Assembly: GCA_002844335.1 (NCBI GenBank)
Contig: CP019155.1
Coordinates: 310,001-374,000, forward strand
Direction of reading: 5' to 3'
Source: Haloarcula taiwanensis
GTDB lineage: Archaea; Halobacteriota; Halobacteria; Halobacteriales; Haloarculaceae
Length of the DNA stretch: 64,000 nt
Part shown: in pieces, positions 1 through 64,000 of the stretch
Layout: every line of letters starts with the position of its first letter
Position numbering within the stretch: position 1 is the first letter of the stretch
Translations under genes and position numbers: made by a program
The notes under the pieces: model-generated
Seen by the model: the letters and a program-made list of their open reading frames with translations, nothing else
Database searches by the model: none
Told to the model about the DNA's origin: nothing

Positions 1-287
1 ACCTCTCGGTCGCACTGCTAGAAATGCGGAGTCAAGCACCGTACAAGGAAGCGTTCAGCGACCGGTTCCGCCAGAACGACGAGTATATTCGGTACCTGCT
101 CAAGGCGGTCATCAACCACGGCATCGACGAGGGTGTATTCAACGATGTCGACGCGGAACACGTTACCCGTTCGCTGCTGACGATCATCGACGGTGCCCGG
201 ACCCGCGCGGTGATGCTGGATGACACTGCGGAACTCGAAACGGCCCGACAGACGGCGGGTGAGTACGCTGACGCGATGTTACGGTGA
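1..287 (+). CDS. TetR-family regulator, C-terminal part (cut by window start)
   Basis: The reading frame is open from the window edge (frame of base 3) and ends in TGA at 285-287, so only about the last 94 residues are present. The visible part is alpha-helical, with a segment like ...YIRYLLKAVINHG... followed by a helix with HVTRSLLTIIDGARTR, typical of the ligand-binding and dimerisation domain of TetR/AcrR repressors. The DNA-binding N-terminus lies outside the window, so the family call rests on the C-terminal pattern alone. The gene is convergent with the PRC-barrel gene downstream. The target genes cannot be told from here. Confidence 0.6.
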   Translation, partial: LSVALLEMRSQAPYKEAFSDRFRQNDEYIRYLLKAVINHGIDEGVFNDVDAEHVTRSLLTIIDGARTRAVMLDDTAELETARQTAGEYADAMLR

Positions 288-490
288 CCCGTCGCCTGTC
301 TCACCGATGCCAGTCGCTACGTATCGAAGTCGCTGACTGCCCATTCTATAGAATCACAGCACAGAGCGTATCGAACTCGCAAAATCAACTCTAAGTCCCG
401 TAGGCACGCCTCCCCATCAGCCAACGACAGTTGAATACAGTCGGCTAACACTGCATTCGTTCCGGACTGTTTAAACAGTTGACGGGTTGC

Positions 491-769
491 CTACGAGTCC
501 ACAGTCCCGCTACCTGCGACACCCTGTTGTGCAGGCGGCTGAATGGTCAGGTGGTCCCGCATCGATTCGATGAGGGATGCTGGTAATCGAACATCCCCGT
601 CAGGATCCCGCTCAACGCCGAATATCTCCTGCACGTCGCTGTCGATGACGATCGATTGAAGCTCTCCCGTGGCCGTGTCGACGGTAATGTTTTGCAGTGT
701 GCCGACTTCGCGGCCATCGGTACTCACGACCCGGACGTTGGAGAGCTGGTTTGCGAGGACCGTTCGCAT
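491..769 (-). CDS. PRC-barrel domain protein
   Basis: A 92-residue protein that is essentially one PRC-barrel domain: an opening beta strand NVRVVSTDGREVGTL, then TGELQSIVIDSD and DPDGDVRLPASLIESMRDHLTI. PRC-barrels are small beta-barrel modules found in ribosome maturation factor RimM, in photosynthetic reaction centre H subunits and as many stand-alone archaeal proteins whose role is mostly unknown. The start at 769 (MRTVLANQL) is preferred over an in-frame ATG at 841, because the domain begins there and a TATA-like box lies about 29 nt upstream. The C-terminal tail (QQGVAGSGTVDS) is low complexity. Cytoplasmic; no signal peptide. Confidence 0.8.
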   Translation of the reverse strand: MRTVLANQLSNVRVVSTDGREVGTLQNITVDTATGELQSIVIDSDVQEIFGVERDPDGDVRLPASLIESMRDHLTIQPPAQQGVAGSGTVDS

Positions 770-792
770 ACTAGTCAACAATACCGAAATTA

Positions 793-803
793 CCATAAAA
801 ATA
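793..803 (-). promoter_or_regulatory. TATA-like box of the PRC-barrel gene
   Basis: On the minus strand this reads TATTTTTATGG, centred about 29 nt before the ATG at 769. That is the spacing expected for a leaderless haloarchaeal transcript, and it supports the chosen start. Confidence 0.5.
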
Positions 804-1106
804 CTGAATCTATCAGAACTTTCCGCGTCCTGCCGTCTCATAGTACAAAACTAGTGTGTCTGTGAATATCACGCAAATTATCGCCGCCGAGGAGCCGTCA
901 GAAATAGTACTATTCGTATCAGGACGGCCTCGATGGGCTACCGGTCCGGACCGGCACTGCCGAATTCAACGCGAGTTTAAGCTATCGAAGGCAGTTTTTC
1001 AATCCCCTCATAATTGCTAACCGTATGCCAGCGAATTGCCCTCCACCTGCGATGCGGTACTGTTGGCAGCATCGCTTTCAAACGTACGCAGAGATGCTCA
1101 GACCTC
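804..1106. other. Intergenic region between divergent genes
   Basis: Between the PRC-barrel promoter and the Shine-Dalgarno site of the surface protein. A T-rich stretch near 990-1010 may hold the promoter of the surface protein. No RNA gene or repeat was seen. An in-frame TTG at 1036 extends the downstream frame, but the added residues do not resemble a signal peptide. Confidence 0.4.
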
Positions 1107-1116
1107 GGGAGGTGAT
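1107..1116 (+). promoter_or_regulatory. Strong Shine-Dalgarno site that sets a GTG start
   Basis: GGGAGGTGAT matches the 3' end of archaeal 16S rRNA almost perfectly and ends 3 nt before GTG at 1120. Such a site is uncommon here, where most genes look leaderless. It decides the start in favour of GTG 1120 and implies a transcript with a 5' leader. Confidence 0.8.
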
Positions 1117-1119
1117 TCT

Positions 1120-2475
1120 GTGAGCGTTCGGTCGGTAGCGTTGGCCGCGATGCTTATTGCCGTGGCGGCGACGGGTCCGGGCCTTACCGCTGCGGAGCAG
1201 CAAGCCACGGTCTCAGAGGACAGCCTGCCGCTGTACGCCGACGAACAACAGGTGGTCACCGGGGAGACCACGCTGGAATCCGGGACGGAGATGACGGTCA
1301 GACTTGTGTCGGAAGATGCGTCGTCCCCGTTTCTTAAACAAAGAGAGGTCAGCGTGCAGCCCAACGGGACGTTCGTCGCCCAGTTCGACATGTCTAACGT
1401 GCCGGCGAACACGTCCTACGAACTCTCTGCCCATGTCGACGGCGATACGCTGTTTGAACGGACTGGAACCGTCGCTGAGTGCGACGGCAACTGCACCGAC
1501 CCGGTACCGGACATCCAGACTCCGACAGAGACTGACTCCGACGACAAGGTCGTCACGGTCCCCCAGGGTGGTACAGCCGAAATCCCGATCTCGATGAGTG
1601 ACGGCGGCGACAAAACGCTCTCCGTCGGCAGTGAGGCGGTCAATTATCAGATCAACGCGACTGTTAGTGATGAGGATGATGACGGTGAAGTGCTGGTTCT
1701 CTTCGACACCGCGGCCGCCGGCACAGACTCAGAGACCCTCAGTGTCGCGGACGACGGCGACTCGCTCACCGTAACTGCGACAGAGCCTGACCTCTCGTCG
1801 ACGCTTGCTCCCGCAGCGTACACCTATCGCGTGTTCGAGAGCCGAGAAACCGACGCCACGCCAACCACCGGGACCCTCCTCATCGAAGCAAACGAGACGG
1901 CAACCGAAGAGTTCGAGGTCGAGGAGACTGCCGAATTCGGCTTCGAGGAGTCGGTATCGAACGTTCAGCAGGGCGACACCGGTCGGATTTCAATCGTTCT
2001 CACAAGCGCTGACGCGGCCACTATCTCTATTGGCAGCCCGGCCAGCAACTACGAGATTAACGCGACCGTCCGCGACGGGAACGGGGATGATCGTGTCGGT
2101 CTCCTGTTTGACACTACGGCGGCCGGACACGACGAACCCACTCTCGAAACCGCGGCGGATGCCGATGCCGTGGCGGTCGAGTCGGGTTCGGAGGTCGCCC
2201 TTGACTCGCAACTCGCTGCAACCGACTACGACCTGTCGCTGTACCGTGGGACTGACGCGACCGGCCAGCCCGACGCAATCGGAACGCTGGTGGTTACCGA
2301 TGGCGCCAACTCGTCTACGGACGCGGCTTCCGATGGGGTTGATTCAGTTACCGGTGACACGGCCGCACAGCAGTCACAGGACGGGGACTTCGAAATCGGT
2401 GCCGGCGCTATCGCCGTCGGCGGCGTTCTCGCTATCGCTGGCGTGGGGCTGTGCTTGCGGTCCATCATGAACTGA
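1120..2475 (+). CDS. Secreted, membrane-anchored surface glycoprotein with BGTF-like repeats
   Basis: A 451-residue cell-surface protein. From the GTG at 1120 the product starts with a signal peptide (SVRSVALAAMLIAVAATGPG, cleavage probably near LTAAEQQ). A first beta domain follows, then two related modules. The first contains GGTAEIPISMSDGGDKTLSVGS, then YQINATV and VLFDTAAAG; the second contains GDTGRISIVLTSAD, then YEINATV and LLFDTTAAG. These resemble the BGTF surface domains of haloarchaeal exported proteins. Many N-x-S/T sites allow glycosylation. A hydrophobic C-terminal helix (IGAGAIAVGGVLAIAGVGLCL) anchors it. There is no PGF-CTERM motif. Function is unknown: cell-envelope structure or adhesion is plausible. 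It stands alone, with its own Shine-Dalgarno site. Confidence 0.75.
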   Translation: MSVRSVALAAMLIAVAATGPGLTAAEQQATVSEDSLPLYADEQQVVTGETTLESGTEMTVRLVSEDASSPFLKQREVSVQPNGTFVAQFDMSNVPANTSYELSAHVDGDTLFERTGTVAECDGNCTDPVPDIQTPTETDSDDKVVTVPQGGTAEIPISMSDGGDKTLSVGSEAVNYQINATVSDEDDDGEVLVLFDTAAAGTDSETLSVADDGDSLTVTATEPDLSSTLAPAAYTYRVFESRETDATPTTGTLLIEANETATEEFEVEETAEFGFEESVSNVQQGDTGRISIVLTSADAATISIGSPASNYEINATVRDGNGDDRVGLLFDTTAAGHDEPTLETAADADAVAVESGSEVALDSQLAATDYDLSLYRGTDATGQPDAIGTLVVTDGANSSTDAASDGVDSVTGDTAAQQSQDGDFEIGAGAIAVGGVLAIAGVGLCLRSIMN

Positions 2476-2658
2476 CGCCGCGACAGTCGTCTCCCCGTCT
2501 GGTTTTGAAACGATATCGAGACTGTTCGAGGCGATGTTTCTGCTCGGACGTTCGCTCCCACTGAAATGACTCTGACAGCAGTGCCGGTGAGCTATGGGTC
2601 CCTGCGCTCAAACCGACCACAGCGGGAGTGGATTTCTTACGACACAGTTCGCCCAGAG

Positions 2659-3270
2659 TTATTTGTCAGCCAGTACCGCAGCGATACCGAGAACGGTGAG
2701 ACAGAGACAGAAAAACAGCACGCCCGGCTCGACGACTTCGAAAACGAACCATGCGAGCGTGCTGGTTCCACCGACTGGCCCTGCATTCGGACTTGCCGGA
2801 GCCAAAACCTCGGCTCCGGCGGTTGTGTCTGCCAGTCGTTCTGCACCCCACTGGACGAAAAGACTCGCAAAGCCGATTAGTCCTATCCCCGTGACGACAT
2901 TGCTCATCGACTGCTGGATGCGCGGCGCTAGGTCACGGTCACCGACCAGTACAATCGGGTCGCTCGCGGGACCGTATACGGTCATTTCGTTACCCTTCGA
3001 CGAATACACCGTTTCGACCGGCTCGATGAGGTCTGCGTCTTCGAGGTTCGAGACGTGGTAGTGGACGTTCTGAACCGACGTGTCACACCGGTCCGCTATC
3101 TCCGACGGCGTTCCGGGGTCGTCGTACAGCGTACGGAACAGCGACCGGCTGGTGTCCGAGGCGAGCGCATCGAGTACGTCGTCGGTTTCGTTCTCTGCAA
3201 CATCGAGTACTCGCGGTGACTCGTCAGCTGTCCCGGTCCGCTCCTGTATTCTTTCGATGAGGCTCGACAT
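2659..3270 (-). CDS. ArsR-type HTH regulator with C-terminal membrane helices
   Basis: About 203 residues. Residues 30-100 form a winged helix of ArsR type (DVLDALASDTSRSLFRTL, then TPSEIADRCDTSVQNVHYHVSNLEDADLI). A short domain with VYSSKGNEMTVYGPASDPIVL follows. Two hydrophobic helices come near residues 117-137 (VVTGIGLIGFASLFVQW) and 172-200 (FVFEVVEPGVLFFCLCLTVLG). It is therefore probably a membrane-anchored DNA-binding protein, a layout common in haloarchaea. The start at 3270 (MSSLIERIQE) was chosen over a TTG at 3306. It lies downstream of and in the same direction as the subtilase gene. Target and signal are unknown. Confidence 0.75.
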   Translation of the reverse strand: MSSLIERIQERTGTADESPRVLDVAENETDDVLDALASDTSRSLFRTLYDDPGTPSEIADRCDTSVQNVHYHVSNLEDADLIEPVETVYSSKGNEMTVYGPASDPIVLVGDRDLAPRIQQSMSNVVTGIGLIGFASLFVQWGAERLADTTAGAEVLAPASPNAGPVGGTSTLAWFVFEVVEPGVLFFCLCLTVLGIAAVLADK

Positions 3271-3333
3271 AACGCCACTATCGGATATATGACACGGGAC
3301 GCTCAAAGGCCTGTGGCTGGGTTAAAACGATAT

Positions 3334-4635
3334 TTAACCGTCAGTGCGGTTCTGTGCAGTTCGGACTGCACGAACTGGACGGACCGCCCCGTGGCCGGTT
3401 TCGTTGTCGAGTCCCGGCTGTCCCACGTCTCTGGCGGTCCGTTCCAGTAGGCGTTCTGTTTCGTGGGGCGTTAACGACTTGTTTGCCTCAAGCAGTAGGG
3501 CCGCTGTCCCGCCGACGTATGGGACTGCGGCCGAAGAGCCGACAAAGCCGTCAGGTGCGGCGGCGGCGAACTTCCTGTCTGGGGCCACGATGTCGACACC
3601 GGTCCGCTCGTCGACCGTCGGGCCTCGGGAACTGAACGGTTCGAGCTGCTCGACTCGGCTGTTGTATGCCCCGACAGTAATCGCTTTGCGGGCCGTCCCC
3701 GGAGCGACGATGCTGTTTCGAGTAGACGCGTGCTGGAGCTCGTGCGTCGGTGAAACGAGCCGCAACCGTGCACCAGTCGGCGATGCCGGCCCGCGAATCG
3801 CGAGATAGTAGTCGCCGGGTCTGACATCAGCAACGATTCGTTCGTTTGGTACGTCGTCGCCGCGGTAGGGCTGTGAGCGCGCGACGAGACGGGCGTCGGT
3901 GCCGTTCGTTCGATACAGTTCGACCGTGTAATCCTCGTCTGCGTGGGCCTGTTCCCACGAGAGCCAGACCGCGATTTTGGTCCCACCTCGGATGTAATTC
4001 TGTCTGCTCCCGTTGGTAAACGCGACCGTCTGATTCTGGACGGTATCGACGGCGTACTGCCCTGACCAGTGGGATTCCGCGAGATTACCGGCCGGGGCGA
4101 TGAACACTGTCCCACGCTCCGTCGCTTGGGTCGCGCTCCGAGCGACGGGGCCGGTCCCATCGCCCGGCTGTCCGTAGAACGAAACAGGTGCGACGACCAC
4201 ATCGACGTCCTCTCGGACCAGCCAGTCGACTGCCTGCTGATAACTGTCGACACTGTCGACCCGGGCGAGATACAGGTCTGCGTCCGGTGCGGTCCGTGAC
4301 ACGACGACAGCTGTCGCGGTCCCATGGGCCTCGCCGGTCTCGTCTGCCGGACCGGCACCGAAGGCCCGCGTCTCGGCGACGTGCCCGGCGATCGCTTTCG
4401 ACTCCGTATCAAATCCAGTTGGGTCGACAATCCCGACCGAGACGTTCGAACCCGTGACACCGGCCGCGTGGAGCTCGGTGAACTGGCCGGCGGAACCGTT
4501 TGCCATCGATACTGACTTGAGACCTCCCCTATCCGGACGGGCGTCCGTCGGCCCTGTTACTGCGAGAACTGCGATGCTACCAGTGAGCGACGCGATTGCG
4601 ACGACGGCCAACAGCAGTACAGTCCGATCACGCAC
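3334..4635 (-). CDS. Subtilisin-like serine peptidase (S8 family), exported
   Basis: A 433-residue protease. The N-terminal hydrophobic segment (residues 4-28) is a signal peptide or anchor. The catalytic triad is readable: Asp71 in VGIVDPTGFD, His104 in EAHGTATA, and Ser368 in GSSAAVPYVGG, with oxyanion Asn183 in PAGN. Between Asn183 and the Ser region there is an extra beta-rich stretch of about 100 residues (about 200-295, e.g. KIAVWLSWEQAHADEDYTVELY cut short here, then PGDYYLAIRGPAS) that looks like a PPC-type or jelly-roll insertion. No separate propeptide is evident. The start codon is GTG; no in-frame ATG gives the signal peptide. Probably acts outside the cell; substrate unknown. Confidence 0.85.
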   Translation of the reverse strand: MRDRTVLLLAVVAIASLTGSIAVLAVTGPTDARPDRGGLKSVSMANGSAGQFTELHAAGVTGSNVSVGIVDPTGFDTESKAIAGHVAETRAFGAGPADETGEAHGTATAVVVSRTAPDADLYLARVDSVDSYQQAVDWLVREDVDVVVAPVSFYGQPGDGTGPVARSATQATERGTVFIAPAGNLAESHWSGQYAVDTVQNQTVAFTNGSRQNYIRGGTKIAVWLSWEQAHADEDYTVELYRTNGTDARLVARSQPYRGDDVPNERIVADVRPGDYYLAIRGPASPTGARLRLVSPTHELQHASTRNSIVAPGTARKAITVGAYNSRVEQLEPFSSRGPTVDERTGVDIVAPDRKFAAAAPDGFVGSSAAVPYVGGTAALLLEANKSLTPHETERLLERTARDVGQPGLDNETGHGAVRPVRAVRTAQNRTDG

Positions 4636-5189
4636 CGCGGACCACCTGTCGCGATAGTACCGCCGGCACGTGGAGCGCCGGGCGCTTAGGGAACACTGGT
4701 CCAGTATCGAGCGCCGTACGGAACTGCTCGGCTACTCGGTGCGACATATCACAGCACACGTCGGCTGTGACAACAGACAGACGAAAATTCACACAGAACA
4801 AGTCTAACCGGCGTACACGTCGTTTCATGATTACGTTCGGTCTGTGGTGTGGCTCCAAACTGGACTCCAAACGCACTGTGAGTCGCGCAATTGACAACGG
4901 GGTCGACGGGCTATGTCCGTTGTCGTGTGGACAACCGGATTGGACGGATTCCGATCCTCGGAAACCGATAGGGGGGAGGGCGCTGGCAGCCGGGACCAGT
5001 CTCAGGCGGTCGCCGGCGTTTGATCCGTTGAGCGGGAGCATACTAAAGCTATCAGAGACTAAAAACCAGTTTTAAACGTCAGCCTCACAGGCCGCGACCA
5101 ATTCACACGTTGAACAGTTATGCTCGACGAATTCGCACCGGAATCCGAGATAGAAGTTCATTTTGGCTCGGCCATCAGATGCCGACCTG
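4636..5189. other. Intergenic region, no convincing gene
   Basis: 554 nt between the divergent subtilase and CPBP genes. Open frames exist on both strands (for example ATG 4828 to 5075 on the plus strand, 82 codons), but their products are basic, unlike haloarchaeal proteins, and match no family I know. AT-rich boxes at 5056-5078 (ACTAAAAACC and AGTTTTAAACG) could be promoter elements for the plus-strand gene. No tRNA or repeat seen. Confidence 0.4.
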
Positions 5190-6041
5190 ATGTTGCGCCC
5201 TGATACTGGCCTGCCGAGCTTCAGCGGCGGGCCGTTGATTCCCGTTGCAACGTACTTCCTTGTGATTACCGTCCTCGCCGGACTGGTGACCATCTCCCCC
5301 GGCGCATCGCCGCCCCCTATCTTGGGAATGATGTGGGGTGTCGGCCTCGTTGCACTCACGGCCGGTGCGCTCAGTATCGAGTCCGTCTCACCGCGCTCTC
5401 TGTTCCCGCCTGTTCGCACATTCGGTCCCGCCATTGGAGTCGTCGCCGCGTTCTGGGGACTGTACAACCTTGTTGCGCTCGCCCTCGCACTGGGTGGCGT
5501 CTCCGGGTTCGAAGCCTCACTGTCGAGAACCGCTGCCCACCCGCTGCTGTATCTCGCAGCGCTTTTCAGTTCGCTTCTGTTCACCGCTATCCCGGAAGAA
5601 TTTCTCTTCCGTGCGTACCTGCAACAGAAATTCACAAGGCTGGTCGGCGGGACGACTGTGCGCGCGGTGCTGTCTGGCATCGGCCTCGCCGCGGCCCTGT
5701 TCGCCCTGTTTCACCTCCCGCGGTGGTTCCTCGCATCGGGGCACGGTGTTAGCTCGGCGCTCGCAGGCAGACTCATCGGATTGACGCTCATGGGGCTGGC
5801 CTACGGGAGCGTGTACGCATTGACGGGCAACCTCTGGCTCGTCGCGCTGTTCCACGCATCGATGAATTACCCGCCTCTCCTCGTCACGGTGACCGTCCCA
5901 TCCGAGCTACATCTGGTGGTCAGTGTGCTCGAAAACACGGTCATGGTTTCGCTGGTCTACCTGACTCTCCGTCTGTCAGGGCACGACAGTACACCGTTTA
6001 CAGCGTCACAGAGGGGGATGTCTGCCTCGACTGGGGAATAG
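5190..6041 (+). CDS. CPBP-family intramembrane metalloprotease (Abi/CAAX-type)
   Basis: 283 residues with about eight hydrophobic segments. The three CPBP motifs are present: Glu-Glu 136-137 with Arg141 (AIPEEFLFRAYLQ), His175 (FALFHLPRW), and His222 with Asn226 (ALFHASMNYP). These are the metal and active-site residues of the Rce1-like glutamyl family of membrane proteases. In archaea their substrates are largely unknown; some process membrane proteins or take part in bacteriocin immunity. The ATG at 5190 is preferred; a TTG at 5163 would add nine residues. It is a single gene with no functional partner in its immediate surroundings. Confidence 0.85.
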   Translation: MLRPDTGLPSFSGGPLIPVATYFLVITVLAGLVTISPGASPPPILGMMWGVGLVALTAGALSIESVSPRSLFPPVRTFGPAIGVVAAFWGLYNLVALALALGGVSGFEASLSRTAAHPLLYLAALFSSLLFTAIPEEFLFRAYLQQKFTRLVGGTTVRAVLSGIGLAAALFALFHLPRWFLASGHGVSSALAGRLIGLTLMGLAYGSVYALTGNLWLVALFHASMNYPPLLVTVTVPSELHLVVSVLENTVMVSLVYLTLRLSGHDSTPFTASQRGMSASTGE

Positions 6042-6142
6042 ATTCACCGGGGTTTTCGGGCTCTCTGGGTGCGTTCCAACCTATTATAGATGTGGAGCGG
6101 CCCCCTGAACTTCGCTGTCACTAGCTTACTGCGAATAATACA

Positions 6143-6177
6143 TTATAATTGACTAGTTATAAGTGACAGCTATACTA
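6143..6177 (+). promoter_or_regulatory. Promoter with palindromic element upstream of the formaldehyde dehydrogenase-like gene
   Basis: Two TTATAA copies (6143-6148 and 6157-6162) flank an 8-nt spacer. A TATA-like CTATACTA at 6170-6177 lies about 28 nt before the ATG at 6202. The symmetric element just upstream of the TATA box is well placed for a dimeric regulator or as part of the BRE/TATA context. Seen in sequence; binding is inferred. Confidence 0.5.
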
Positions 6178-6201
6178 CGTGATATATGGTTGTGCTAACC
6201 A

Positions 6202-7365
6202 ATGTCAATGAACGCTGTTGTGTACAAGGGACCGAAGGAAGTGGCTGTCGAAGAAGTCGATGAACCAGAAATAGAGCATCCGAACGACGTACTCATCGAC
6301 ATCACGACGAGCTGTATCTGCGGGTCCGACCTCCACATGTACGAGGGGCGGACCGCGGCGGAGCCCGGTATCGTGTTCGGCCACGAGAACATGGGTATCG
6401 TCACCGAAGTCGGCGACGCCGTCTCCTCACTGGAAGCAGGCGACCGCGTCGTCGCACCGTTCAATGTCGCCTGTGGCTTCTGTGAGAACTGCGAGAGCGG
6501 GTACACGGGGTTCTGTACGAACGTCAATCCCGGCTTCGCTGGCGGAGCCTACGGGTACGTCGCCATGGGGCCGTACAAAGGCGGGCAGGCCGAGAAGCTC
6601 CGCATTCCCTACGCGGACTTCAACGCACTCAAACTCCCGGAAGGTGACGGGCACGAAGACGCGTTTTCGCTGCTCGCGGACATTTTCCCGACAGGCTGGC
6701 ACGGGACAGAACTCGCCAACCTCGAACCGGGCGACTCCGTCGCCATCTACGGAGCCGGTCCGGTCGGGCTGATGGCCGCGTATAGTGCGAAGATCAAGGG
6801 TGCGGCCGAAATATACTCTATCGACCGCGTCCCGAGCCGGCTCGAACTGGCCGAGGAACACTGTGACGCGACACCGATCAACTTCGAGGAGGGCGATCCG
6901 GTCGAGCAGATCAAAGAGCAACACGGCAGCGGTGTCGACAAGGGTGTCGACGCCGTCGGGTACCAGGCCATCGACCCGGACAAGGAAGCCGACGACGCGT
7001 ACGACCCCGCGCGGGAGAACCCGGCCGTGGTCATCAACAACCTCATCCGGACGGTGAAACCGACCGGCGAACTGGGAATTCCGGGACTCTACGTTCCTGA
7101 GGACCCGGGCGCTCCGGACGACATGGCCGCACAGGGTCGCCTCGGAATCGACTTCGGACTGCTCTTCGAGAAGGGGCAGGCCCTCGGGACCGGCCAGTGT
7201 AATGTCAAGTCCTACAACCGAGAGCTTCGCGACCTGATCATCGAAGGTCGCGCCGACCCCAGTTGGGTGGTTTCCCACCGTGTCGACCTCGAGAAGGCCC
7301 CCGAAATGTACGAGGCCTTCGACAACCGAGAAGAGGGCGTCACCAAGGTGCTGCTGGAGCCCTGA
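6202..7365 (+). CDS. Zinc-dependent alcohol dehydrogenase, glutathione-independent formaldehyde dehydrogenase type
   Basis: 387 residues, the length of Pseudomonas-type formaldehyde dehydrogenase. Catalytic zinc ligands are Cys40 (CICGSDLHMYEGR), His61 (FGHEN) and probably Asp160 (LADIFPTGWHG). The structural zinc is held by Cys91, 94, 97 and 105 (CGFCENCESGYTGFC). The NAD fold has GAGPVGL at 184-190. The family oxidises free formaldehyde to formate with NAD, or dismutates it. Oxidative demethylation by the DMGO-like proteins at 48931 and 51718 can release formaldehyde, so this gene may detoxify it and feed the formate-dehydrogenase-like pair at 10176-15004. Related medium-chain dehydrogenases for other alcohols cannot be excluded. 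Single-gene transcript with its own promoter. Confidence 0.85.
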   Translation: MSMNAVVYKGPKEVAVEEVDEPEIEHPNDVLIDITTSCICGSDLHMYEGRTAAEPGIVFGHENMGIVTEVGDAVSSLEAGDRVVAPFNVACGFCENCESGYTGFCTNVNPGFAGGAYGYVAMGPYKGGQAEKLRIPYADFNALKLPEGDGHEDAFSLLADIFPTGWHGTELANLEPGDSVAIYGAGPVGLMAAYSAKIKGAAEIYSIDRVPSRLELAEEHCDATPINFEEGDPVEQIKEQHGSGVDKGVDAVGYQAIDPDKEADDAYDPARENPAVVINNLIRTVKPTGELGIPGLYVPEDPGAPDDMAAQGRLGIDFGLLFEKGQALGTGQCNVKSYNRELRDLIIEGRADPSWVVSHRVDLEKAPEMYEAFDNREEGVTKVLLEP

Positions 7366-7398
7366 CACCAGAGCCAGCGACCCATTTTTCGGCGATAG

Positions 7399-7406
7399 CT
7401 ATACAT
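7399..7406 (+). promoter_or_regulatory. TATA-like box of the 53-residue protein gene
   Basis: CTATACAT lies about 28 nt before the ATG at 7430. It supports expression of the small gene as a leaderless transcript. Confidence 0.45.
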
Positions 7407-7429
7407 CCTGCTCCCCAGTATGAGCAGCT

Positions 7430-7591
7430 ATGTGTCAGTACTGTAGCTACCGGTTCCACGACGGCTGGACGCAGCTCCTGTCCTATGATGACGTTTATCA
7501 GGACGCGATGGGCGGCGACTCCGAGTCCACCTATGGGTTTCACGAGTCGTGGGACGAACTCCGCGATGAGGTGGGGTACGGCGCACCCTGA
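7430..7591 (+). CDS. Small CxxC protein, 53 residues, unknown function
   Basis: A short frame starting MCQYCSYRFHDGW and ending RDEVGYGAP. It has a Cys-x2-Cys pair at the very N-terminus, many aromatic residues and an acidic composition (GGDSESTYGFHESWDELRDE) typical of haloarchaeal proteins. A TATA-like box sits 28 nt upstream, and the stop codon ends 1 nt before the stop of the convergent CobW gene. With only one Cys pair it may bind metal as a dimer or together with histidines. I do not recognise the family. The case for a real gene rests on composition, promoter spacing and exact packing. Confidence 0.6.
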   Translation: MCQYCSYRFHDGWTQLLSYDDVYQDAMGGDSESTYGFHESWDELRDEVGYGAP

Positions 7592-7592
7592 C

Positions 7593-8717
7593 TCACCCTT
7601 CCCGCGGGAACGGATCGCTGGCAAAGGGTTCCGTTCGCTCTTTGTCCGTGGCCAGACAGTCGTCAAGTTCACCGATGAGTGCATCCCCGTCCATCTCCTG
7701 CCCGATGAAGACGAGCCGCGTGGACGGGTCGTCGTTGCCCCACTCGCCGATGGGTCCCGCCTGAACAGACGGGCCGGCCTGACTCACGCCCAGCACCGTC
7801 TCTGGCCTGCTGGCGACCCACGCAAACCCCTTGGCGCGGACGATAGCACCGTCCCAGTCGTCGAGCCAGTCATTGAACCGACCGGGGTGAAACGGTGTGT
7901 CTCGCCGATAGATGAGCGACTCGACGCCGTGGGCCGCTGCGGCCGACATCTCGTCGTCGTGTTCGTGGTCGGCATGGCTCTCTGCACCCTCCGCCCCGGC
8001 TAATGCCTGTTTCCAGCCCTGCTCTCGTCTGGCCTCCTCGAAATCAAATCGTCCGGTCCCGAGCACGTCGTCGGGGTCGACGTTGCTGTATGTGGTTCGA
8101 TGGATGGACGCCCGGGGCTGGAGCGTTCTGATCGCGGCCTCCACGGATTCAAGCGCGTCGTCGGGGACCATGTCACACTTGTTCAGAAGGAGCACGTCAC
8201 AGAACTCTATCTGGTCGACCAGCACCTCGGTGAGCGGCCGCTCGGGATCGGGTGCAGTGTCCGGAAGCGATTCCTCGGGGTCGAACGCTTTCCAGAACCC
8301 GTAGGCGTCGACGACCGAGACCGTCGTATCCAGATGGAACCCCTCCGGGGGGTCGCCCCCGTCCGGCCCGACGGTCAGCGTTCTTGCGATGGGGATCGGC
8401 TCGCTGATGCCGGAGGCCTCGACGACTAGGTAGTCGAACGACCGTTCTTCGGCAAGTCGCGTCACCTCGGTGACGAGGTCATCCTGCAGTCGGCAACAGA
8501 TACACCCATTCGAGAGGTCTACGACGCCCTCCTCGCCCGTATCCGCCTCGTTCGCGAGAAGCTCGGCGTCGACGTTTATCTCCCCCATGTCGTTGACGAC
8601 GACGGCGATGCGCCTGTCGCCGGGCTCGCTCAGCAGCCTGTTGACCAGTGTCGTCTTCCCAGCGCCGAGGGGGCCGCTGATGACCGTCATCGGAATCGAA
8701 TCCGAGTCTGTAGACAT
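7593..8717 (-). CDS. CobW/COG0523-family GTPase, metal chaperone
   Basis: 374 residues. Walker A is GPLGAGKT at 15-22. The family's metal motif Cys72-x-Cys74-Cys75 is in SNGCICCRL. The guanine motif NKCD follows in LLLNKCDMVPDD, and a CobW C-terminal domain is present (RFNDWLDDWDGAIVRAKGFAW). A His/Asp-rich loop (HADHEHDDE) before that domain probably binds metal. COG0523 GTPases deliver zinc or cobalt to client enzymes, as ZNG1, YeiR and Nha3 do. Possible clients nearby are the zinc alcohol dehydrogenase and the creatininase-family enzyme; this is inference from proximity. The ATG at 8717 is preferred because a TATA-like box lies 29 nt upstream. Confidence 0.85.
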   Translation of the reverse strand: MSTDSDSIPMTVISGPLGAGKTTLVNRLLSEPGDRRIAVVVNDMGEINVDAELLANEADTGEEGVVDLSNGCICCRLQDDLVTEVTRLAEERSFDYLVVEASGISEPIPIARTLTVGPDGGDPPEGFHLDTTVSVVDAYGFWKAFDPEESLPDTAPDPERPLTEVLVDQIEFCDVLLLNKCDMVPDDALESVEAAIRTLQPRASIHRTTYSNVDPDDVLGTGRFDFEEARREQGWKQALAGAEGAESHADHEHDDEMSAAAAHGVESLIYRRDTPFHPGRFNDWLDDWDGAIVRAKGFAWVASRPETVLGVSQAGPSVQAGPIGEWGNDDPSTRLVFIGQEMDGDALIGELDDCLATDKERTEPFASDPFPREG

Positions 8718-8740
8718 GCTACCACAACGCACGTGTCAGT

Positions 8741-8750
8741 ACGTAATAAA
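8741..8750 (-). promoter_or_regulatory. TATA-like box of the CobW gene
   Basis: On the minus strand TTTATTACGT, centred about 29 nt before the ATG at 8717. It supports a leaderless start there rather than at the upstream in-frame ATG at 8732. Confidence 0.5.
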
Positions 8751-8889
8751 TCCGGGTCCGGAACCGGCTCGCAATTGTAAACTGTGGTTGCCAACAGCGT
8801 TTCTTTGTCCCATGTCAGAGTTGGAACACCCGGTCAGTACAGGGAACCCAGATATTATCATGTTGGAGCCTGACAACTCAAGCACATAA

Positions 8890-9030
8890 ATGCCAAACAG
8901 ACTGAAAGAAGCGATAAAACAGATTCAAATTGTCAAGGAAGAAGTAGACGACCGCGAAGTTTCTGCGGAGTTGGAGCAGGCACTGGAAGCGCTTGAAAAC
9001 GCGGTAGAGTCACTTGAAGACAACGAGTGA
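8890..9030 (+). CDS. Small helical (coiled-coil) acidic protein, 46 residues
   Basis: Starts MPNRLKEAIKQIQIVKEE and ends ENAVESLEDNE. Nearly every residue favours helix, with heptad-like spacing of Ile, Val and Leu (LKEAIKQIQIVKEEV, then LEQALEALENAVESL). The net charge is strongly negative. A TATTAT box at 8853-8858 lies about 34 nt upstream. No family is recognised. It could be a dimerising small protein or an adaptor. It lies between the CobW and creatininase-family genes and is transcribed toward the latter, but 173 nt separate them and the next gene has its own TATA box. Confidence 0.6.
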   Translation: MPNRLKEAIKQIQIVKEEVDDREVSAELEQALEALENAVESLEDNE

Positions 9031-9203
9031 TTCGTATCATCAGGGGATTCTGACTGGATCGGCCATGTTCAATTCGCATATCTACTTACCAATTTGGGTG
9101 TTCGAGTTTCAGGTGCGCTCCTGAATAGCGAGATCGCGCCAGAAACCACTGTAAAAGCCGCCGAGAGAACGGGCTTTATCTCGCCGCCTCCGGACATGTG
9201 ACT

Positions 9204-9935
9204 ATGAACCTACAGACGGAGACCTGGACTGATGTGGCGGATGTGGAGACGAATCTGGCGCTGCTTCCTGTCGGGAGTACAGAACAACACGGGCCACACG
9301 CCCCGCTCGGGACGGACACGCTCGACGCCGAGGCGGTCGCCGAACGCGGTGCCGAGCGCTACGACAACCCAGTCGTCGTCGCACCGGCAGTTCCCGTCGG
9401 TGTCGCCGAGGAGCATCGGGCCTTTTCAGGGACGCTATGGACCACCGAATCGACGTTCCGGTCCTACGTCCGGGACATCGTCGGGAGCCTCGCCAGCCAC
9501 GGCTGGGACCGCGTGGTGCTGGTCAACGGCCACGGCGGCAACATCGACGCATTGCGTGAAGTGTCGGGTCGGATAACCCGCCACGACGAGGCCTTCGCTG
9601 TCCCGTTCACGTGGTTCAACGCGGTCGGCGACCACAGCGCCGACATGGGCCACGGTGGACCGCTGGAAACCTCGCTGCTCCAGCACACGAACCCGGAGAC
9701 TGTCCACGAGGATCGGCTGGACCAGGCCGCAGACGGCGGCAGCGACCGCTGGGGAGAGTGGCAAAGCGGCGTCAATCTCGCGTTCGATTCCGACGAGTTC
9801 ACGGAGAACGGCGTCGTCGGCGACCCGCGCGAGGGCAGCGCCGGCCGCGGGGAGACGCTGCTGGAACTGGCCACAGAGTCGCTCGTCGACCTCCTTGACG
9901 AAATCGCGGACCGACCTGTTGGACCGCGTGAGTAA
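9204..9935 (+). CDS. Creatininase-family amidohydrolase
   Basis: 243 residues. The metal-binding pattern of the family is clear: Glu27 and His29 (GSTEQHGPH), Asp38 (LGTDTLDAEA), a His in LVNGHGGNID, and a Glu in GHGGPLETSLL. The family includes creatinine amidohydrolase, archaeal FAPy deformylase (ArfB, riboflavin and F420 synthesis) and mycofactocin MftE, so the substrate cannot be told from sequence by eye; ArfB is a serious option in an archaeon. The start at ATG 9204 is favoured by a TTTAT box at about -28; GTG at 9198 is possible. A second member of the family lies at 34863-35663 in a different setting. Confidence 0.8.
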   Translation: MNLQTETWTDVADVETNLALLPVGSTEQHGPHAPLGTDTLDAEAVAERGAERYDNPVVVAPAVPVGVAEEHRAFSGTLWTTESTFRSYVRDIVGSLASHGWDRVVLVNGHGGNIDALREVSGRITRHDEAFAVPFTWFNAVGDHSADMGHGGPLETSLLQHTNPETVHEDRLDQAADGGSDRWGEWQSGVNLAFDSDEFTENGVVGDPREGSAGRGETLLELATESLVDLLDEIADRPVGPRE

Positions 9936-10175
9936 GTGGTGAGGCAAAAGAAAATAAACTCTCTTAAAGTAACACTATCTGGACACACATCAAAACATTC
10001 CTTGCTTATTTACTTAGCAAATATCGGTACTGGGTTTACTACAGGACAAATTATATTCAAAAGAAGAATATAGAACCAGATACGGACTAAGTACTATTGT
10101 ATTTGCCGCACCTGTTGGGAGATGTCACAACACCACGCACATCTCAATGTGTTGGCTGCAAGCAGCCGCGCCGCC

Positions 10176-13100
10176 TCAGTCGTCGCCAGCGCCTCGCTTC
10201 CGGACCTGTTTTCCGCCGGCATCTGGCGTCCGAAGCACCGTCTCGTCCGTCTCCGGCCCCAGCACTTCCACCCGCACGCTCGACACTTTGTACTCGGGGA
10301 TGCCGGCGGTCGGGTCGAACGTCTCCCCGGTGAGCTTGTTGACCGCCCCCGCCGCGAAGTGCATCGGGATGAACAGCGTCCCCGGGCCGACGCGGTCGGT
10401 GACCTGGGCCTTGACGACGATGTCGCCCCGGCGGGACTCGACGCGGACGTATTCGCCGTCAGCGATTCTGAGCTTATCGGCCGTCTCGGGATGGACCTCG
10501 ACGAAGCTCTCGCCGACGTGGCTCATCAGCCCCTCGACGCGGCGCGTTATCTGTCCCGTGTGCCAGTGATACAGCACCCGCCCGGAGGTGAGCGTCAGCG
10601 GGTACTCCTCGTCCGGTATCTCGCCGGGGTGGCCGCCGTCCGCCGGGACGAAGCGGGCCTTCCCGTCCTCGAAGTTGAAGTTCCCCTCCTCGTAGTCGTA
10701 GAGGTATGGCGTGCCCTCGTGGTCCTCGTCCCAGCAGGGCCACTGCAGGCCGTGTTTCTCGCCGGATTCGAGCCGGTCGTACGTCACGCCGCCGTAGATG
10801 GGCGCGAGCGAGTTGATCTCGTCCATGACCTCCCGCGGGTGGTCGTAGTCCCAGTCGTAGCCGAGCCGACGGGCCAAGGCCTGCGTGATTTCCCAGTCCT
10901 GACGGGCCTTGCCCGGTGGCTCGGACGTGGGACGGACCCGCTGGATGCGTCGCTCGGTGTTGGTAAACGTGCCGTGTTTCTCCGGCGAGGTGGCAGCGGG
11001 CAGCACCACGTCGGCGTACTCCGCCGTTTCGGTCATGAAGATGTCCTGGACGACGAGGAACTCCATGTCCTCCAGCGCTTCGGCGGCGTGCTGGATGTCC
11101 GGTTCGGAGAGCGCGGGGTTCTCGCCGACGACGTACATCCCGCGGAGGTTCCCCGCGTGGGCCTCGGCGAGCATCTCCGGCACTTTTAGTCCGGGTTCCT
11201 CGGGCGGTCGCTCGCCCCACGCGTCGGCGAACTTCTCGCCGACCTCGTCGTCGGCCGGGTTCTGATAGCCCGGGAGACTCCCCGGCAGCGTGCCCATGTC
11301 GCCACCGCCGCCCTGGACGTTGTTCTGGCCGCGGAACGGCGAGAGGCCGGCCCCGGGCTTGCCGACCTGGCCCAGCACGAGCGCGAGGTCGGCCATCGCG
11401 ATGAGGTTCTCCGTCCCGTGGCTCTGCTGGGTCATCCCCATCGCCCAGCCGAAGACGACGCTGTCGGCCGCGGCGAGTGTCTCGGCCGCCGAGGCGAGTT
11501 CCTCCGGCGACACGCCCGCCAGTTCCTCGACTTTCTCGGGGGTAAAGGCCTGGACTTTCTCCCTGACCTCCTCGAAGTTCTTCGTGTTGCGCTCGATGAA
11601 GTCCTCGTCGTGGAGGTCGTTCTCGATGATGTAGCGAATCAGGCCGTTGAGCCAGGCCACGTCGTAGCCGGGGTTGGTTCGGGTGTACTGGTCGGCGTGT
11701 TCGGCGATGCCGACCTTCCGCGGGTCGAACACGACGAGGTCGGCCCCGTCGCGGACGTTCTGCTTGATGCGCGTGGCGAGCACAGGATGAGACTCCGTGG
11801 TGTTGGAGCCGCTGATGAGGTAGGCGTCGGCCTCGCCGATGTCCTCGTTGATGCGGTTGGTCATCGCGCCGTAGCCCAGCGTCTGCTGGAGCGCGGCGAC
11901 CGTCGAGGAGTGACAGAGGCGCGCGCAGTTGTCGATGTTCTTCGTGCCAAGCACCTGCCGGGCGAACTTCTGGACGAGGTACGCCTCCTCGTTGCTCCCC
12001 TTCGAGGAGGCCAGACAGCCCAGCGCGTCGATGCCGTGGTCGTCCTGAATCTCGGTGAAGCGCTCGGCGACGTAGTCGAGGGCTTCGTCCCAGCTCGTGG
12101 GTTCGAGTTCGCCGTCGTCGTTGCGAACCAGCGGCTCGGTGACCCGCCGCTCGCTGTTGGCGAACTCGTGGCCGAACTTCCCTTTCACGCAGGTCGAGAA
12201 GTTGTTCGCGGGCGCGTCGTCGGGGTCCTCGACCGGGACGACCCCGAGCGAGTCGCCGTCCTTGCCCCACATCTCGAACCGGCAACCGACGGCACAGAAC
12301 CCACAGGTGGTCTCTTCCTTGTCTATTTTCGAGAGGCGGTAATCGCTGACCGCGCTGGCGATGTCGAACAGGCGGCCCTCGGGCATCGTGTTCGCGGCGA
12401 TGCTCTCGGCGGTGTGTTCGCCGGCGAGGAAGGCTTTCTTTCCGTAGTCCTTGGCGATGTCGCCGGCCCGGCGCTTAGCCTGCGAGGCGAACCTGGCGAG
12501 GCCTGTTTTCTCCGTCGCTCTCGGGTCACCGGGCTCGAACCCGCGGTTGGGGGCGGTGGTGTCGTCGATGGTCTCGGCGTCCTCGTGTTCGATGACGGTC
12601 CCGATGGAGTTCCGTTGCGTGAAGCCCGGCAGCGGGAGCGTCGCCGCGCCGCCGATGCCCTTCTCGGTCAGCGAGCCGGTGGGGCAGACGGTGGCGCAGT
12701 GGCCACAGGAGACACACTCGGAGTCGTGCATCGTCTCGGCGTCGGACTGGAAGCCGATGCGGGTGTCCTCGCCGTGGCCCTCGATTCGGAGGACGCCCTC
12801 GACCTGCACGTCGTTGCAGGCGTCGACACAGCGGTTACAGAGGATGCACTTGTTGCGGTCTATCTGGATGAACGAGGAGGTGTCGTCGATGGGTTCGTAC
12901 TGGTCGCGCTCGTCGAAGACGCCATACCGGGGGTGATCGACGCCCTCGCTGATGGCGGCGTCCTGCAGCTCACAGCGGCCGTTGCCGTTGCAGGTGGTAC
13001 ACCGGAGGTTGTGGTTCGACAGCACGAGGTCGAGGTTGACGCTGCGGGCCTCCTCGGCGTCTGGAGTGTCCGTCGAGACGGTGAGGCCGTCTTCGGCGGG

Positions 13101-13484
13101 GAACGAACACGACGGGACGAGGCCGTGTTGCTCGGTCTCGACCATGCAGGTGCGACACTCGCTGCGCGGGCCGATTTCGTCGCTGCAGTCGCCGTCGCGG
13201 TCGTAGTAACACAGCGCCGGCACGTCCGCGTCGTCTTCGACGCCCTCGGCACCGGGGTCGACGCTGACGACCTCGTCGTCGAGGTCCTGTAAGGCGTCGA
13301 TGATGGTCGAGCCGGGGTCGACAGTGACCGGCTCGCCGTCGACGGTGAGCGTCGTCGGCTCGTCCGCGTCGGTCCCCACGTCGGGGTCGTTGGCGGTTCC
13401 GGTCTCGAACTCGCGGGTGACTGGCGTCTCCGGCTGTGGGTCGTGTAGGTCGGGCACTCGTGGAATCGATCTGTCTGTGCTCAT
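10176..13484 (-). CDS. fdhA: Formate dehydrogenase alpha subunit-like molybdopterin oxidoreductase with NuoG-like N-terminus
   Basis: 1102 residues. Order of domains: acidic leader; 2Fe-2S domain (Cys92, 110, 113, 126); His158-Cys162-Cys165-Cys171 cluster (HNLRCTTCNGNGRC); two 4Fe-4S motifs (Cys213/216/219/223 and Cys257/260/263/267); then the molybdopterin part with its own 4Fe-4S site (TCGFCAVGCRF, then STCVKGKFG). The residue that is Sec or Cys in formate dehydrogenases is Cys in ARLCHSSTV. A C-terminal molybdopterin dinucleotide-binding domain includes YPLTLTSGRVLYHWHTGQ. The family oxidises formate to CO2. The start overlaps the stop of the NuoF-like partner by 4 nt, so the two are translationally coupled. 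The acceptor may not be NAD (see partner). Confidence is high for the family, lower for formate as substrate. Confidence 0.85.
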   Translation of the reverse strand: MSTDRSIPRVPDLHDPQPETPVTREFETGTANDPDVGTDADEPTTLTVDGEPVTVDPGSTIIDALQDLDDEVVSVDPGAEGVEDDADVPALCYYDRDGDCSDEIGPRSECRTCMVETEQHGLVPSCSFPAEDGLTVSTDTPDAEEARSVNLDLVLSNHNLRCTTCNGNGRCELQDAAISEGVDHPRYGVFDERDQYEPIDDTSSFIQIDRNKCILCNRCVDACNDVQVEGVLRIEGHGEDTRIGFQSDAETMHDSECVSCGHCATVCPTGSLTEKGIGGAATLPLPGFTQRNSIGTVIEHEDAETIDDTTAPNRGFEPGDPRATEKTGLARFASQAKRRAGDIAKDYGKKAFLAGEHTAESIAANTMPEGRLFDIASAVSDYRLSKIDKEETTCGFCAVGCRFEMWGKDGDSLGVVPVEDPDDAPANNFSTCVKGKFGHEFANSERRVTEPLVRNDDGELEPTSWDEALDYVAERFTEIQDDHGIDALGCLASSKGSNEEAYLVQKFARQVLGTKNIDNCARLCHSSTVAALQQTLGYGAMTNRINEDIGEADAYLISGSNTTESHPVLATRIKQNVRDGADLVVFDPRKVGIAEHADQYTRTNPGYDVAWLNGLIRYIIENDLHDEDFIERNTKNFEEVREKVQAFTPEKVEELAGVSPEELASAAETLAAADSVVFGWAMGMTQQSHGTENLIAMADLALVLGQVGKPGAGLSPFRGQNNVQGGGGDMGTLPGSLPGYQNPADDEVGEKFADAWGERPPEEPGLKVPEMLAEAHAGNLRGMYVVGENPALSEPDIQHAAEALEDMEFLVVQDIFMTETAEYADVVLPAATSPEKHGTFTNTERRIQRVRPTSEPPGKARQDWEITQALARRLGYDWDYDHPREVMDEINSLAPIYGGVTYDRLESGEKHGLQWPCWDEDHEGTPYLYDYEEGNFNFEDGKARFVPADGGHPGEIPDEEYPLTLTSGRVLYHWHTGQITRRVEGLMSHVGESFVEVHPETADKLRIADGEYVRVESRRGDIVVKAQVTDRVGPGTLFIPMHFAAGAVNKLTGETFDPTAGIPEYKVSSVRVEVLGPETDETVLRTPDAGGKQVRKRGAGDD

Positions 13485-15004
13485 AGTTTCTCCGTGCAGG
13501 TGCCGCTGGGACAGCGGCCGTTCGTGTGGGCGCGGAACTCGGGTTCGAACTCGTCGATGGCGGTGGTCACCGGCCGCGGCGCGTGTGCGCCGGTCTGGCA
13601 GTTGCTCGATTGCCGCATCACCCGGCCCAGTTCGCGTATTTTGTCACTCTCGAAGGAACCATCGTACACGTCACGCAGGAGTTCAGCGAGCTGTTTTGTC
13701 CCCTCGCGACCGGGGACACACCGGCCGCTGTTCTCCGTTGACGCGAACCGGGCCCGCTTCCCGACCGTTTCGACAGCACATCGGTCGGTGTCGAACAGCT
13801 CGACGACGCCGTCGGTTCCGAGCCCGGCCGCCCGTAGCGACTGGGCAGTCGGCGGGACATCGAGGTTCCGGGTGATGCCACCGAGGACGCCGCCGACGCA
13901 GGCCATCTTGAACGAGCCGTCCATCTCGACTGCCTCGCGGGCCGCCGAGAGGCTGGCGCTGGACCCGAGTTCGACCGTCGCCGGTGCGGCCACGTCGCCG
14001 GTGACGGTCATGAGCCGCGTCCCGGGGTCCGCGGCGTCGGCGTCGAGGCCTCCGGGGTCGGCGACGGCCCGCTGGACCTGCGCGAACGTCCGCGGGGTGT
14101 GGACGACCGTTGGGCGGCCGTACAGCCCGTGTTTGGCTGGCGATGGCGGCTGGAGCCGCGGCTCGATGCGGTCGGCCCCTTCCAGCGCTTCGAGCGCCGC
14201 AGTCGGTTCGCCGGCGCGGAACTCGTCCGGGCCGGCCACCAGTTGCGGAACGACTGGCAGCGTGTCGGCGACCGCGTCTATGGCCTCTCTAAGGTCCGCT
14301 TGCAAGGCCGTCTGCGCTTCGTTTACGTAGATGACAGCGTCCTCGGCGGCTACGTGCTCGGCGACCGCCGCGATACCGTCGAGGACCGCCATTGGTGCGC
14401 CAGAGAGGAGGGTGCCGTCGCCCGTCGGGAGGCCGCTGGCGTCGTTGGCGTTGCAGACGACCACCGGGTCACCGTCGGCTGTGCTGGCTGTTTCCCACGT
14501 CTCGGCAATCGGTTCATCGGCGGCGGCGTCCCCGCGGCCTCGGCCCAGCAGCCCGGCTCCCGCTGCAGCGTCGGCGGTCTGCTCAGTCGAGACGAACGAC
14601 CAGTCGGCCGGGTCCAGCGGGGCGACCCAGCCACAGGGCCCCAGCACGTCACGGCGGCCGACAGAGAGCGGCCCCCGCTCCGGGACGGGAAGCGACGTCG
14701 TATCGGGGTCGTGTTCGGTGACCGCGTCTGCGGCAGCTGTCGGTACTGTCCCCGCTTCCAGTTCATCGACGAGGTCGCGGACGGTCGCTGGCGACGGGTC
14801 GCCGTAGAAGGCTGTCTGCCCGTCACTCGTAATCATCACCAGCGGTGTGGCCGCTGTGATGCCCGTCGGCCCCGTCCTGACGACCGGGACCGAGTCCGCC
14901 GCCGCCCGTGCCGCGGAGCGAACCCGGTTCCCGCTCTGTGACTGGCTCTCCGCCGACACGCGGACGACGGTCGAATGAGCGAGGGCCGTGGTTTCCTGTG
15001 TCAT
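13481..15004 (-). CDS. NuoF-like partner of the formate dehydrogenase, with eroded cofactor motifs
   Basis: 507 residues from ATG 15004 (TATA-like box 27 nt upstream). The order follows NuoF and the beta subunit of NAD-linked formate dehydrogenases: a thioredoxin-like segment (PLVMITSDGQTAFYGDPS), the flavin fold (VVVCNANDASGLPTGD, then SGAPMAVLDGIAAVAEHV), the SLBB-like part (TVTGDVAAPATVEL) and the C-terminal helical cluster domain. Key motifs are altered: the glycine-rich GRGGAGF loop reads GRGRGDAAA, and the 4Fe-4S site, normally SCGxCxPCREG, reads NSGRCVPGREG, keeping one of three Cys. FMN, NADH and cluster binding are therefore doubtful. It may be a structural subunit, or the complex may pass electrons to another acceptor. 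Confidence 0.75.
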   Translation of the reverse strand: MTQETTALAHSTVVRVSAESQSQSGNRVRSAARAAADSVPVVRTGPTGITAATPLVMITSDGQTAFYGDPSPATVRDLVDELEAGTVPTAAADAVTEHDPDTTSLPVPERGPLSVGRRDVLGPCGWVAPLDPADWSFVSTEQTADAAAGAGLLGRGRGDAAADEPIAETWETASTADGDPVVVCNANDASGLPTGDGTLLSGAPMAVLDGIAAVAEHVAAEDAVIYVNEAQTALQADLREAIDAVADTLPVVPQLVAGPDEFRAGEPTAALEALEGADRIEPRLQPPSPAKHGLYGRPTVVHTPRTFAQVQRAVADPGGLDADAADPGTRLMTVTGDVAAPATVELGSSASLSAAREAVEMDGSFKMACVGGVLGGITRNLDVPPTAQSLRAAGLGTDGVVELFDTDRCAVETVGKRARFASTENSGRCVPGREGTKQLAELLRDVYDGSFESDKIRELGRVMRQSSNCQTGAHAPRPVTTAIDEFEPEFRAHTNGRCPSGTCTEKL

Positions 15005-15026
15005 ACTCTGTGCGTCGTGCTGAACG

Positions 15027-15035
15027 ACTAAAAAC
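15027..15035 (-). promoter_or_regulatory. TATA-like box of the formate dehydrogenase operon
   Basis: Minus strand GTTTTTAGT-type box centred about 27 nt before the ATG at 15004. It supports that start over upstream in-frame codons. Confidence 0.5.
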
Positions 15036-15170
15036 CCCGGCCGAGTGATCGGATACATTGGGATCGTTTCCCGCTTCAAAACATTACGTATCTCTTGACT
15101 GATGAGAGAGCGATGGTCAGTTCAGTCCGTCGAAACAATGAGGGAGCGGAACGGTGTCACAAGCGAAACC

Positions 15171-15440
15171 ATGAACCCGCGATTCGAGGAAGTCAAGACG
15201 GAGGCGTCAGCCGCGATAACCGAATCCGACCTGCGCTCGGTGTACACAGGTATCATCCACGAGGACGGCCGCCACGAGTACTACTTCGGCAACGACACCG
15301 AGGAGGCCGCGGAACTCCGCGAGGCAGCGGCCATACAGCTCGGGATGTTGCTCCGCGTCCTTGCGGACCGCTCGGACAGCAGTGTCGACGAATTGACCGC
15401 GCTGGCTACTGAGCGGGCCGAGCAGATGGAGCTACGGTAA
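15171..15440 (+). CDS. Conserved-looking small protein, about 89 residues, unknown function
   Basis: From ATG 15171: MNPRFEEVKTEASAAITES, then LRSVYTGIIHEDGRHEYYFGND, then a helical acidic half (EEAAELREAAAIQLGMLLRVLADRS). It is a soluble alpha/beta mini-domain with haloarchaeal composition. In-frame ATGs at 15102 and 15138 would add 23 or 11 residues of lower quality. It is divergent from the formate-dehydrogenase operon and convergent with RidA. I do not recognise a function; proximity to the dehydrogenase is suggestive only. Confidence 0.6.
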   Translation: MNPRFEEVKTEASAAITESDLRSVYTGIIHEDGRHEYYFGNDTEEAAELREAAAIQLGMLLRVLADRSDSSVDELTALATERAEQMELR

Positions 15441-15461
15441 GATACGAACCGGCCCCCTTGG

Positions 15462-15842
15462 CTAGTCGGTGGTGGCGATAGCCTCGATTTCGACCGCTGC
15501 TCCCTTCGGGACCGCACCCACGCCGACGGCGCTCCGCGCTGGTGGGTCCGATTCGAAGAACTCGCTGTAGGCTTCATTGAATGCGTCGAAATCGTCGATG
15601 TCGTCGAGATAGACAGTGGTCTTGAGCACATCGTCGAGCGAGAGCCCGTCCGACTCCAGAATCGCCTCGACGTTGTGGAGACACTGCCGTGTCTGGTCGG
15701 CGACTGGTTCGTCGTCGAGCAGTTCGCCGTCTGTCGTTAGCGGGAGCTGTCCGGCGGTGATGAGGAGGTCGCCGTTCGACGTGGCCTGACTGTACGCGCC
15801 GACTGCGGCCGGTGCGTCGTCGGTGCTGATTGTTCGCTTCAT
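15462..15842 (-). CDS. ridA: RidA/YjgF-family enamine/imine deaminase
   Basis: 126 residues, the family's normal length. Family features: GAYSQATSNGDLLITAGQLPL near the N-terminus (shown in part), TRQCLHNVEAILESDG, DDVLKTTVYLDDIDDFDAFN, and the substrate arginine in PPARSAVGV with the C-terminal EIEAIA. RidA proteins hydrolyse reactive enamines and imines such as 2-aminoacrylate made by PLP-dependent threonine/serine dehydratases; one such enzyme is encoded at 54325. The start at 15842 gives the conserved N-terminus (MKRTISTDDAP). A second RidA lies in the operon at 27981-28355. Confidence 0.9.
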   Translation of the reverse strand: MKRTISTDDAPAAVGAYSQATSNGDLLITAGQLPLTTDGELLDDEPVADQTRQCLHNVEAILESDGLSLDDVLKTTVYLDDIDDFDAFNEAYSEFFESDPPARSAVGVGAVPKGAAVEIEAIATTD

Positions 15843-15932
15843 ACTCGGACAAACCTGCCCTCGTTGTATAAATCCCTGCCGTTGTAGGTCACGCTCACAC
15901 AACGTTCTCGGGCGCTTACCAGTTGTGTCCCG

Positions 15933-16343
15933 TCATTGATTGATGACGATAATCGCGGTCAGCGCCAGCCCGATGCCCGCGGCTTTGGTCAGGGTCATCG
16001 ATTCTCCGAAGACGATGACGCCGATGACTGCAGCAGTGATGAAGTACATCCCGCCGATGGTAGAGACCACCGATGTCGATCCCACTGTTACGCCGACGAA
16101 CGTCGAAACCACGCCGACGGCTGCCGCGACACCGGCCGCGCCGGCGAACAACAGCCCTCGATTCGTGACGACGAGCGACGCGTCAGAGACCGCGACGTAG
16201 ATGCCTGTGACGACCGTCGCGGCTGCATAGGAGACAAACGCCGCGGTTTCCGGGTCCATTGTGCTCGATGCGACGTTGCCAAACGCGATCCAGAACCCCC
16301 AGGCTATCATCGTCCCCAGTCCGAACAGGACGGCGGCGTTCAT
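15933..16343 (-). CDS. Half-length EamA/DMT-type membrane protein
   Basis: 136 residues with four to five hydrophobic helices, opening MNAAVLFGLGTMIAWGFW and ending GESMTLTKAAGIGLALTAIIVINQ. The GES-L-t-k-ag-ig-L-l-i-i pattern at the end is that of one EamA repeat. Full EamA carriers have two repeats (about 300 residues); half-size ones work as dimers, like the SMR and related families. Substrate unknown. The start at 16343 removes a charged ten-residue extension. Confidence 0.75.
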   Translation of the reverse strand: MNAAVLFGLGTMIAWGFWIAFGNVASSTMDPETAAFVSYAAATVVTGIYVAVSDASLVVTNRGLLFAGAAGVAAAVGVVSTFVGVTVGSTSVVSTIGGMYFITAAVIGVIVFGESMTLTKAAGIGLALTAIIVINQ

Positions 16344-16484
16344 CTGCCCGACCTCCGCGTGCGTCGGTTCCAACTCCGTTTACGTACTCCTGACGAACAG
16401 CGACACCTGGGACCGTACAATCGACGCATTGACACCATCGTACGGAGCCCATTGCCTTGAGTTCGGTGTCCACTCGCCGCGTGT

Positions 16485-16491
16485 TTTTTAT
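16485..16491 (+). promoter_or_regulatory. TATA-like box of the potassium channel gene
   Basis: TTTTTAT about 28 nt before the ATG at 16516, fitting a leaderless transcript. Confidence 0.45.
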
Positions 16492-16515
16492 GTCGACTCC
16501 GAGAACACTGTGACA

Positions 16516-17760
16516 ATGGATAACGTCCCAGAAGACTCGTCGGACCGGACACTTGAGGACGTGTTCTATCCGGCCGACAGGGTTCCGTTCGTCGAATGGG
16601 ACGAGCTATCTGGTGCGAAGCCGACGGTCGTCCTGACCGGCATGGTTGCGCTCCTCGCGTTCGTGACCGGGCTTTCGAATCTCAGTCGGGCGTCGCTTGC
16701 GATGCATGGTCCACTGAGCACAGTCGCCACCCTTCCGTTACCCGCCGTCCGGTTCGGCGGCGTGTTGTTCGCGTTCCTACTCGGCATCCTGACAGTCGGA
16801 CTCCAGCGGCGCAAACGGCTTGCCTGGCGTGTGGCAGCTGTCGTGCTTCTCGGGCTGGCGTTCTTGCCGCTTGCCACGTTTCAGCCCACGGACATCCCCC
16901 TGCTGGTGATGACGCTGGTCACGTACCCGCTGTTACTCCGAAACCGACACCGGTTCGACCAGCCGCTCGACCTCTCGCCGATTCAGATTGCGTCGCTGTC
17001 AGCGATTTTCGGGGTCATTCTCTACGGAACTGTGGGCGCTTACGGGCTACGGGGCCAGTTTCTCGAACTCGACAGTTGGGGGGACGCCGTCTACTACGTC
17101 ATCGTCACCATCGCGACGGTCGGCTACGGCGACATCACCCCCGTAACGGCGGAGGCACGGTGGTTCTCGCTCTCGATCATTCTGTTCGGGACCGGCGCGT
17201 TCACCGTCGCCGTGGGCGCGCTCATCGGGCCAGCTATCGAATCACGAATGGCGACAGCGTTCGGAGTCATGACCGCATCAGAACTCACACTCCTCGAGGA
17301 CCACGTTGTGGTTCTCGGACACGGAGACGTTACGGCATCGCTGCTCAAGGAACTGGGCGACGAAACTGAGGTGGTCGTTGTTACGCCCGACGAGGACACG
17401 GTCGCGTCGCTGCAGGGCGAAGGTGTGAACCTGCTCACCGGCGACCCCACCGACGAGGCTGTTCTCAGAGATGCCCGCGTCGGAACTGCAAGTGGTGTTG
17501 TGGTGGGGAGCAACGACGACGCACGCGATGTACTGGCCGTCATCGCGACGAAGAACGTCAATCCGGACATCCGTACGGTCGCAGCGGCGACTGACCAGAA
17601 GCACGTCGAAAAGTTCCGCGCCGTCGGCGCTGACGAGGTTATCAATCCCCGTTCCATCGGCGGACGGCTTCTTGGACAGTCGGTGCTGGGCCGCGGGTCA
17701 ACGGACTCGTTGCTGACCAGCATCGGGACCGACGACAGCGACCCTGCCAACTCCGAGTGA
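16516..17760 (+). CDS. Potassium channel with TrkA-N (RCK) domain
   Basis: 414 residues. Residues 36-145 hold about four hydrophobic segments with a pattern (FLLGILTVGLQRRKRLAWRV) like the membrane part of MprF/DUF2156 proteins. Residues 155-235 are a two-helix pore module with the selectivity filter TVGYGD at 201-206. Residues 258-400 form a Rossmann-type RCK domain (HVVVLGHGDVTASLLKEL, then VVTPDE, LLTGDPTDEAVLRDA and VINPRSIGGRLL). RCK domains gate K+ channels in response to nucleotides or ions. In a high-K+ cytoplasm this channel would help set potassium balance and membrane potential. ATG 16516 is supported by the TATA box. Confidence 0.9.
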   Translation: MDNVPEDSSDRTLEDVFYPADRVPFVEWDELSGAKPTVVLTGMVALLAFVTGLSNLSRASLAMHGPLSTVATLPLPAVRFGGVLFAFLLGILTVGLQRRKRLAWRVAAVVLLGLAFLPLATFQPTDIPLLVMTLVTYPLLLRNRHRFDQPLDLSPIQIASLSAIFGVILYGTVGAYGLRGQFLELDSWGDAVYYVIVTIATVGYGDITPVTAEARWFSLSIILFGTGAFTVAVGALIGPAIESRMATAFGVMTASELTLLEDHVVVLGHGDVTASLLKELGDETEVVVVTPDEDTVASLQGEGVNLLTGDPTDEAVLRDARVGTASGVVVGSNDDARDVLAVIATKNVNPDIRTVAAATDQKHVEKFRAVGADEVINPRSIGGRLLGQSVLGRGSTDSLLTSIGTDDSDPANSE

Positions 17761-17830
17761 CCCGGCCACCACTCCAGCGACGATAGTCTCGACCGGTACG
17801 GTCGACAGCTTCGACAGCGTTCTGGGATAG

Positions 17831-17838
17831 TAATATAT
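17831..17838 (+). promoter_or_regulatory. TATA-like box of the first BCCT gene
   Basis: TAATATAT about 28 nt before the ATG at 17863. It shows the carrier has its own leaderless promoter. Confidence 0.5.
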
Positions 17839-17862
17839 GTTTTCGATACTGAATATCGAGGC

Positions 17863-19719
17863 ATGGCCACCTCGGACGCAAGTGGCATTGCGGAGATAGT
17901 CGGCCGGCTACTGATCCCACTGTGTGCCGCGTCTGGGGCGCTCGTGCTTGCGGGCTTCTTTTTTCCGACGCTCGTCGGCGAAGCCGTGACCGGCCCGGTC
18001 TGGTTGACCGTCGCCCTCGTGTTTTTCACCTCGGGGCTGTGTTACATTGCGCTGCTCCCGTACTCCGAAGACACGACTGCGCCAGCCGCAGCCGATGTTT
18101 TCCTGCGTGTCCGACAGACCGACGTCCGGCAGGCTGTCCGGGGATTTCTCACCCAGCACGAACCAGCCATCCTCGCGTTCCCGGTGCTCGTGTTCGCCGC
18201 GTTCTTCGGGCTTCAGGTCGCATTCCCCGCACGGACGACAGGTGCTGTTGATGCTGCTGCGGCCACAGCCCTTCGCGGCGGCGGCCCACTGTTTCTCGCT
18301 GCCGTCTTTCTCTCCGTCTGTTACTGCCTGTTCCTGCTGTTGGGGCCTTGGGGCGATATCAAACTCGGCGGTCCGGAGACGGAGCCGAGTTACACCTATC
18401 CGACCTATTTCACGCTCGTGTTTACGGCCGGCATCGCGGCCGGACTGGTGTTCTGGGGGCCGACGGAGGCACTGTTTCACTTCACCCAACCGCCGCCGTA
18501 CACCGGGGCCGCCGCCGGGTCGCAGGACGCTATCAACGGTGCGCTGGTGTACACCCTCTTTCACTGGGGCGTCTCGGCCTGGAGCGCGTACGCCGTCATC
18601 GGCGTTCCGATAGCGTACTTCGCGTTCACGCGAGGCGCGCCGCTCCGGGTCTCGACAGTCTTGGCACCGGTGCTGGGAACTGAGGGGCTGGATTCGGTCT
18701 GGACCAAACTGGTCGATACGCTGGCTGTCTTTGCCACTATCGGCGGCATCGCCACCTCCGTCGCACTCGTGAGCGAGCAGTTCCTCGCTGGCATCAATTA
18801 CCAGTGGGGTGTGGCGGCCGGCGAGGTCGGACCGGTCCTGTTCGTCGGCGGACTGACGCTGATATTCGTCGTCTCCAGTGCGACCGGGATTCACCGCGGC
18901 ATCCGTCGGATTGCCGGCCTCAACGTTGTCTTGTTCGGTCTGTTCACGCTCCTCATCGTCGCTGTGGGGCCACGGTCGTTCGTCCTCCAACGAGGGACAC
19001 AGGCACTCGGCACCTACATCGTGGAGTTTGTTCCGCTGAGTCTCCACACCGGTGGGGCGTGGGTCGCGGAGTGGACTGTCTGGAACTGGTCGTGGTGGTT
19101 CTCCTGGGCTCCGTTTGCGGGGCTGTTCGTGGCCGCCCTCTCCCGCGGTCGACGGGTCAGGACTGTCGTGTTCACCAGCGTCGTCGCGACCTCGGTGGCG
19201 ACGATGGTCTGGTTCCTGCTGCTCGGTGGCACATCCCTGTTCATCCAGCAAACGGGTCGGGCCGATATTCTCGCCGCTATCGCACAGCGCGGGGGTTCAG
19301 AAGCCGTCGCTGGATTCCCGCTGTTGTCCTCGCTGCCGCTGGGTCTGCTCCTGCTGTTTCTGTTTCTCGCGCTCATCATCGTGTTCATGGCCACATCAGC
19401 GGACACCTCGACACTCGTCGTCTCAGTACTGGCGACGCGACGGGGCGTGGCACCGTCAACGACGCATATCGTCTTCTGGGGGGTTTTCCAGGGAGCGGTC
19501 GCCGTTTCGGTGTTGCTTCTCGGTGGCGCTGAGACGTTACAGGCGCTGGCTGTTCTAACCGGCGGTCCGTTCGCCGTCATTTCACTCGTGGCAGCCGGCG
19601 GGCTGACTGTGACCTGGCTTCGAGACGAGCGTGGCCACACGTCACTCCTCAGACGTGCCGTCAGGAAACTGCCTGATATTCAGACCCATCACGACGTGGA
19701 CCCGCCCGAAGAGAAGTAG
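17863..19719 (+). CDS. BCCT-family transporter, divergent (betaine/choline/carnitine type)
   Basis: 618 residues with 12 or more membrane helices. Family hallmarks: LLLGPWGDIKLGG, GLVFWGPTEALFHF, and the signature WNWSWWFSWAPFAGLFVAALSRGR. The helix-3 motif, GMGIG in Na+-coupled betaine carriers (and in the paralogue at 56701), reads GIAAG here, and the N-terminus carries about 100 extra residues with two or three further hydrophobic segments. The family moves quaternary ammonium compounds. Changes in the GMGIG motif are known to go with changed coupling or substrate, so this copy may differ in function from the second one. It is transcribed alone. Confidence 0.85.
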   Translation: MATSDASGIAEIVGRLLIPLCAASGALVLAGFFFPTLVGEAVTGPVWLTVALVFFTSGLCYIALLPYSEDTTAPAAADVFLRVRQTDVRQAVRGFLTQHEPAILAFPVLVFAAFFGLQVAFPARTTGAVDAAAATALRGGGPLFLAAVFLSVCYCLFLLLGPWGDIKLGGPETEPSYTYPTYFTLVFTAGIAAGLVFWGPTEALFHFTQPPPYTGAAAGSQDAINGALVYTLFHWGVSAWSAYAVIGVPIAYFAFTRGAPLRVSTVLAPVLGTEGLDSVWTKLVDTLAVFATIGGIATSVALVSEQFLAGINYQWGVAAGEVGPVLFVGGLTLIFVVSSATGIHRGIRRIAGLNVVLFGLFTLLIVAVGPRSFVLQRGTQALGTYIVEFVPLSLHTGGAWVAEWTVWNWSWWFSWAPFAGLFVAALSRGRRVRTVVFTSVVATSVATMVWFLLLGGTSLFIQQTGRADILAAIAQRGGSEAVAGFPLLSSLPLGLLLLFLFLALIIVFMATSADTSTLVVSVLATRRGVAPSTTHIVFWGVFQGAVAVSVLLLGGAETLQALAVLTGGPFAVISLVAAGGLTVTWLRDERGHTSLLRRAVRKLPDIQTHHDVDPPEEK

Positions 19720-19739
19720 GCCCTACTCCCGCCGTGTGG

Positions 19740-20312
19740 TCACCCCTCAGCGATCCCCGTACAGAAGTTCTCAACCAGCTGTTTCCCCGCGTCGGTGAGG
19801 ATACTTTCGGGGTGGAACTGAACGCCGATGTGTGGCTTCTCAGTGTGCTGGACGCCCATCACGACCCCCTGTTCGTCGTTAGTGTGAGCCGTCTCCTCGA
19901 GCGTATCCGGCAGCGCAGTAGTCTCGACGGCCAGCGAGTGATACCGCCCGACCTCGAACGGGTCGTCGACCCCGTCGTACAGCTCCGTCCCGTCGTGACG
20001 GACTTCGGAAGGTTTCCCGTGGACCACACTCGGTGCATGGCCGACGGGGGTTCCGTGGGCCGCACAGAGCGCCTGATGGCCAAGACAAACGCCTAGGGCC
20101 GGATACTCTGTCGCAGCGAAAACGTCGATTGACACGCCGGCCTCCGCTGGCGTCCCGGGACCGGGAGAGACGACGATTCCGTCCGGGTCGAGTTCGTGAA
20201 TGCCGTCCACGTCGATAGCGTCGTTCCGGCGGACGGTTACCTCGTCGAACTCGCCGACGTACTGGACCAGATTGTAGGCGAACGAGTCGTAGTTATCTAT
20301 GATGAGTATCAT
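19740..20312 (-). CDS. pabA: Glutamine amidotransferase subunit of aminodeoxychorismate or anthranilate synthase
   Basis: 190 residues, class I glutaminase. Opens [18 protein letters not shown]; oxyanion SPGPGTP at 49-54; nucleophile Cys76 in GVCLGHQ; His167 and Glu169 in QFHPES. It supplies ammonia to the chorismate-using partner encoded just upstream, whose stop overlaps this start by 4 nt. PabA and TrpG cannot be separated by sequence at this level. I prefer the p-aminobenzoate role because folate genes (folD next door, DHFR, folCP) surround it and no trp gene is present. The identity of the pathway is inference. Confidence 0.8.
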
Positions 20313-21820
20313 CGCATCTTCTCCATCGGCTCGGTCCCGGACTCGACCGCAAAGGACCCCTGCTCGCCCAGCGCTTCGTCGACGGCGGTGACGAGCGCCC
20401 GGGCCTTGTCCAGCGTTTCTTGATACTCCGCCTCCGGCTCCGAATCGTGGACGATGCCGCTCCCGACGCGGAGCCGGTACTCGCCGTCGTAATGGACCAG
20501 TGTCCTGATGGTGATGTTCAGTGTCGCGCGGTCGTCGAAGCCGAATACCCCAATACTGCCGGTGTATGGCCCCCGTCGAGTCTGTTCCACCTCATCGATA
20601 ATCTCCATCGTCCGCGGCTTCGGCGCGCCGGTGATGGTTCCGCCGGGGAACACCGCAGCGACCGCGTCGGCGACGCTCACGCCGTCGCGTAGTTTTCCTT
20701 CGATGAGAGACACGAGGTGCATCACCTCCGAATAGCGGTCGACGCGGCGGTACTCGGCGACGTCCACGGTTCCGTACTCGCTGACCTTCCCGAGGTCGTT
20801 GCGTTCGAGGTCGACCAACATCGCGTGTTCGGCCCGCTCCTTCTCGTCACTGCAGAGGTCCGCCTCGAGTTCCTCATCTTCAGCCGGCGTCGCGCCGCGA
20901 GGGCGCGTCCCTGCAATCGGCTCCGTGAGCAGCCGGTCGCCGTCGACGTCAAGCAACAGCTCCGGGCTGGCGCTGACGAGGTCGACTCCGGGGAATTCAA
21001 GCAGGGCCGAATACGGGGCCGGATTCACCCGGCGGACGGCGTCGAAGGTATTGACCGGGTGGACGGCCGCCGGGGCGGTCAGCCGGTGTGAGACGTTTGT
21101 CTGGAACGTGTCGCCGTCCCTGACGTACTGTTTTATCTGCCGGACGCGGTCCGCAAACGCCGCTTCGCCGCACTCGCTCTCGAACGTGGCCTGACTTGCC
21201 GCAGTCGGCTGGGGCTGGACGTGCCCCTCGCCGTGAACGGCGGCCTCGGCCAGTTCGCGGACCAGCCCGCGGCCACGCTCGTACGCCGTCTCGGCCGACT
21301 CGTCGACGACGGGACAGGCCGTCAGGTACAGTTCGATCTCTCCGTCATGTGGCTCCTCCCACGCGGCGACACACTCGAAGACGCCCAACTGGAGCCGTGG
21401 GAGACCGTCTGATACAGTCGTCTCCGGGATATCTTCGAGCTCCCGTGCGACGTCGTACGACAGCCAGCCGAACGCGCCGCACGGATATGGAACCGTACAG
21501 TCGCCCCGCTCTAGGTGTTCGCGGTCGAGTAGCTCGTCGATGGCGTCGATGCTCGGACTGCTGCCGTCCTGTGCGGATGTCGCCCCTGCGGAGACCTCGA
21601 TTTGCTCGACCGGGTCGACGCCGAAATACCCCCAGCCGGACTGCCCGCCGGTCGTTTCGAGATAGAACCCGTCTGTGGTCCCGCTGCGGGCGCGGCGATA
21701 CGCCTCGAACGGATCGGTGACTGTGAGGCGAGCTTCGACCGGCACGCGAGCGCCGTCGGGGGCCCGTTCTGCAGTTTCGAGGAACGATTCTCTGTCGGTG
21801 CTGAACCGGATATCAGTCAT
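20309..21820 (-). CDS. pabB: Chorismate-binding synthase, PabB/TrpE family
   Basis: 503 residues. The C-terminal chorismate-binding domain is complete: [49 protein letters not shown] (positions about 390-410) and [18 protein letters not shown]. The N-terminal TrpE-like domain has [19 protein letters not shown]. The PIxGT residue is Ala, as in anthranilate synthases; PabB of E. coli has Lys there, though many PabB enzymes have Ala. No lyase (pabC) follows. The start at 21820 ([12 protein letters not shown]) excludes an upstream extension of poor quality. It forms a two-gene operon with the glutaminase. Either anthranilate or aminodeoxychorismate could be the product; folate context favours the latter. 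Confidence 0.75.
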
Positions 21821-22135
21821 AGTGCAGTTTCCCGAACGAGAGGCACATGCCTCCCGGTATGGTTGTCTAGACCAAGCATGGGTCAGGACAAAAACTTTCG
21901 GTCCCTTGCCCCTCCGGCCGATATGCTGTTGAATCGTCGACCGATTGTGGTTGGTCGCTGGACGAATAGCCGATGGTATTTCAACGGTTGGACTATTCCA
22001 CATCATCCACTATACCCGCTGGGTTTGAGACGGATATCGAACGCTTGCCCGGTCTCCAGCTGCTGACTGACAGCAGCGATTCCACTCCCGAACACCTTCC
22101 CGGGAGATTCCGGGCTGAGAACGAACACAGCAATA
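21821..22135. other. Intergenic region between divergent pabB-like and folD genes
   Basis: 315 nt. It must hold both promoters. No gene, repeat or hairpin of note was seen. The open frames that cross it are extensions of the flanking genes with atypical composition. Confidence 0.4.
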
Positions 22136-23029
22136 ATGACAACGATAATCGACGGTAACGAGATCGGTGACCAGATCACAGAGGGCGTGGCAGCGTGTGC
22201 TGACACGCTCGTCAGCGAGGGCGTCACACCGGGGCTGGCGACTGTGCTGATGAGCGACGACGGCGCGAGTGAGACGTACGTCTCGATGAAACAACAGGCC
22301 TGCGAGGAAATCGGCATCGAGGGGTTCCATCACGAAATCGGCCCGGCCGAACCGGCTGAGACACTGTTTGCGACTATCGACGAACTGAACGCGGACCCGG
22401 CTGTTCACGGAATCCTCGTCCAGATGCCGGTCCCCGACCACGTGCACAAGCGTGACGTGCTGGAGCGCATCGACCCGATGAAAGATGTCGACGGGTTCCA
22501 CCCCGAAAATGTCGGCCGGCTCGTCGCAGGGAACGCACGATACAAGCCTTGCACGCCCCACGGAATACAGAAAATACTGGCCGAAACTGGCGTTGAGACG
22601 GCGGGGAAAGACGCTGTCGTCGTCGGCCGCTCAGACATCGTCGGCAAACCGATGGCGAACCTGCTCATCCAGTACGGACCGGGCGGCAACGCGACGACGA
22701 CCGTGTGTCACTCACGGACCGACGCTCTCGCCGAAAAGACTCGCAACGCCGACATCGTGATCGCCGCCGCCGGCGTTCCAGAAATGATAGACGGAGCGAT
22801 GCTCTCGGAGGGCACGACAGTCATCGATGTCGGTATCAATCGGGTTGATGCTGACACGGACAAGGGATACAAACTTGTCGGGGACGTAGACTTCGAGAGC
22901 GCCAAAGCGAAGGCGGACGCCATCACGCCGGTCCCCGGTGGGGTCGGCCCGCTCACCATTGCGATGTTGATGTACAATACAGTGAAAGCAGCTAGCCTCC
23001 AGTCCGGCGTCGATATTACACTCCCGTAG
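22136..23029 (+). CDS. folD: Methylene-THF dehydrogenase / methenyl-THF cyclohydrolase (FolD)
   Basis: 297 residues, normal for bifunctional FolD. Active-site Tyr48-x3-Lys52 (TYVSMKQQACEEIGI), VQMPVP at 95-100, Asp in KDVDGFHPENVG at 116-127, PCTPHG at 138-143, the NADP loop GRSDIVGKPMANLL, and the C-terminal PGGVGPLTIAML. It interconverts 5,10-methylene-, 5,10-methenyl- and 10-formyl-THF. In this window it sits between suppliers of methylene-THF (DMGO-like proteins, MetF-like protein) and formate-THF ligase at 62690. Single gene, divergent from the pab-like pair. Confidence 0.95.
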   Translation: MTTIIDGNEIGDQITEGVAACADTLVSEGVTPGLATVLMSDDGASETYVSMKQQACEEIGIEGFHHEIGPAEPAETLFATIDELNADPAVHGILVQMPVPDHVHKRDVLERIDPMKDVDGFHPENVGRLVAGNARYKPCTPHGIQKILAETGVETAGKDAVVVGRSDIVGKPMANLLIQYGPGGNATTTVCHSRTDALAEKTRNADIVIAAAGVPEMIDGAMLSEGTTVIDVGINRVDADTDKGYKLVGDVDFESAKAKADAITPVPGGVGPLTIAMLMYNTVKAASLQSGVDITLP

Positions 23030-23065
23030 GACAGATGTCCATCTACAGGGTGTCCGCGTGGGCTG

Positions 23066-23266
23066 TTACACTGTCTCGACTTCGCCACATTCCGGGCACG
23101 TAATCAGGAGTTCACCGGCCGGGCTCTGCCCTCCTTCGATGGCGTTGTGGCCACTGGCACACTGTTCGTGCATGTACACTTCGTGGCTGTCGTGCTCACG
23201 CAGCCAGATATGGCCTTCTTCGGGTGCTGATACGATGCCATGACAGAAGTAGCACTCGCCGTCCAT
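23066..23266 (-). CDS. Small zinc-ribbon-like protein, 66 residues
   Basis: Starts MDGECYFCHGIVSAPEEGH and ends ELLITCPECGEVETV. Two Cys-x2-Cys pairs (CYFC near the N-terminus, CPEC near the C-terminus) frame the protein, with several His between (WLREHDSHEVYMHEQCASGH). It probably binds one or two zinc ions. The start at 23266 fits the first Cys pair; in-frame upstream sequence is not protein-like. It is convergent with folD and divergent from cysE. Function unknown: nucleic acid or protein binding are both possible. Confidence 0.7.
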   Translation of the reverse strand: MDGECYFCHGIVSAPEEGHIWLREHDSHEVYMHEQCASGHNAIEGGQSPAGELLITCPECGEVETV

Positions 23267-23417
23267 ACAGAGTCGATGATAAGCCAGTATCAAATAGTTA
23301 CCTCTCAGTCTGGGATTCTGGTTAGTTCTGGTGTTACTGCGCAAGCGAGAACACAACATGTATGAGAAAAGATAGCTCTTGTTTCAAGATTAAGGTGGTT
23401 CAGGGCAACAACTCGAT

Positions 23418-24281
23418 ATGGACTACTGTTACACGGGCGACGCGCACGAGAAACTGTTCGCAGCGTATCGGGCAGATGAAGACCCGTTCCCGACCCAGAC
23501 ACAGATGGAGTTCCCGCGACGGGAACACCGAAGGCCGGAAGTCGACATCCTCAAACGACTATTCTTCCCGACCTGCTGGAACGCCGCTGAACTGGTCCGG
23601 GACGAACTCGCCGTTCTGGACCGACTCGACACCCTGGGCGGTCTCTTCTTTGCCGGTATCAGACCGTACTCCGGATCGGACCCCGCTGAAACAGTCGATG
23701 CCGTCATCGAGCAACTCCCGGCGGTTCGCAGGCGACTCAAAAAAGACGTCGAGGCCGCGTTCAAAGGCGACCCGGCGGCGAAGACGTACATGGAGATAAT
23801 CCGGTCCTATCCGGGCTTCATGGCGATACTCGTACAACGGGTCGCACATACTCTCTACGAGGCCGAGGCCTCCGAGTACGCTCGCGAACTCACCGAATAC
23901 GCCAAGACTGAGACCGGCATCGACATCCACCCCGGCGCCGAGATCGGCGATCACTTCTTCATCGATCACGGAACCGGCGTCGTTATCGGTGAAACCACCA
24001 CCGTGGGGGAGTGGGTCCGCCTCTATCAGGACGTGACGCTTGGCGCACTCCACTTCGAAGCAGACGAGAGCGACGAACACAGATTAAAGAAGGGATACAA
24101 ACGACACCCGGACATCGGCGACCACGTCGTCATCGGGGCTGGCACGAAAGTACTGGGCGCTATTACTGTTGGTGACCACGTCAGCATCGGGGCGAACTCC
24201 TGGGTCACTGACGACGTTCCGGACGAGACGAAAGTGTATGTCACAGACCACCCGACGCAGGAACGGAAACGAACAAAGTAA
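23418..24281 (+). CDS. cysE: Serine O-acetyltransferase
   Basis: 287 residues. An N-terminal helical domain is followed from about residue 170 by a left-handed beta-helix of hexapeptide repeats: DIHPGAEIGDHFFIDHGTG, VVIGETTTVGEWVRLYQDVT, then HPDIGDHVVIGAGTKVLGAI. DIHPGA and the H-G-T-G-VVIGET pattern carry the catalytic Asp/His of CysE/EpsC. It makes O-acetylserine from serine and acetyl-CoA, the first step of cysteine synthesis. It draws on serine, as the ammonia-lyase at 54325 might. No cysteine synthase lies beside it. Confidence 0.9.
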   Translation: MDYCYTGDAHEKLFAAYRADEDPFPTQTQMEFPRREHRRPEVDILKRLFFPTCWNAAELVRDELAVLDRLDTLGGLFFAGIRPYSGSDPAETVDAVIEQLPAVRRRLKKDVEAAFKGDPAAKTYMEIIRSYPGFMAILVQRVAHTLYEAEASEYARELTEYAKTETGIDIHPGAEIGDHFFIDHGTGVVIGETTTVGEWVRLYQDVTLGALHFEADESDEHRLKKGYKRHPDIGDHVVIGAGTKVLGAITVGDHVSIGANSWVTDDVPDETKVYVTDHPTQERKRTK

Positions 24282-24471
24282 ACTGCAACTGTTACGGCGT
24301 GGTTTCCGAGACTGCGGTGATACTACGAATCGGTCCGACAAACGCTTCTGAAATGCGTATCCGGCCCGAGCAACGCTCATACTGCTGTTGTCAGTCCAGT
24401 CGCGGGGCGTATAGATTAGAATAACAACTGTACCAGCATTAGGTTCTGTTTCAATCGCTCTCCCCGGAGCC

Positions 24472-25776
24472 CTAATCGTCGCCGGGAACGAACTCAGCGA
24501 CGCCGCTCAGGTTTTGTGACCAGACGCCCTCACCACGGTCGAGTCCGTCGTTCCACTTCCCCACAACGGTCGAAACCGCGAGGTCGCCGGTGACGTTGTT
24601 CATCGTCGCAATCCGCCCCAGGATTGGGTCCACGCCGGCGACGAACCCAACGACCTCCAGCGGGAGGCCAACCTGTGTGAGAATTACAGTGAGCATGACA
24701 ATGCCTGCTCCCGGAACGCCAGCGGTTCCGATACTGATGAGGACAGCCACTATCAAGACAAAGACCTGTTCAGTAAGTACCAGTGGCTGTCCGACGACGT
24801 TTGCAGCGAACATCACGGTGATTGCCTGTCGGATGGCGGCCCCATCCATATTCGCCGTTGCACCGACTGGAAGCGTAAACGAATACACCCGCTCGGCGAT
24901 CTGCAGGTCTTCGTCCGCATTACGCATCGTGACAGGGAGCGTTCCACTCGACGACCGAGTTGCGAATGCGGTCACCATCGCGTCTCTTGCCCCGCTGAGG
25001 AACGCGATCGGGGAGACATCTGCGACCACGCCCATCAAGAAAACGAGATAGGTGAAGCCGATATGAATGACGATTGCGATTGTGACTGCCAACACGAGCT
25101 CGCCCAGCGAAGAAAACAGGCCGATGCCTTCAGTGCCGATTCCGGACGCCATCAGCGCGAATACGCCGAGTACGCCGAATTCGAGCACCCCTCGAACGAT
25201 GACGAACATCGCTTCAGCACCCACTTCAAAGGCCTCGAACACTGAATCGACACGCTCTGCGAGCGCGTCTTGCTGGGAGCGGACGTACGTCAGCGCGATT
25301 CCGAACACGATGACGAAGAAAACCGTCGCCAGCAAATTCCCCTCTGCGAGCGCCGCAACGGGATTGTTCGGCACGATACCGAGAATCACATCCAACAGTG
25401 ACGGCGGCGCTTTCGATTGCGCTTCACCGCCGCCGAACTCGACCCCACGGCCCGGCTGAAGCACGTTTGCAACCGCAAGGCCAATGATGCCTGCGAGGGT
25501 CGTCGTCAGGGCGTAGAGCGCGACTGTCGCACCACCAATCTTCCCAAGTTTCGCGGGGGAGAGCTGGCGAATGCCGGTCAGCAGTGTGAAGACGATAATC
25601 GGGATGACCAGCATATTGAGCAGCCGCAGGAAGAGGTCGCCCACTGGTCTGACTACGGCCATCTGTTCCCCGAACGCGATACCGGCACCTGTTCCCACCA
25701 CGAAAGCGACGAAGATGCGCCAGATGAGCGGGATGGATCGATACCGGCTCCACAGTGTCCGAGCGGATCGTATCAT
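24472..25776 (-). CDS. Dicarboxylate/amino acid:cation symporter (DAACS family)
   Basis: 434 residues with about eight membrane helices and two re-entrant hairpins. Family motifs: TRSSSGTLPVTMRNA (hairpin HP1 serine-rich tip), LPVGATANMDGAA with the NMDG sodium/substrate site, and GTAGVPGAGIVMLTVILTQ (HP2). These are the glutamate/aspartate/dicarboxylate carrier features of GltPh. The ATG at 25776 is chosen because a good TATA-like box lies 26 nt upstream; an in-frame TTG at 25788 is less likely. Transcribed alone; substrate probably glutamate, aspartate or C4-dicarboxylates, driven by Na+. Confidence 0.9.
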   Translation of the reverse strand: MIRSARTLWSRYRSIPLIWRIFVAFVVGTGAGIAFGEQMAVVRPVGDLFLRLLNMLVIPIIVFTLLTGIRQLSPAKLGKIGGATVALYALTTTLAGIIGLAVANVLQPGRGVEFGGGEAQSKAPPSLLDVILGIVPNNPVAALAEGNLLATVFFVIVFGIALTYVRSQQDALAERVDSVFEAFEVGAEAMFVIVRGVLEFGVLGVFALMASGIGTEGIGLFSSLGELVLAVTIAIVIHIGFTYLVFLMGVVADVSPIAFLSGARDAMVTAFATRSSSGTLPVTMRNADEDLQIAERVYSFTLPVGATANMDGAAIRQAITVMFAANVVGQPLVLTEQVFVLIVAVLISIGTAGVPGAGIVMLTVILTQVGLPLEVVGFVAGVDPILGRIATMNNVTGDLAVSTVVGKWNDGLDRGEGVWSQNLSGVAEFVPGDD

Positions 25777-26077
25777 ATCATACGGCAACGGGCGATCTTA
25801 TAAAAACCCGTCAGCATCGCCAGTATGTGCAACCGGCTATGATGCGGTCTTCGCTTAGAACATTCCGTTTACAGGCATGTTTATCGGCAAACGGCAAGTG
25901 CTACTGCTGAATCGCTGAAAAGATAGCAGAATACCGATTGTAGTTCGCTTGTTTTCAGAAGTGCGACGCCGCTGCCACTCCTGTCTGACGGCCATACTTA
26001 CCGTTTTCCGCTTCGCTGTCGATTTTCTCGATCCAGCAGTATGGCCCAGTCAGTGCTGTTCAGCAGACTGGTCTCGG
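25777..26077. other. Intergenic region
   Basis: Holds the promoter of the symporter (TTATAAAA-type box at 25798-25807, minus strand) and the 3' flank of the EamA gene. AT-rich from 25850 to 25950. No other gene supported. Confidence 0.4.
25798..25807 (-). promoter_or_regulatory. TATA-like box of the symporter gene
   Basis: Minus strand GTTTTTATAA, centred about 26 nt before the ATG at 25776. One of the clearest boxes in the window. Confidence 0.6.
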
Positions 26078-27010
26078 TCAGTCGGCCGGTCGACTGGTTT
26101 TCGGCTCGACGACCCGACGAAGCTCCGCTCGCAACGCCGTCCACTTTGCCGCAATGAATCCCATGAGGATGCACGCAAATCCGCCGACGGTAGCGAGCGT
26201 GACCTGCTGGTCGAGCACGATCCAGCCGGCAAGCGCAGCAAACAGCGGAATGACGTATTCGATGAAACTCATCTCGATAGGACCCAGCTGGTCGAGTAAG
26301 CGGAAGTACAGCAGGAAGCCACCGATGCCAGCGACAACAGCCAAATACAACAGCGCTGCGAATGCGGACGGCGTCCACGATGCGTCTGCAAACGACTGCC
26401 CGGGAAGCGCGAGCACGGTGACATGGAGGACAACGGCCCCGATAGCCATCAACCACGCCTGCGTGGCCAGAAATGACATCGACGGGCTGGTGTCGTGCGT
26501 GACGACGGCCGGGATGGCAAACGCCAGCGCCGACGCGAACACGAGTGCGATTCCGATAGTGCTGCTGAGAAGATTCGCCGGGTCAGGGTCAGCGATGACG
26601 ATGACGCCGACGAACCCAAGTACTACGCCGACACCGGTATTTGCGGTGAACGTGTCATCGCTGGACGCGAGCTTCGTCAACGCGGGGGTCACGACGGGAA
26701 CGAGGCCGAGCAGCACGGCAGCGACAGCCCCGGTGACGTACTGTTGCCCGGTAAACAGGAATACGTGATGTATTCCGATCATAAGTGTTCCGCCAGCGAG
26801 GACGTACACGTAGTCGTCGCGGGTCTGTGGCCGTTCGAGGGACCCTGTGACAGCCAACGCGGCAAACAGGAGAACGGAGGCGATGTCGAAGCGTGCGGCA
26901 GCGAAGGGTACCGGCGGCAGGTCGGCGAGGCCGACGTCTGTCGCCATGAAGGCGGTGCCCCAGATCGCAGCCAGAAGGAGAAAGCAACCGGTCGTTCGAT
27001 AGCGACTCAT
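26078..27010 (-). CDS. EamA/DMT-family transporter
   Basis: 310 residues, ten predicted membrane helices in two EamA repeats: the first opens CFLLLAAIWGTAFMATDVGL, the second has the family ending FIEYVIPLFAALAGWIVLDQ followed by GGFACILMGFIAA. Drug/metabolite carriers export or import small metabolites such as amino acids or nucleosides; the substrate is not predictable. The start at 27010 (MSRYRTTGC) is preferred because a TTTTACC box lies 27 nt upstream. Confidence 0.85.
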   Translation of the reverse strand: MSRYRTTGCFLLLAAIWGTAFMATDVGLADLPPVPFAAARFDIASVLLFAALAVTGSLERPQTRDDYVYVLAGGTLMIGIHHVFLFTGQQYVTGAVAAVLLGLVPVVTPALTKLASSDDTFTANTGVGVVLGFVGVIVIADPDPANLLSSTIGIALVFASALAFAIPAVVTHDTSPSMSFLATQAWLMAIGAVVLHVTVLALPGQSFADASWTPSAFAALLYLAVVAGIGGFLLYFRLLDQLGPIEMSFIEYVIPLFAALAGWIVLDQQVTLATVGGFACILMGFIAAKWTALRAELRRVVEPKTSRPAD

Positions 27011-27340
27011 TCGACTGTCGGTCACCACCCGACGGTAAAAGGACCGTCGAAACCCGTTCCAAATTGCTAGATGTTGGCACTGCGACAGCGAACACCTGAC
27101 GCGATGTTACTGGTTGGGTGGCATCTGCCCGGAGCCGGCTGATTGAGTCACGTCCCACAGTGAGTAACGTCGACAGCGGTCCGATTTTACGCCGAACCCG
27201 ATTTGTTCTTTTGAATGAGGCTCTGGCTGTGTACTATGCCCTATGGAACGGCATACTGCAGCTGTAGAATCAAATATTGTAAAATCAAATCCAGAATATG
27301 CATATTTGAAGATAAACACCTCTCACAGGAGGGTATAAGC
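27011..27340. other. Intergenic region at the 3' end of the ten-gene operon
   Basis: 330 nt, markedly AT-rich between 27190 and 27330, with a direct repeat AATCAAAT about 16 nt apart near 27270-27290. It separates the end of the operon from the EamA promoter. No gene supported; the AT content is unlike the coding DNA around it and may serve termination. Confidence 0.4.
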
Positions 27341-27979
27341 CTACGCGCTAGGAATATGCCTCTGTGCCGTATTCATATCCGAGTCTTCGATGACTGTATC
27401 CGCTGCGTCGATTGCTGTTTCGGGAACGCGTTCGTCGGGGTCGAACAACACCGCGGTATCTGCCTCGACGAATGCCTCAGTATCGGTGTGGGAATCGCCG
27501 ATATAGGTGATCGACGTGGGTTTTTGCTTGGTTCGAATCTCTCTCAATAATTCTCCTTTCTGAGTGGGTCCGACACCGACGTCGATACCCGAAATCCGGT
27601 TATCCTCGAATCGAAGCCAGTTTCCACGAATAAACGCCGGGTCATATGGTTCGAACCGTGTCGCAAGGTTTGCGACGCCAGCACTGAGGATTCCAAACCC
27701 GAAATCCGTTTGCTGGAGGTGTTTGAGGAGGTCGACAGCACCCGCTTTCGGCTTGACTGCCCGGGTCGCGCGCTCGATGTCCGACCTGGTGACATCGTTC
27801 GCACGCCACACATCGACCGCTCCTCGACACCACTCTGCAAACGTAATCTCTCCGGCCTCGAACCGGTCCATCAGCGTCTCGGCCTCGGATGTCGTTCCAT
27901 AGAGGGTGTGTAATAGCTCGAACCCACCGCGCTGCCGAGTGAGCGTCCCATCGAGGTCAAACACTACCAGATGCGACAT
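27341..27979 (-). CDS. HAD-superfamily phosphatase (phosphoserine phosphatase-like)
   Basis: 212 residues. HAD motif I is VVFDLDGTLT (residues 5-14), motif II LSAGVAN (about 98), motif III Lys in PTQKGELL (about 140), motif IV YIGDSHTDTEAF (about 159). A small helical cap between motifs I and II resembles SerB-type enzymes. It hydrolyses a phosphomonoester. As last gene of the operon it starts 1 nt after the RidA stop, so it is co-translated. Its substrate is probably a phosphorylated intermediate or side product of that pathway, but no kinase is encoded in the operon. Confidence 0.85.
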   Translation of the reverse strand: MSHLVVFDLDGTLTRQRGGFELLHTLYGTTSEAETLMDRFEAGEITFAEWCRGAVDVWRANDVTRSDIERATRAVKPKAGAVDLLKHLQQTDFGFGILSAGVANLATRFEPYDPAFIRGNWLRFEDNRISGIDVGVGPTQKGELLREIRTKQKPTSITYIGDSHTDTEAFVEADTAVLFDPDERVPETAIDAADTVIEDSDMNTAQRHIPSA

Positions 27980-27980
27980 A

Positions 27981-28355
27981 CTACCGTTCTGCAATAACCT
28001 CTATTTCGACGTCGATATCCACTGGCAATTTAACGACCTCCACGGCACTGCGAGCGGGATAGGGTGGTGACATGAGCTCACCGTACACCTCGTTCACCTC
28101 GTCGTAGTACCGCATATCCTTCACGAATACCGTCGCTTTCACGACATCGTCGAGCGACGCGCCACCGGCCTGTAGCACCGCCGCGACGTTCTGGAGTGTG
28201 CGTCGTGTCTGTTCGCCGGGCGTGCCCTGGATTACCTCGCCAGTGTCCGGGTCGACTGGGCCCTGTCCGGAAACGTAAATGCGGTCGCCGCTAGCGATTC
28301 CCTGTGAATACGGGCCGATACTCTCGGGTGCGTCGTCAGTTGTTAGTTCTTCCAT
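27981..28355 (-). CDS. RidA-family protein in the catabolic operon
   Basis: 124 residues, with GPYSQGIASGDRIYVSGQGP, TRRTLQNVAAVLQAGG, DDVVKATVFVKDMRYYDEVN, and the substrate arginine in PYPARSAVEV followed by DVEIEVIAE. RidA proteins act on enamine/imine intermediates, so the operon's substrate probably contains an amino or amide nitrogen. Only 5 nt separate it from the SDR gene and 1 nt from the HAD gene. It differs clearly from the RidA at 15462-15842; both keep the arginine. Confidence 0.9.
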   Translation of the reverse strand: MEELTTDDAPESIGPYSQGIASGDRIYVSGQGPVDPDTGEVIQGTPGEQTRRTLQNVAAVLQAGGASLDDVVKATVFVKDMRYYDEVNEVYGELMSPPYPARSAVEVVKLPVDIDVEIEVIAER

Positions 28356-28360
28356 GGCTG

Positions 28361-29203
28361 TTACTTAGCTGTCGGCTGGTCGTCCGCGTCGTAGATCTCA
28401 TTTATGAATGATGTCGGCAGGCTCGTCGTCAATCCGCCGTCAAGCACCAGATTCTCACCGGTAACGAAACTCGACATCTCGGAGGCGAGGAACAGGCTCG
28501 CATCAGCGACCTCCCTCGGTGTGCCGAACCGACCGAGCGGATACTGGTCGAGCCAGCGCTCCCGTGCGCTCGTCTCTCCGGTCCGTTCCTCTGTGTTTGC
28601 CATCTCTGCCCGCCTGTTCGCCGTTTCGATGGTCGCCGCTGAAATAACGTTCGAGCGGACCCCGTGCTGGCCGTAATGGGCGGCGATGTTTCGGGAAAGC
28701 GCCAGCAGTCCGCTTTTCGCCTCTGAGTAGCCCGAGAGCCCGATACCGAACAGGCCGTTGACCGAGCCCATGTGGATTATCGACCCGCCGCCAGCGGCGA
28801 CCATCGCCGGCAGTACCGCTTTGCTCAGGATGAACTGGCTCTTCAGGTTCAGGTCGACCATCGACTCGAAGGTCTCCTCGTCACACCGGTGCAACAGATT
28901 GGCGGACTCGTCTGCGCCGCCAGCGTTGTTCACAAGAACGCGAACGTCCCCGAATTCCTCGATGGTCGTGTCGACGAGGTCCCGCACTGCCCCCCGGTCT
29001 GTGACGTCACACTCGACCGGAACAACGCGGCCCTCGTGTGTGTCGGTGAGGTCCGTTGCAACCGTTTCAACGTCCTCGTAGGTGCGCGAGCAGACGACGA
29101 CATTGCCACCCGCTTCGGCGAATCGAGCCGCAATCTCGCGCCCGATACCCCGCGACGCGCCGGTCACAATGGCCGGTCGGTCCGCTAGTGATAACTCTAC
29201 CAT
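28361..29203 (-). CDS. Short-chain dehydrogenase/reductase (SDR)
   Basis: 280 residues. Cofactor loop TGASRGIG (about 13-20), NNAGG (about 93), catalytic Ser in HMGSVNGLFG and Tyr-x3-Lys in GYSEAKSG (about 160). A C-terminal insertion with RAEMANTEERTGETSARERW precedes YPLGRFGTPREVADASLFLASE (shown in part), the classical SDR ending. It oxidises a hydroxyl or reduces a carbonyl with NAD(P). In the operon it most likely works on the product of the enolase-superfamily enzyme. The start at 29203 (MVELSLADRPAIVTG) is just before the first beta strand. Confidence 0.9.
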   Translation of the reverse strand: MVELSLADRPAIVTGASRGIGREIAARFAEAGGNVVVCSRTYEDVETVATDLTDTHEGRVVPVECDVTDRGAVRDLVDTTIEEFGDVRVLVNNAGGADESANLLHRCDEETFESMVDLNLKSQFILSKAVLPAMVAAGGGSIIHMGSVNGLFGIGLSGYSEAKSGLLALSRNIAAHYGQHGVRSNVISAATIETANRRAEMANTEERTGETSARERWLDQYPLGRFGTPREVADASLFLASEMSSFVTGENLVLDGGLTTSLPTSFINEIYDADDQPTAK

Positions 29204-29252
29204 GACATGAACCCCCACGTAACCTGTCCTCTTGAATGTTGCTCTTGTCCGC

Positions 29253-30422
29253 TCATGTAATTCGATACTCCTCGACGGCGGCCATATCCACAGTGATACC
29301 GAGGCCAGGACCATCCGGGGCTGGGAGGCAGCCATCGCTGACGCTGAACGGAGCCTTGATGACATCTGCCTCCCAGCCGTAATACGTCGAATCCGGGGGC
29401 AGTGAAAAGCCCGGGATACCGGTGAACGCGTGAAGGATCGCCGCAGTCCGAATCCCCAGGTCGAACGCACAGTGGTGCGTGAAGGGGACTCCAGCGTCTT
29501 CGAGGATTGCTGCCTGTTGTCGAATCCCGCTGATACCGCCAGCCGGAGTCAGGTCGATAACGCCGACATCCATCGCGCCAGTCTCCACGAGCGACTGCAG
29601 ATTATGCGAGATATAGGTGTCCTCGTTCGGCGCGATCGGCTGGCGGAGTCGTTGCCGGAGCCGAGCTAGTGACGTGTGTGCATCGACCCGAATCGGTTGT
29701 TCCATGTACTGCAGGTAGATTCCCGTATCCTCAAGCATCGCGCCGACTCGAACTGCCTGGTCGAGCGTCCAGCCCTGATTCGGGTCGAGTCGGAACTCCA
29801 GTTGCCCGTTGACTTCGTCATGCATCGCTTTGATTCGCTCGACATCCTGTCGCCAGTCCCGCCCCGCCTTTGTTTTGAGAACCGTGAAGCCAGCTTCGAG
29901 CGCTTCTCGTGCTTTGATACGGGACTCCTCGGGCGAGAGGATGCCGAGGCAGAACGCGACGGGGACGTCAGCGGGTGCAGGACTGTTGCCGTCGACGCTC
30001 TGCCGGTGTTGCTGAGTACCCTGTGTCGGTGCTGTCCACCCCCCGAGCAGTTCATACACCGGTCTATCGAGGGCTTTGCCGACAATGTCCCAGCAGGCTG
30101 TTTCGACCGCCGCAAAGAACATATCCACGTTCGTGTACTCGACGAACACCTGTCGACGGAGTCGCTCGATCTCGAACGGCGACTGGCCCTCAATCATCGG
30201 TCCGACGCCGTCTTCGATAATCGACTCGGTGGCCGCCGGTGACAGGAAGACACGCATTTCACCCCAGCCGCTAATCCCTTCGTTCGTGTCGACACGGACG
30301 AGGACGCGCTCCATCGAGTGTAGTCTCCCGTGATTTGTCACGTACGGCCCGATTCCGAGATGCTCATCCAAGTCGGCCAACGGTACATCTACAGTGACCG
30401 CTGACACGCCGGTTATCTCCAT
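29253..30422 (-). CDS. Mandelate racemase/muconate lactonizing enzyme (enolase superfamily)
   Basis: 389 residues. The capping domain (1-130) has GWGEMRVFLSP and ACWDIVGKALDRPVYELLGG. The barrel carries Lys183-x-Lys185 (VLKTKAGRDW), metal ligands Asp213 (RLDPNQGW), Glu241 (YMEQPI) and Glu267 (APNEDTY), and a His pair at 316-317 (FTHHCAFDLG). This is the MR subgroup pattern, with base on either face: acid-sugar dehydratases, racemases or epimerases. An insertion with QQHRQSVDGNSPAPADVP (about 137-154) follows the cap. Substrate probably a sugar acid or related alpha-proton acid. A TATA-like box near 30450 may give a second promoter within the operon. Confidence 0.85.
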   Translation of the reverse strand: MEITGVSAVTVDVPLADLDEHLGIGPYVTNHGRLHSMERVLVRVDTNEGISGWGEMRVFLSPAATESIIEDGVGPMIEGQSPFEIERLRRQVFVEYTNVDMFFAAVETACWDIVGKALDRPVYELLGGWTAPTQGTQQHRQSVDGNSPAPADVPVAFCLGILSPEESRIKAREALEAGFTVLKTKAGRDWRQDVERIKAMHDEVNGQLEFRLDPNQGWTLDQAVRVGAMLEDTGIYLQYMEQPIRVDAHTSLARLRQRLRQPIAPNEDTYISHNLQSLVETGAMDVGVIDLTPAGGISGIRQQAAILEDAGVPFTHHCAFDLGIRTAAILHAFTGIPGFSLPPDSTYYGWEADVIKAPFSVSDGCLPAPDGPGLGITVDMAAVEEYRIT

Positions 30423-30466
30423 GCACTCCAGTCGTTCGGGAACCGATATCAAAGTACCGCTTGCCC

Positions 30467-31618
30467 CTATCCGCGCGCCGCCTCGACAGCGGTTCCGACC
30501 CACTCCAGTGACTGCTCCGGAAGCAGTCCGTAGTTATAGAACGAGAGCCGCGGCACTCCCGTCGAGTCGAGGGTCTCCACGATATCGACCACGGTATCCT
30601 CGTCGTCGATGGCCGGGTGGCCCGGCAGGAGACCGACGTGGAGTGGCACGTCATCGATTACTGTCTCAACGGCGTTGTACGCCTCTATGACTGCGTCAGC
30701 TGTGGATTCGTAGGCCGGCAGACAGTAGTAATCGACGTGGTTCGAGAGCGCTTGCAGGTCGGCCCCGACGATCCACTCGCGGCCGGGTTCCGGTGCGCCG
30801 ACGTAGTAGCCAAGCGGTGTCGTTCCCGCGGCGTCAGCCAGCGTGGTGTACAGCGATGCCAGCGTCCGTTCGCGGAGATCGACGTACGCGGCGACGGTGC
30901 TGTGGTCCGCGAGCCACTCCTCCGGTGGATGCTCGTGTGACACGTCGCCGGCGACGATATCGTCCAGCGCGTCGGCTACCGTCTCGCGCGCTCGTTCAGT
31001 ATCGACGCCCTCGGCCGTCGCATTCTCCTGACACTGTGGACAGAAACACAACCCAAGCAGGAACTCGCCGAGTGTGCCCAGTTGCGCGTGGATCTTCTGG
31101 TGATGCCAGCCGAAACCCGTTCCGTAGAAGTAATCGAACGTTTCCAGTTCGATACGAGCGAACTCATCGCGGGACGCCAGATCCGAAACCAGCGCCGAGA
31201 GATACGTCTGGACCGCGGGCTGGGAGGGACACAGGCCGAAGATCAGGTCGTCACCGTGTGCAGATTCCAGCGTGTATTCGGGGTTGGCCATCCCGAGCCG
31301 GGAGTTGTGGCAGCCGACTGTCCAGGAATTGAGCGTCAGGTCAGACAAACCGGCGGCGATGTCCGCAACCCAGTCTCCGTCCATCCCTTCGTACGGAACC
31401 GGTTCGAGGTTCTCGTACTCTGAGCCGGGCTCGAAATACGAACTCGCCCGGGCAAACAGCGTCCGCCGCTCCGGACTGTGCGGCGTAAACGCCTGCACCG
31501 TGTGATAGTTCGTGGCGAGGTTCAGTTCGTCAATGCCGACGCCGCGCAGTCGTGTTTCCACTTCGGCTGGCCCTTCGTCCAGAAGGTCCCACGGGTAGGC
31601 CCACATCGCAAATTCCAT
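30467..31618 (-). CDS. Unrecognised protein, probable TIM-barrel glycoside-hydrolase-like fold
   Basis: 383 residues, cytoplasmic (no signal peptide). The order of predicted strands and helices, beginning MEFAMWAYPWDLLDEGPAEV and GIDELNLATNYHTVQAF, and ending with GVPRLSFYNYGLLPEQSLEW, resembles a (beta/alpha)8 barrel. Acidic and aromatic clusters such as ARIELETFDYFYGTGFGWHH are placed as in sugar hydrolases, but I cannot name a family. A Cys-x-Cys-x2-Cys cluster (LCFCPQCQENA, about residues 198-208) may bind metal. It lies between the permease and the enolase-superfamily gene, so it probably acts first on the imported compound. Function is inferred only from fold and position. Confidence 0.75.
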   Translation of the reverse strand: MEFAMWAYPWDLLDEGPAEVETRLRGVGIDELNLATNYHTVQAFTPHSPERRTLFARASSYFEPGSEYENLEPVPYEGMDGDWVADIAAGLSDLTLNSWTVGCHNSRLGMANPEYTLESAHGDDLIFGLCPSQPAVQTYLSALVSDLASRDEFARIELETFDYFYGTGFGWHHQKIHAQLGTLGEFLLGLCFCPQCQENATAEGVDTERARETVADALDDIVAGDVSHEHPPEEWLADHSTVAAYVDLRERTLASLYTTLADAAGTTPLGYYVGAPEPGREWIVGADLQALSNHVDYYCLPAYESTADAVIEAYNAVETVIDDVPLHVGLLPGHPAIDDEDTVVDIVETLDSTGVPRLSFYNYGLLPEQSLEWVGTAVEAARG

Positions 31619-31658
31619 ACACGGACAACTATCGCGGCGATAATAAAAGTAGAGGCGG

Positions 31659-32504
31659 TTACTCCTTGACCGCGCCAGCCGTCATGCCAGCCACGATATA
31701 CTCCTCCAGGAAGGCGAACAGAATCAAGAGCGGGATAATGCCGATGACAGACACAGTGAGCATCATCCGCCAGTCGGTCTGCAGCGCCCCGACCATGGAG
31801 AAGACCCCACGTGGGATGTTGTACTTCGCGCTGTCAGTGAGGAAGGTGAGCACGAACAGTAGCCGATTCCACGCATAGAGGAAGGTGTAGGTGACACTGG
31901 CGACCAGCGCCGGCTTCGTGAGCGGGAGCACAATCTTCGTCAGGATTTGTACCTGGCTCGCGCCGTCGATACGCGCAGATTCTTCGAGCGCGACGGGTAT
32001 CGTCTTGAAATACCCGTACAGCATCCAGACGTTGAACGGTAGCGTGAATGCCGCTGCCGGGACGATTACAGCGAGATAGGTGTTGAACAGCCCCATCTGG
32101 GTAATAACGTCGAAGAGGCCGACGATCAACACGACCGGTGCGAACATCTGCACGACCAGCACGGAGAGGAGGAAGGTTCGCTTCCCGACGAAGTCGTTCC
32201 GGGCACACGAGTACGCGGCCGGTATCGCCAGCAGAAGCGTCAGCACGACCGTCCCCACGGAGATGATGAAGCTATTCCCGACCCAGAGCAACACGTCGGT
32301 CTGTGTCCAGACCTGCAGATAGGCCTGGAAGCTGGGATCGCTGGGGACCAGCGTCGCTGGCGCAGCGAATATCTCTGACTCCGGCTTGAGCGTACTCGAG
32401 AACATCGCGTAGAACGGCAACATCATGAGTCCGAGCAGTCCGATCAACACGCCGTACAGCCGGACTTTGCGGAGACTGCTCCGGTCGTGGCCTGCCATCG
32501 TCAT
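31659..32504 (-). CDS. ABC transporter permease, carbohydrate type (MalG/UgpE family)
   Basis: 281 residues, six membrane helices. The cytoplasmic EAA loop is ESARIDGASQVQILTKIVLP (about 190-210), the ATPase contact in binding-protein-dependent importers of the CUT1 class. Its start overlaps the stop of the other permease by 4 nt. An internal ATG at 32498 (MAGHDRSS) is an alternative start. With the partner permease, the lipoprotein and the ATPase it makes a full importer. Confidence 0.9.
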   Translation of the reverse strand: MTMAGHDRSSLRKVRLYGVLIGLLGLMMLPFYAMFSSTLKPESEIFAAPATLVPSDPSFQAYLQVWTQTDVLLWVGNSFIISVGTVVLTLLLAIPAAYSCARNDFVGKRTFLLSVLVVQMFAPVVLIVGLFDVITQMGLFNTYLAVIVPAAAFTLPFNVWMLYGYFKTIPVALEESARIDGASQVQILTKIVLPLTKPALVASVTYTFLYAWNRLLFVLTFLTDSAKYNIPRGVFSMVGALQTDWRMMLTVSVIGIIPLLILFAFLEEYIVAGMTAGAVKE

Positions 32505-33439
32505 AGCTCGTCACCTCCGCGCGTGTAGATGCGCAGGTAGATAATGGCGAAGACGAACAGGAACAGAAATCCGATGACACTGTAAGCGGCTCCGCGACCG
32601 AGGTTCCCGTTCTGGAGGCCTACCTGATAAATGTGGATGACGAGCGTCGCCGTCGAACTGATCGGGCCCCCGCCGGTCATCGTCCAGATGACGTCGAAAC
32701 TGACGAACGTCCATATCGTCGACAGCAGCGTGGCAATCAGGACGACGCTTTTCAGCTGTGGGAGCGTGATATACCGGAACTGATGCCACTTCTCGGCCCC
32801 GTCGATGGCGGCTGCCTCGTACAGCTCCTGCGGTATCGACTGCAGCCCCGCGAGGAAAATAATCGCCATAAACGGCGTCCCGATCCAGATATCAGCCACG
32901 ACGACGCCGAGCCACGCGATGCTCGGGTTCCCGAGGATACCGATACCCTGTTCGACGACGCCGAGTTTCAGCAAGATCGCGTTGAGGTAGCCAAACTGCG
33001 GGTGCTCTATCCACCGGAACACCACGGCAGAGATCGCATAGGGAATGCCCCACGGAATGAGAAACGCCGTTCGGAAGAACTTCCGACCGCGAATGTCGCC
33101 CTTGAGGTGAACGGCGATAAGCAGTCCCAGCAGTGTCTTGCCCGCGACGCCGACGACGACCCAGCGCCCGGTCTGCCAGAGCAGGCGGTAGAAGATATCG
33201 CTGTTGAATATTTCGACGTAGTGCTGGAGCCCGACGAACGTCTCAATGTTCGAGTCAGCCGGCGACTGGTACAGCGATAGCCGAAACGTCTCGATAATCG
33301 GGTACCCCACGACGGCTAGCAGGAACACCGCTGCGGGAGCGATGAGGAGGTACGCGCGGCTGTTGCGCTGAACGTACGCCAACCCTCGTTCGAGCCGTGA
33401 GTCATCGGACGCCTCGGTGTATTCCTCTGCCAGACTCAT
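32501..33439 (-). CDS. ABC transporter permease, carbohydrate type (MalF/UgpA family)
   Basis: 312 residues, six membrane helices, with the EAA loop EAAAIDGAEKWHQFRYITLP in the second half and the family phrase FRTAFLIPWGIPYAISAVVF (about 130-150). It pairs with the permease encoded downstream. 9 nt separate it from the binding-protein gene. CUT1 importers carry oligosaccharides, glycerol phosphates or other polyols, but also some unrelated solutes. Confidence 0.9.
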   Translation of the reverse strand: MSLAEEYTEASDDSRLERGLAYVQRNSRAYLLIAPAAVFLLAVVGYPIIETFRLSLYQSPADSNIETFVGLQHYVEIFNSDIFYRLLWQTGRWVVVGVAGKTLLGLLIAVHLKGDIRGRKFFRTAFLIPWGIPYAISAVVFRWIEHPQFGYLNAILLKLGVVEQGIGILGNPSIAWLGVVVADIWIGTPFMAIIFLAGLQSIPQELYEAAAIDGAEKWHQFRYITLPQLKSVVLIATLLSTIWTFVSFDVIWTMTGGGPISSTATLVIHIYQVGLQNGNLGRGAAYSVIGFLFLFVFAIIYLRIYTRGGDEL

Positions 33440-33448
33440 CCCTGTCTG

Positions 33449-34810
33449 TCACTCCATAGCATCTTCGAGATCACTCTGGGCATCGTTGAGCGCCTTTTGC
33501 GGTGACTTCCGATCCGCCAGTGCTTCCTGAATGGCCTGGACCATCCGGTCGTTGAACTCGCTGAAATTACCGAGCTTCGGTCGGGCGCGGGCGTACTGCC
33601 CCGCCTCGACGAACGGTCCCCAGTTCTTCGACTCTGAGAAGTACGAGCGCTCGCCAACGGCCTCAACGACGGGAAGGAACCCTTTCTGCTTCGAGTACTG
33701 GAACCGCCGCTCCTCGTCGAAATAGAACCGAATCAGGTCCCGGGCGAGGTCCTTGTGCTCGCTCTGACTCAGGACGGCGAGCGTGTCGATAGTGAACAGG
33801 CTGTACCGGCCCTCTGGGCCACGCGGCACCTGCACGATACCGTAGTCGAAGTCGACATCACCGTTTTCTTTCGCGGAGGTGATGTTGAGTCCCGTGTACA
33901 CGTGCCCGATAACCATCCCGAGGTCCCCGTTTTCGAACAGTTGCCGGATGTCCTGCCGAGTCGAGGAAAGCGGTGACGACTGAGTGACGCCGTGTTCGAG
34001 GTGGAGGTCGGTGTACAACGAGAGGGCGTCGACAGCGCCGCTTGAGTTTACGACGGGCATTCCGTCGTCGTTCACGAGGTCGGCGCCGTGTGACCAGTGG
34101 TAGTGGTAGTACTGCGACCCAGTTTCGATTGCGTCCGCCCCCGCAAGGCCCAGTGCTGGGACGCTCGCATCACTGTCGCGAATCTGCGTTGCGGCATCCA
34201 GCATATCCTGCCACGAATCGAGCGACGGGTCTTCGGGGTCGAGCCCAGCCGTCTCGAAGACGTCTTTGTTGTAGTACAGGCACTTGTTCGAGGCGGCCCA
34301 CGGCACGCCGTAGTGGGAGCCGTTGTACATCGTCCCTTCGGCCACGCCGTCGTAGAACTGCTCACCGAACTCCCCGTCCATCATGTCGTCAAGCGGTTCG
34401 AGCGCGTCTTTCCCCACGAGCTGTGGGATCCAGCGCGCCGGCCAGCGACTGACATCGGGCGCTTCGCCGCCGTCGACACGGTTGTTCACGGTTTGCCGCG
34501 CGTTGTCCCACGTAACGCTTGTAAATTCCACGTCGACGTCATGCTCGTCCTCGAAGGCCGTGTTGTTCTCCTCGAAGAACTGCTTGATGTTGTCTCCGAC
34601 GCCCATCGTGAGGAACTGCACGCTCTGCGTGCTGCCGCCGCTGCCGTCACCACCGCTTCCACTGTCACCATCACCGCTGTCACCGCCGCTCCCACCGTCA
34701 CCGCTACACCCCGCGATGGCGATGGCACCGCCTGCGCCGAGTGCTTGAAGAAGTCGTCGACGGTCGATACTGTCCTCGACAGACCTGTCGTTGTTATCGG
34801 GCTGCATCAT
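33449..34810 (-). CDS. ABC transporter solute-binding lipoprotein (Tat-exported)
   Basis: 453 residues. The N-terminus has an arginine run (DRRRLLQALG) followed by a hydrophobic stretch and lipobox AIAGC with Cys35, the usual haloarchaeal Tat lipoprotein signal. A Gly/Ser/Asp linker comes next. The body is a type 1 periplasmic-binding fold of the CUT1 class (FEDEHDVDVEFTSVTWDNAR, then WPARWIPQLVGKDALEPLDD, cut here). It catches the substrate outside the cell. ATG 34810 is favoured by an ACATAATT box 25 nt upstream, which suggests an internal promoter for high expression of this gene. Confidence 0.9.
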   Translation of the reverse strand: MMQPDNNDRSVEDSIDRRRLLQALGAGGAIAIAGCSGDGGSGGDSGDGDSGSGGDGSGGSTQSVQFLTMGVGDNIKQFFEENNTAFEDEHDVDVEFTSVTWDNARQTVNNRVDGGEAPDVSRWPARWIPQLVGKDALEPLDDMMDGEFGEQFYDGVAEGTMYNGSHYGVPWAASNKCLYYNKDVFETAGLDPEDPSLDSWQDMLDAATQIRDSDASVPALGLAGADAIETGSQYYHYHWSHGADLVNDDGMPVVNSSGAVDALSLYTDLHLEHGVTQSSPLSSTRQDIRQLFENGDLGMVIGHVYTGLNITSAKENGDVDFDYGIVQVPRGPEGRYSLFTIDTLAVLSQSEHKDLARDLIRFYFDEERRFQYSKQKGFLPVVEAVGERSYFSESKNWGPFVEAGQYARARPKLGNFSEFNDRMVQAIQEALADRKSPQKALNDAQSDLEDAME

Positions 34811-34862
34811 TAATGTCACCTATTTCCATGTACATAATTCTTTGTGTTGTGTCCATCATTGG

Positions 34863-35663
34863 TTACGCATTGTGTTCGTGAATCGCCGTCATGAGGGCCG
34901 CGAGTTCCTCGCCGATAACTGAGCGGATTCGTTCGCCTGTTTCCGCGCTCGCCTGCTTCGGCGTCCCGATGGCTCCGGATGTGGAATACTCGTCGAACGA
35001 CCGATAGACGGCGACGGTACCCCCGTCGAGCAGGTCTTGTCCGCCCCATCTGTAGTGTTCGTCCAGCGGCATACCGTCGCGGACCTCCGGGTCGCCCACG
35101 AGGTCTGGTCGGAGCGCAAGCATGAGGGATGTCTCGAACTCACCGCCGTGGGCCATTCCCCCCGTCTCGGTCGTCCGGAGTTCCTCGATTCTCTCTGATG
35201 CCAGATGGAAGTACGTCGTCCCGAGCACTTCCGCATCAGTATCGACGCCCACGGTACTCACGACGGCATCGATGAGCGGACTGTTCCCGCCGTGACCGTT
35301 GACGAACAGCACCGCATCAAATCCGTTCTGGATGCCGGCGTGCGCGATATCCTCAAGTGTCGCCCGCAAGTGCGCAAACTCGAGTGACAGGGTCCCACCG
35401 AACGATAGATGATGTGGTGAGAACCCGCTCCAGACTGGCGGTGTCATCACGACAGGAACGTCGTCCAGACGCTCGATGGCAGTGTCGACCATCGCCTCGA
35501 CCAGAAGTGTGTCGGTGACGACCGGGAGGTGATCCCCGTGCTGTTCGACGCTGCCAACGGGAATAACGAGAACAGACCCCGACTGTTCACCGACTCTGCG
35601 GATCTGACTCGCAGTCATTCCGGCCCACTCGCTCTGTTTCCGGCCGATAGTATCGTACAACAT
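34863..35663 (-). CDS. Creatininase-family amidohydrolase in the ABC operon
   Basis: 266 residues. Metal-site residues: Glu40, His42, His45 (GSVEQHGDHLP), Asp51 (TDTLL), a His in LFVNGHGGNSPL (about 120) and Glu in AHGGEFETSLML. It is longer than, and only distantly similar to, the member at 9204. Its place between ATPase and binding protein makes it part of the import-linked pathway, so the imported solute probably has a cyclic or linear amide bond. Creatinine itself, a lactam or a formamide are options; none is shown. 2 nt separate it from the ATPase gene. Confidence 0.85.
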   Translation of the reverse strand: MLYDTIGRKQSEWAGMTASQIRRVGEQSGSVLVIPVGSVEQHGDHLPVVTDTLLVEAMVDTAIERLDDVPVVMTPPVWSGFSPHHLSFGGTLSLEFAHLRATLEDIAHAGIQNGFDAVLFVNGHGGNSPLIDAVVSTVGVDTDAEVLGTTYFHLASERIEELRTTETGGMAHGGEFETSLMLALRPDLVGDPEVRDGMPLDEHYRWGGQDLLDGGTVAVYRSFDEYSTSGAIGTPKQASAETGERIRSVIGEELAALMTAIHEHNA

Positions 35664-35664
35664 A

Positions 35665-36762
35665 TTAGATTGATTCTGTCCGCTGAAGCTGAGTCAGTTC
35701 CACTCGTTCGCCATCGGAATCGAACAGATGCATATCCTCTGTATGAAACCCTAACGCGATTTCGTCGCCGCGTTCTGGGCGGTATTCGCTATCGACTCGG
35801 GCTACGACTTCTTTCGACCCGCCTTCAGTCTCCAGATAGAGGAAATTGTCAGACCCCATGGGTTCTACGACGTCGACGGCTGTCTCGATGTACGTGCCGG
35901 CGTCCTCGGCAACGAAATCTTCGGGGCGGACGCCCAGCGTGTACTCCCCATCCGGAATGTCGACGTCGACTGTGAATTCGACAGCTCCTGAGTGGACCGT
36001 CGCGCGCCCGCCGCTGTTCGTCACACTCACTTCGAAGAAGTTCATCGATGGTGAGCCGATAAATCCCGCGACAAACTTGTTGTTGGGCTTATCGTAGCAG
36101 CGTTCCGGCGGCGCAACCTGCTGGAGCTCACCCTGATTGAGAATCACGATCCGGTCGGCCATCGTCATCGCTTCCGTCTGATCGTGCGTGACGTAAATCG
36201 TCGTCACGTCCAGCTCTTCCTGGATTCGCTGGATCTCGGTGCGCATCTGGGTCCGGAGCTTCGCGTCGAGATTCGACAGCGGTTCGTCCATCAGAAACAC
36301 CTCCGGGTCCCGGACGATAGCCCGCCCGAGCGCGACACGTTGTTGCTGGCCACCCGAGAGTTGCTTCGGTAAATCGTTCATGAGGTCCGATATTTCCAGC
36401 AGTTCGGCGGCCTCGGTCACGCGCTGTTCGATCTGATCATCGTATTCACCCGACAGTCGTAGCCCGAAGGACATGTTCTCACGCACGGTCATGTGCGGGT
36501 ACAGCGCGTAACTCTGGAACACCATCGCAATGTTCCGGTCCTGTGGACGAACGTCGTTGACTACGTCCCCGCCGATAGCAATCTCACCATCGGTGACCGT
36601 TTCGAGCCCCGCAATCATCCGAAGCGTGGTCGACTTCCCACAGCCGGACGGCCCGACAACGACGATAAACTCCCCGTCCTCCACGGTCAGAGAAAGATCC
36701 TCGACTGCAAGGACGTCGTCGTCGTATACCTTGCTGACGCTTGATAGTGTAACTTCGCTCAT
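35665..36762 (-). CDS. ABC transporter ATPase, MalK/UgpC type
   Basis: 365 residues. Walker A GPSGCGKST at about 37-45, Q-loop FQSYALYPHMTVRENM, signature LSGGQQQRVALGRAI, Walker B and D-loop FLMDEPLSNLDAKL, H-loop VTHDQTEA. The C-terminal third (from about 240) is the regulatory OB-fold domain of CUT1 ATPases (PDGEYTLGVRPEDF). First gene of the operon; the start at 36762 (MSEVTLSSVSKVY) follows from the alignment to the family. It energises the importer formed with the products of 31659-34810. Confidence 0.95.
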   Translation of the reverse strand: MSEVTLSSVSKVYDDDVLAVEDLSLTVEDGEFIVVVGPSGCGKSTTLRMIAGLETVTDGEIAIGGDVVNDVRPQDRNIAMVFQSYALYPHMTVRENMSFGLRLSGEYDDQIEQRVTEAAELLEISDLMNDLPKQLSGGQQQRVALGRAIVRDPEVFLMDEPLSNLDAKLRTQMRTEIQRIQEELDVTTIYVTHDQTEAMTMADRIVILNQGELQQVAPPERCYDKPNNKFVAGFIGSPSMNFFEVSVTNSGGRATVHSGAVEFTVDVDIPDGEYTLGVRPEDFVAEDAGTYIETAVDVVEPMGSDNFLYLETEGGSKEVVARVDSEYRPERGDEIALGFHTEDMHLFDSDGERVELTQLQRTESI

Positions 36763-36951
36763 ACCGAGTAACATAAGCATCGCAATCATCATTAATAAAT
36801 GTTGGTAGTACCGGCAGGGGCAGGCAGACCAATCACATCGAAACCTGGCGAGCACTGTGGAGTACTATCCGGTATGACTGCGTAGCTAGCGGTTTTGAGT
36901 CATGCTGCAAATGGATACTCGGTAGTGCGACCTCGTACCGTAACGCGGAAC

Positions 36952-36973
36952 ACGGAGTAGAGAGCTACTCCGT
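36952..36973. repeat. Perfect 9-bp inverted repeat
   Basis: ACGGAGTAG, a 4-nt loop AGAG, then CTACTCCGT. It lies in the control region about 190 nt upstream of the ATPase start and 318 nt upstream of the IclR start. It could be a regulator site, a hairpin, or the end of a decayed mobile element. Confidence 0.5.
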
Positions 36974-37259
36974 CGGAGCAAATGGGACCTCGGAGCGCTG
37001 CCACTCTCTTTCAATGAGATTGAAAACTACCTGTTGTGCTCGCCAGGAGCAGGCTGGTGTGATAAACCAACGCCAGAGACCCTGTAACTTTGAAATCGGG
37101 TGCTGGATATCACAACCGTTGTGGTCGTGTGGTATGTTGCCATTCTTCGCAATGGGAGAAATTGTAGAAAATAACATCCGTACCCTTGTTAGACTGGATC
37201 GCTTCGGGGTGCAGTACTGGCTTCCAACACCATTGGAAATATTTTGCCGCTCGGCGGAA

Positions 37260-37270
37260 CCTATTTTATT
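37260..37270 (+). promoter_or_regulatory. TATA-like box of the IclR regulator
   Basis: CTATTTTATTC centred about 26 nt before the ATG at 37291, consistent with a leaderless transcript and with that start codon. Confidence 0.5.
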
Positions 37271-37290
37271 CTGCAGAAAAAAGCGCATCT

Positions 37291-38073
37291 ATGCCTTCAC
37301 AGAACAATAAAACAATCAGCGCGGTTGAGACGACGCTGGACATCCTCGGTGCTCTCGGAAAACTTGAACCGGTCGGTCTCTCCGATCTGGCGTCTCACCT
37401 CGATATCCCCACGAGCACTGTCTTCATTCATCTCAACACATTAGTTCAACGCGATTACGTCGTTAAGGAGTCCGGGCAGTATCGTCGGTCGTTCCGCTTT
37501 CTGGAGCTCGGTGGCAGTGTTCGGCAGCGGCTGGATATTGGTCGGCTGCTCCGTAATAAAGTCGAAGAACTCAGCAGAGAAACGGGTGAGATTGCTGGTG
37601 CCGGCATCGAGGAGAACGGCCAGCGGGTCATCCTCTACAGGAGTTCTGGCGGAAAGGCTGCGGGCGACGAAATCCCTATCGGGAACCACACAGAGATGCA
37701 CTGGACATCGCTGGGCAAAGCCATTCTGGCGCATCTTCCGGTGGACAAACGAAACGAAATCGTTGCCGAACATGGGCTTCCGAGGGGGACTGATAACACG
37801 CTATCATCCCGGTCAGAGCTTGAAGCGGCGCTTGAGCAAATCCGCGACCAGGGCTATGCGATAGACGACGAGGAGCATCTCCGAGGTGTTCGAGGTGTCG
37901 CTGTACCAATATTCAACGACGAACAGGATGTTATGGTGTCCCTCGGTATTACTGGTCCCAGAGATAGATTCACGTCCAGATATATGGCAAACCTGCTGGA
38001 AATACTCAGATATACGAAAAACGAGATCGAAGTTCGAAGTCAATACTACGAGTACAGTACGATAGACAGATAG
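37291..38073 (+). CDS. IclR-family transcriptional regulator
   Basis: 260 residues. The N-terminal winged helix (ISAVETTLDILGALGKLEPV, then LSDLASHLDIPTSTVFIHLN) is followed by the IclR effector domain (RSSGGKAAGDEIPIGNHTEM, then HWTSLGKAILAHLP and RGVRGVAVPIFND). IclR proteins bind a small pathway metabolite and repress or activate neighbouring catabolic genes. Its divergent position makes it the likely local regulator of the ten-gene operon. The start at 37291 is set by the TATA box; an upstream in-frame ATG at 37186 would run through the promoter. Confidence 0.9.
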   Translation: MPSQNNKTISAVETTLDILGALGKLEPVGLSDLASHLDIPTSTVFIHLNTLVQRDYVVKESGQYRRSFRFLELGGSVRQRLDIGRLLRNKVEELSRETGEIAGAGIEENGQRVILYRSSGGKAAGDEIPIGNHTEMHWTSLGKAILAHLPVDKRNEIVAEHGLPRGTDNTLSSRSELEAALEQIRDQGYAIDDEEHLRGVRGVAVPIFNDEQDVMVSLGITGPRDRFTSRYMANLLEILRYTKNEIEVRSQYYEYSTIDR

Positions 38074-38554
38074 CCCGGAATACAATACTGCCTCGTTCAG
38101 TGATACAAACAAATACTTGGTAGCGATGCCCCCTCGGCGGCAACTTTATTCCTAAACCCGGCATAATAGATGCCTTCTCTGGTTTAATTCCTGAGTTCGC
38201 CCCAAAACCAATCGAAACTTCTCCAGATAATATTTCTCTCTCGAACTAAATGTGGGCAAATAACATAAATTACCACCGTGTGTACGCTGGCGGTATGCGG
38301 ACCGTAGACTCATAATCCGCCGCGTTAGGTAACACTGCCTTGTCTCGATTAGTTCAAGTCGTATAGTTCAATACGCCCGTTCTCTCATCCGCACATAGTG
38401 AGTCTTCGTTGGTACTGCTCCTTCAGAGCAGGTCTTCCCGTGTTGCCCGAGAATCGCCTGCTAACTGTTCGCTATTCGAATTGCCCCGACTTTTTCACTG
38501 CCAGTTCCGATACCGATACTACACCGCGATGACCAAACGCGCTCTGCCGATAGC
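38074..38554. other. Intergenic region, no gene found
   Basis: 481 nt, AT-richer than the genes. A small perfect hairpin (CGTAT, loop AGTTCA, ATACG at 38360-38375) and two copies of AGTTCAA (38351, 38365) lie in the middle. CTCATAA near 38309 recalls a methionine anticodon loop, but no cloverleaf can be built around it. Nothing else supported. Confidence 0.4.
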
Positions 38555-39793
38555 ATGACACCACAGGCGACTGACTCCGATATGTCGGATCCCACTGCTG
38601 AGACAGCCGTCCGAACAGCCAACTCGACGTGGTGGCTTGTGGCAGGTGCGAGCCTGATTTCGATGGGATTGGCCGCATACGAGATCGTCCCTGCAAGCGT
38701 CACGCCGCTCATTCAGGAATCACTGCGGGTCGGACCGACAGCCGCTGGACTCCTCGTCGGAGTCATGTTCGGAACCGCCGTCGTCGTCAGCCTTCCTGCC
38801 GGTGCTGTACTGGATCGGACCGATTCGAGAACCGCGATGGCCATTGCGGTAGGCATGTTGGTCATCGCCGGGCTGTGGGGATGGCGAGCCGGCCGGCGCG
38901 GCCAGTACGAGTCAATCCTCGCATCCCGTGCACTGGGCGGAGCCGCCTACGTCGTCGTCTGGAACGCCGGTATCGACATGGTGAGCCGGACTGTCGAGGA
39001 CTCTCACCGCGCGACAGCAGTCGGCATCTTCACCGCCAGCGGCCCGGTTGGCTTCGCACTCGGACAGGGAACTGGGCCGCTCATCGCCCAGCGGTTCGGC
39101 TGGCCGACTGTCCTTCTGGCCTTCATTGGCCCTGCAATCGCCGGCCTGGCCGTCTTCTGGCCAGCGAGTCGCGGGCACGGCGGAAGTCGGGGTGATGCCC
39201 CGTCTCTGCGAGAATTCGGGGCAGTGTTGCGGAGCCCGAGTGTCTGGCTCGTCGGGGCTCTCGGCTTCCTCGGTTACGCGCTATACCTGTTTGTGAACAG
39301 CTGGGGCTCGTCGTATCTCACGCAAGAACTAAACTTCTCGCTGGCCGTGAGTGGGCTCGTTGTTGCCGTGTTCCCCGCTGTGGGGGTGCTCTCTCGAATC
39401 AGCGGTGGACTCATATCGGATCGGGTCTTCGATGGCAAGCGGCGACCGGTTGTGCTGTGCTCGTTCGGCCTTGCTGCGCCGCTGCTCCTCGGGTTCACGC
39501 AGCTTCGCTCGCTGGCGTTGCTTGTCACCGTCCTTCTGTTGATCGGCTTTGCGGTCCAACTGACGCTTGGCCTCTCGTTTACGTACGTCCGAGAGGTCGT
39601 TGACCTGCGGGTCGCTGCAACGACGGTCGCATTCCAGACGAGTATCGGCCTCGCGGGTGCGTTCGTTGCACCGATTGCCGGCGGCGCCGTGGTGAACAGA
39701 GCCGGATTTGCGTCGGCGTTTTTACTGGCTGGCGTGGTCGCTGTCGCCGGTATCATCGTTGCATGGCAGGCCCCGGAGCCCGGACGCCAGTAG
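38555..39793 (+). CDS. Major facilitator superfamily transporter
   Basis: 412 residues, 12 predicted helices. Features: an N-terminal acidic leader, loop 2-3 AVLDRTDSRTAMAIAVGM as MFS motif A, a central cytoplasmic loop around residue 215 (RGHGGSRGDAPSLREFGAVL), and the mirrored loop GGLISDRVFDGKRRPVV in the second half. It resembles the anion or cyanate/nitrate-type MFS carriers more than sugar carriers, but the substrate is open. The nitrilase gene follows after 89 nt in the same direction, so the two may act together on an organic nitrile or amide. Confidence 0.85.
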   Translation: MTPQATDSDMSDPTAETAVRTANSTWWLVAGASLISMGLAAYEIVPASVTPLIQESLRVGPTAAGLLVGVMFGTAVVVSLPAGAVLDRTDSRTAMAIAVGMLVIAGLWGWRAGRRGQYESILASRALGGAAYVVVWNAGIDMVSRTVEDSHRATAVGIFTASGPVGFALGQGTGPLIAQRFGWPTVLLAFIGPAIAGLAVFWPASRGHGGSRGDAPSLREFGAVLRSPSVWLVGALGFLGYALYLFVNSWGSSYLTQELNFSLAVSGLVVAVFPAVGVLSRISGGLISDRVFDGKRRPVVLCSFGLAAPLLLGFTQLRSLALLVTVLLLIGFAVQLTLGLSFTYVREVVDLRVAATTVAFQTSIGLAGAFVAPIAGGAVVNRAGFASAFLLAGVVAVAGIIVAWQAPEPGRQ

Positions 39794-39882
39794 GCTACGA
39801 CTTGATGCACTCCGCCGTTCGCGGCCCGCGTTCCGGGCTGTCGGCTCAATTGATTTGTCACTGGAAGACACATCACAGACGA

Positions 39883-40983
39883 ATGCCATCTGAGTCTTTC
39901 ACACTTGCGGCCGCACAGGTAGAGCCCGTCTACCATGATAAGGCTGGAACGCTGGACAAGACGTGTCGGTATATCGAGCAGGCGGGTCGGGACGGTGCAG
40001 ACATCGTCGTTTTTCCGGAGACGTACTTCCCAGGGTATCCATACTGGCGGGGCAGTGTTTCCATCCCCAGATGGACTGACCTGATGGTGGACCTCCAGAA
40101 GAATAGCCTCCACGTCGACGACGAGGCGATTGATATCCTCGGTGAGACCGTCGCGGAAGCCGACCTCACGCTCGTGCTGGGGACGAACGAAATCAGCGAC
40201 CGGCAGGGGAGCGAGACGCTCTACAATTCGCTGTTTTACTTCGACAGTACCGGGGAGCTGGTGGGTCGCCACCGGAAACTCATGCCGACCCACGAGGAGC
40301 GTGCCATCTGGGGCCGTGGCGATCCGTCGTGTCTGGCTACGTACGAAACAGCTGTCGGCCGACTCGGTGGGCTCATCTGCTATGAGAACCACATGACACT
40401 CTCGAAGGCGGCGCTAACCGCGATGGGTGAGGAGATACACGCCGCCGTCTGGCCCGGCTTCTGGGAACAGCACGGGCATCCGGGGGACAAGACCCGAGCG
40501 GAGACGAGCGACGCTGTGGATACCTGTGATATCTATCCCGCCATGCGTGAGTATGCCTTCGAAACCCAGTCGTTCGTCGCCGCGTGTTCGGCGTACATGA
40601 GCGACGCCGTGCCGGACGGGTTCTCGGCGGAGGAACTCGGATTCAACGTCGCTGCGGGCGGGAGTATGCTTATCAACCCGGCTGGTATTGTCAAAGCCGG
40701 CCCGCTGGTCGGTGAGGAGGGGCTTCTGACTGCCGAGTTCCGGGACGACGAACGACGGGCGACGAAAGCATACTTCGATGCGATGGGTCACTACACCCGA
40801 TGGGACGCAGTCAGCTTGTCCATCAGTGATAAAACGCTAACGCCGTCACAGCCTCGGGAATCCGGCACGGAGGCAGTCGCTGGGGACGGTTCGCTCTCGG
40901 CAGCCCAGGCACAAGCGGTAGCCGACGAGTACGACGTTCCCATCGGAGTTGTCGAAGCGGTCGCCGACGAACTGGCAGACTAA
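39883..40983 (+). CDS. Nitrilase (carbon-nitrogen hydrolase, branch 1-like)
   Basis: 366 residues. Catalytic Glu46 (VVFPETYFPGYPYW), Lys132 (RHRKLMPTHEER) and Cys166 (GGLICYENHMTLSKAAL) are all present. Length and the PTHEER-x-W-GRGD phrase fit true nitrilases (nitrile to carboxylic acid plus ammonia) or cyanide-degrading relatives rather than short amidases. An extra C-terminal domain of about 40 residues (LSAAQAQAVADEYDVPIGVV) looks like a small helix bundle. The start at 39883 gives the normal family N-terminus (SFTLAAAQVEPV). Neighbour of an MFS carrier. Confidence 0.9.
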   Translation: MPSESFTLAAAQVEPVYHDKAGTLDKTCRYIEQAGRDGADIVVFPETYFPGYPYWRGSVSIPRWTDLMVDLQKNSLHVDDEAIDILGETVAEADLTLVLGTNEISDRQGSETLYNSLFYFDSTGELVGRHRKLMPTHEERAIWGRGDPSCLATYETAVGRLGGLICYENHMTLSKAALTAMGEEIHAAVWPGFWEQHGHPGDKTRAETSDAVDTCDIYPAMREYAFETQSFVAACSAYMSDAVPDGFSAEELGFNVAAGGSMLINPAGIVKAGPLVGEEGLLTAEFRDDERRATKAYFDAMGHYTRWDAVSLSISDKTLTPSQPRESGTEAVAGDGSLSAAQAQAVADEYDVPIGVVEAVADELAD

Positions 40984-41036
40984 GTAGTCGTAGCTGGTTC
41001 TTTTTCGGATAGAATGCAAACCGGTGGGTTGGGGAA

Positions 41037-41204
41037 TTACTTATTGTAACTGTCCGGAATCAACACGACACCGTGGAAATCAAAGAGGTCGGAAACGACC
41101 GACTCGATGCGCCCGAAGTTCGGTGGCAGTGCGACTGCCGGCAGATAGAAATCGTCGGTGGAGAACTTGCTGTTCTCTGTTGTCCTGTTTTGTTGGGTGC
41201 TCAT
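41037..41204 (-). CDS. Possible small protein, 55 residues
   Basis: Reads MSTQQNRTTENSKFSTDDFY (first 20), then LPAVALPPNFGRIESVVSDL and FDFHGVVLIPDSYNK. Its composition and codon use look protein-like, with an ordered second half. No clear TATA box at the expected distance; AT-rich DNA at 41249-41258 could serve with a short leader. It is convergent with the nitrilase. No family recognised, so the call is tentative. Confidence 0.45.
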   Translation of the reverse strand: MSTQQNRTTENSKFSTDDFYLPAVALPPNFGRIESVVSDLFDFHGVVLIPDSYNK

Positions 41205-41604
41205 TTCAATATACTATATTGGCCACAACATCCTAAGGCCCCTGGTGGATAATCACGGGCATTTATTACGGACGGTTTAACATGATTATTAATACATATT
41301 GTCAGTAGAGCGGCTGTCGCTGCATTGAGTAAATCTGTGCCACACAGTTTTCGACCAGTTTCCGTCCGGTCTGTTCCCAGGACAGGTTCCATGTCCGTTC
41401 TCAACGGTGAAAACGCACTACTCAGCCCGGCCTGTCCTCGCTCGGAGTACAGTCAGATTTATATTTTTGCCCTCGTGTGTGCACCTGTGTATGTAAACAT
41501 TGACGTAGAGACCCAGCATATACACAGTAACTCACCGATGCTGCTGTTCAGCCGTCCAGCTCGTATTGATCTTTGACGCCTCGAGAGCAGTCCCGTCCCA
41601 CACA
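41205..41604. other. Intergenic region upstream of the HTH-10 regulator
   Basis: 400 nt with AT-rich islands (41200-41220, 41249-41300, 41457-41470). TTTATATTTTT at 41458-41468 is the best TATA-like match for the plus-strand regulator but would leave a leader of about 110 nt. No gene or repeat supported. Confidence 0.4.
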
Positions 41605-42258
41605 ATGTCGATAACGACCAAAATACACATCGAACACGAACGCCTCGCGCTGGTTCCGACCTTACAGAACCTTGGAGAGATAACCATCCGCGTTATTACA
41701 CAGGGGAACACCGACCCGGGATCCACTGTGTTTCCGTTCCTTATCGAGTATCACGACAGGGAACGACTCGAGGAGATGCTCGATGCCGACCCGACAGTCC
41801 AGAGTTACGATCTTGTCGACTGGACCGACCAGACTGGTATATACTACATCGAACACACTCCTGAAACGAAACTCATCAGCTCCGTTGTTACCGATGTCAA
41901 CGGTTTTCTCGTTCATACAGAGACGAAGGGCAACGGGTGGCTCGTCCGACTCCTGCTCCCGGACCGCGACGCGCTCAATACGATCTGGGAATATGCAAAC
42001 GAGAACGATATCTCACTCGATATAATCGAAATATACGGAAACACGGACACCGGAGGCGAGTCGTCGTACGGACTGACTGACGAACAGCGGACCGCCCTGA
42101 CAACTGCGTACGAAAACGGCTATTTCGGAGAGCCCAGAGATATCTCGCTGAACGAAGTCGCCGACGAAATCGGACTATCCTCGACAGCGATGAGCGGCAG
42201 ACTCCGCCGTGGGATGCGGAACCTCATTGCGGCGACGTTAATAGACCGAGAGAAGTGA
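41605..42258 (+). CDS. HTH-10 (Bat-type) transcriptional regulator
   Basis: 217 residues. An N-terminal sensory alpha/beta domain (IHIEHERLALVPTLQNLGEI, then GIYYIEHTPETKL, LLLPDRDALNTIWEYANEN) leads to the C-terminal HTH-10 domain: LTDEQRTALTTAYENGYFGE, then ISLNEVADEIGLSSTAMSGR and RLRRGMRNLI. This family is specific to haloarchaea and close relatives; Bat activates bacterio-opsin genes, but most members are uncharacterised. ATG at 41605 chosen because upstream residues do not fit the domain. Target unknown; the nitrilase and DHFR genes are nearby. Confidence 0.85.
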   Translation: MSITTKIHIEHERLALVPTLQNLGEITIRVITQGNTDPGSTVFPFLIEYHDRERLEEMLDADPTVQSYDLVDWTDQTGIYYIEHTPETKLISSVVTDVNGFLVHTETKGNGWLVRLLLPDRDALNTIWEYANENDISLDIIEIYGNTDTGGESSYGLTDEQRTALTTAYENGYFGEPRDISLNEVADEIGLSSTAMSGRLRRGMRNLIAATLIDREK

Positions 42259-42431
42259 GTTCGAAAGTCGGAGATCAGTGGGTGCTCGGAAAGGGCTTCC
42301 CGCGGCTTTGCCAGTAGCAACTTCTGCTGTTCATATCGACTCACATCTGAAAGTAAATCCGACAGTTTCTATCTAAAAACAGCAAAAAGACATCTATCTG
42401 GCGAATATTAGATCCCTTTAGCTGTTAGAAG

Positions 42432-42707
42432 CTACTTCGATTGCCTGCTCGAATCTTTTTGCCGATAGACTGGCCGTAACGCTGTCGCATCTTTGTTGTA
42501 TCCCAACCACACGCTCAACGCTGTCGCGGCGAAGACGAGATACACGGGGAACAGGAGAACGAGCACGTATCCAGCAAACAGCGGCGTCAGAACGTCTAGC
42601 CAGTACAGGGTCGCGATTCCGGCGAGCCCACCGACAGCGCTCGCAACGATTCCCAGGCGAAACGCCTGAGCAGCGGCGGGTCCGGGCGACAGGTGAATCG
42701 TATCCAT
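42432..42707 (-). CDS. Small membrane protein, two to three helices
   Basis: 91 residues from ATG 42707: a short polar start (MDTIHLSPGPAAAQAF), a hydrophobic helix (LGIVASAVGGLAGIATLYWL), a second (FAGYVLVLLFPVYLVFAATA) and a basic tail (PVYRQKDSSRQSK). No family recognised. A TTATATAAAG-like box overlaps its 5' side at 42714-42722, closer than usual, so the true start could lie further in; an upstream ATG at 42734 is less likely. Confidence 0.55.
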   Translation of the reverse strand: MDTIHLSPGPAAAQAFRLGIVASAVGGLAGIATLYWLDVLTPLFAGYVLVLLFPVYLVFAATALSVWLGYNKDATALRPVYRQKDSSRQSK

Positions 42708-42952
42708 GCAACACTTTATATGGCTGACCCCCATAAGTGGCGCGCGAGATGCGCTATCACGGTCCGGGCTAGCACTGCTGTGACAGCATCTTACTGGTCA
42801 CAAACGGTGGAAGTACGATACTCAAGACCTGGTAGAATTCTTGCACCTGTGTCTCCAACTCGGGCAGCGAAACTGATGCGTGAGTTCCGAGCGGTGACCT
42901 CACTCATCGACCGGGACGGACTTATTCCTAGGAGCCCGACAAAGTGGTATGT

Positions 42953-43450
42953 ATGAAAGTCTCGTTGATCGCTGCCGTCGCAGCTAACGGCGTGATCGGC
43001 GCTGGCGGCGACATTCCGTGGCAGTATCCCGAAGACCTGGCACACTTCAAGCAGACAACAGTCGGTCATCCCGTGATTATGGGGCGGCGAACCTTCGAGA
43101 GTATTCAGCGTGACCTTGGTGGCCCGCTGCCGAAGCGACTGAACATCGTCTTGACTACGACACCGAATCGCCTTCCGGACAGTGTTACGGCCGTTACCTC
43201 GACGACGTCGGCGTTGTCAGCAGCGGCCGATAGTGGTGCATCTACGACGTACGTCATCGGCGGGGCGACAGTGTACGAACAGTTTCTCCAACGGGCTGAC
43301 GAGCTAGTTCTGACGGAAGTATCAGCCCCTTTCGATGGCGATGTCGTCTTTCCGACAGTCGACCGGTCGTGCTGGACTGAGACCGACCGAACGACACACA
43401 GCGAGTTCGCTATCGTGAGCTACACTCGAACAAGCAGTTGCTCGGAATGA
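42953..43450 (+). CDS. folA: Dihydrofolate reductase
   Basis: 165 residues. Opens [20 protein letters not shown]; then [16 protein letters not shown] with the active-site acid at Asp28, [11 protein letters not shown] with the cofactor-binding Arg/Thr, and [13 protein letters not shown]. It reduces dihydrofolate to tetrahydrofolate. Haloarchaea often carry two DHFR copies (hdrA and hdrB in Haloferax); which one this is cannot be told. It supplies the carrier for the one-carbon genes around it. A CTTATT box lies about 31 nt upstream of the ATG. Confidence 0.95.
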
Positions 43451-43627
43451 TCTCTGTCTGAGCAGTCACAACGACTGCGCTGTGCCGGGCGTTTCGTCCC
43501 GTACTTTCCAGCCTCAGCCGTATTATACGGTTTCGTGCTCAGGAGGTGTAAAACAACGGCTCAGAGCATCGTCGCTGCCAGTCAACTCTACCCCGTATAT
43601 AAATCCCAGAAGCAAGTAACAGTATCT

Positions 43628-43637
43628 TTTATTAGCA
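43628..43637 (+). promoter_or_regulatory. TATA-like box of the GcvT/DmdA-like gene
   Basis: CTTTTATTAG about 28 nt before the ATG at 43660. It fits a leaderless transcript. Confidence 0.45.
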
Positions 43638-43659
43638 TTTCACATCTTCTTTCAGAGGC

Positions 43660-45036
43660 ATGACCGGTAACGAGGAACATCCTAACCATCCCAGTGTCGA
43701 CCAGTCAGACCGGACCGTCCCACGTAACCTCCGCCAGACTGGTGACCCCAACATCGAGATGTTAGTGTCGACGCGCGTTCGAAAGTCTCCGTTCTTCCAC
43801 AAGTCATTCAATGAGGAGGGTGCCTGGCGGGCAACCGTCTACAACCGTCTCTATCACCCGCGCGGCCTCATCGAACCCGAAGATGGCGGTGTGATGAAGG
43901 AGTACGACGCACTGACCAACACCGTCACCCTCTGGGACGTTGCCGTAGAGCGCCAGATTCGTGTCAAAGGGCCTGACGCCGAAGCGCTAACGAACTACGT
44001 CGTCACACGCGACGTGACAGGTATGGACGCCATGGACGGGAAGTACGTCATCCTCTGTAACGAGGACGGTGGCGTCCTGAACGACCCCGTCCTCCTGCGT
44101 CCCGAGGAAGACGAGTTCTGGTTCTCCATCTCGGACTCGACGCTGATGCAGTGGCTCCAAGGTGTCAACGTCGACAACGATTTCGACGTCGAAATCGACG
44201 AGATCGACGTCGCACCGATGCAGATACAGGGTCCGAAAGCGCTTGACGTGATGGTCGATGTCGTCGGCGACGAGGTCAAAGATGTCCCGTACTACGGCCT
44301 GATGGACGGCGAAATCAACGGGGCCGACGTGCTCATCAGCCAGACCGGCTTCTCCGGTGAGAAAGGGTTCGAGATTTACGTCCGAAACGCCCACGAGGAC
44401 GCTGAGAAGGTATGGGACCCAGTTATGGAGTCCGTCAAAGACCACGGTGGTCGCCAGATCGCGCCGGGACACCACCGCCGGATTGCCGCCGGTATCATGT
44501 CCTGGGGTCAGGACCTCGACCACGAGACCTCCCCGTTCCAGGTCAATCTGGGCTATCACGTCCCTGACGACAAGGAGGCTGACTACATCGGGAAAGAGGT
44601 GCTCGAAGAGCAGAAAGAACAGATCGAGAACGGTAACTACCCGTTCCAGCACAAGCTTATCGGCCTGAAGATTGCCGGTGAGCCGATCCGCGACTACGCC
44701 CCCGACTTCTGGCTTATCTCTGATCCGGACACGGGCGAGGAGTGTGGCTACCTCACGTCCCCGTGGTGGAACCCGGACCTCGAAACCAACATCGGGATGG
44801 GGTTCGTCCCGGCCGAGAAGATTCAGGAAGTCACAGATACGCCGCTCAACGACGAGATTTACGACGAGGAACTGGACTTAGAGTTCCAGGTTCATCTCCC
44901 AGACGAGTACGCAGAGGAACCCGGCGAACCGGTGTTCGCCACCGCCGCGAAGGTGCCGTTCAAGGAGTCGGTCAATCCCAGCGCCCGTGAGCAGGCGAAG
45001 CTCAACGCCCGCAAAGAAGCCGAAAGCGACGACTAA
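43660..45036 (+). CDS. GcvT-family aminomethyltransferase-like protein, related to DMSP demethylase DmdA
   Basis: 458 residues, longer than GcvT of the glycine cleavage system (about 370). Family landmarks: TLWDVAVERQIRVKGPDAEA with the folate-side start, DVTGMDAMDGKYVILCNEDG, PMQIQGPKALDVM, SQTGFSGEKGFEIYV, then a C-terminal barrel with GYLTSPWWNPDLETNIGMGF. An extra N-terminal stretch (PFFHKSFNEEGAWRATVYNR) is shared by DmdA-like proteins. DmdA moves a methyl group from DMSP to THF; stand-alone relatives demethylate other compounds. No gcvH or gcvP is nearby, so a glycine-cleavage role is unlikely. Substrate inferred only: betaine, DMSP or another methyl donor. It is convergent with the MetF-like gene. 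Confidence 0.8.
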   Translation: MTGNEEHPNHPSVDQSDRTVPRNLRQTGDPNIEMLVSTRVRKSPFFHKSFNEEGAWRATVYNRLYHPRGLIEPEDGGVMKEYDALTNTVTLWDVAVERQIRVKGPDAEALTNYVVTRDVTGMDAMDGKYVILCNEDGGVLNDPVLLRPEEDEFWFSISDSTLMQWLQGVNVDNDFDVEIDEIDVAPMQIQGPKALDVMVDVVGDEVKDVPYYGLMDGEINGADVLISQTGFSGEKGFEIYVRNAHEDAEKVWDPVMESVKDHGGRQIAPGHHRRIAAGIMSWGQDLDHETSPFQVNLGYHVPDDKEADYIGKEVLEEQKEQIENGNYPFQHKLIGLKIAGEPIRDYAPDFWLISDPDTGEECGYLTSPWWNPDLETNIGMGFVPAEKIQEVTDTPLNDEIYDEELDLEFQVHLPDEYAEEPGEPVFATAAKVPFKESVNPSAREQAKLNARKEAESDD

Positions 45037-45332
45037 CTCCCGGACTCCGCCTGTCCCGGCAGCCAGCGCACTTCGCTGTCGTCCGCCGATTTTATTCTTT
45101 GACTGCCGTCCCGGTGCTCACTGAAACTGTCGTAGCGCTACGCTGCTTTGACACGTCACTCAGTCCTGCTTTGCTGTCGCTGGACAGATGTGTCTGCTGA
45201 ATATCCACGTCGCCTCTCGTTGTACTGCGGTGTGGTTATCGGGACACACCACTATCCGCTGTCAGAGACTACAATACGGTCGGAAACAGGTGGTTGTCGG
45301 GAGGCCGTCCGAGTCCGGGCAATCAGTCGGGG
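45037..45332. other. Intergenic region between convergent genes
   Basis: 296 nt between the stops of the GcvT/DmdA-like and MetF-like genes. A T-rich patch GATTTTATTCTTTG at 45089-45102 may serve termination. No gene supported. Confidence 0.35.
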
Positions 45333-46193
45333 TCAGGAATCGAGACGCTTGTGCCGCCATTTCTCCGTGTCGGGCGTCTGATTGAAAGTGTAGATGTGGA
45401 TGCCCCGGATGTTGTAGTCGTTGTCTCCGACGTATGGCGCGAGGCCGTCGATGAGTTCGTCTGGTTCGTAGGTCCCGCGAGAACCGACCAGTTGCTTGAC
45501 GAATCCGAGAATGCCTGTGGTCTTTCTGAGGAATTTGATCGAGTCACCGACACCGACTTTCTGGGAGATCTGCATCAGTCGCTGGTAGTTCATTACCCCC
45601 GGGATGCCGACTTCGACCGGGAGTTCGATACCGCGAGCACGGATCTCTTCGACCCACTCCAACACAGCATCCGGGTCGTAGCAGAGTTGCGTGACGATGT
45701 ACGTTGCGTACGGTGCTTTCCGTGCCATCGACTCCGCCAGCGTCTCGTCGTCGATGAAGTCGTGCCCCTCGGGGTAGCCCGTGATGCCCACCTCCTCGAA
45801 GTCGTACTCGGTGTCCGCGAGCGCTTCGAGCAGGTCGAGCGCCGACTCGAACTCGCCGGCCGGTTCTTCGCGGTCACCGCCAGGGACGAAAATGTCCGTG
45901 ATGCCTGCCTGGTCCAGTCGCCCGGCTATTGCTTCGAGTTGCGCCCGGTCTTCCACGTAGCGGGCTGCGACGTGCGGCACGACATCGTACCCCATTGCAG
46001 CGGCTTGCTCCGTCTTTTCGACGGTCTTCTCGATACCGAGCTGTGGCGAGGTCGTAATTGCGATGGTCGCGTCGTCGGGAAGGTGGGTGATTTCCTCGTC
46101 GAAGCTTTCGAACGGCATCAGTTCGAATCGGGCGCTCGTCAGCAGCGTCTGGACACCCTGACTGTTTGAGACTGCGTGAGTTCCGAGGGCCAT
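45333..46193 (-). CDS. metF: Methylenetetrahydrofolate reductase-like protein (MetF family)
   Basis: 286 residues, the size of a single-domain MetF. The (beta/alpha)8 features are there: FELMPFESFDEEI at the start (catalytic acid in the first strand), ITTSPQLG, VPHVAARYVEDRAQLEAI, DIFVPGGDREEP, GITGYPEGHDF (family phrase GYPEGH), TQLCYDPDAVLEWVEEI, and the ending IHIYTFNQTPDTEKW. MetF links methylene-THF and 5-methyl-THF; in DMSP demethylation it runs in the oxidising direction. It is convergent with the GcvT/DmdA-like gene and shares an unusual promoter motif with the gene at 46272. ATG 46193 chosen; ATG 46214 would add seven residues. Confidence 0.85.
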   Translation of the reverse strand: MALGTHAVSNSQGVQTLLTSARFELMPFESFDEEITHLPDDATIAITTSPQLGIEKTVEKTEQAAAMGYDVVPHVAARYVEDRAQLEAIAGRLDQAGITDIFVPGGDREEPAGEFESALDLLEALADTEYDFEEVGITGYPEGHDFIDDETLAESMARKAPYATYIVTQLCYDPDAVLEWVEEIRARGIELPVEVGIPGVMNYQRLMQISQKVGVGDSIKFLRKTTGILGFVKQLVGSRGTYEPDELIDGLAPYVGDNDYNIRGIHIYTFNQTPDTEKWRHKRLDS

Positions 46194-46243
46194 GTGTTGC
46201 CATATATAACACATACCCGTACTTTTCTCTGTGGGTGGGGCAT

Positions 46244-46258
46244 CGAACCCATTTATAA
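46244..46258 (-). promoter_or_regulatory. Shared promoter motif, copy 1 (before metF)
   Basis: Minus strand TTATAAATGGGTTCG, a TATA box joined to GGGTTCG. It begins 65 nt before the ATG at 46193. The same 15 bases begin exactly 65 nt before the ATG at 47471. Confidence 0.65.
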
Positions 46259-46271
46259 GAAACCGCGGTCA

Positions 46272-47471
46272 TCACGCACTATGTGGCGCACACTGCCGGA
46301 TTCGACTCGCCACTCTGCTGTAGGAGACAGTATGCTCCGGTTCGTCTGCCAGTCGGCACAGGACGAGGTCTAACAGATTGAGCTCCTCAAGCAGGTCCCG
46401 GGCCTGGCTGCGGTCAAGCCCCAGACATCGCTGCACCTCATACACCGTGTCTGACTCGACGACCGCGTCCGCGACGTCTCGCAACTGGACCTCAGCCGGG
46501 AGTCCGATCCCGTCGGTGACCAGTTGTTCGTCGGGAAGTTCTCCGACTGACTCGTCGGCGGGACCGGATGACTCAGCCGAGACAGGCTTGACCACAGTGA
46601 CCTGTTCTTCCTCATCCGTAGCTCCGGACTGAGTCGCGTCCTCGTCCGAGGCACCTGATTCGGTCGACGGGTCTTCCTCGTCGTCACTGGAGGTGTCGTA
46701 CGTGTTCGGGACGTGGATATCCGCTTCTATCATGTACCGTCGGACTGTCTCGGAGGACACGTCCATCTGTATTTTGTCGGCGATTTCTCTGAAGTTGTCG
46801 CATCCGTCGTACAGTGCTTGCAGGTAGTCGGTGTCCTCGTACGGTGGCACGGAGTCGTCGCGGACGGCGGCGTATGGGTCGGGTTCAGAGTCGGTGTCGT
46901 GACCCGACTGCGCGTCCGCCGTAGACGCGTCGCCTGCCAGTGAGTTTTCCTGTGACCCGCTTTCTCCGTCGCTGGTAGACTCTGCAGCCGAGACGGCCGA
47001 CCCATCGACCGGGTCATCGTCACCCTCGACGGTCCCGGCCGAACGTGGTGTGGTGGTCGCTGTGTCGCTGGAGCCTGCCCGGTCAGGCCCGCAGTCGGCG
47101 CTGGCTGCCCCCTCTGGTGCATCCGTGGCGTCGATTGTTAGATGCACCGTCAGGAGCAGGCCATCGTTGGTGACCGTCGCCGAAGCGTCGCATATCGACA
47201 GTGAGACACCGGAAGTCGACGGGAGTTCGGCAGCCGGTGGGGAGAACGTGACCTCGAGGTCACCACTCTCGGTCAACCTCGCAGTCTCCGGCGTGAGACT
47301 CTCGTCAGCGCCGCCACCGGAACGCAACGAGACCGGCATTGCCACCGTCACATCGAGGACTGCACCACCGATGTCGGCAGGCGATGCTTCGACGGTCTTG
47401 ATGGACCGACCGCGGGATTCGTACGCATCGATAACCTCCGCGAGCGCCGTGAAAGCGGTGTGGAGTCCCAT
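46272..47471 (-). CDS. Unrecognised acidic protein with two helix-turn-helix-like regions
   Basis: 399 residues. Residues 1-115 form a beta-rich domain (GGAVLDVTVAMPVSLRSGG, then SGDLEVTFSPPAAEL). A long acidic, Ser/Thr-rich linker runs to about 205. Residues 208-250 look like a DNA-binding HTH (YLQALYDGCDNFREIADKIQ, then MDVSSETVRRYMIEADIHVP). A second acidic linker follows, and residues 320-385 form another helical domain (PAEVQLRDVADAVVESDTVY, then LGLDRSQARDLLEELNLLDL). I do not recognise the family. The HTHs and the promoter motif shared with metF suggest a regulator acting in the same regulon, but this is inference. 78 nt separate its stop from the metF start, with the shared motif in between. 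Confidence 0.75.
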   Translation of the reverse strand: MGLHTAFTALAEVIDAYESRGRSIKTVEASPADIGGAVLDVTVAMPVSLRSGGGADESLTPETARLTESGDLEVTFSPPAAELPSTSGVSLSICDASATVTNDGLLLTVHLTIDATDAPEGAASADCGPDRAGSSDTATTTPRSAGTVEGDDDPVDGSAVSAAESTSDGESGSQENSLAGDASTADAQSGHDTDSEPDPYAAVRDDSVPPYEDTDYLQALYDGCDNFREIADKIQMDVSSETVRRYMIEADIHVPNTYDTSSDDEEDPSTESGASDEDATQSGATDEEEQVTVVKPVSAESSGPADESVGELPDEQLVTDGIGLPAEVQLRDVADAVVESDTVYEVQRCLGLDRSQARDLLEELNLLDLVLCRLADEPEHTVSYSRVASRIRQCAPHSA

Positions 47472-47521
47472 GTCATTGAGTGACTATGACACGTTATGGT
47501 GTAGAGATGGGTGTGGAATAC

Positions 47522-47536
47522 CGAACCCATTTATAA
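47522..47536 (-). promoter_or_regulatory. Shared promoter motif, copy 2 (before the two-HTH protein)
   Basis: Identical 15 bases (TTATAAATGGGTTCG on the minus strand), with the same 65-nt distance to the start codon as copy 1. Downstream sequence also keeps a CCAC...CCCA pattern. The leader would be about 33 nt if transcription starts 25-27 nt after the TATA box. Confidence 0.65.
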
Positions 47537-47608
47537 ACTCCCACAGAACTACGGCTACCACCACATCTCTGAAACAGAACTCGTCGGTGCGCCCTCGTGG
47601 TGAGCCGG

Positions 47609-48565
47609 TTATCCCGGTATCGCGATACCCGCGAGACGCTCCCCCTTCACGACGACGGACTCCCTGGCAATCGAGAATATCACTCCTCGTTCTGTCGCTG
47701 GAACGACCTGTTGTTGCTCGAAGGAGGCTGGTTCGTATACAGTTCCCAGTCGCTCCCCGGCGTCGACAGTGTCGCCGACGGTGATGTCTGGCCGGGATTC
47801 GAACAGCCCCGATTCCGACGCGGTGACCGGCTCCGCATCGTTTCGGAGTACCGTTTGTGACGGTTTCGACTCGGGTTCTTCAGGGAGAACGCCACGCTCG
47901 CGTAGAAGATTCTGTATCCCGTCGACACCCGCTGCAACCGCGTCCTGTACAATCCGACGACTGTTCGACAGTTCTGCAGTGATAACTGGAATCCCGGCTG
48001 CTGCAGTCGCAGCCCGGAACGTCCTTCCGGACTTGTCGTCGTCTGTGTCATCGGGTACGTCGGTGAGCCTGTAGGACGTACCGAACGCTTCGGCGAGGCG
48101 CTCGGCGGCCGGGTCGCCCGCCCGGCATCTGACGTGTTCCAGCATATCTGCCGTGCCTGTGTGGAGGTCGACTGCCGCGTCGGCGCCTTTGACGAGTTCC
48201 CACAGTCGGGCGGCGAACTGCTCCTGTAAGCTCCCGCACTCGTCGCCCGGCCACACGCGGTTCAGGTTCGGGTTCATCACGTCGTACTCACCGGGGGTCA
48301 TGTATGACCGGTGGTCGAACGCAAGCTGGTTCACCACTGGGACGACAAGCACCCTCCCAGCGATGGCCACGTCAGTCAGGCGGTCGTGGAGCCGTCGCAA
48401 CGCGGCTGGACCGTTGAGTTCGATGCCGTGTTGCGCCGCCTGAATATACACAGTCGGTCCGGAACCGCCGACGTACCGGTGGACAGTCACAGACACGTCT
48501 CGCCCTGACGGCAATCGTCCGAGCTGTCGGTCAGTCGTCGTGTGCGTGACGGGCGCGTAGTCCAT
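47609..48565 (-). CDS. Succinylglutamate desuccinylase/aspartoacylase-family zinc hydrolase
   Basis: 318 residues. Zinc ligands His46 and Glu49 (QAAQHGIELNGP) and His135 (AVDLHTGT), substrate-binding NPNLNRVWPG at 98-107, and catalytic Glu198 (VITAELSNS). The C-terminal part (from about 245) is the small beta domain with a barrel-sandwich look (ITVGDTVDAGERLGTVYEP). The family removes acyl groups from N-acyl amino acids, for example AstE, aspartoacylase and the ectoine-pathway deacetylase DoeB. Substrate open; an N-acylated compatible solute is an option in this setting. The start 48565 is the only good in-frame ATG. Confidence 0.85.
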   Translation of the reverse strand: MDYAPVTHTTTDRQLGRLPSGRDVSVTVHRYVGGSGPTVYIQAAQHGIELNGPAALRRLHDRLTDVAIAGRVLVVPVVNQLAFDHRSYMTPGEYDVMNPNLNRVWPGDECGSLQEQFAARLWELVKGADAAVDLHTGTADMLEHVRCRAGDPAAERLAEAFGTSYRLTDVPDDTDDDKSGRTFRAATAAAGIPVITAELSNSRRIVQDAVAAGVDGIQNLLRERGVLPEEPESKPSQTVLRNDAEPVTASESGLFESRPDITVGDTVDAGERLGTVYEPASFEQQQVVPATERGVIFSIARESVVVKGERLAGIAIPG

Positions 48566-48930
48566 ACCAAGGGCCGGCGGTGCGCGGACAAAAACGCTGG
48601 GAGTGGGCGCTGCACCGGGCCGATAGCGCGGTCCTGTGGTTCTCTTTCAGGACAGAAGCGCTGGCTGATACGCTGCCGTCGATGGGGTGAACGCACCGCT
48701 GGGGACACTCTGCTGGATTATGAATACATAACGTGACAGTACAATCTGTCTGTCGGACGCGACTTGGAGTTTCTGAACGACGGCGACAATCACCACAGGG
48801 GGCCCAAATCTATTAACAATGGTACTCCTGTTATTCTGAAACACTACGTGACAATTCGGTTTTATTTTGCAAAGGAGAGGGGTTAGGCGGTAACTATATT
48901 GCCACGCCATAGCACGTTCTATCCAGAGCC
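48566..48930. other. Intergenic region upstream of the first DMGO-like gene
   Basis: 365 nt between divergent genes. Two AT-rich islands (48808-48870) and a box AACTATATTG at 48892-48901, about 33 nt before the ATG at 48931. No further gene or repeat supported. Confidence 0.4.
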
Positions 48931-51501
48931 ATGGAGCCAACCGATAGCCTGCCGACCCATGCCGATACCGTCATCGTCGGTGCTGGAATCGTCGGCTGTA
49001 ACATCGCGTACCAGCTGACAGACCTCGGCCGCGAAGACGTGGTCGTGGTTGACCAGGGGCCGATGCCGACTACGGGTGGATCGTCGACGCACGCCCCCGG
49101 AATCATGTTCCAGACCGCGGAACCGAAGGTCCTCAGCCAGTTTGCGGATTACAGCCGTCGGCTGTACTCGGACCTCGAAGGGGCTGACGGACACCAGGCG
49201 TACAACGAAACAGGTGGCATCGAGGTGGCCCGGAGCGAGGAGCGCATGGACTTCCTCCAGCGCCGCGTCGAATACGCGAAGGCCTGGGGCATCGAAAACC
49301 CGCAGTTGCTGTCCCCAGAGGAAGTCACCGACCACCTCCCGCTGGTCGACGCCGACCAGATCAAGGGCGGCTACTACTCCCCGACGGACGGCCAGGTCTC
49401 GGGCGTCGTCGCCTGTGACGCGCTGGCCCGGGAAGCGATGGACCGGGGTGCGAAATTCGTCCCGCATACCCGCACCGAGGACGTGGAGACCGAGAACGGC
49501 TCGGTGCGGGCCGTCGTCACGGAGAACGGCACCATCGAGTGTAACGAGGTCGTCGTGGCGACGAACATCTGGGCCCGCCAGCTCGGCGAGAAGCTCGGCG
49601 TCCACCTGCCGGTGACGCCGGTCGAGCACCAGTACACGATGACGGAGTCGCTGGATGAACTGGCCGACAGCGCGGTCGACATCACTGACCACCCGCTGTT
49701 CGAGAACTACGAGAACGTCTCCGGAGAGAAGGCGAAGCGACTTCTCGTCGGGCCAGACCGGCCGATTCTCCGCGACCAGGATAACGCGATGTACTACCGG
49801 AACCACGGGGATTCCTACGGCATCGGCTCGTACAATCACGAGCCAATCGTGCCAGACCCACAGGAACTCGGCGGGAACGACCCCGACGGCGAGCAGGGAT
49901 CGGTCCACGAGTTCACCGACTACCACATGAACAACGCGACCCACCCGGACCGGCCGGACAAGGCCCCGCGCCAGGCCAGCGACGAGCTGTTGCCCGCGAC
50001 GGCCGGCAAGGAACTCGAACACAAGTACAACGGCATGTTCGCGGAGTCGCCCAACGGCCTCCCCGTGATGGGACCGGTCCAGGAGTACGACGGTCTCTGG
50101 ACGGCGGCGGCCATCTGGGTCACGCACGCCGGCGGTGCCGGCAAGGCCCTCGCCGAGTGGATGGAACACGGCGTCCCGCGCCTCCCTGACGGCCCGATTG
50201 ACCTCGCCCACTGCGACGTGAACCGCTTCGACGAGCACGAGGGCAGTTGGGACTTCGCTCGGGACATCGGCGGCGAGGAGTACCGCATCGTCTACAACAT
50301 CATGCACCCCAAGTGGGTCTGGACCGACAAACAGCGGGACATCCGTCGGACCCCGATGTACCACACACACAAGGAGTACGACGCCGAACTGTGGGCTGAG
50401 GCCGGCTGGGAGGAGCCACACTGGTTCGACTCCAACGCCGACCTGCTGGCGGAGTACGGTGACCGGATCCCCGACCGCGAGGGCTGGGAGGCGAAGTACT
50501 GGTCGCCAATCGAGGGCGCGGAGGCGCTGAACGTCCGGAACAACGTCGGTCTCCACGACATGACATCGTTCAATAAGATGGAGGTCATCGGGAGCGACGC
50601 CGGTGAGTTCGTCCAGTACCTCTGTACGAACGACATGGACATCGACGTGGGCGACGTGAAGTACACGCTGATGTGCAACGAGGGCGGCGGCGTCCGGGCC
50701 GACATCACGGTCACCCGGACCGATGAGGACCGCTACCTCCTGCTGACGACCGGCCGCGAGGTCGGGAACAACCACGTCGCGTGGGTGCGCGAGCAATCCC
50801 CCGACGACGTGGTCGTCAACGACGTAACATCGAACCTGGCGGCGATGGTCTGTACCGGCCCGAACGCCCGGAAGGTCCTCTCGAAGGTCACCGACGTCGA
50901 CCTCTCGGACGACGCCTTCCCCTTTTTCACGAGCCAGCAGTTCTTCGTCAAGAACATCCCCGTCACTGCGCTCCGCGTCTCCTATGCGGGCGAACTCGGC
51001 TGGGAGCTGTACACGCCCTCTGAGTACGGCGAACGCCTCTGGGAGCACATCATGGAGGCCGGCGAGGAGTACGGCATCCGCCCGTACGGCAACGGCGCGC
51101 TCGATTCGCTCCGCATCGAGAAAGGCTTCCGGCTCTGGGGGAAGGACCTCCACACGGAGCACAACCCCTACGAGGCCGGCCTCGGCTGGGCCGTCGACCT
51201 CGAAACCGACTTCATCGGCAAGGAGGCGGTCGCGGCGGCCGCCGACGGCGACAACATCGACCACAAGGTCGCCTGTCTGACCCTCGACGACGAGGACGCC
51301 GTCGTGTTGGACAACAAGCCAGTCCTCGACGGTGACGAGACCATCGGCTATCTCCACAGCGCCGAGTACGGCTACACTGAAGGCGCGTGTGTCGCCTACA
51401 CGTACCTGCCGCCGGAGTACGCTGAACCCGGAACCAGCGTCGAAATCCTCTACGAAGGGGAGCGATACGACGCGACGGTCCGCGAGGAGCCGCTCGTCTG
51501 A
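48931..51501 (+). CDS. Dimethylglycine/sarcosine dehydrogenase-like flavoprotein-aminomethyltransferase fusion (copy 1)
   Basis: 856 residues. The N-terminal DAO domain has the FAD loop VIVGAGIVGCNIAYQL (14-29) and GGSSTHAPGIMFQT, where His54 matches the covalent FAD histidine of Arthrobacter dimethylglycine oxidase. From about 480 the GcvT folate domain follows (VGLHDMTSFNKMEVIGSDAG, then LCTNDMDIDVGDVKYTLMCN, LRVSYAGELGWELYTP). The length equals that of dimethylglycine oxidase (about 830). The family removes an N-methyl group from dimethylglycine or sarcosine and passes it to THF as methylene-THF; without THF it gives formaldehyde. Followed by a paralogue and the ammonia-lyase in the same direction. 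Confidence 0.9.
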   Translation: MEPTDSLPTHADTVIVGAGIVGCNIAYQLTDLGREDVVVVDQGPMPTTGGSSTHAPGIMFQTAEPKVLSQFADYSRRLYSDLEGADGHQAYNETGGIEVARSEERMDFLQRRVEYAKAWGIENPQLLSPEEVTDHLPLVDADQIKGGYYSPTDGQVSGVVACDALAREAMDRGAKFVPHTRTEDVETENGSVRAVVTENGTIECNEVVVATNIWARQLGEKLGVHLPVTPVEHQYTMTESLDELADSAVDITDHPLFENYENVSGEKAKRLLVGPDRPILRDQDNAMYYRNHGDSYGIGSYNHEPIVPDPQELGGNDPDGEQGSVHEFTDYHMNNATHPDRPDKAPRQASDELLPATAGKELEHKYNGMFAESPNGLPVMGPVQEYDGLWTAAAIWVTHAGGAGKALAEWMEHGVPRLPDGPIDLAHCDVNRFDEHEGSWDFARDIGGEEYRIVYNIMHPKWVWTDKQRDIRRTPMYHTHKEYDAELWAEAGWEEPHWFDSNADLLAEYGDRIPDREGWEAKYWSPIEGAEALNVRNNVGLHDMTSFNKMEVIGSDAGEFVQYLCTNDMDIDVGDVKYTLMCNEGGGVRADITVTRTDEDRYLLLTTGREVGNNHVAWVREQSPDDVVVNDVTSNLAAMVCTGPNARKVLSKVTDVDLSDDAFPFFTSQQFFVKNIPVTALRVSYAGELGWELYTPSEYGERLWEHIMEAGEEYGIRPYGNGALDSLRIEKGFRLWGKDLHTEHNPYEAGLGWAVDLETDFIGKEAVAAAADGDNIDHKVACLTLDDEDAVVLDNKPVLDGDETIGYLHSAEYGYTEGACVAYTYLPPEYAEPGTSVEILYEGERYDATVREEPLV

Positions 51502-51717
51502 GAGCAACCTCCGACCCGCCGCTGATTCTATCGGGATTGTAACACGCTGTGGTTCAGTCCGACTGGCCGTTTACTCCCTGTTTGCGACGGACAACAGACG
51601 CTCAGATACCGGCCGAATAATCGACACTGTGCCGCTCTACCCGGAAATCTCCTCTTTGCGTGGTTCTCCCCACCGGTGTATTTAAGATTGTGACAGAAAC
51701 AGTCCCAAACGAGATAC

Positions 51718-54270
51718 ATGAGCACAGAGACTCCCCCGTCTCGGGCGGATACTGTTGTTATCGGTGCCGGGGCCGTCGGGTGTAGCGTCGCGTATCACCT
51801 GACGGAACTCGGCGCGGAGGACGTTGTCGTCATCGACCAGGGACCGCTCCCGGTCACCGGTGGGTCATCAGTCCACGCGCCCGGCATCATGTTCCAGACG
51901 TCGCCGTCGAAAATACAGACGAAGACGGCGCACTACACCAGCCGACTGCTCTCCGATGCTGGCGTCTACGACGAGGTCGGTGGCATCGAAGTGGCCCGGA
52001 GCGAGGAGCGCATGGACTTCCTCCGTCGGCGCGTTGAGTGGGCGACTTCCTATGGGCTGCCGGAACCGCAGTTGCTCTCGTCCGAGGAAGTTACCGAGCA
52101 CCTTCCGATGGTCGACGAGGACGAAATCCTCGGTGGCTACTACTCGCCGACTGATGGACGCGTCGACGGCATCGGCGCGCTCCAGTGGTATATGGAAAAC
52201 TCTTCGGCGTCGTTCTACGGGAACACGGAGGTCACGGATCTGGATGTTTCGGGCGGCGAAATCAACGCTGTCGAGACCGATCAGGGGCGAATCGACTGCG
52301 AGCGAGCGGTCATCGCGACGAACAACTGGGGCTACCAGACTGGCCAACTGGCCGGGCTGGACCTGCCAATCGCGCCGGTCGAACACCAGTACGTTGTCAC
52401 CGAACCGATGGACGAACTCGCCGACGCCGAGACCTCGGTCGGCGACAACACGACCGGGCTGGACGTACCGGGTGACCGCTCCATCGCGGAGTACATGAGC
52501 GAGGGGCCACACCGGCCGGTCGGCCGCGACCAGGACCACTCGCTGTACTTCCGGACCCACGGCGACGCGCTCGGGATGGGGTCGTACAACCACGAGCCAC
52601 TCTCAGTCGACCCCGAGGCGATGGGGAAAAACTCCGAGGAACACCAGGCTTCGGTCAGGGGGTTCACGAAGGAACACTGGGAGACGCCGACCCACCGCGG
52701 GCGGGACAAATCGGCCAAGCAGGCCTTCGACGAACTGCTCCCGGCGACACAGGACGTGGAATACGAAGCCACCGAGAACGGGATTTTCGTCTTTACACCT
52801 GATGGGATGCCCGCCGTTGGCGAGACAGCGCAGGTCGACGGCCTCTGGACCGGACTGGCTATCTGGTGGACCCACTCCGGCGGCTACGGCCGCATCCTCG
52901 CCGAGTGGATGGAGAACGGCGTTCCGCGGCTGCCGTCCGGTCCGGTCGACACTGGCGGCATCCACGTCCGGCGGTTCGAACCCCACGCCGGCGAGAAGGA
53001 CTACTTTGTCGACCGCGGGGCCAAGCGCTACGAGCAGGTGTACAGCATCGTCGAGCCGCGGTGGCAGCCCGACGACCACCGGGGACTTCGGACGAGTCCG
53101 TTCTACCACCAGCAAAAAGAACTCGGCGCGGAGTTCTACCAGAGCGGCGGCTGGGAGACGCCACAGTGGTACGAGTCGAACGCCGACTTAGTCGAAAGAT
53201 ACGAGGACCGGATTCCCGACCAGGACGGCTGGCAGGGCATCAACCGCTCGAAAATCGAGGCTGCGGAGCATCTCCACACCCGCGACAAGGTGTCGATGTT
53301 CGACATGACGACGTTCAGTTCGATCATGGTCGAAGGCGAGGGGAGCCAGGCGTTCCTCCAGCGGGTCTGTAGCAACGACATGGATCTCGACGTCGGGCAG
53401 GTCCGCTACTCGCTGCTGTTGAACGAGGGCGGTGGCATTCTCGCGGACATCACGGTCGTCAAACTCGACGACGAGGCGTTCATGGTGACGACCGGCGGCG
53501 GGAACTCCCCCGGCATCCACGGCGGTCACCTGGAAGACGAGGCTCCCGCGACGGTGTCGGTCCACGTCGAGGAGGGCGCGAAGTCGACAATCGGTCTCTG
53601 GGGGCCGAACGCCCGACTCCTCCTCCAGCGATGTACCGACGCGGACGTGACCAACGACGGCTTCCCGTACTTCCGGGCCAAGCAAATGTACGTTGGCGAC
53701 GTGCCGGTCATCGCCCTGCGGGTCTCCTATGTCGGCGAACTCGGCTGGGAGCTGTGGGCGCCGACGGAGTACGGCCAGCGCCTCTGGGAGACGTTACAGG
53801 ACGCCGGCGAGGACCTCGGCGTTCGGCCGATGGGCGGCGGCGCGCTCAGTTCCATGCGATTAGAGAAAGGCTACCGCCTCTGGGGGACGGACATCGACAC
53901 GGACTCGAACCCCTTCGAGGCCGGGCTGCCCTTCGCCGTCGACATGGACACCGAGTTCATCGGCAAGGCAGCTCTGGAAACCGCACGCGAGGCGGGTATC
54001 GACAGCAAAATTACCCCGGTCACGCTCGACGACTCGACAGATATCATGCTGAGCGGTCGACCAGTCCTGAAAGACGGTGAGACACTCGGCTACGTGCAGG
54101 CCGGGAACTACGGCTACAGTATCGACGAGTCGATCGCCTACACGTACGTCCCGACCGAACACGCCGAAGCCGGAACGTCGGTTCAGATACAGTGCGAGGG
54201 CGAGACATACGACGCGACGGTGCGTGACGAGCCGCTGTTCGATCCGACCCGCGAGCGAATCATCAGATAG
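51718..54270 (+). CDS. Dimethylglycine/sarcosine dehydrogenase-like flavoprotein-aminomethyltransferase fusion (copy 2)
   Basis: 850 residues, colinear with copy 1. FAD loop VVIGAGAVGCSVAYHL, His53 in GGSSVHAPGIMFQT, and the GcvT domain with VSMFDMTTFSSIMVEGEGSQ, CSNDMDLDVGQVRYSLLLNE and LRVSYVGELGWELWAP. The two copies agree in all motifs but differ throughout the substrate half (for example EHQYTMTESLDEL against EHQYVVTEPMDEL; ITDHPLFENYENV against VGDNTTGLDVPGD), so they are old paralogues. One could act on dimethylglycine, the other on sarcosine. A TATTTAAG box about 33 nt upstream gives it its own promoter. Confidence 0.9.
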   Translation: MSTETPPSRADTVVIGAGAVGCSVAYHLTELGAEDVVVIDQGPLPVTGGSSVHAPGIMFQTSPSKIQTKTAHYTSRLLSDAGVYDEVGGIEVARSEERMDFLRRRVEWATSYGLPEPQLLSSEEVTEHLPMVDEDEILGGYYSPTDGRVDGIGALQWYMENSSASFYGNTEVTDLDVSGGEINAVETDQGRIDCERAVIATNNWGYQTGQLAGLDLPIAPVEHQYVVTEPMDELADAETSVGDNTTGLDVPGDRSIAEYMSEGPHRPVGRDQDHSLYFRTHGDALGMGSYNHEPLSVDPEAMGKNSEEHQASVRGFTKEHWETPTHRGRDKSAKQAFDELLPATQDVEYEATENGIFVFTPDGMPAVGETAQVDGLWTGLAIWWTHSGGYGRILAEWMENGVPRLPSGPVDTGGIHVRRFEPHAGEKDYFVDRGAKRYEQVYSIVEPRWQPDDHRGLRTSPFYHQQKELGAEFYQSGGWETPQWYESNADLVERYEDRIPDQDGWQGINRSKIEAAEHLHTRDKVSMFDMTTFSSIMVEGEGSQAFLQRVCSNDMDLDVGQVRYSLLLNEGGGILADITVVKLDDEAFMVTTGGGNSPGIHGGHLEDEAPATVSVHVEEGAKSTIGLWGPNARLLLQRCTDADVTNDGFPYFRAKQMYVGDVPVIALRVSYVGELGWELWAPTEYGQRLWETLQDAGEDLGVRPMGGGALSSMRLEKGYRLWGTDIDTDSNPFEAGLPFAVDMDTEFIGKAALETAREAGIDSKITPVTLDDSTDIMLSGRPVLKDGETLGYVQAGNYGYSIDESIAYTYVPTEHAEAGTSVQIQCEGETYDATVRDEPLFDPTRERIIR

Positions 54271-54324
54271 CGGGACAGCACACGACCCAACAACTTTGAC
54301 AGACGCTCCGAAACGATACCAATT

Positions 54325-55587
54325 ATGACACAAACAGAATCGGACACGCTGCCCGTCACGTACGCAGACATCGAACGAGCCCGCGAACGACTGGATGACG
54401 ACACAGTCGTAAAAAAGACGCCGGTCGAGCGGAGTACGTCTCTCGGCGGGTTCGTCGACGCTGAGGTACACCTGAAGATGGAGCATCTCCAGTGGACTGG
54501 GTCGTTTAAAACCAGAGGCGCGTACAACAAAATCTCACAGGATGTCGCCGACGGCGTAGAGTCATTCGTCGCCGCCAGCGCTGGCAACCACGCTCAGGGC
54601 GTCGCCCTCGCCGCGACGAAATGCGGGGCGGAGGCGACGATTTTCATGCCGGAGAACGCACCACAGGCGAAGATTGACGCCACCAGAGGCTACGGCGCGA
54701 GCGTCGAACTGGTCGGCAACGACTTTCAGGAGACGATGTCTCATGCCAAGGCCGTCGTCGAGGAAGCCGACGCCGAGTTCGTCCACGCCTACGACGACCT
54801 GGACATCATCGCCGGACAGGGGACCCTCGGCACGGAGATGTACCACGACTGCCCCGACGTCGACACGGTTGTCGTTCCAATCGGTGGCGGTGGTCTCATC
54901 AGCGGTGTCTCGACTGCTATCAAACACCTCTCGCCCGAGACGCGTGTCGTCGGCGTTCAGGCGACCGGTGCGGAGACGGTCCACGAGAGCCTCGACAAGG
55001 GGATACCGGTCGTGCTTGACGAAGTCGACACTATCGCCGACGGTATCGCCACCGGCGGTATCTCGGAGACGACGCTCGGCATAATCGAGGCGAACGTAGA
55101 CGAGGTCGTGACAGTTTCGGACACCGATATCGCACAGGCGATTCTCCTGCTGATGGAACGGGCCAAACAGGTCGTCGAAGGCGCCGGGGCCGCCTCGGTG
55201 GCCGCTGTGCTGAGCGACGGCCTCGACGTGTCCGGGGAGACGGTGATGCCGCTACTCTGTGGCGGGAACCTCGACATGACACAGATGCGTGAGGTTCTCA
55301 TCCACGCGCTCACAGAGCGCCAACAGCTCCTGCAGCTCCGGGTCCGCATCAACGATCAGCCGGGCGTGATGGAGGAAATATCGGGTGTCATCGCCAGACA
55401 GGGGGCCAATATCCACGATGTCCGGCACGAACGGTCCGTCGAGAATCTCGAAATCGGGGAGGCCTACCTCGTGTTCAACGTCGAGACAAGCGGTGCAGAG
55501 CACGCACAGACGATCATCACCGCGATTCGTGACGCGGGCTATCCCGTCGACAACGTGGCACGCAAGGCCCAGAACGACGCACTGTAA
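54325..55587 (+). CDS. ilvA: Threonine/serine ammonia-lyase with ACT domain
   Basis: 420 residues. PLP lysine Lys62 in GSFKTRGAYNK, phosphate loop PIGGGGLISG near residue 190, and SAGNHAQGVALAA near 90. From about 330 a C-terminal ACT domain (LLQLRVRINDQPGVMEEISG) allows amino acid control. Short type like catabolic TdcB with one ACT domain. It deaminates threonine to 2-oxobutyrate (isoleucine synthesis) or serine to pyruvate. It starts 54 nt after the second DMGO-like gene, so serine made from glycine and methylene-THF is an attractive substrate here; the 2-aminoacrylate formed would need RidA. Confidence 0.9.
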   Translation: MTQTESDTLPVTYADIERARERLDDDTVVKKTPVERSTSLGGFVDAEVHLKMEHLQWTGSFKTRGAYNKISQDVADGVESFVAASAGNHAQGVALAATKCGAEATIFMPENAPQAKIDATRGYGASVELVGNDFQETMSHAKAVVEEADAEFVHAYDDLDIIAGQGTLGTEMYHDCPDVDTVVVPIGGGGLISGVSTAIKHLSPETRVVGVQATGAETVHESLDKGIPVVLDEVDTIADGIATGGISETTLGIIEANVDEVVTVSDTDIAQAILLLMERAKQVVEGAGAASVAAVLSDGLDVSGETVMPLLCGGNLDMTQMREVLIHALTERQQLLQLRVRINDQPGVMEEISGVIARQGANIHDVRHERSVENLEIGEAYLVFNVETSGAEHAQTIITAIRDAGYPVDNVARKAQNDAL

Positions 55588-55677
55588 GCCGGCATCGGCG
55601 TTCAGACAGACGGCTCGCGCCATAAGCGGGGAAACCTATAACAGGTGTGTGTGGGAAATACACATGAGTCAGCTACC

Positions 55678-56121
55678 ATGTACGACCACATACTCGTCCC
55701 GTACGACGGCAGCGACGAGGCCAGGAGAGGGGCAGAACACGGCATCGAACTCGCTGCTGCGCTCGACTCGACAGTGCATGCATTGTATGTCATCGACCTC
55801 CCGGGGACACCGCGCGCGCTCGCACTCAGGGATGACGAGGAGGAGATGCGCGAGGAGTATCGCAACTACGGCGAGGAGGTGCTGGCGAGTCTCGGGACTG
55901 TTGCTGAAGAACACGGCGTCGACTACGAGACACATTTCAAAACCGGGGCGCCAAGCGAAGAAATCGTGGAGTTCGCCGAAGACGAAGGAATGGACGCAAT
56001 CGTTCTGGGGTCAGCGTTCCGCGGGAAACTCGGGAACCTCCTCGGCGGGACGACGGACAAGGTGGTCAGAACGTCGAGCGTGCCAGTCATCAGCCAGCGG
56101 ATGAGCGTTAACGATATCTGA
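55678..56121 (+). CDS. Universal stress protein (UspA family)
   Basis: 147 residues, one UspA domain: MYDHILVPYDGSDEARRGAE, then LYVIDLPGTPRALALRD, and the nucleotide loop LGSAFRGKLGNLLGGTTDKV near residues 110-130 (cf. G-x2-G-x9-G-S/T). It probably binds ATP as a dimer. Such proteins are abundant in haloarchaea and often sit beside transporters; here it lies between the lyase and a BCCT carrier. The start at 55678 gives the family N-terminus; an upstream in-frame start is unlikely. Confidence 0.9.
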   Translation: MYDHILVPYDGSDEARRGAEHGIELAAALDSTVHALYVIDLPGTPRALALRDDEEEMREEYRNYGEEVLASLGTVAEEHGVDYETHFKTGAPSEEIVEFAEDEGMDAIVLGSAFRGKLGNLLGGTTDKVVRTSSVPVISQRMSVNDI

Positions 56122-56127
56122 CACCCG

Positions 56128-56289
56128 TTACGCGCTTTTTATCCGTGTCTCACGGATGTAGATAACCAGACTCGCACTGAGGAAGCTAAACCCTGCGAGT
56201 CGAAAGTCGCCAGCTGTCATCCCGATGAGACCGACGCCCATCAGCAGTGCTGCCACCGCGGCCGCTCCCGTCGCCAGAAGTCGTGCCAT
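56128..56289 (-). CDS. Small membrane protein, 53 residues
   Basis: Starts MARLLATGAAAVAALLMGVG, with a second helix LAGFSFLSASLVIYI and a basic tail RETRIKSA. Two membrane helices, no family recognised. ATG 56289 is backed by an AATAAAG-type box about 28 nt upstream on the minus strand. Stop is 6 nt from the stop of the UspA gene. Confidence 0.6.
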   Translation of the reverse strand: MARLLATGAAAVAALLMGVGLIGMTAGDFRLAGFSFLSASLVIYIRETRIKSA

Positions 56290-56700
56290 AGCGACGATAG
56301 GCGGGATTCCGAAATAAAGACACCCACCAGGGAACGCGATTGGTGACCGGCTCACCGGGAAGTACCAAACCTCAATGTACTAGATAGTGTAGATGTCTCC
56401 GAAGCCACAGCAGTACAAGCCTTCAATCCGTTATATATTGGTGTTTAACGTGAAGTTTTATTAGAGTTGCATTAGTGTATATGTATGAGACTCAGTAGCA
56501 CATAAAATACGTCGACAATAGCCCCGCGGGCACACGGTGCCCGCAAGCGAGCACAGAGAGCCAAACAGGATGCGAACGCTGTAGACGCCCATCGCTGGGA
56601 CATCGCTGGCATGATGGTAGCAGCGGACCGTGACAGAGCAAGACCGAGACTACGACAATGAGACTCCACAGACCAGTACCACGTTCGAGAGGGGTAACGT
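56290..56700. other. Long leader/intergenic region before the second BCCT gene
   Basis: 411 nt. AT-rich promoter-like DNA lies at 56430-56490 (CCGTTATATATTGG, then GTGTATATGTATGAG), more than 200 nt before the ATG at 56701, and a GC-rich hairpin at 56526-56544 follows. Either the transcript has a long leader or another promoter is hidden. No gene supported. Confidence 0.45.
56526..56544 (+). promoter_or_regulatory. GC-rich hairpin in the presumed leader of the BCCT gene
   Basis: Perfect 8-bp stem GCGGGCAC / GTGCCCGC with loop ACG. It lies between the AT-rich promoter-like DNA and the start codon. It could control expression or end an upstream transcript; no T-run follows. Confidence 0.45.
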
Positions 56701-58461
56701 ATGGCAGATAGTGACGAACAAGCCGGCGAAATGTCGGACGGGCTCCAGGTAGAGCTGTTCCATCCGGAGTCCGACCGCGAGCCCGGTGATACGAACATTC
56801 AGGCGGCTGGCTTCGACATCCATCCAGTTGTCTTCCCGGTGGCACTGGCGATAATTGCGCTGTTCATCGCAGTGACGATACTGCTCGGCGACACAGCAGC
56901 CTCCGCGTACACGTGGCTGTTCAATACCATCGGGGACACCTTCGGCTGGTTCTACCTGCTGGCGGTGAACGTGTTCATCGTCACATTGCTGTACTTCGCG
57001 TTCAGCAAGTACGGTAAAATAAAGATCGGCGGCGTCGAGGCCGAGAAGGAGTTCAGCGACTTCTCCTGGATGGCGATGCTATTCAGCGCCGGCATGGGCA
57101 TCGGCCTCATGTTCTTCAGCGTCTCGGAACCGCTGTACTACTTCCAGAACCCGCCGAGTTTCTTCGGAGCCGAAGCCGGAACCGGTGCGGCAGCGTCCGC
57201 CGCGATGGCACAGACGTTCTTCCACTGGGGCTTTCACCCGTGGGCGGTGTACGGGCTGGTTGGACTGGGCCTCGCGTTTTTCTCGTTCAACCGCGGGCTC
57301 CCGCTTACCTTCCGGTCGATATTCTGGCCCCTCCTTGGTGAGCGAATCTACGGCTGGCCGGGCCATGTCATCGACCTCGTGACGGTGTTCGCGACGCTGT
57401 TCGGGCTGTCGACCTCGCTGGGACTCGGTGTTGCCCAGGTCAATACGGGACTGTCCTACGTTGGCGGGGACATGCTCGGTGCGGTGAGTGTCCCGACAGG
57501 GACTTGGCCGCAGGTCGCGCTCATCGCCGGTATCACGCTCATCGCGACGCTCTCAGTTGCGGCAGGGCTCGACGGTGGGGTCAAACGCCTGAGCACGCTC
57601 AACCTCTACCTGATGTTCGCGCTTCTCGGGTTCCTCGCTATCGTGGGTCCCACGGTGTACATTTTCGGGACGTGGGTCGAGGGACTCGGCGCGTACTTCG
57701 GGAACATCCTTGCGCTCGGGTTCTTCACCGGGACGCTCAACGAAGCCGCGAACGGCACCCCCACCGCCTGGACCGTGTTCTACTGGGGCTGGTGGATCGC
57801 GTGGTCGCCGTTCGTCGGAATGTTCATCGCGCGCATTTCGAAGGGTCGGTCCGTTCGGGAGTTTGTCCTGGGCGTGCTGTTCCTTCCGTCGCTGTTCTCG
57901 ACGCTCTGGCTGTCGGTGTTCGGCGGCAGCGCGATGTTCAATTCGCTCGTAGGAAACGGGCAGGCGATAGCGACCTACAACGAGGTCGGCCAGACCGTCG
58001 CGATGTTCGCCCTGCTGGAGCAGTTCCCGCTCGGTGTCGTCAGCGGACTGCTCGCGACCCTGCTGGTCATCACGTTCTTCGTCACGTCGTCGGACTCCGG
58101 GTCACTGGTCATTGACCACCTGACCTCGGGCGGTAAGCACGATGTTCCACGAACGCAACGGATCTTCTGGGCCGTCACCGAGGGACTTGTCGCATCTATC
58201 CTGCTCATCGGTGGCGGACTGACGGCGCTCCAGACGGCCGCAATCACGACGGGACTCCCGTTCGCGCTCATCCTGTGTCTGATGTGTTACACGGTGTATC
58301 TGGGGCTCGACAACGAGTACCAGATACTCGAGTCCGAGGAGTTTGCGGAAACCATCCAGGACCTCTCCGAACGGGAAGACATGGACATCGTGACCGCTGG
58401 CGACGAGATGGTGACGGATATCTCCGAACGGAGCGACGACGCTGCGACAGGGACCGACTGA
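56701..58461 (+). CDS. BCCT-family transporter, canonical betaine/choline/carnitine type
   Basis: 586 residues, 12 helices. Helix 3 has the Na+-coupled motif GMGIG in FSAGMGIGLMFFSVSEPL; the family signature WGWWIAWSPFVGMFIARISK is present; LLFTSS-like end of helix reads FFVTSSDSGSLVIDHLTSGG. The C-terminus is acidic and cytoplasmic (MDIVTAGDEMVTDISERSDD), where osmosensing domains lie in BetP-type carriers. It probably imports glycine betaine, choline or carnitine, as osmolyte or as food for the demethylating enzymes upstream. A weak Shine-Dalgarno-like GAGAGGGG ends 6 nt before the ATG. Confidence 0.9.
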   Translation: MADSDEQAGEMSDGLQVELFHPESDREPGDTNIQAAGFDIHPVVFPVALAIIALFIAVTILLGDTAASAYTWLFNTIGDTFGWFYLLAVNVFIVTLLYFAFSKYGKIKIGGVEAEKEFSDFSWMAMLFSAGMGIGLMFFSVSEPLYYFQNPPSFFGAEAGTGAAASAAMAQTFFHWGFHPWAVYGLVGLGLAFFSFNRGLPLTFRSIFWPLLGERIYGWPGHVIDLVTVFATLFGLSTSLGLGVAQVNTGLSYVGGDMLGAVSVPTGTWPQVALIAGITLIATLSVAAGLDGGVKRLSTLNLYLMFALLGFLAIVGPTVYIFGTWVEGLGAYFGNILALGFFTGTLNEAANGTPTAWTVFYWGWWIAWSPFVGMFIARISKGRSVREFVLGVLFLPSLFSTLWLSVFGGSAMFNSLVGNGQAIATYNEVGQTVAMFALLEQFPLGVVSGLLATLLVITFFVTSSDSGSLVIDHLTSGGKHDVPRTQRIFWAVTEGLVASILLIGGGLTALQTAAITTGLPFALILCLMCYTVYLGLDNEYQILESEEFAETIQDLSEREDMDIVTAGDEMVTDISERSDDAATGTD

Positions 58462-58519
58462 CGAACTCTCTTTTCGACGTTTTCCAGGCGACCCGCAACG
58501 ACAGTTCGAACGAAGAGTG

Positions 58520-59128
58520 TCAGCGTGGGTCGACTTCTGTCTCGACCGTTCGTTCGGAGTGTATCCAGACCCGCACAGAGCCGCCGATTCCGAACGCGGC
58601 GATGCCGAGACTGGAGACGATACTGCCGACAGGTGACAACAGGACCCAGGTGAGTGCACTGAGAGACGCGCCGATGAGTAGCCCGTGCGACGGCTGACGG
58701 TGGTACAGGAGTTCAGTCAGGAGCGTCCCGACGACGAGGAACCCGAACCCGGTGAGAAACAAGAAAACGGCGCTACTGGCGAGGACGACGAGACGGACGA
58801 ATACACCGCCGGCGACACTGAGGCGCGCCAAGGTTGTGGCCCCGTAGAGACCGACGATCCCGAATATCACGTATCCGGCGATGCCGTAGAGGACGGCGGT
58901 CGCCGGGCTGGCCGATATCGCGTCGATAGAATCGGCGACAGAAGCCCGCCGCAGTCGGAGTATCACCGCACCGGACACGACAACGAGAATAAAGGAGACG
59001 AGCCCGCGAAGTGGCCTGGATAGCTCGGCGGCAACGCTGGGCTCCAGTTGTCCTACGACGCACTCTCCAGCAGTTGCTACAAGCCCCATGACGGTCGGCG
59101 CGATATCGACAACGGCGTCGAAAGCCAT
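58520..59128 (-). CDS. Membrane protein of unknown function, four to six helices
   Basis: 202 residues from ATG 59128 (MAFDAVVDIAPTVMGLVATA). Hydrophobic segments near residues 45-60, 80-100, 105-130 and 150-190 (for example LYGIAGYVIFGIVGLYGATT, VLASSAVFLFLTGFGFLVVG). The C-terminal part, LGIAAFGIGGSVRVWIHSE, recalls small haloarchaeal membrane proteins without assigned function, often with bactofilin partners; no such partner is here. Convergent with the BCCT gene. Confidence 0.65.
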   Translation of the reverse strand: MAFDAVVDIAPTVMGLVATAGECVVGQLEPSVAAELSRPLRGLVSFILVVVSGAVILRLRRASVADSIDAISASPATAVLYGIAGYVIFGIVGLYGATTLARLSVAGGVFVRLVVLASSAVFLFLTGFGFLVVGTLLTELLYHRQPSHGLLIGASLSALTWVLLSPVGSIVSSLGIAAFGIGGSVRVWIHSERTVETEVDPR

Positions 59129-59201
59129 ACCACACATACTGTGGGTCGCCGTGAAAACCTATCGACCGCACAGTACCGGGTCAGCGTCGGCGCTGCCCGG
59201 A

Positions 59202-59210
59202 AATTTAAGC
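59202..59210 (+). promoter_or_regulatory. TATA-like box pointing to a GTG start at 59235
   Basis: AAATTTAAG about 28 nt before GTG 59235, compared with more than 130 nt before the first ATG at 59343. It supports a leaderless GTG start. Confidence 0.45.
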
Positions 59211-59234
59211 CATCAGAATACGTACCATAAGATA

Positions 59235-59666
59235 GTGTCTGGATGGCTCGCGATTCTGTTCTCGAAGCTCGTATGGCTCGGGGAGCGGATCGCTGCCCCA
59301 CTCCGGCGGGGTGACGGTCCGAACAAGTTCAGGCTGTCGAGCATGGACACGGCGACGACGACGTACGACGGTGACAGCGGGTGGGCGAGACGGCCGCCAG
59401 CAACGATCGAGTGCCCGCGATGTGAGTCGGAAATCTTCCAGCACAACGCGCGTGACAGCATCGACTGTCCGCGGTGCGTCGGCGAGTACCGCCACGACGA
59501 GTTCGCCGACCTCAAACTCCTGTATCTCACGTGTCCTGTCTGTCGAGGCCGGATGGAACACGGCCAGCGACATCCCGAGCGGTTCGATATCCCCGAGTGG
59601 GCAACCTGTACAGACTGTCGGTACCACTGGGAGTTCGAACACTCATACGACCACAGTGCCGAGTGA
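59235..59666 (+). CDS. Zinc-ribbon protein with hydrophobic N-terminal helix
   Basis: 143 residues from GTG 59235, or 107 from ATG 59343. The longer form adds an amphipathic or membrane helix (SGWLAILFSKLVWLGERIAA). Three Cys-x2-Cys pairs follow (ECPRCESE, DCPRCVGE, TCPVCRGR) and a fourth, TCTDCRYHWEF, near the end, so two zinc sites are probable. Function unknown. Third-position GC of the N-terminal part is about 75 percent, consistent with real coding. A hairpin lies directly after the stop codon. Confidence 0.65.
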   Translation: MSGWLAILFSKLVWLGERIAAPLRRGDGPNKFRLSSMDTATTTYDGDSGWARRPPATIECPRCESEIFQHNARDSIDCPRCVGEYRHDEFADLKLLYLTCPVCRGRMEHGQRHPERFDIPEWATCTDCRYHWEFEHSYDHSAE

Positions 59667-59669
59667 ACC

Positions 59670-59692
59670 GCCTCGGGGGCAAGCCCCGAGGC
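59670..59692 (+). terminator. GC-rich hairpin just after the zinc-ribbon gene
   Basis: Perfect 9-bp stem GCCTCGGGG / CCCCGAGGC with a 5-nt loop GCAAG, starting 4 nt after the stop codon. No T-run follows, as expected for a bacterial-type terminator, so its role as terminator is unsure. Hairpins of this make also lie at the ends of haloarchaeal IS200/IS605 elements; no transposase or TnpB is present. Confidence 0.4.
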
Positions 59693-59830
59693 ACTTGCCT
59701 TGCTTATCTGCCGAGGCTGGGTGCACCAGCCGGTGTGCTGTCGTGGGCGAACCGTGCGCTACTGCGACACGACTACGGAATCACGGCCGGGGTGCTGTCC
59801 AGCTCTGACGCGTGAGTTGGGGGTCTGCCG

Positions 59831-60064
59831 TCAGTAATACTTCCAGTCGTCATCACGGCTACCCTGTACGACGCCGTCGTCATCGTCACTGTCCATTTCG
59901 TCCCGCTCGTCGGGCCAGCGGATTCCGTCTCCGACGAGGCTCTTGTACGCGAAGGCACCCAGACCAACGAGTATCAGTAGAAGAACAACGGTCCCAGCGA
60001 CTGCTGCCACCTGCCCGACGGACTCAAGCAGGCCCGAGCCGATCTGAACCGGAAACTGTCCCAT
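59831..60064 (-). CDS. Small single-helix membrane protein, 77 residues
   Basis: Starts MGQFPVQIGSGLLESVGQVA, with one membrane helix (VAGTVVLLLILVGLGAFAY) and a very acidic soluble tail (PDERDEMDSDDDDGVVQGSR). The tail would face the cytoplasm if the helix is inserted with N-terminus out. No family recognised. It starts 26 nt after the stop of folCP, so it is probably in the same transcript. Confidence 0.7.
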   Translation of the reverse strand: MGQFPVQIGSGLLESVGQVAAVAGTVVLLLILVGLGAFAYKSLVGDGIRWPDERDEMDSDDDDGVVQGSRDDDWKYY

Positions 60065-60089
60065 GGCTGCTGTTGGGGCTGCACAGGTA

Positions 60090-62489
60090 TCACTGTTGTC
60101 GAAGCTGGGACGGTCGAGCCGCCGTCGCTGAAACCGTCTTGAGGACGGCGTTGTTCTCGGAGACATCGTGAACTCTGACGGCGTCAGCCCCACGCTCGGC
60201 GGCAAGTGCCGTTGTTGCCAGCGTCGGCGGCAGCCTGTCCGCTCCTGCGTCGCTCATATCGGCAAACATCGACTTCCGAGAGTGCCCGACCAGCACCGGA
60301 CAGCCGAGCGCGTGGAACTCGTGGAGCCGGTCGACGAGTTCGAACGATTCGGCGGCGTTCTTTCCGAACCCACAGCCGGGGTCGACGATAACCTGCTCGC
60401 GGTCAATACCGGCCTGCTCGGCGAGCAGTACCTGTTCTGTGAGCTCTCGAAGCACGTCATCGACGACATCGTCGTATGTGACAGTTCGACCCGGATCCAC
60501 TGGCGCGGACAGACTGTGCATCAGGACAACGGACGCGTCGTGGTCAGCTACCACGAACCGCATCTCGGGGTCCGACAGTCCCGACACGTCGTTGACGATG
60601 TCGGCCCCGGCATCCAGCGCCGCGTCAGCGACGGCAGCTTTCCGGGTATCTACAGAGACAGTCGCATCGAGCGACGAAACGGCCTCGATAACCGGTACTA
60701 CGCGGTCGATCTCTGTTTCGACGGTCACCGGCTCCGCCCCGGGGCGCGTACTCTCGCCGCCGATGTCGACGATATCCGCCCCAGATTCGATCATCTGTTC
60801 CGCATGACTGATAGCGAGGTCGCGACGATTGTACTCGCCACCGTCGTAGAAACTGTCCGGCGTGACGTTGAGAATCCCCATCACGGCTGCTGCATCAGTG
60901 TCGAACGGCGGCGGGAACGATCTGTCAGCTAGCGCGTCTTCGAGTTGCGTGGCCAGTCGGCCAAGCCCCAGTCCTGCCGAGGCCAGTCGGTCAGTGAGCT
61001 GTCGGAACTGTCGCGGCGTCCCCGACAGGGTCGTGTCGACGAGCTTCTCCGGCATCCCGACAGTCGAACGGGTGCAGGTGCCACCGCAGTCCTCGAACGC
61101 CTGCGTGACGACGCCTGCCTGGTCGCGCCGCAACGTGACCGAAAGTACCCGCTGGCGGATCTCTGGCTCACTTTTGACTCCATCAGCTTCTCCCGTAGAT
61201 GCTTGCTGGAGGTTCTCCTTTGGAACAACGAGCCGGCTCCAGCGGTCCCGTGCTTCGGCAACTGCATATAGTGAGCCGGCCACGAGGACGAAATCGTCCG
61301 CGTCGGCCGTAGCTATCGCTCGTTCGGTGGCTTCTGGAACGGACTCGGCCTGCTGTACCCGAGTTGCTTGCCCCTCAAACGCCGCAGCGAGTGATTTGGT
61401 GCTCGCGGCTCGGTTGACTTCCGGTCGCGCGGTAAAGGCCGTCTCGACTGCCGGCAGCGCCCCAATCATCCGCTCGTACTCCTTGTCGCTCATCGCGGCG
61501 AAGACCACATGGAGGTCGTCGTACTCGTATCGCTCGATGAGTGCCGTCAGCGTCTCCATCGCACCGGGGTTGTGGGACCCATCGAGGACCACCATCGGGT
61601 CGGTCGACCGGATTTCGAACCGGCCCGGTAAGGTTGCAGCCCGCAGTCCTTCGGAGACGGTTTCGGTGTCTACGCCGATGAGTTGTCGGGCCAGCGTCGC
61701 TGCGACACCGGCGTTCTCTGCTTGATGCTGTCCGAGTAGCTTGAGGTTCGATTCGAGAGCCCAGTCCGGCCCAGTGAGTGAGATGCGGTTCTCGACGGCC
61801 GAGCGCATGCCGTTCTCGACAGCGGTGACATCGGCCTCGTCGTCGCCGACGGTGATGGTATCGGTAATCTCCTGAATCGCATCGAGTGCGGCCCCGGTCG
61901 TTCCTGTCACGAGCGGGGCGTCCCGCGGCGCGACCTGCGCTTTGTCACGGGCGATTTCTTCGACTGTGTCGCCGAGCAGGTCGGTGTGTTCTAAACTGAT
62001 GCTGGTGACGGCGCTTGCGACGGGAGCGACCGCGCTCGTAGCATCGTATCGGCCACCGATGCCGACTTCCAGCACCGCCACATCGACATCCTCGACATCG
62101 AAGTGATACAGCGCTAGCGCGGTGAGTACCTCGAAATGCGTCGGCTTGTCCTCCTCGGCAGCCAGTTGGTCGATACAGGGCTCGATCTGCTCGACGAACT
62201 CCGTTACCCGTTCTTTCGGTACCCGACCGCCGTTGACCGTAATCTGCTCCCGGAAGCCGTTCAATCCTGGCGAGGTGAACAGACCGACATCTAGCCCGGC
62301 GGCCCTGAGCACGCTTTCGGTCATCCGGGCGGTGCTTCCCTTTCCGTTCGACCCGGCAATCTGCACGCTATCGAAACTGTCGTCCGGGTCACCGAGATGT
62401 GAAAGCATCCGCGCCGTCGTATCGGTTCCCAACTTGGGCCGACGACGCTGTAACGACTGCAAGTAGTCCGCCGACTCGTGGTACTCCAT
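60090..62489 (-). CDS. folCP: FolC-FolP fusion: dihydrofolate/folylpolyglutamate synthase plus dihydropteroate synthase
   Basis: 799 residues. Residues 1-420 are a Mur-ligase-type FolC: QIAGSNGKGSTARMTESVLR (P-loop), LFTSPGLNGFREQITVNGG, VGIGGRYDATSAV, and VVLDGSHNPGAMETL. Residues about 520-790 are FolP: AAVMGILNVTPDSFYDGGEY, DIGGESTRPGAEPV, SVDTRKAAVADAAL, IVDPGCGFGKNAAESF and PVLVGHSRKSMF. This fusion is established in haloarchaea such as Haloferax volcanii. It makes dihydropteroate and then adds glutamate. ATG 62489 has an ATTAAT box 27 nt upstream. Divergent from formate-THF ligase. Confidence 0.95.
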   Translation of the reverse strand: MEYHESADYLQSLQRRRPKLGTDTTARMLSHLGDPDDSFDSVQIAGSNGKGSTARMTESVLRAAGLDVGLFTSPGLNGFREQITVNGGRVPKERVTEFVEQIEPCIDQLAAEEDKPTHFEVLTALALYHFDVEDVDVAVLEVGIGGRYDATSAVAPVASAVTSISLEHTDLLGDTVEEIARDKAQVAPRDAPLVTGTTGAALDAIQEITDTITVGDDEADVTAVENGMRSAVENRISLTGPDWALESNLKLLGQHQAENAGVAATLARQLIGVDTETVSEGLRAATLPGRFEIRSTDPMVVLDGSHNPGAMETLTALIERYEYDDLHVVFAAMSDKEYERMIGALPAVETAFTARPEVNRAASTKSLAAAFEGQATRVQQAESVPEATERAIATADADDFVLVAGSLYAVAEARDRWSRLVVPKENLQQASTGEADGVKSEPEIRQRVLSVTLRRDQAGVVTQAFEDCGGTCTRSTVGMPEKLVDTTLSGTPRQFRQLTDRLASAGLGLGRLATQLEDALADRSFPPPFDTDAAAVMGILNVTPDSFYDGGEYNRRDLAISHAEQMIESGADIVDIGGESTRPGAEPVTVETEIDRVVPVIEAVSSLDATVSVDTRKAAVADAALDAGADIVNDVSGLSDPEMRFVVADHDASVVLMHSLSAPVDPGRTVTYDDVVDDVLRELTEQVLLAEQAGIDREQVIVDPGCGFGKNAAESFELVDRLHEFHALGCPVLVGHSRKSMFADMSDAGADRLPPTLATTALAAERGADAVRVHDVSENNAVLKTVSATAARPSQLRQQ

Positions 62490-62514
62490 ACCATAACTGG
62501 TCGGCGGTGGCATG

Positions 62515-62520
62515 ATTAAT
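62515..62520 (-). promoter_or_regulatory. TATA-like box of folCP
   Basis: ATTAAT centred about 28 nt before the ATG at 62489; it supports that start over the upstream in-frame ATG at 62513. Confidence 0.45.
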
Positions 62521-62689
62521 GTATCGCCACGGGGGACTTTTCCGCCCGCCGTCGGTTCGGACCTACTCCGGTAAGCGGAGGAACACGATGTGTCGTCGTC
62601 GGCCGTCGGCGGCGTCTCGAACACATCCTATTCCGGTAGTGTCAGGTTCACTAACATTATTACGACGGTGCAGGGAAGGGTAAGTAGAG

Positions 62690-64000
62690 ATGTCTTCACA
62701 GGACGAGCAATCTTCGACCGAAGAGAGTCAGGAGCCGATTCCCACGGACTACGATATCGCCCAGTCGACCGACATGGAGCCGATCTGGGAGCTGGTCGAG
62801 CCGTGGGGACTCGGTCTCGACGACCTCCAGTACTTCGGCGAATACACCGCGAAAGTCAAACAACACGCGATTGAGCGCCTCCGCGAACAGGCCGAGAACA
62901 AGGAACAGAATCTCGTTCTGGTAACCGGAATGACGCCGACGCCGAAAGGCGAGGGGAAGACAGTAACGACTGTCGGCCTCGGCCAGACGCTCAATCACGT
63001 CGGCGAAGAGGCGATGATCGCCATCCGAGAACCGTCGCTCGGCCCCGTGTTCGGCGTCAAGGGCGGTGCCGCGGGCGGCGGCCGGTCGCAGGTGCTTCCA
63101 ATGGAGGACATAAACCTCCACTTCACCGGCGACCTCCACGCACTCACTTCCGCGCACAACCTCATCGCTGCGATGCTCGATGCGAAGATATCGCAGGGCG
63201 ACGACCTCGACATCGACATCAACAACGTCGCGTGGCCGCGGGCCATCGACATGAACGACCGCGCGCTCCGGGAGACGGTCGTCGGCCTCGGCGGCAAGAC
63301 CGGCGGGACCCCGCGGGAGGACAGTTTCATCCTGACGGCTGCCTCCGAGCTGATGGCGGTCCTCTGTCTGGCAAGCGACATCGGCGACCTCAAAGAGCGG
63401 GTCAGCCGCATCATCGTCGCCTACGACGAGGCCGGCGACCCGGTCACCGTCGACGACATCGAGGCGACCGGCCCGGCCACGATGTTGCTCCGTGACGCCA
63501 TCAAACCCAACGTCGTCCAGACTATTGAGGGGACGCCCGCGCTGGTCCACGGCGGCCCCTTCGCCAACATCGCCCACGGAACCAACTCCCTGGTCGCGGA
63601 TAAAACCGCTTTCGGCATGGGCGACTACCTCGTCACCGAGGCCGGCTTCGGCTCCGACCTCGGGGCCGAGAAGTTCATGGACGTGGTCTGTCGAAAGGGC
63701 GATATGACGCCGAACGCGGTCGTGCTCGTGGCTTCCGTTCGTGCGCTCAAGTACCACGGCCTCGACCAGTGGCCGGTCGACTACGACGAAATCGACGCGG
63801 CCGGCGTCGACGCCGTCGAGGCCGGCTTCTCGAACCTCGACAAGCACGCCCGGAACCTCCAGAAGTTCGGCGTCCCGGTCGTCGTCTCGGTCAACCGCTT
63901 CCCGGACGACACCGACGCGGAGATTCAGGCCGTGCTGGACCACTGCCGGGAGGACCTCGGGGTCCGTGCCGCCGAGTCAAACGTCTTTTCTGACGGGAGC
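62690..64000 (+). CDS. fhs: Formate-tetrahydrofolate ligase, N-terminal part (cut by window end)
   Basis: 437 residues are visible, with no stop before the edge; the full enzyme is about 560-580. Opens with an acidic leader, then YDIAQSTDMEPIWELVEPWG; the ATP loop TGMTPTPKGEGKTVTTVGLG at about 89-108; EPSLGPVFGVKGGAAGGGRSQ at about 120 (cut); and FTGDLHALTSAHNLIAAM at about 146. It couples formate, ATP and THF to 10-formyl-THF, or the reverse, releasing ATP. It joins the FolD product to formate and thus to the formate-dehydrogenase-like pair. A CATTATTA box lies about 31 nt before the ATG. Confidence 0.95.
   Translation, partial: MSSQDEQSSTEESQEPIPTDYDIAQSTDMEPIWELVEPWGLGLDDLQYFGEYTAKVKQHAIERLREQAENKEQNLVLVTGMTPTPKGEGKTVTTVGLGQTLNHVGEEAMIAIREPSLGPVFGVKGGAAGGGRSQVLPMEDINLHFTGDLHALTSAHNLIAAMLDAKISQGDDLDIDINNVAWPRAIDMNDRALRETVVGLGGKTGGTPREDSFILTAASELMAVLCLASDIGDLKERVSRIIVAYDEAGDPVTVDDIEATGPATMLLRDAIKPNVVQTIEGTPALVHGGPFANIAHGTNSLVADKTAFGMGDYLVTEAGFGSDLGAEKFMDVVCRKGDMTPNAVVLVASVRALKYHGLDQWPVDYDEIDAAGVDAVEAGFSNLDKHARNLQKFGVPVVVSVNRFPDDTDAEIQAVLDHCREDLGVRAAESNVFSDGS

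Follow-up and report, generated by a model that had tools for sequence, protein, structure and literature searches.

We found that a 64,000-nt window of Haloarcula taiwanensis DNA (contig CP019155.1) encodes a DmdA-like protein of the GcvT family, labelled Dmd here, which is very probably a demethylase that passes a methyl group from a donor to THF. The donor is probably glycine betaine; this choice draws on the sequence, fold, residue pattern and phylogeny of the protein, on synteny and MetF co-occurrence, on the absence of the known first-step families from this genome and on replacement by a Rieske gene in others. DMSP is an unlikely donor. We infer the substrate, the direction of the reaction and what each neighbour does (Table 1). 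The sequence-only reading had proposed a methyl donor:THF demethylase feeding MetF, and the tree, the DmdA fold, the DmdA-type residues and a tie to MetF in three distant lineages support this predicted role.

Table 1. Genes of the window discussed in the text, in order of position
Feature	Position	Strand	Basis or remark
Zinc alcohol dehydrogenase, glutathione-independent formaldehyde dehydrogenase-like	6202..7365	+	NCBIfam fdhA_non_GSH 332 bits, below cut-off 637
Formate dehydrogenase alpha subunit	10176..13484	-	NCBIfam Fdh-alpha 824 bits, cut-off 666
Second BCCT-family transporter	17863..19719	+	NCBIfam betaine_BCCT 360 bits, cut-off 650
PabA and PabB-like folate-synthesis genes	19740..22006	-	Named from sequence
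FolD, methylene-THF dehydrogenase/cyclohydrolase	22136..23029	+	Named from sequence and homology
Dihydrofolate reductase, upstream of Dmd	42953..43450	+	Pfam DHFR_1 165.6 bits; same arrangement in H. hispanica
Dmd, DmdA-like (GcvT-family), predicted glycine betaine:THF methyltransferase	43660..45036	+	ATG start, 458 aa
MetF-like 5,10-methylene-THF reductase, predicted to oxidise 5-methyl-THF	45333..46193	-	286 aa from ATG at 46193; longer ORF from 46214
Conserved protein p46272, between MetF and DMG1	46272..47471	-	No Pfam match
AstE/AspA-type deacylase (DoeB-like)	47609..48565	-	Pfam AstE_AspA_cat 92 bits; NCBIfam DoeB 83.6 bits, below cut-off
DMG1, FAD oxidoreductase + GcvT fusion, predicted dimethylglycine or sarcosine demethylase	48931..51501	+	Pfam DAO, FAO_M, GCV_T, GCV_T_C
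DMG2, second FAD + GcvT fusion, predicted sarcosine or dimethylglycine demethylase	51718..54270	+	Pfam DAO, FAO_M, GCV_T, GCV_T_C
IlvA-type threonine/serine ammonia-lyase	54325..55587	+	ilvA in H. hispanica
BCCT transporter, predicted betaine or methylated-amine uptake	56701..58461	+	NCBIfam
FolC-FolP fusion, folate synthesis	60090..62624	-	Pfam Pterin_bind 275 bits, Mur_ligase_C, Mur_ligase_M

Fold, residues and phylogeny of Dmd

Dmd matches Pfam GCV_T at 148 bits (cut-off 25.6), with GCV_T_C below threshold (21.3; cut-off 25.9), and its predicted structure (pLDDT 83, pTM 0.82) has the GcvT-type three-domain fold, which bears out the fold read from the letters alone. Structure prediction, suggested earlier as a check, gave DmdA (3TFH) as the top match to the model (TM-score of 0.93 on the target), followed by GcvT; DmdA is the nearest characterised relative of Dmd by both sequence and fold. 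Residues 1-28 have low model confidence. The longer N-terminal part remarked on before is real, since 14 haloarchaeal Dmd members hardly vary over residues 14-44 (DQSDRxxPRNLRQxG...STRxRKSP), a motif that SAR11 and gammaproteobacterial orthologues largely retain.

The conserved Asp and Glu in the folate-binding fold of Thermotoga maritima GcvT (D96 and E195) correspond to D142 and E238 in all 31 Dmd members. Dmd carries the DmdA-type residues Y61, N62, N141, W154 and S156 in place of those of GcvT; an exact residue match to GcvT is not seen. D142, Y129, E238, Y240, W154, S156 and N141 are common to DmdA and Dmd. Signature residues of Dmd are F231, Q228, Q294 and Y65-H66; it has Q instead of R194 and E259, both kept by nearly all other family members.

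All 31 Dmd members group together in the tree (100/99); their clade is sister to DmdA and its allies and is separated from GcvT at 100/100. Dmd is thus to be counted with neither GcvT nor DmdA but with a well-supported sister clade of the latter. We had considered a further clade (clade X) orthologous to Dmd, which the tree ruled out; a contig scan seeded with a Lichenihabitans protein returned mainly clade X rather than orthologues. The orthologues were found by searching the genomes hit by the scan plus their orders or families. The Dmd clade is common to haloarchaea, 119 of 147 Pelagibacterales genomes, a few rhodobacters and a few gammaproteobacteria, so the enzyme, contrary to the earlier reading, is not specifically archaeal. 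Haloarchaea also have a Dmd paralogue (66-71% identity) that differs at P143F and W282L; when pathway context was sought around it, an HTH_10 regulator gene was the sole recurrent neighbour.

Coupling to MetF

The neighbouring gene, convergent with Dmd across a gap of about 300 nt, was confirmed as MetF-like by Pfam MTHFR (56.3 bits; cut-off 24). Its protein scores 68.8 bits with NCBIfam MetF, below the equivalog cut-off of 293.7, its closest solved structure is 7xg9 (E 8e-36), and by its sequence it is a divergent MetF.

Across 293 haloarchaeal genomes, we found MetF in 70/70 genomes with Dmd and in just 2 without it (p 5e-66; our Fisher tests for Dmd, MetF, fusions and Rieske genes ignore relatedness). 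Hence, the Dmd-MetF link is beyond chance. The two genes lie within 5 kb in 53 of the 70 haloarchaeal pairs. At least 10 genera contain genomes with and genomes without Dmd (tallied by eye, without a genome tree), and MetF tracks Dmd in them except in genome G129. MetF also adjoins the Dmd orthologue in 9/9 SAR11 loci and 5/5 gammaproteobacterial loci examined (fragmented in L201). The coupling to a methyl-THF oxidising enzyme is genomic, by co-occurrence and adjacency.

Pelagibacterales orthologues have 52-59% identity to Dmd, and their genes often overlap the adjoining metF by 5 nt. SAR11_1265, with SAR11_1264 as metF, is almost certainly the member of the clade in SAR11; it was equated by identity and MetF adjacency, not by locus-tag matching. 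SAR11_1265 was described as an aminomethyltransferase beside metF, with a second demethylation in DMSP breakdown as its guessed role, and possible membership of the pair in the SAR11 Ia core genome was suggested (Sun et al. 2011, PMC3160333); the donor inferred here differs, being betaine. SAR11_1264 and SAR11_1265 decrease together in stationary phase (PMC5069961).

The methyl donor

Dimethylglycine-type FAD + GcvT fusions occur in 49/70 Dmd genomes versus 16/223 others (p 3e-25); the other 21 genomes with Dmd and MetF are without a fusion at the threshold used. In the window, Dmd shares its island with two such fusions, BCCT transporters, FolD, folate-synthesis genes and formate dehydrogenase. 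All four Pfam domains of DMG1 and DMG2 are above cut-off, and the best PDB match of DMG1 is dimethylglycine oxidase 1pj5 (E 3e-176, matched over residues 13-855; searched for DMG1 only). As predicted beforehand, a Rieske oxygenase gene lies within 12 kb of the fusion in 16/16 fusion genomes without Dmd versus 7/49 with it (p 4e-10); those seven hold both Dmd and the Rieske gene. In L213, for example, the Rieske gene borders a p46272-DMG1-FolD-DMG2-IlvA-BCCT island that is conserved except that it has neither Dmd nor MetF. The best named family of these fusion-linked Rieske proteins is GbcA (~145 bits versus a cut-off of 670), and from sequence they are candidate, not proven, betaine monooxygenases. 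The IlvA-type lyase is kept in Dmd-type as well as Rieske-type islands, p46272 homologues (32-41% identity) occur in several of each, and the deacylase has homologues in further islands. FolD homologues are close to Dmd in other haloarchaea, and PabA/PabB-like homologues in other families.

Gammaproteobacteria have two arrangements. In one, the Dmd orthologue and MetF are beside the gene for the betaine regulator GbdR (500.8 bits; cut-off 480), a serine dehydratase and a DMGDH-like fusion; in the other, Dmd leads the co-directional run Dmd-MetF-DMGDH-like-SoxB-SoxA, in which the DMGDH-like protein is a demethylase of dimethylglycine/sarcosine type. Hence, Rieske replacement and the linkage to GbdR and SoxBA suggest that the donor is betaine, the compound just upstream of dimethylglycine. 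We also found that the Pfam families of the three known betaine demethylases (BHMT, MttB/MtgB, GbcA-type) are absent from this 99.9% complete genome, in a Pfam-level search of this genome only. The earlier list of donors (DMSP, betaine or another) is thus narrowed in favor of betaine, with DMSP unlikely.

In the proposed pathway, betaine would enter via a BCCT transporter, and Dmd would convert glycine betaine and THF into dimethylglycine and 5-methyl-THF by a DmdA-like mechanism. The neighboring MetF would oxidise 5-methyl-THF to methylene-THF, the two fusions would take dimethylglycine through sarcosine to glycine with methylene-THF made each time, and FolD and formate dehydrogenase would oxidise the C1 units. 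Glycine may then be converted to serine and, by the IlvA-type lyase, to pyruvate. For haloarchaeal betaine breakdown, only dimethylglycine enzymes and carriers had been noted, with the first demethylation unnamed; no better growth of Haloquadratum walsbyi with betaine was reported (PMC3102087), which speaks against the betaine reading.

It is rather unlikely that the donor is instead a different quaternary or tertiary amine (e.g. choline, carnitine, proline betaine, trimethylamine or its N-oxide), from which Dmd would pass a methyl group to THF while its gene shares an island with dimethylglycine enzymes. The transporter scores 516 bits with NCBIfam betaine_BCCT (cut-off 650) and 473 with bcct (cut-off 408), and is closest in the PDB to trimethylamine transporter 8zw8, ahead of choline transporters and BetP. 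The 21 Dmd genomes without a fusion and the changes at P143F and W282L in the paralogue are also consistent with another amine. SAR11 has BHMT for betaine as well (PMC3160333), so the donor could differ there because BHMT already handles betaine. Against these points, a GbcA-like Rieske gene takes the place of Dmd next to the dimethylglycine enzyme, and the orthologue is linked to GbdR and SoxBA.

We consider it distinctly improbable that Dmd is a haloarchaeal DMSP demethylase yielding methylmercaptopropionate and 5-methyl-THF. DmdA is its nearest characterised relative and the NCBIfam DmdA model its best NCBIfam match, yet the score is 247.7 bits against an equivalog cut-off of 410 (positive control, Marinovum DmdA, 680.8 bits). 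Some BCCT-type carriers transport DMSP, and DddT is among the PDB matches of the transporter. However, F231 occupies, in 31/31 members, the position of W197 of DmdA, named as a DMSP contact (PMC7487153) and placed via that paper and the alignment, not coordinates; this position is W in 3/4 DmdA rows and 16/17 clade-X rows, although Y in one of each. DmdB, DmdC and DmdD homologues were not found near haloarchaeal Dmd genes. Furthermore, one SAR11 genome has the Dmd orthologue together with a canonical DmdA (full-length 3tfh match, beside an acyl-CoA synthetase and dehydrogenase).

Most organisms use MetF as a reductase and GcvT-fold chemistry is reversible in principle, so the pair might run in reverse, with MetF making 5-methyl-THF and Dmd methylating something, e.g. 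in methionine synthesis; this is very improbable. About three quarters of haloarchaeal genomes are without both genes, which argues against supply of methionine in general. Transporters and genes for catabolism and C1 oxidation make up the island, and methyl loss from an onium center is downhill. Finally, it is hardly credible that Dmd is a diverged glycine-cleavage T protein, even though it shares fold and Pfam domain with GcvT and its full-length counterpart in Haloarcula hispanica (HAH_RS18290, on pHH400; 97% identity) is annotated 'glycine cleavage system protein T', since the two stand apart in the tree at full support, the residues above are DmdA-type, NCBIfam gcvT gives 145.5 bits (cut-off 235.85) and the true GcvT of the genome sits on another contig (L003). 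As first remarked, GcvH and GcvP genes are not nearby: by eye, none was recognised in the ORF lists of the window, and the annotation around HAH_RS18290 in H. hispanica shows none either.

Known systems and significance

Dmd and DmdA (P. ubique 3TFH; SAR11_0246) share the GcvT fold, and in bacteria MetF is considered to oxidise the 5-methyl-THF that DmdA makes. Dmd differs by lying outside the DmdA clade, by F for W197 and Q for R194/E259, by its extra N-terminal motif and by having no DmdBCD nearby. A 'Non-DmdA' clade with F171 at the DMSP-contact position has been described, its function left open and with a dimethylglycine dehydrogenase-like model (PMC7487153); F171 in that numbering corresponds to W197 of 3TFH, judging from how far a conserved E and Y are offset, and haloarchaeal accessions appear to be among that clade. 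The THF-dependent O-demethylases LigM and DesA are likewise GcvT-family proteins of similar length that move a methyl to THF, but act on aryl ethers and fit Dmd less well (15-16% identity, TM-scores 0.52-0.59). BHMT, MtgB/MttB and GbcAB take betaine to dimethylglycine, the step predicted for Dmd, but are unrelated to it and depend on homocysteine as acceptor, on a corrinoid protein, or on oxygen, in which case formaldehyde is released.

Glycine betaine ranks with the most abundant osmolytes of brines and the sea, and to our knowledge no function has been established for the SAR11_1265-metF pair since 2011. The evidence is evenly poised on whether direct methyl transfer from betaine to THF, without oxygen, B12 or homocysteine, is a fourth route for the first methyl in haloarchaea and most SAR11, with SAR11_1265-1264 feeding betaine methyls into one-carbon oxidation. 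Genes annotated as GcvT, or loosely counted as dmdA in ocean surveys, may have a different job. If the betaine reading is true, a THF-linked betaine demethylase needing no oxygen, cobalamin or homocysteine would be added to those known, SAR11 would gain a betaine route free of the limit set by methionine demand, and one gene pair would account for both the first betaine demethylation of haloarchaea and the role of SAR11_1265-metF.

Family and residue signature of Dmd

The GcvT-fold protein Dmd carries GCV_T as its only detected Pfam domain. Its top NCBIfam model is DmdA, yet it scores 160 bits below that model's cut-off, and it also misses the gcvT cut-off. We found P. ubique DmdA (3TFH) to be its best solved relative by both sequence and predicted fold. 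A maximum-likelihood tree built from 67 sequences groups 31 of them into one Dmd clade (support 100/99), with members in haloarchaea, Pelagibacterales, rhodobacters and gammaproteobacteria. Its sister is DmdA plus clade X, a further bacterial group of DmdA-like proteins; together these split from GcvT, TMAO demethylase, DMGDH and SoxA at 100/100. The root is less certain because outgroup branches are long, and the 31-member clade is independent of it. The tree and the fold match agree with the sequence-only reading of Dmd as a DmdA-like candidate methyl donor:THF demethylase. The true GcvT of H. taiwanensis, like its YgfZ-like protein, is on another contig, and with the tree and the missed gcvT cut-off this makes it very unlikely that Dmd is GcvT.

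Residues Y61, N62, N141, W154 and S156 are common to the Dmd clade and DmdA and absent from GcvT. The clade's own fixed signature is Y65-H66, Q228, F231 and Q294; nearly all other family members have R at 228 and E at 294, and position 231 is W or Y in DmdA and Y in GcvT. 'Non-DmdA' homologues with F at the site equivalent to 231 were recorded earlier, without assigned function (PMC7487153).

A second haloarchaeal paralogue (66-71% identity; L036, L037, L038, L041, L042, L044) is in tandem with the first Dmd in L036 and often lies beside an HTH_10 regulator, without MetF; its P143F and W282L changes suggest a different substrate. Clade X ('FGFGTQIRKSPYF' clade; L064-L143, L056-L059) is a large marine group under the DmdA cut-off and a candidate for another THF demethylase. 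Roseobacters and others carry it within Lrp-Dmd-OsmC-enoyl-CoA hydratase-acyl-CoA synthetase runs; Marinobacterium has two copies, accompanied by PurU, MetF, FolD and a BCCT carrier.

Coupling of Dmd to MetF and distribution

The proposed pairing with MetF, a methylene-THF reductase-like neighbour, was borne out in the window, where the genes adjoin, and across 293 haloarchaeal genomes from the window's order: MetF is in all 70 with Dmd and in only 2 without it (Fisher p 5e-66, inflated by relatedness of the genomes). The genes lie <5 kb apart in 53 of 70 pairs, and in the genera mixed for Dmd (at least 10) MetF tracks Dmd in all genomes but one. Hence, haloarchaeal MetF of this type is not a housekeeping enzyme and travels with Dmd, as expected if Dmd yields 5-methyl-THF and MetF oxidises it.

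Features of the window and of locus L036
Feature	Position	Strand	Remarks
Dmd	43660-45036	+	458 aa
MetF-like gene	45333 to 46193 or 46214	-	convergent with Dmd
Conserved haloarchaeal protein	46272-47471	-	no Pfam domain; kept in Dmd-type and Rieske-type islands
Sugar-type ABC transporter with creatininase-family, SDR and enolase-superfamily genes	28361-36855	-	probably a catabolic operon of its own
Another creatininase-like gene	9198-9935		
Second haloarchaeal paralogue (L036)	8913-10415		

Haloarcula hispanica HAH_RS18290 is 97% identical to Dmd and labelled 'glycine cleavage system protein T'. The pHH400 annotation repeats the window's gene order: dihydrofolate reductase, this protein, methylenetetrahydrofolate reductase, hypothetical protein, desuccinylase-like protein, two FAD oxidoreductases, ilvA, universal stress protein and BCCT transporter.

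Beyond the haloarchaea, orthologues occur in 119/147 genomes of a Pelagibacterales sample, 5/198 of the Roseovarius atlanticus family and 5/195 of the Halomonas denitrificans order, which also has a 42-46% subgroup placed nearer DmdA by the tree. One SAR11 genome holds a Dmd orthologue, a clade-X protein and canonical DmdA, the last adjoining acyl-CoA synthetase and dehydrogenase genes. SAR11 Dmd immediately adjoins MetF, frequently with a 5-nt overlap. Sun et al. described SAR11_1265 as a DmdA-related aminomethyltransferase of unassigned substrate next to metF SAR11_1264 (PMC3160333), and both decrease in stationary phase (PMC5069961); from the matching description, we infer that these are the SAR11 pair. 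Its neighbourhood (L166, L194-L199) conserves Rieske oxygenase, SAM methyltransferase, APS-kinase-like, cytidylyltransferase-like and peptidase M19 genes, an uncharacterised 553-aa protein and a DUF3726 protein.

Glycine betaine as candidate methyl donor

Island content, elimination with replacement by a Rieske enzyme, and bacterial gene context lead us to favour glycine betaine, with reasonable confidence, as the donor for the predicted demethylase. The window island holds two dimethylglycine-oxidase-like fusions (FAD oxidoreductase plus GcvT protein), two BCCT carriers, FolD, PabAB, FolC-FolP, DHFR, formate dehydrogenase and an IlvA-type lyase. Fusions occur in 49/70 genomes with Dmd versus 16/223 without (relatedness inflates Fisher values). 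Such oxidases and carriers were reported in four haloarchaea, with betaine use suggested and the first enzyme left unnamed (PMC3102087).

The 99.9% complete H. taiwanensis genome has no match to BHMT (PF02574), MttB/MtgB (PF06253) or GbcA-type oxygenase (PF00848) families. We predicted before testing that fusion-bearing genomes without Dmd should hold a GbcA-like Rieske enzyme, and found a Rieske gene within 12 kb of the fusion in 16/16 of these versus 7/49 with Dmd (p 4e-10, a Fisher value inflated by relatedness). In L213, Rieske genes adjoin an otherwise conserved island without Dmd and MetF. The best named family for the haloarchaeal Rieske proteins is GbcA, at scores far under its cut-off. 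The compact oxygenases of haloarchaeal L213-L218 (about 336-388 aa; two in tandem in L213), tied to fusions, monomeric sarcosine oxidase-like genes and serine hydroxymethyltransferase, are probably archaeal betaine monooxygenases missed by that cut-off.

In gammaproteobacterial L200, L201 and L203, Dmd and MetF adjoin serine dehydratase, a DMGDH-like fusion and GbdR; the one GbdR protein scored, that of L200, exceeds the equivalog cut-off. L204 has a co-directional run of Dmd, MetF, DMGDH/sarcosine-type fusion, SoxB and SoxA.

Against these lines, it is possible that Dmd, and above all the paralogue with P143F and W282L, acts on another quaternary amine: 21 Dmd genomes lack a fusion, SAR11 has BHMT as well, and the island BCCT carrier is closest to a trimethylamine transporter. 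Haloquadratum walsbyi, reported with fusion-type genes, gained nothing from betaine (PMC3102087).

Predicted pathway

The analysis establishes the predicted fold, family, fixed residues and gene linkage of Dmd. GcvT-fold THF-dependent demethylases paired with MetF are already known from DmdA and LigM, and predicted Dmd is of the same kind. The clade was recorded before, without function; what appears new is that it is assigned to betaine, that it spans both domains, and that a Rieske gene takes its place in other genomes, with no prior description found in the open literature searched.

In DmdA, a cationic donor passes its methyl group directly, without redox change, to N5 of THF. By analogy, Dmd would do the same with betaine seated in its pocket, F231 replacing the DMSP-contacting Trp. 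MetF would then oxidise the 5-methyl-THF, the fusions would carry out two further demethylations, and FolD and formate dehydrogenase would oxidise the C1 units.
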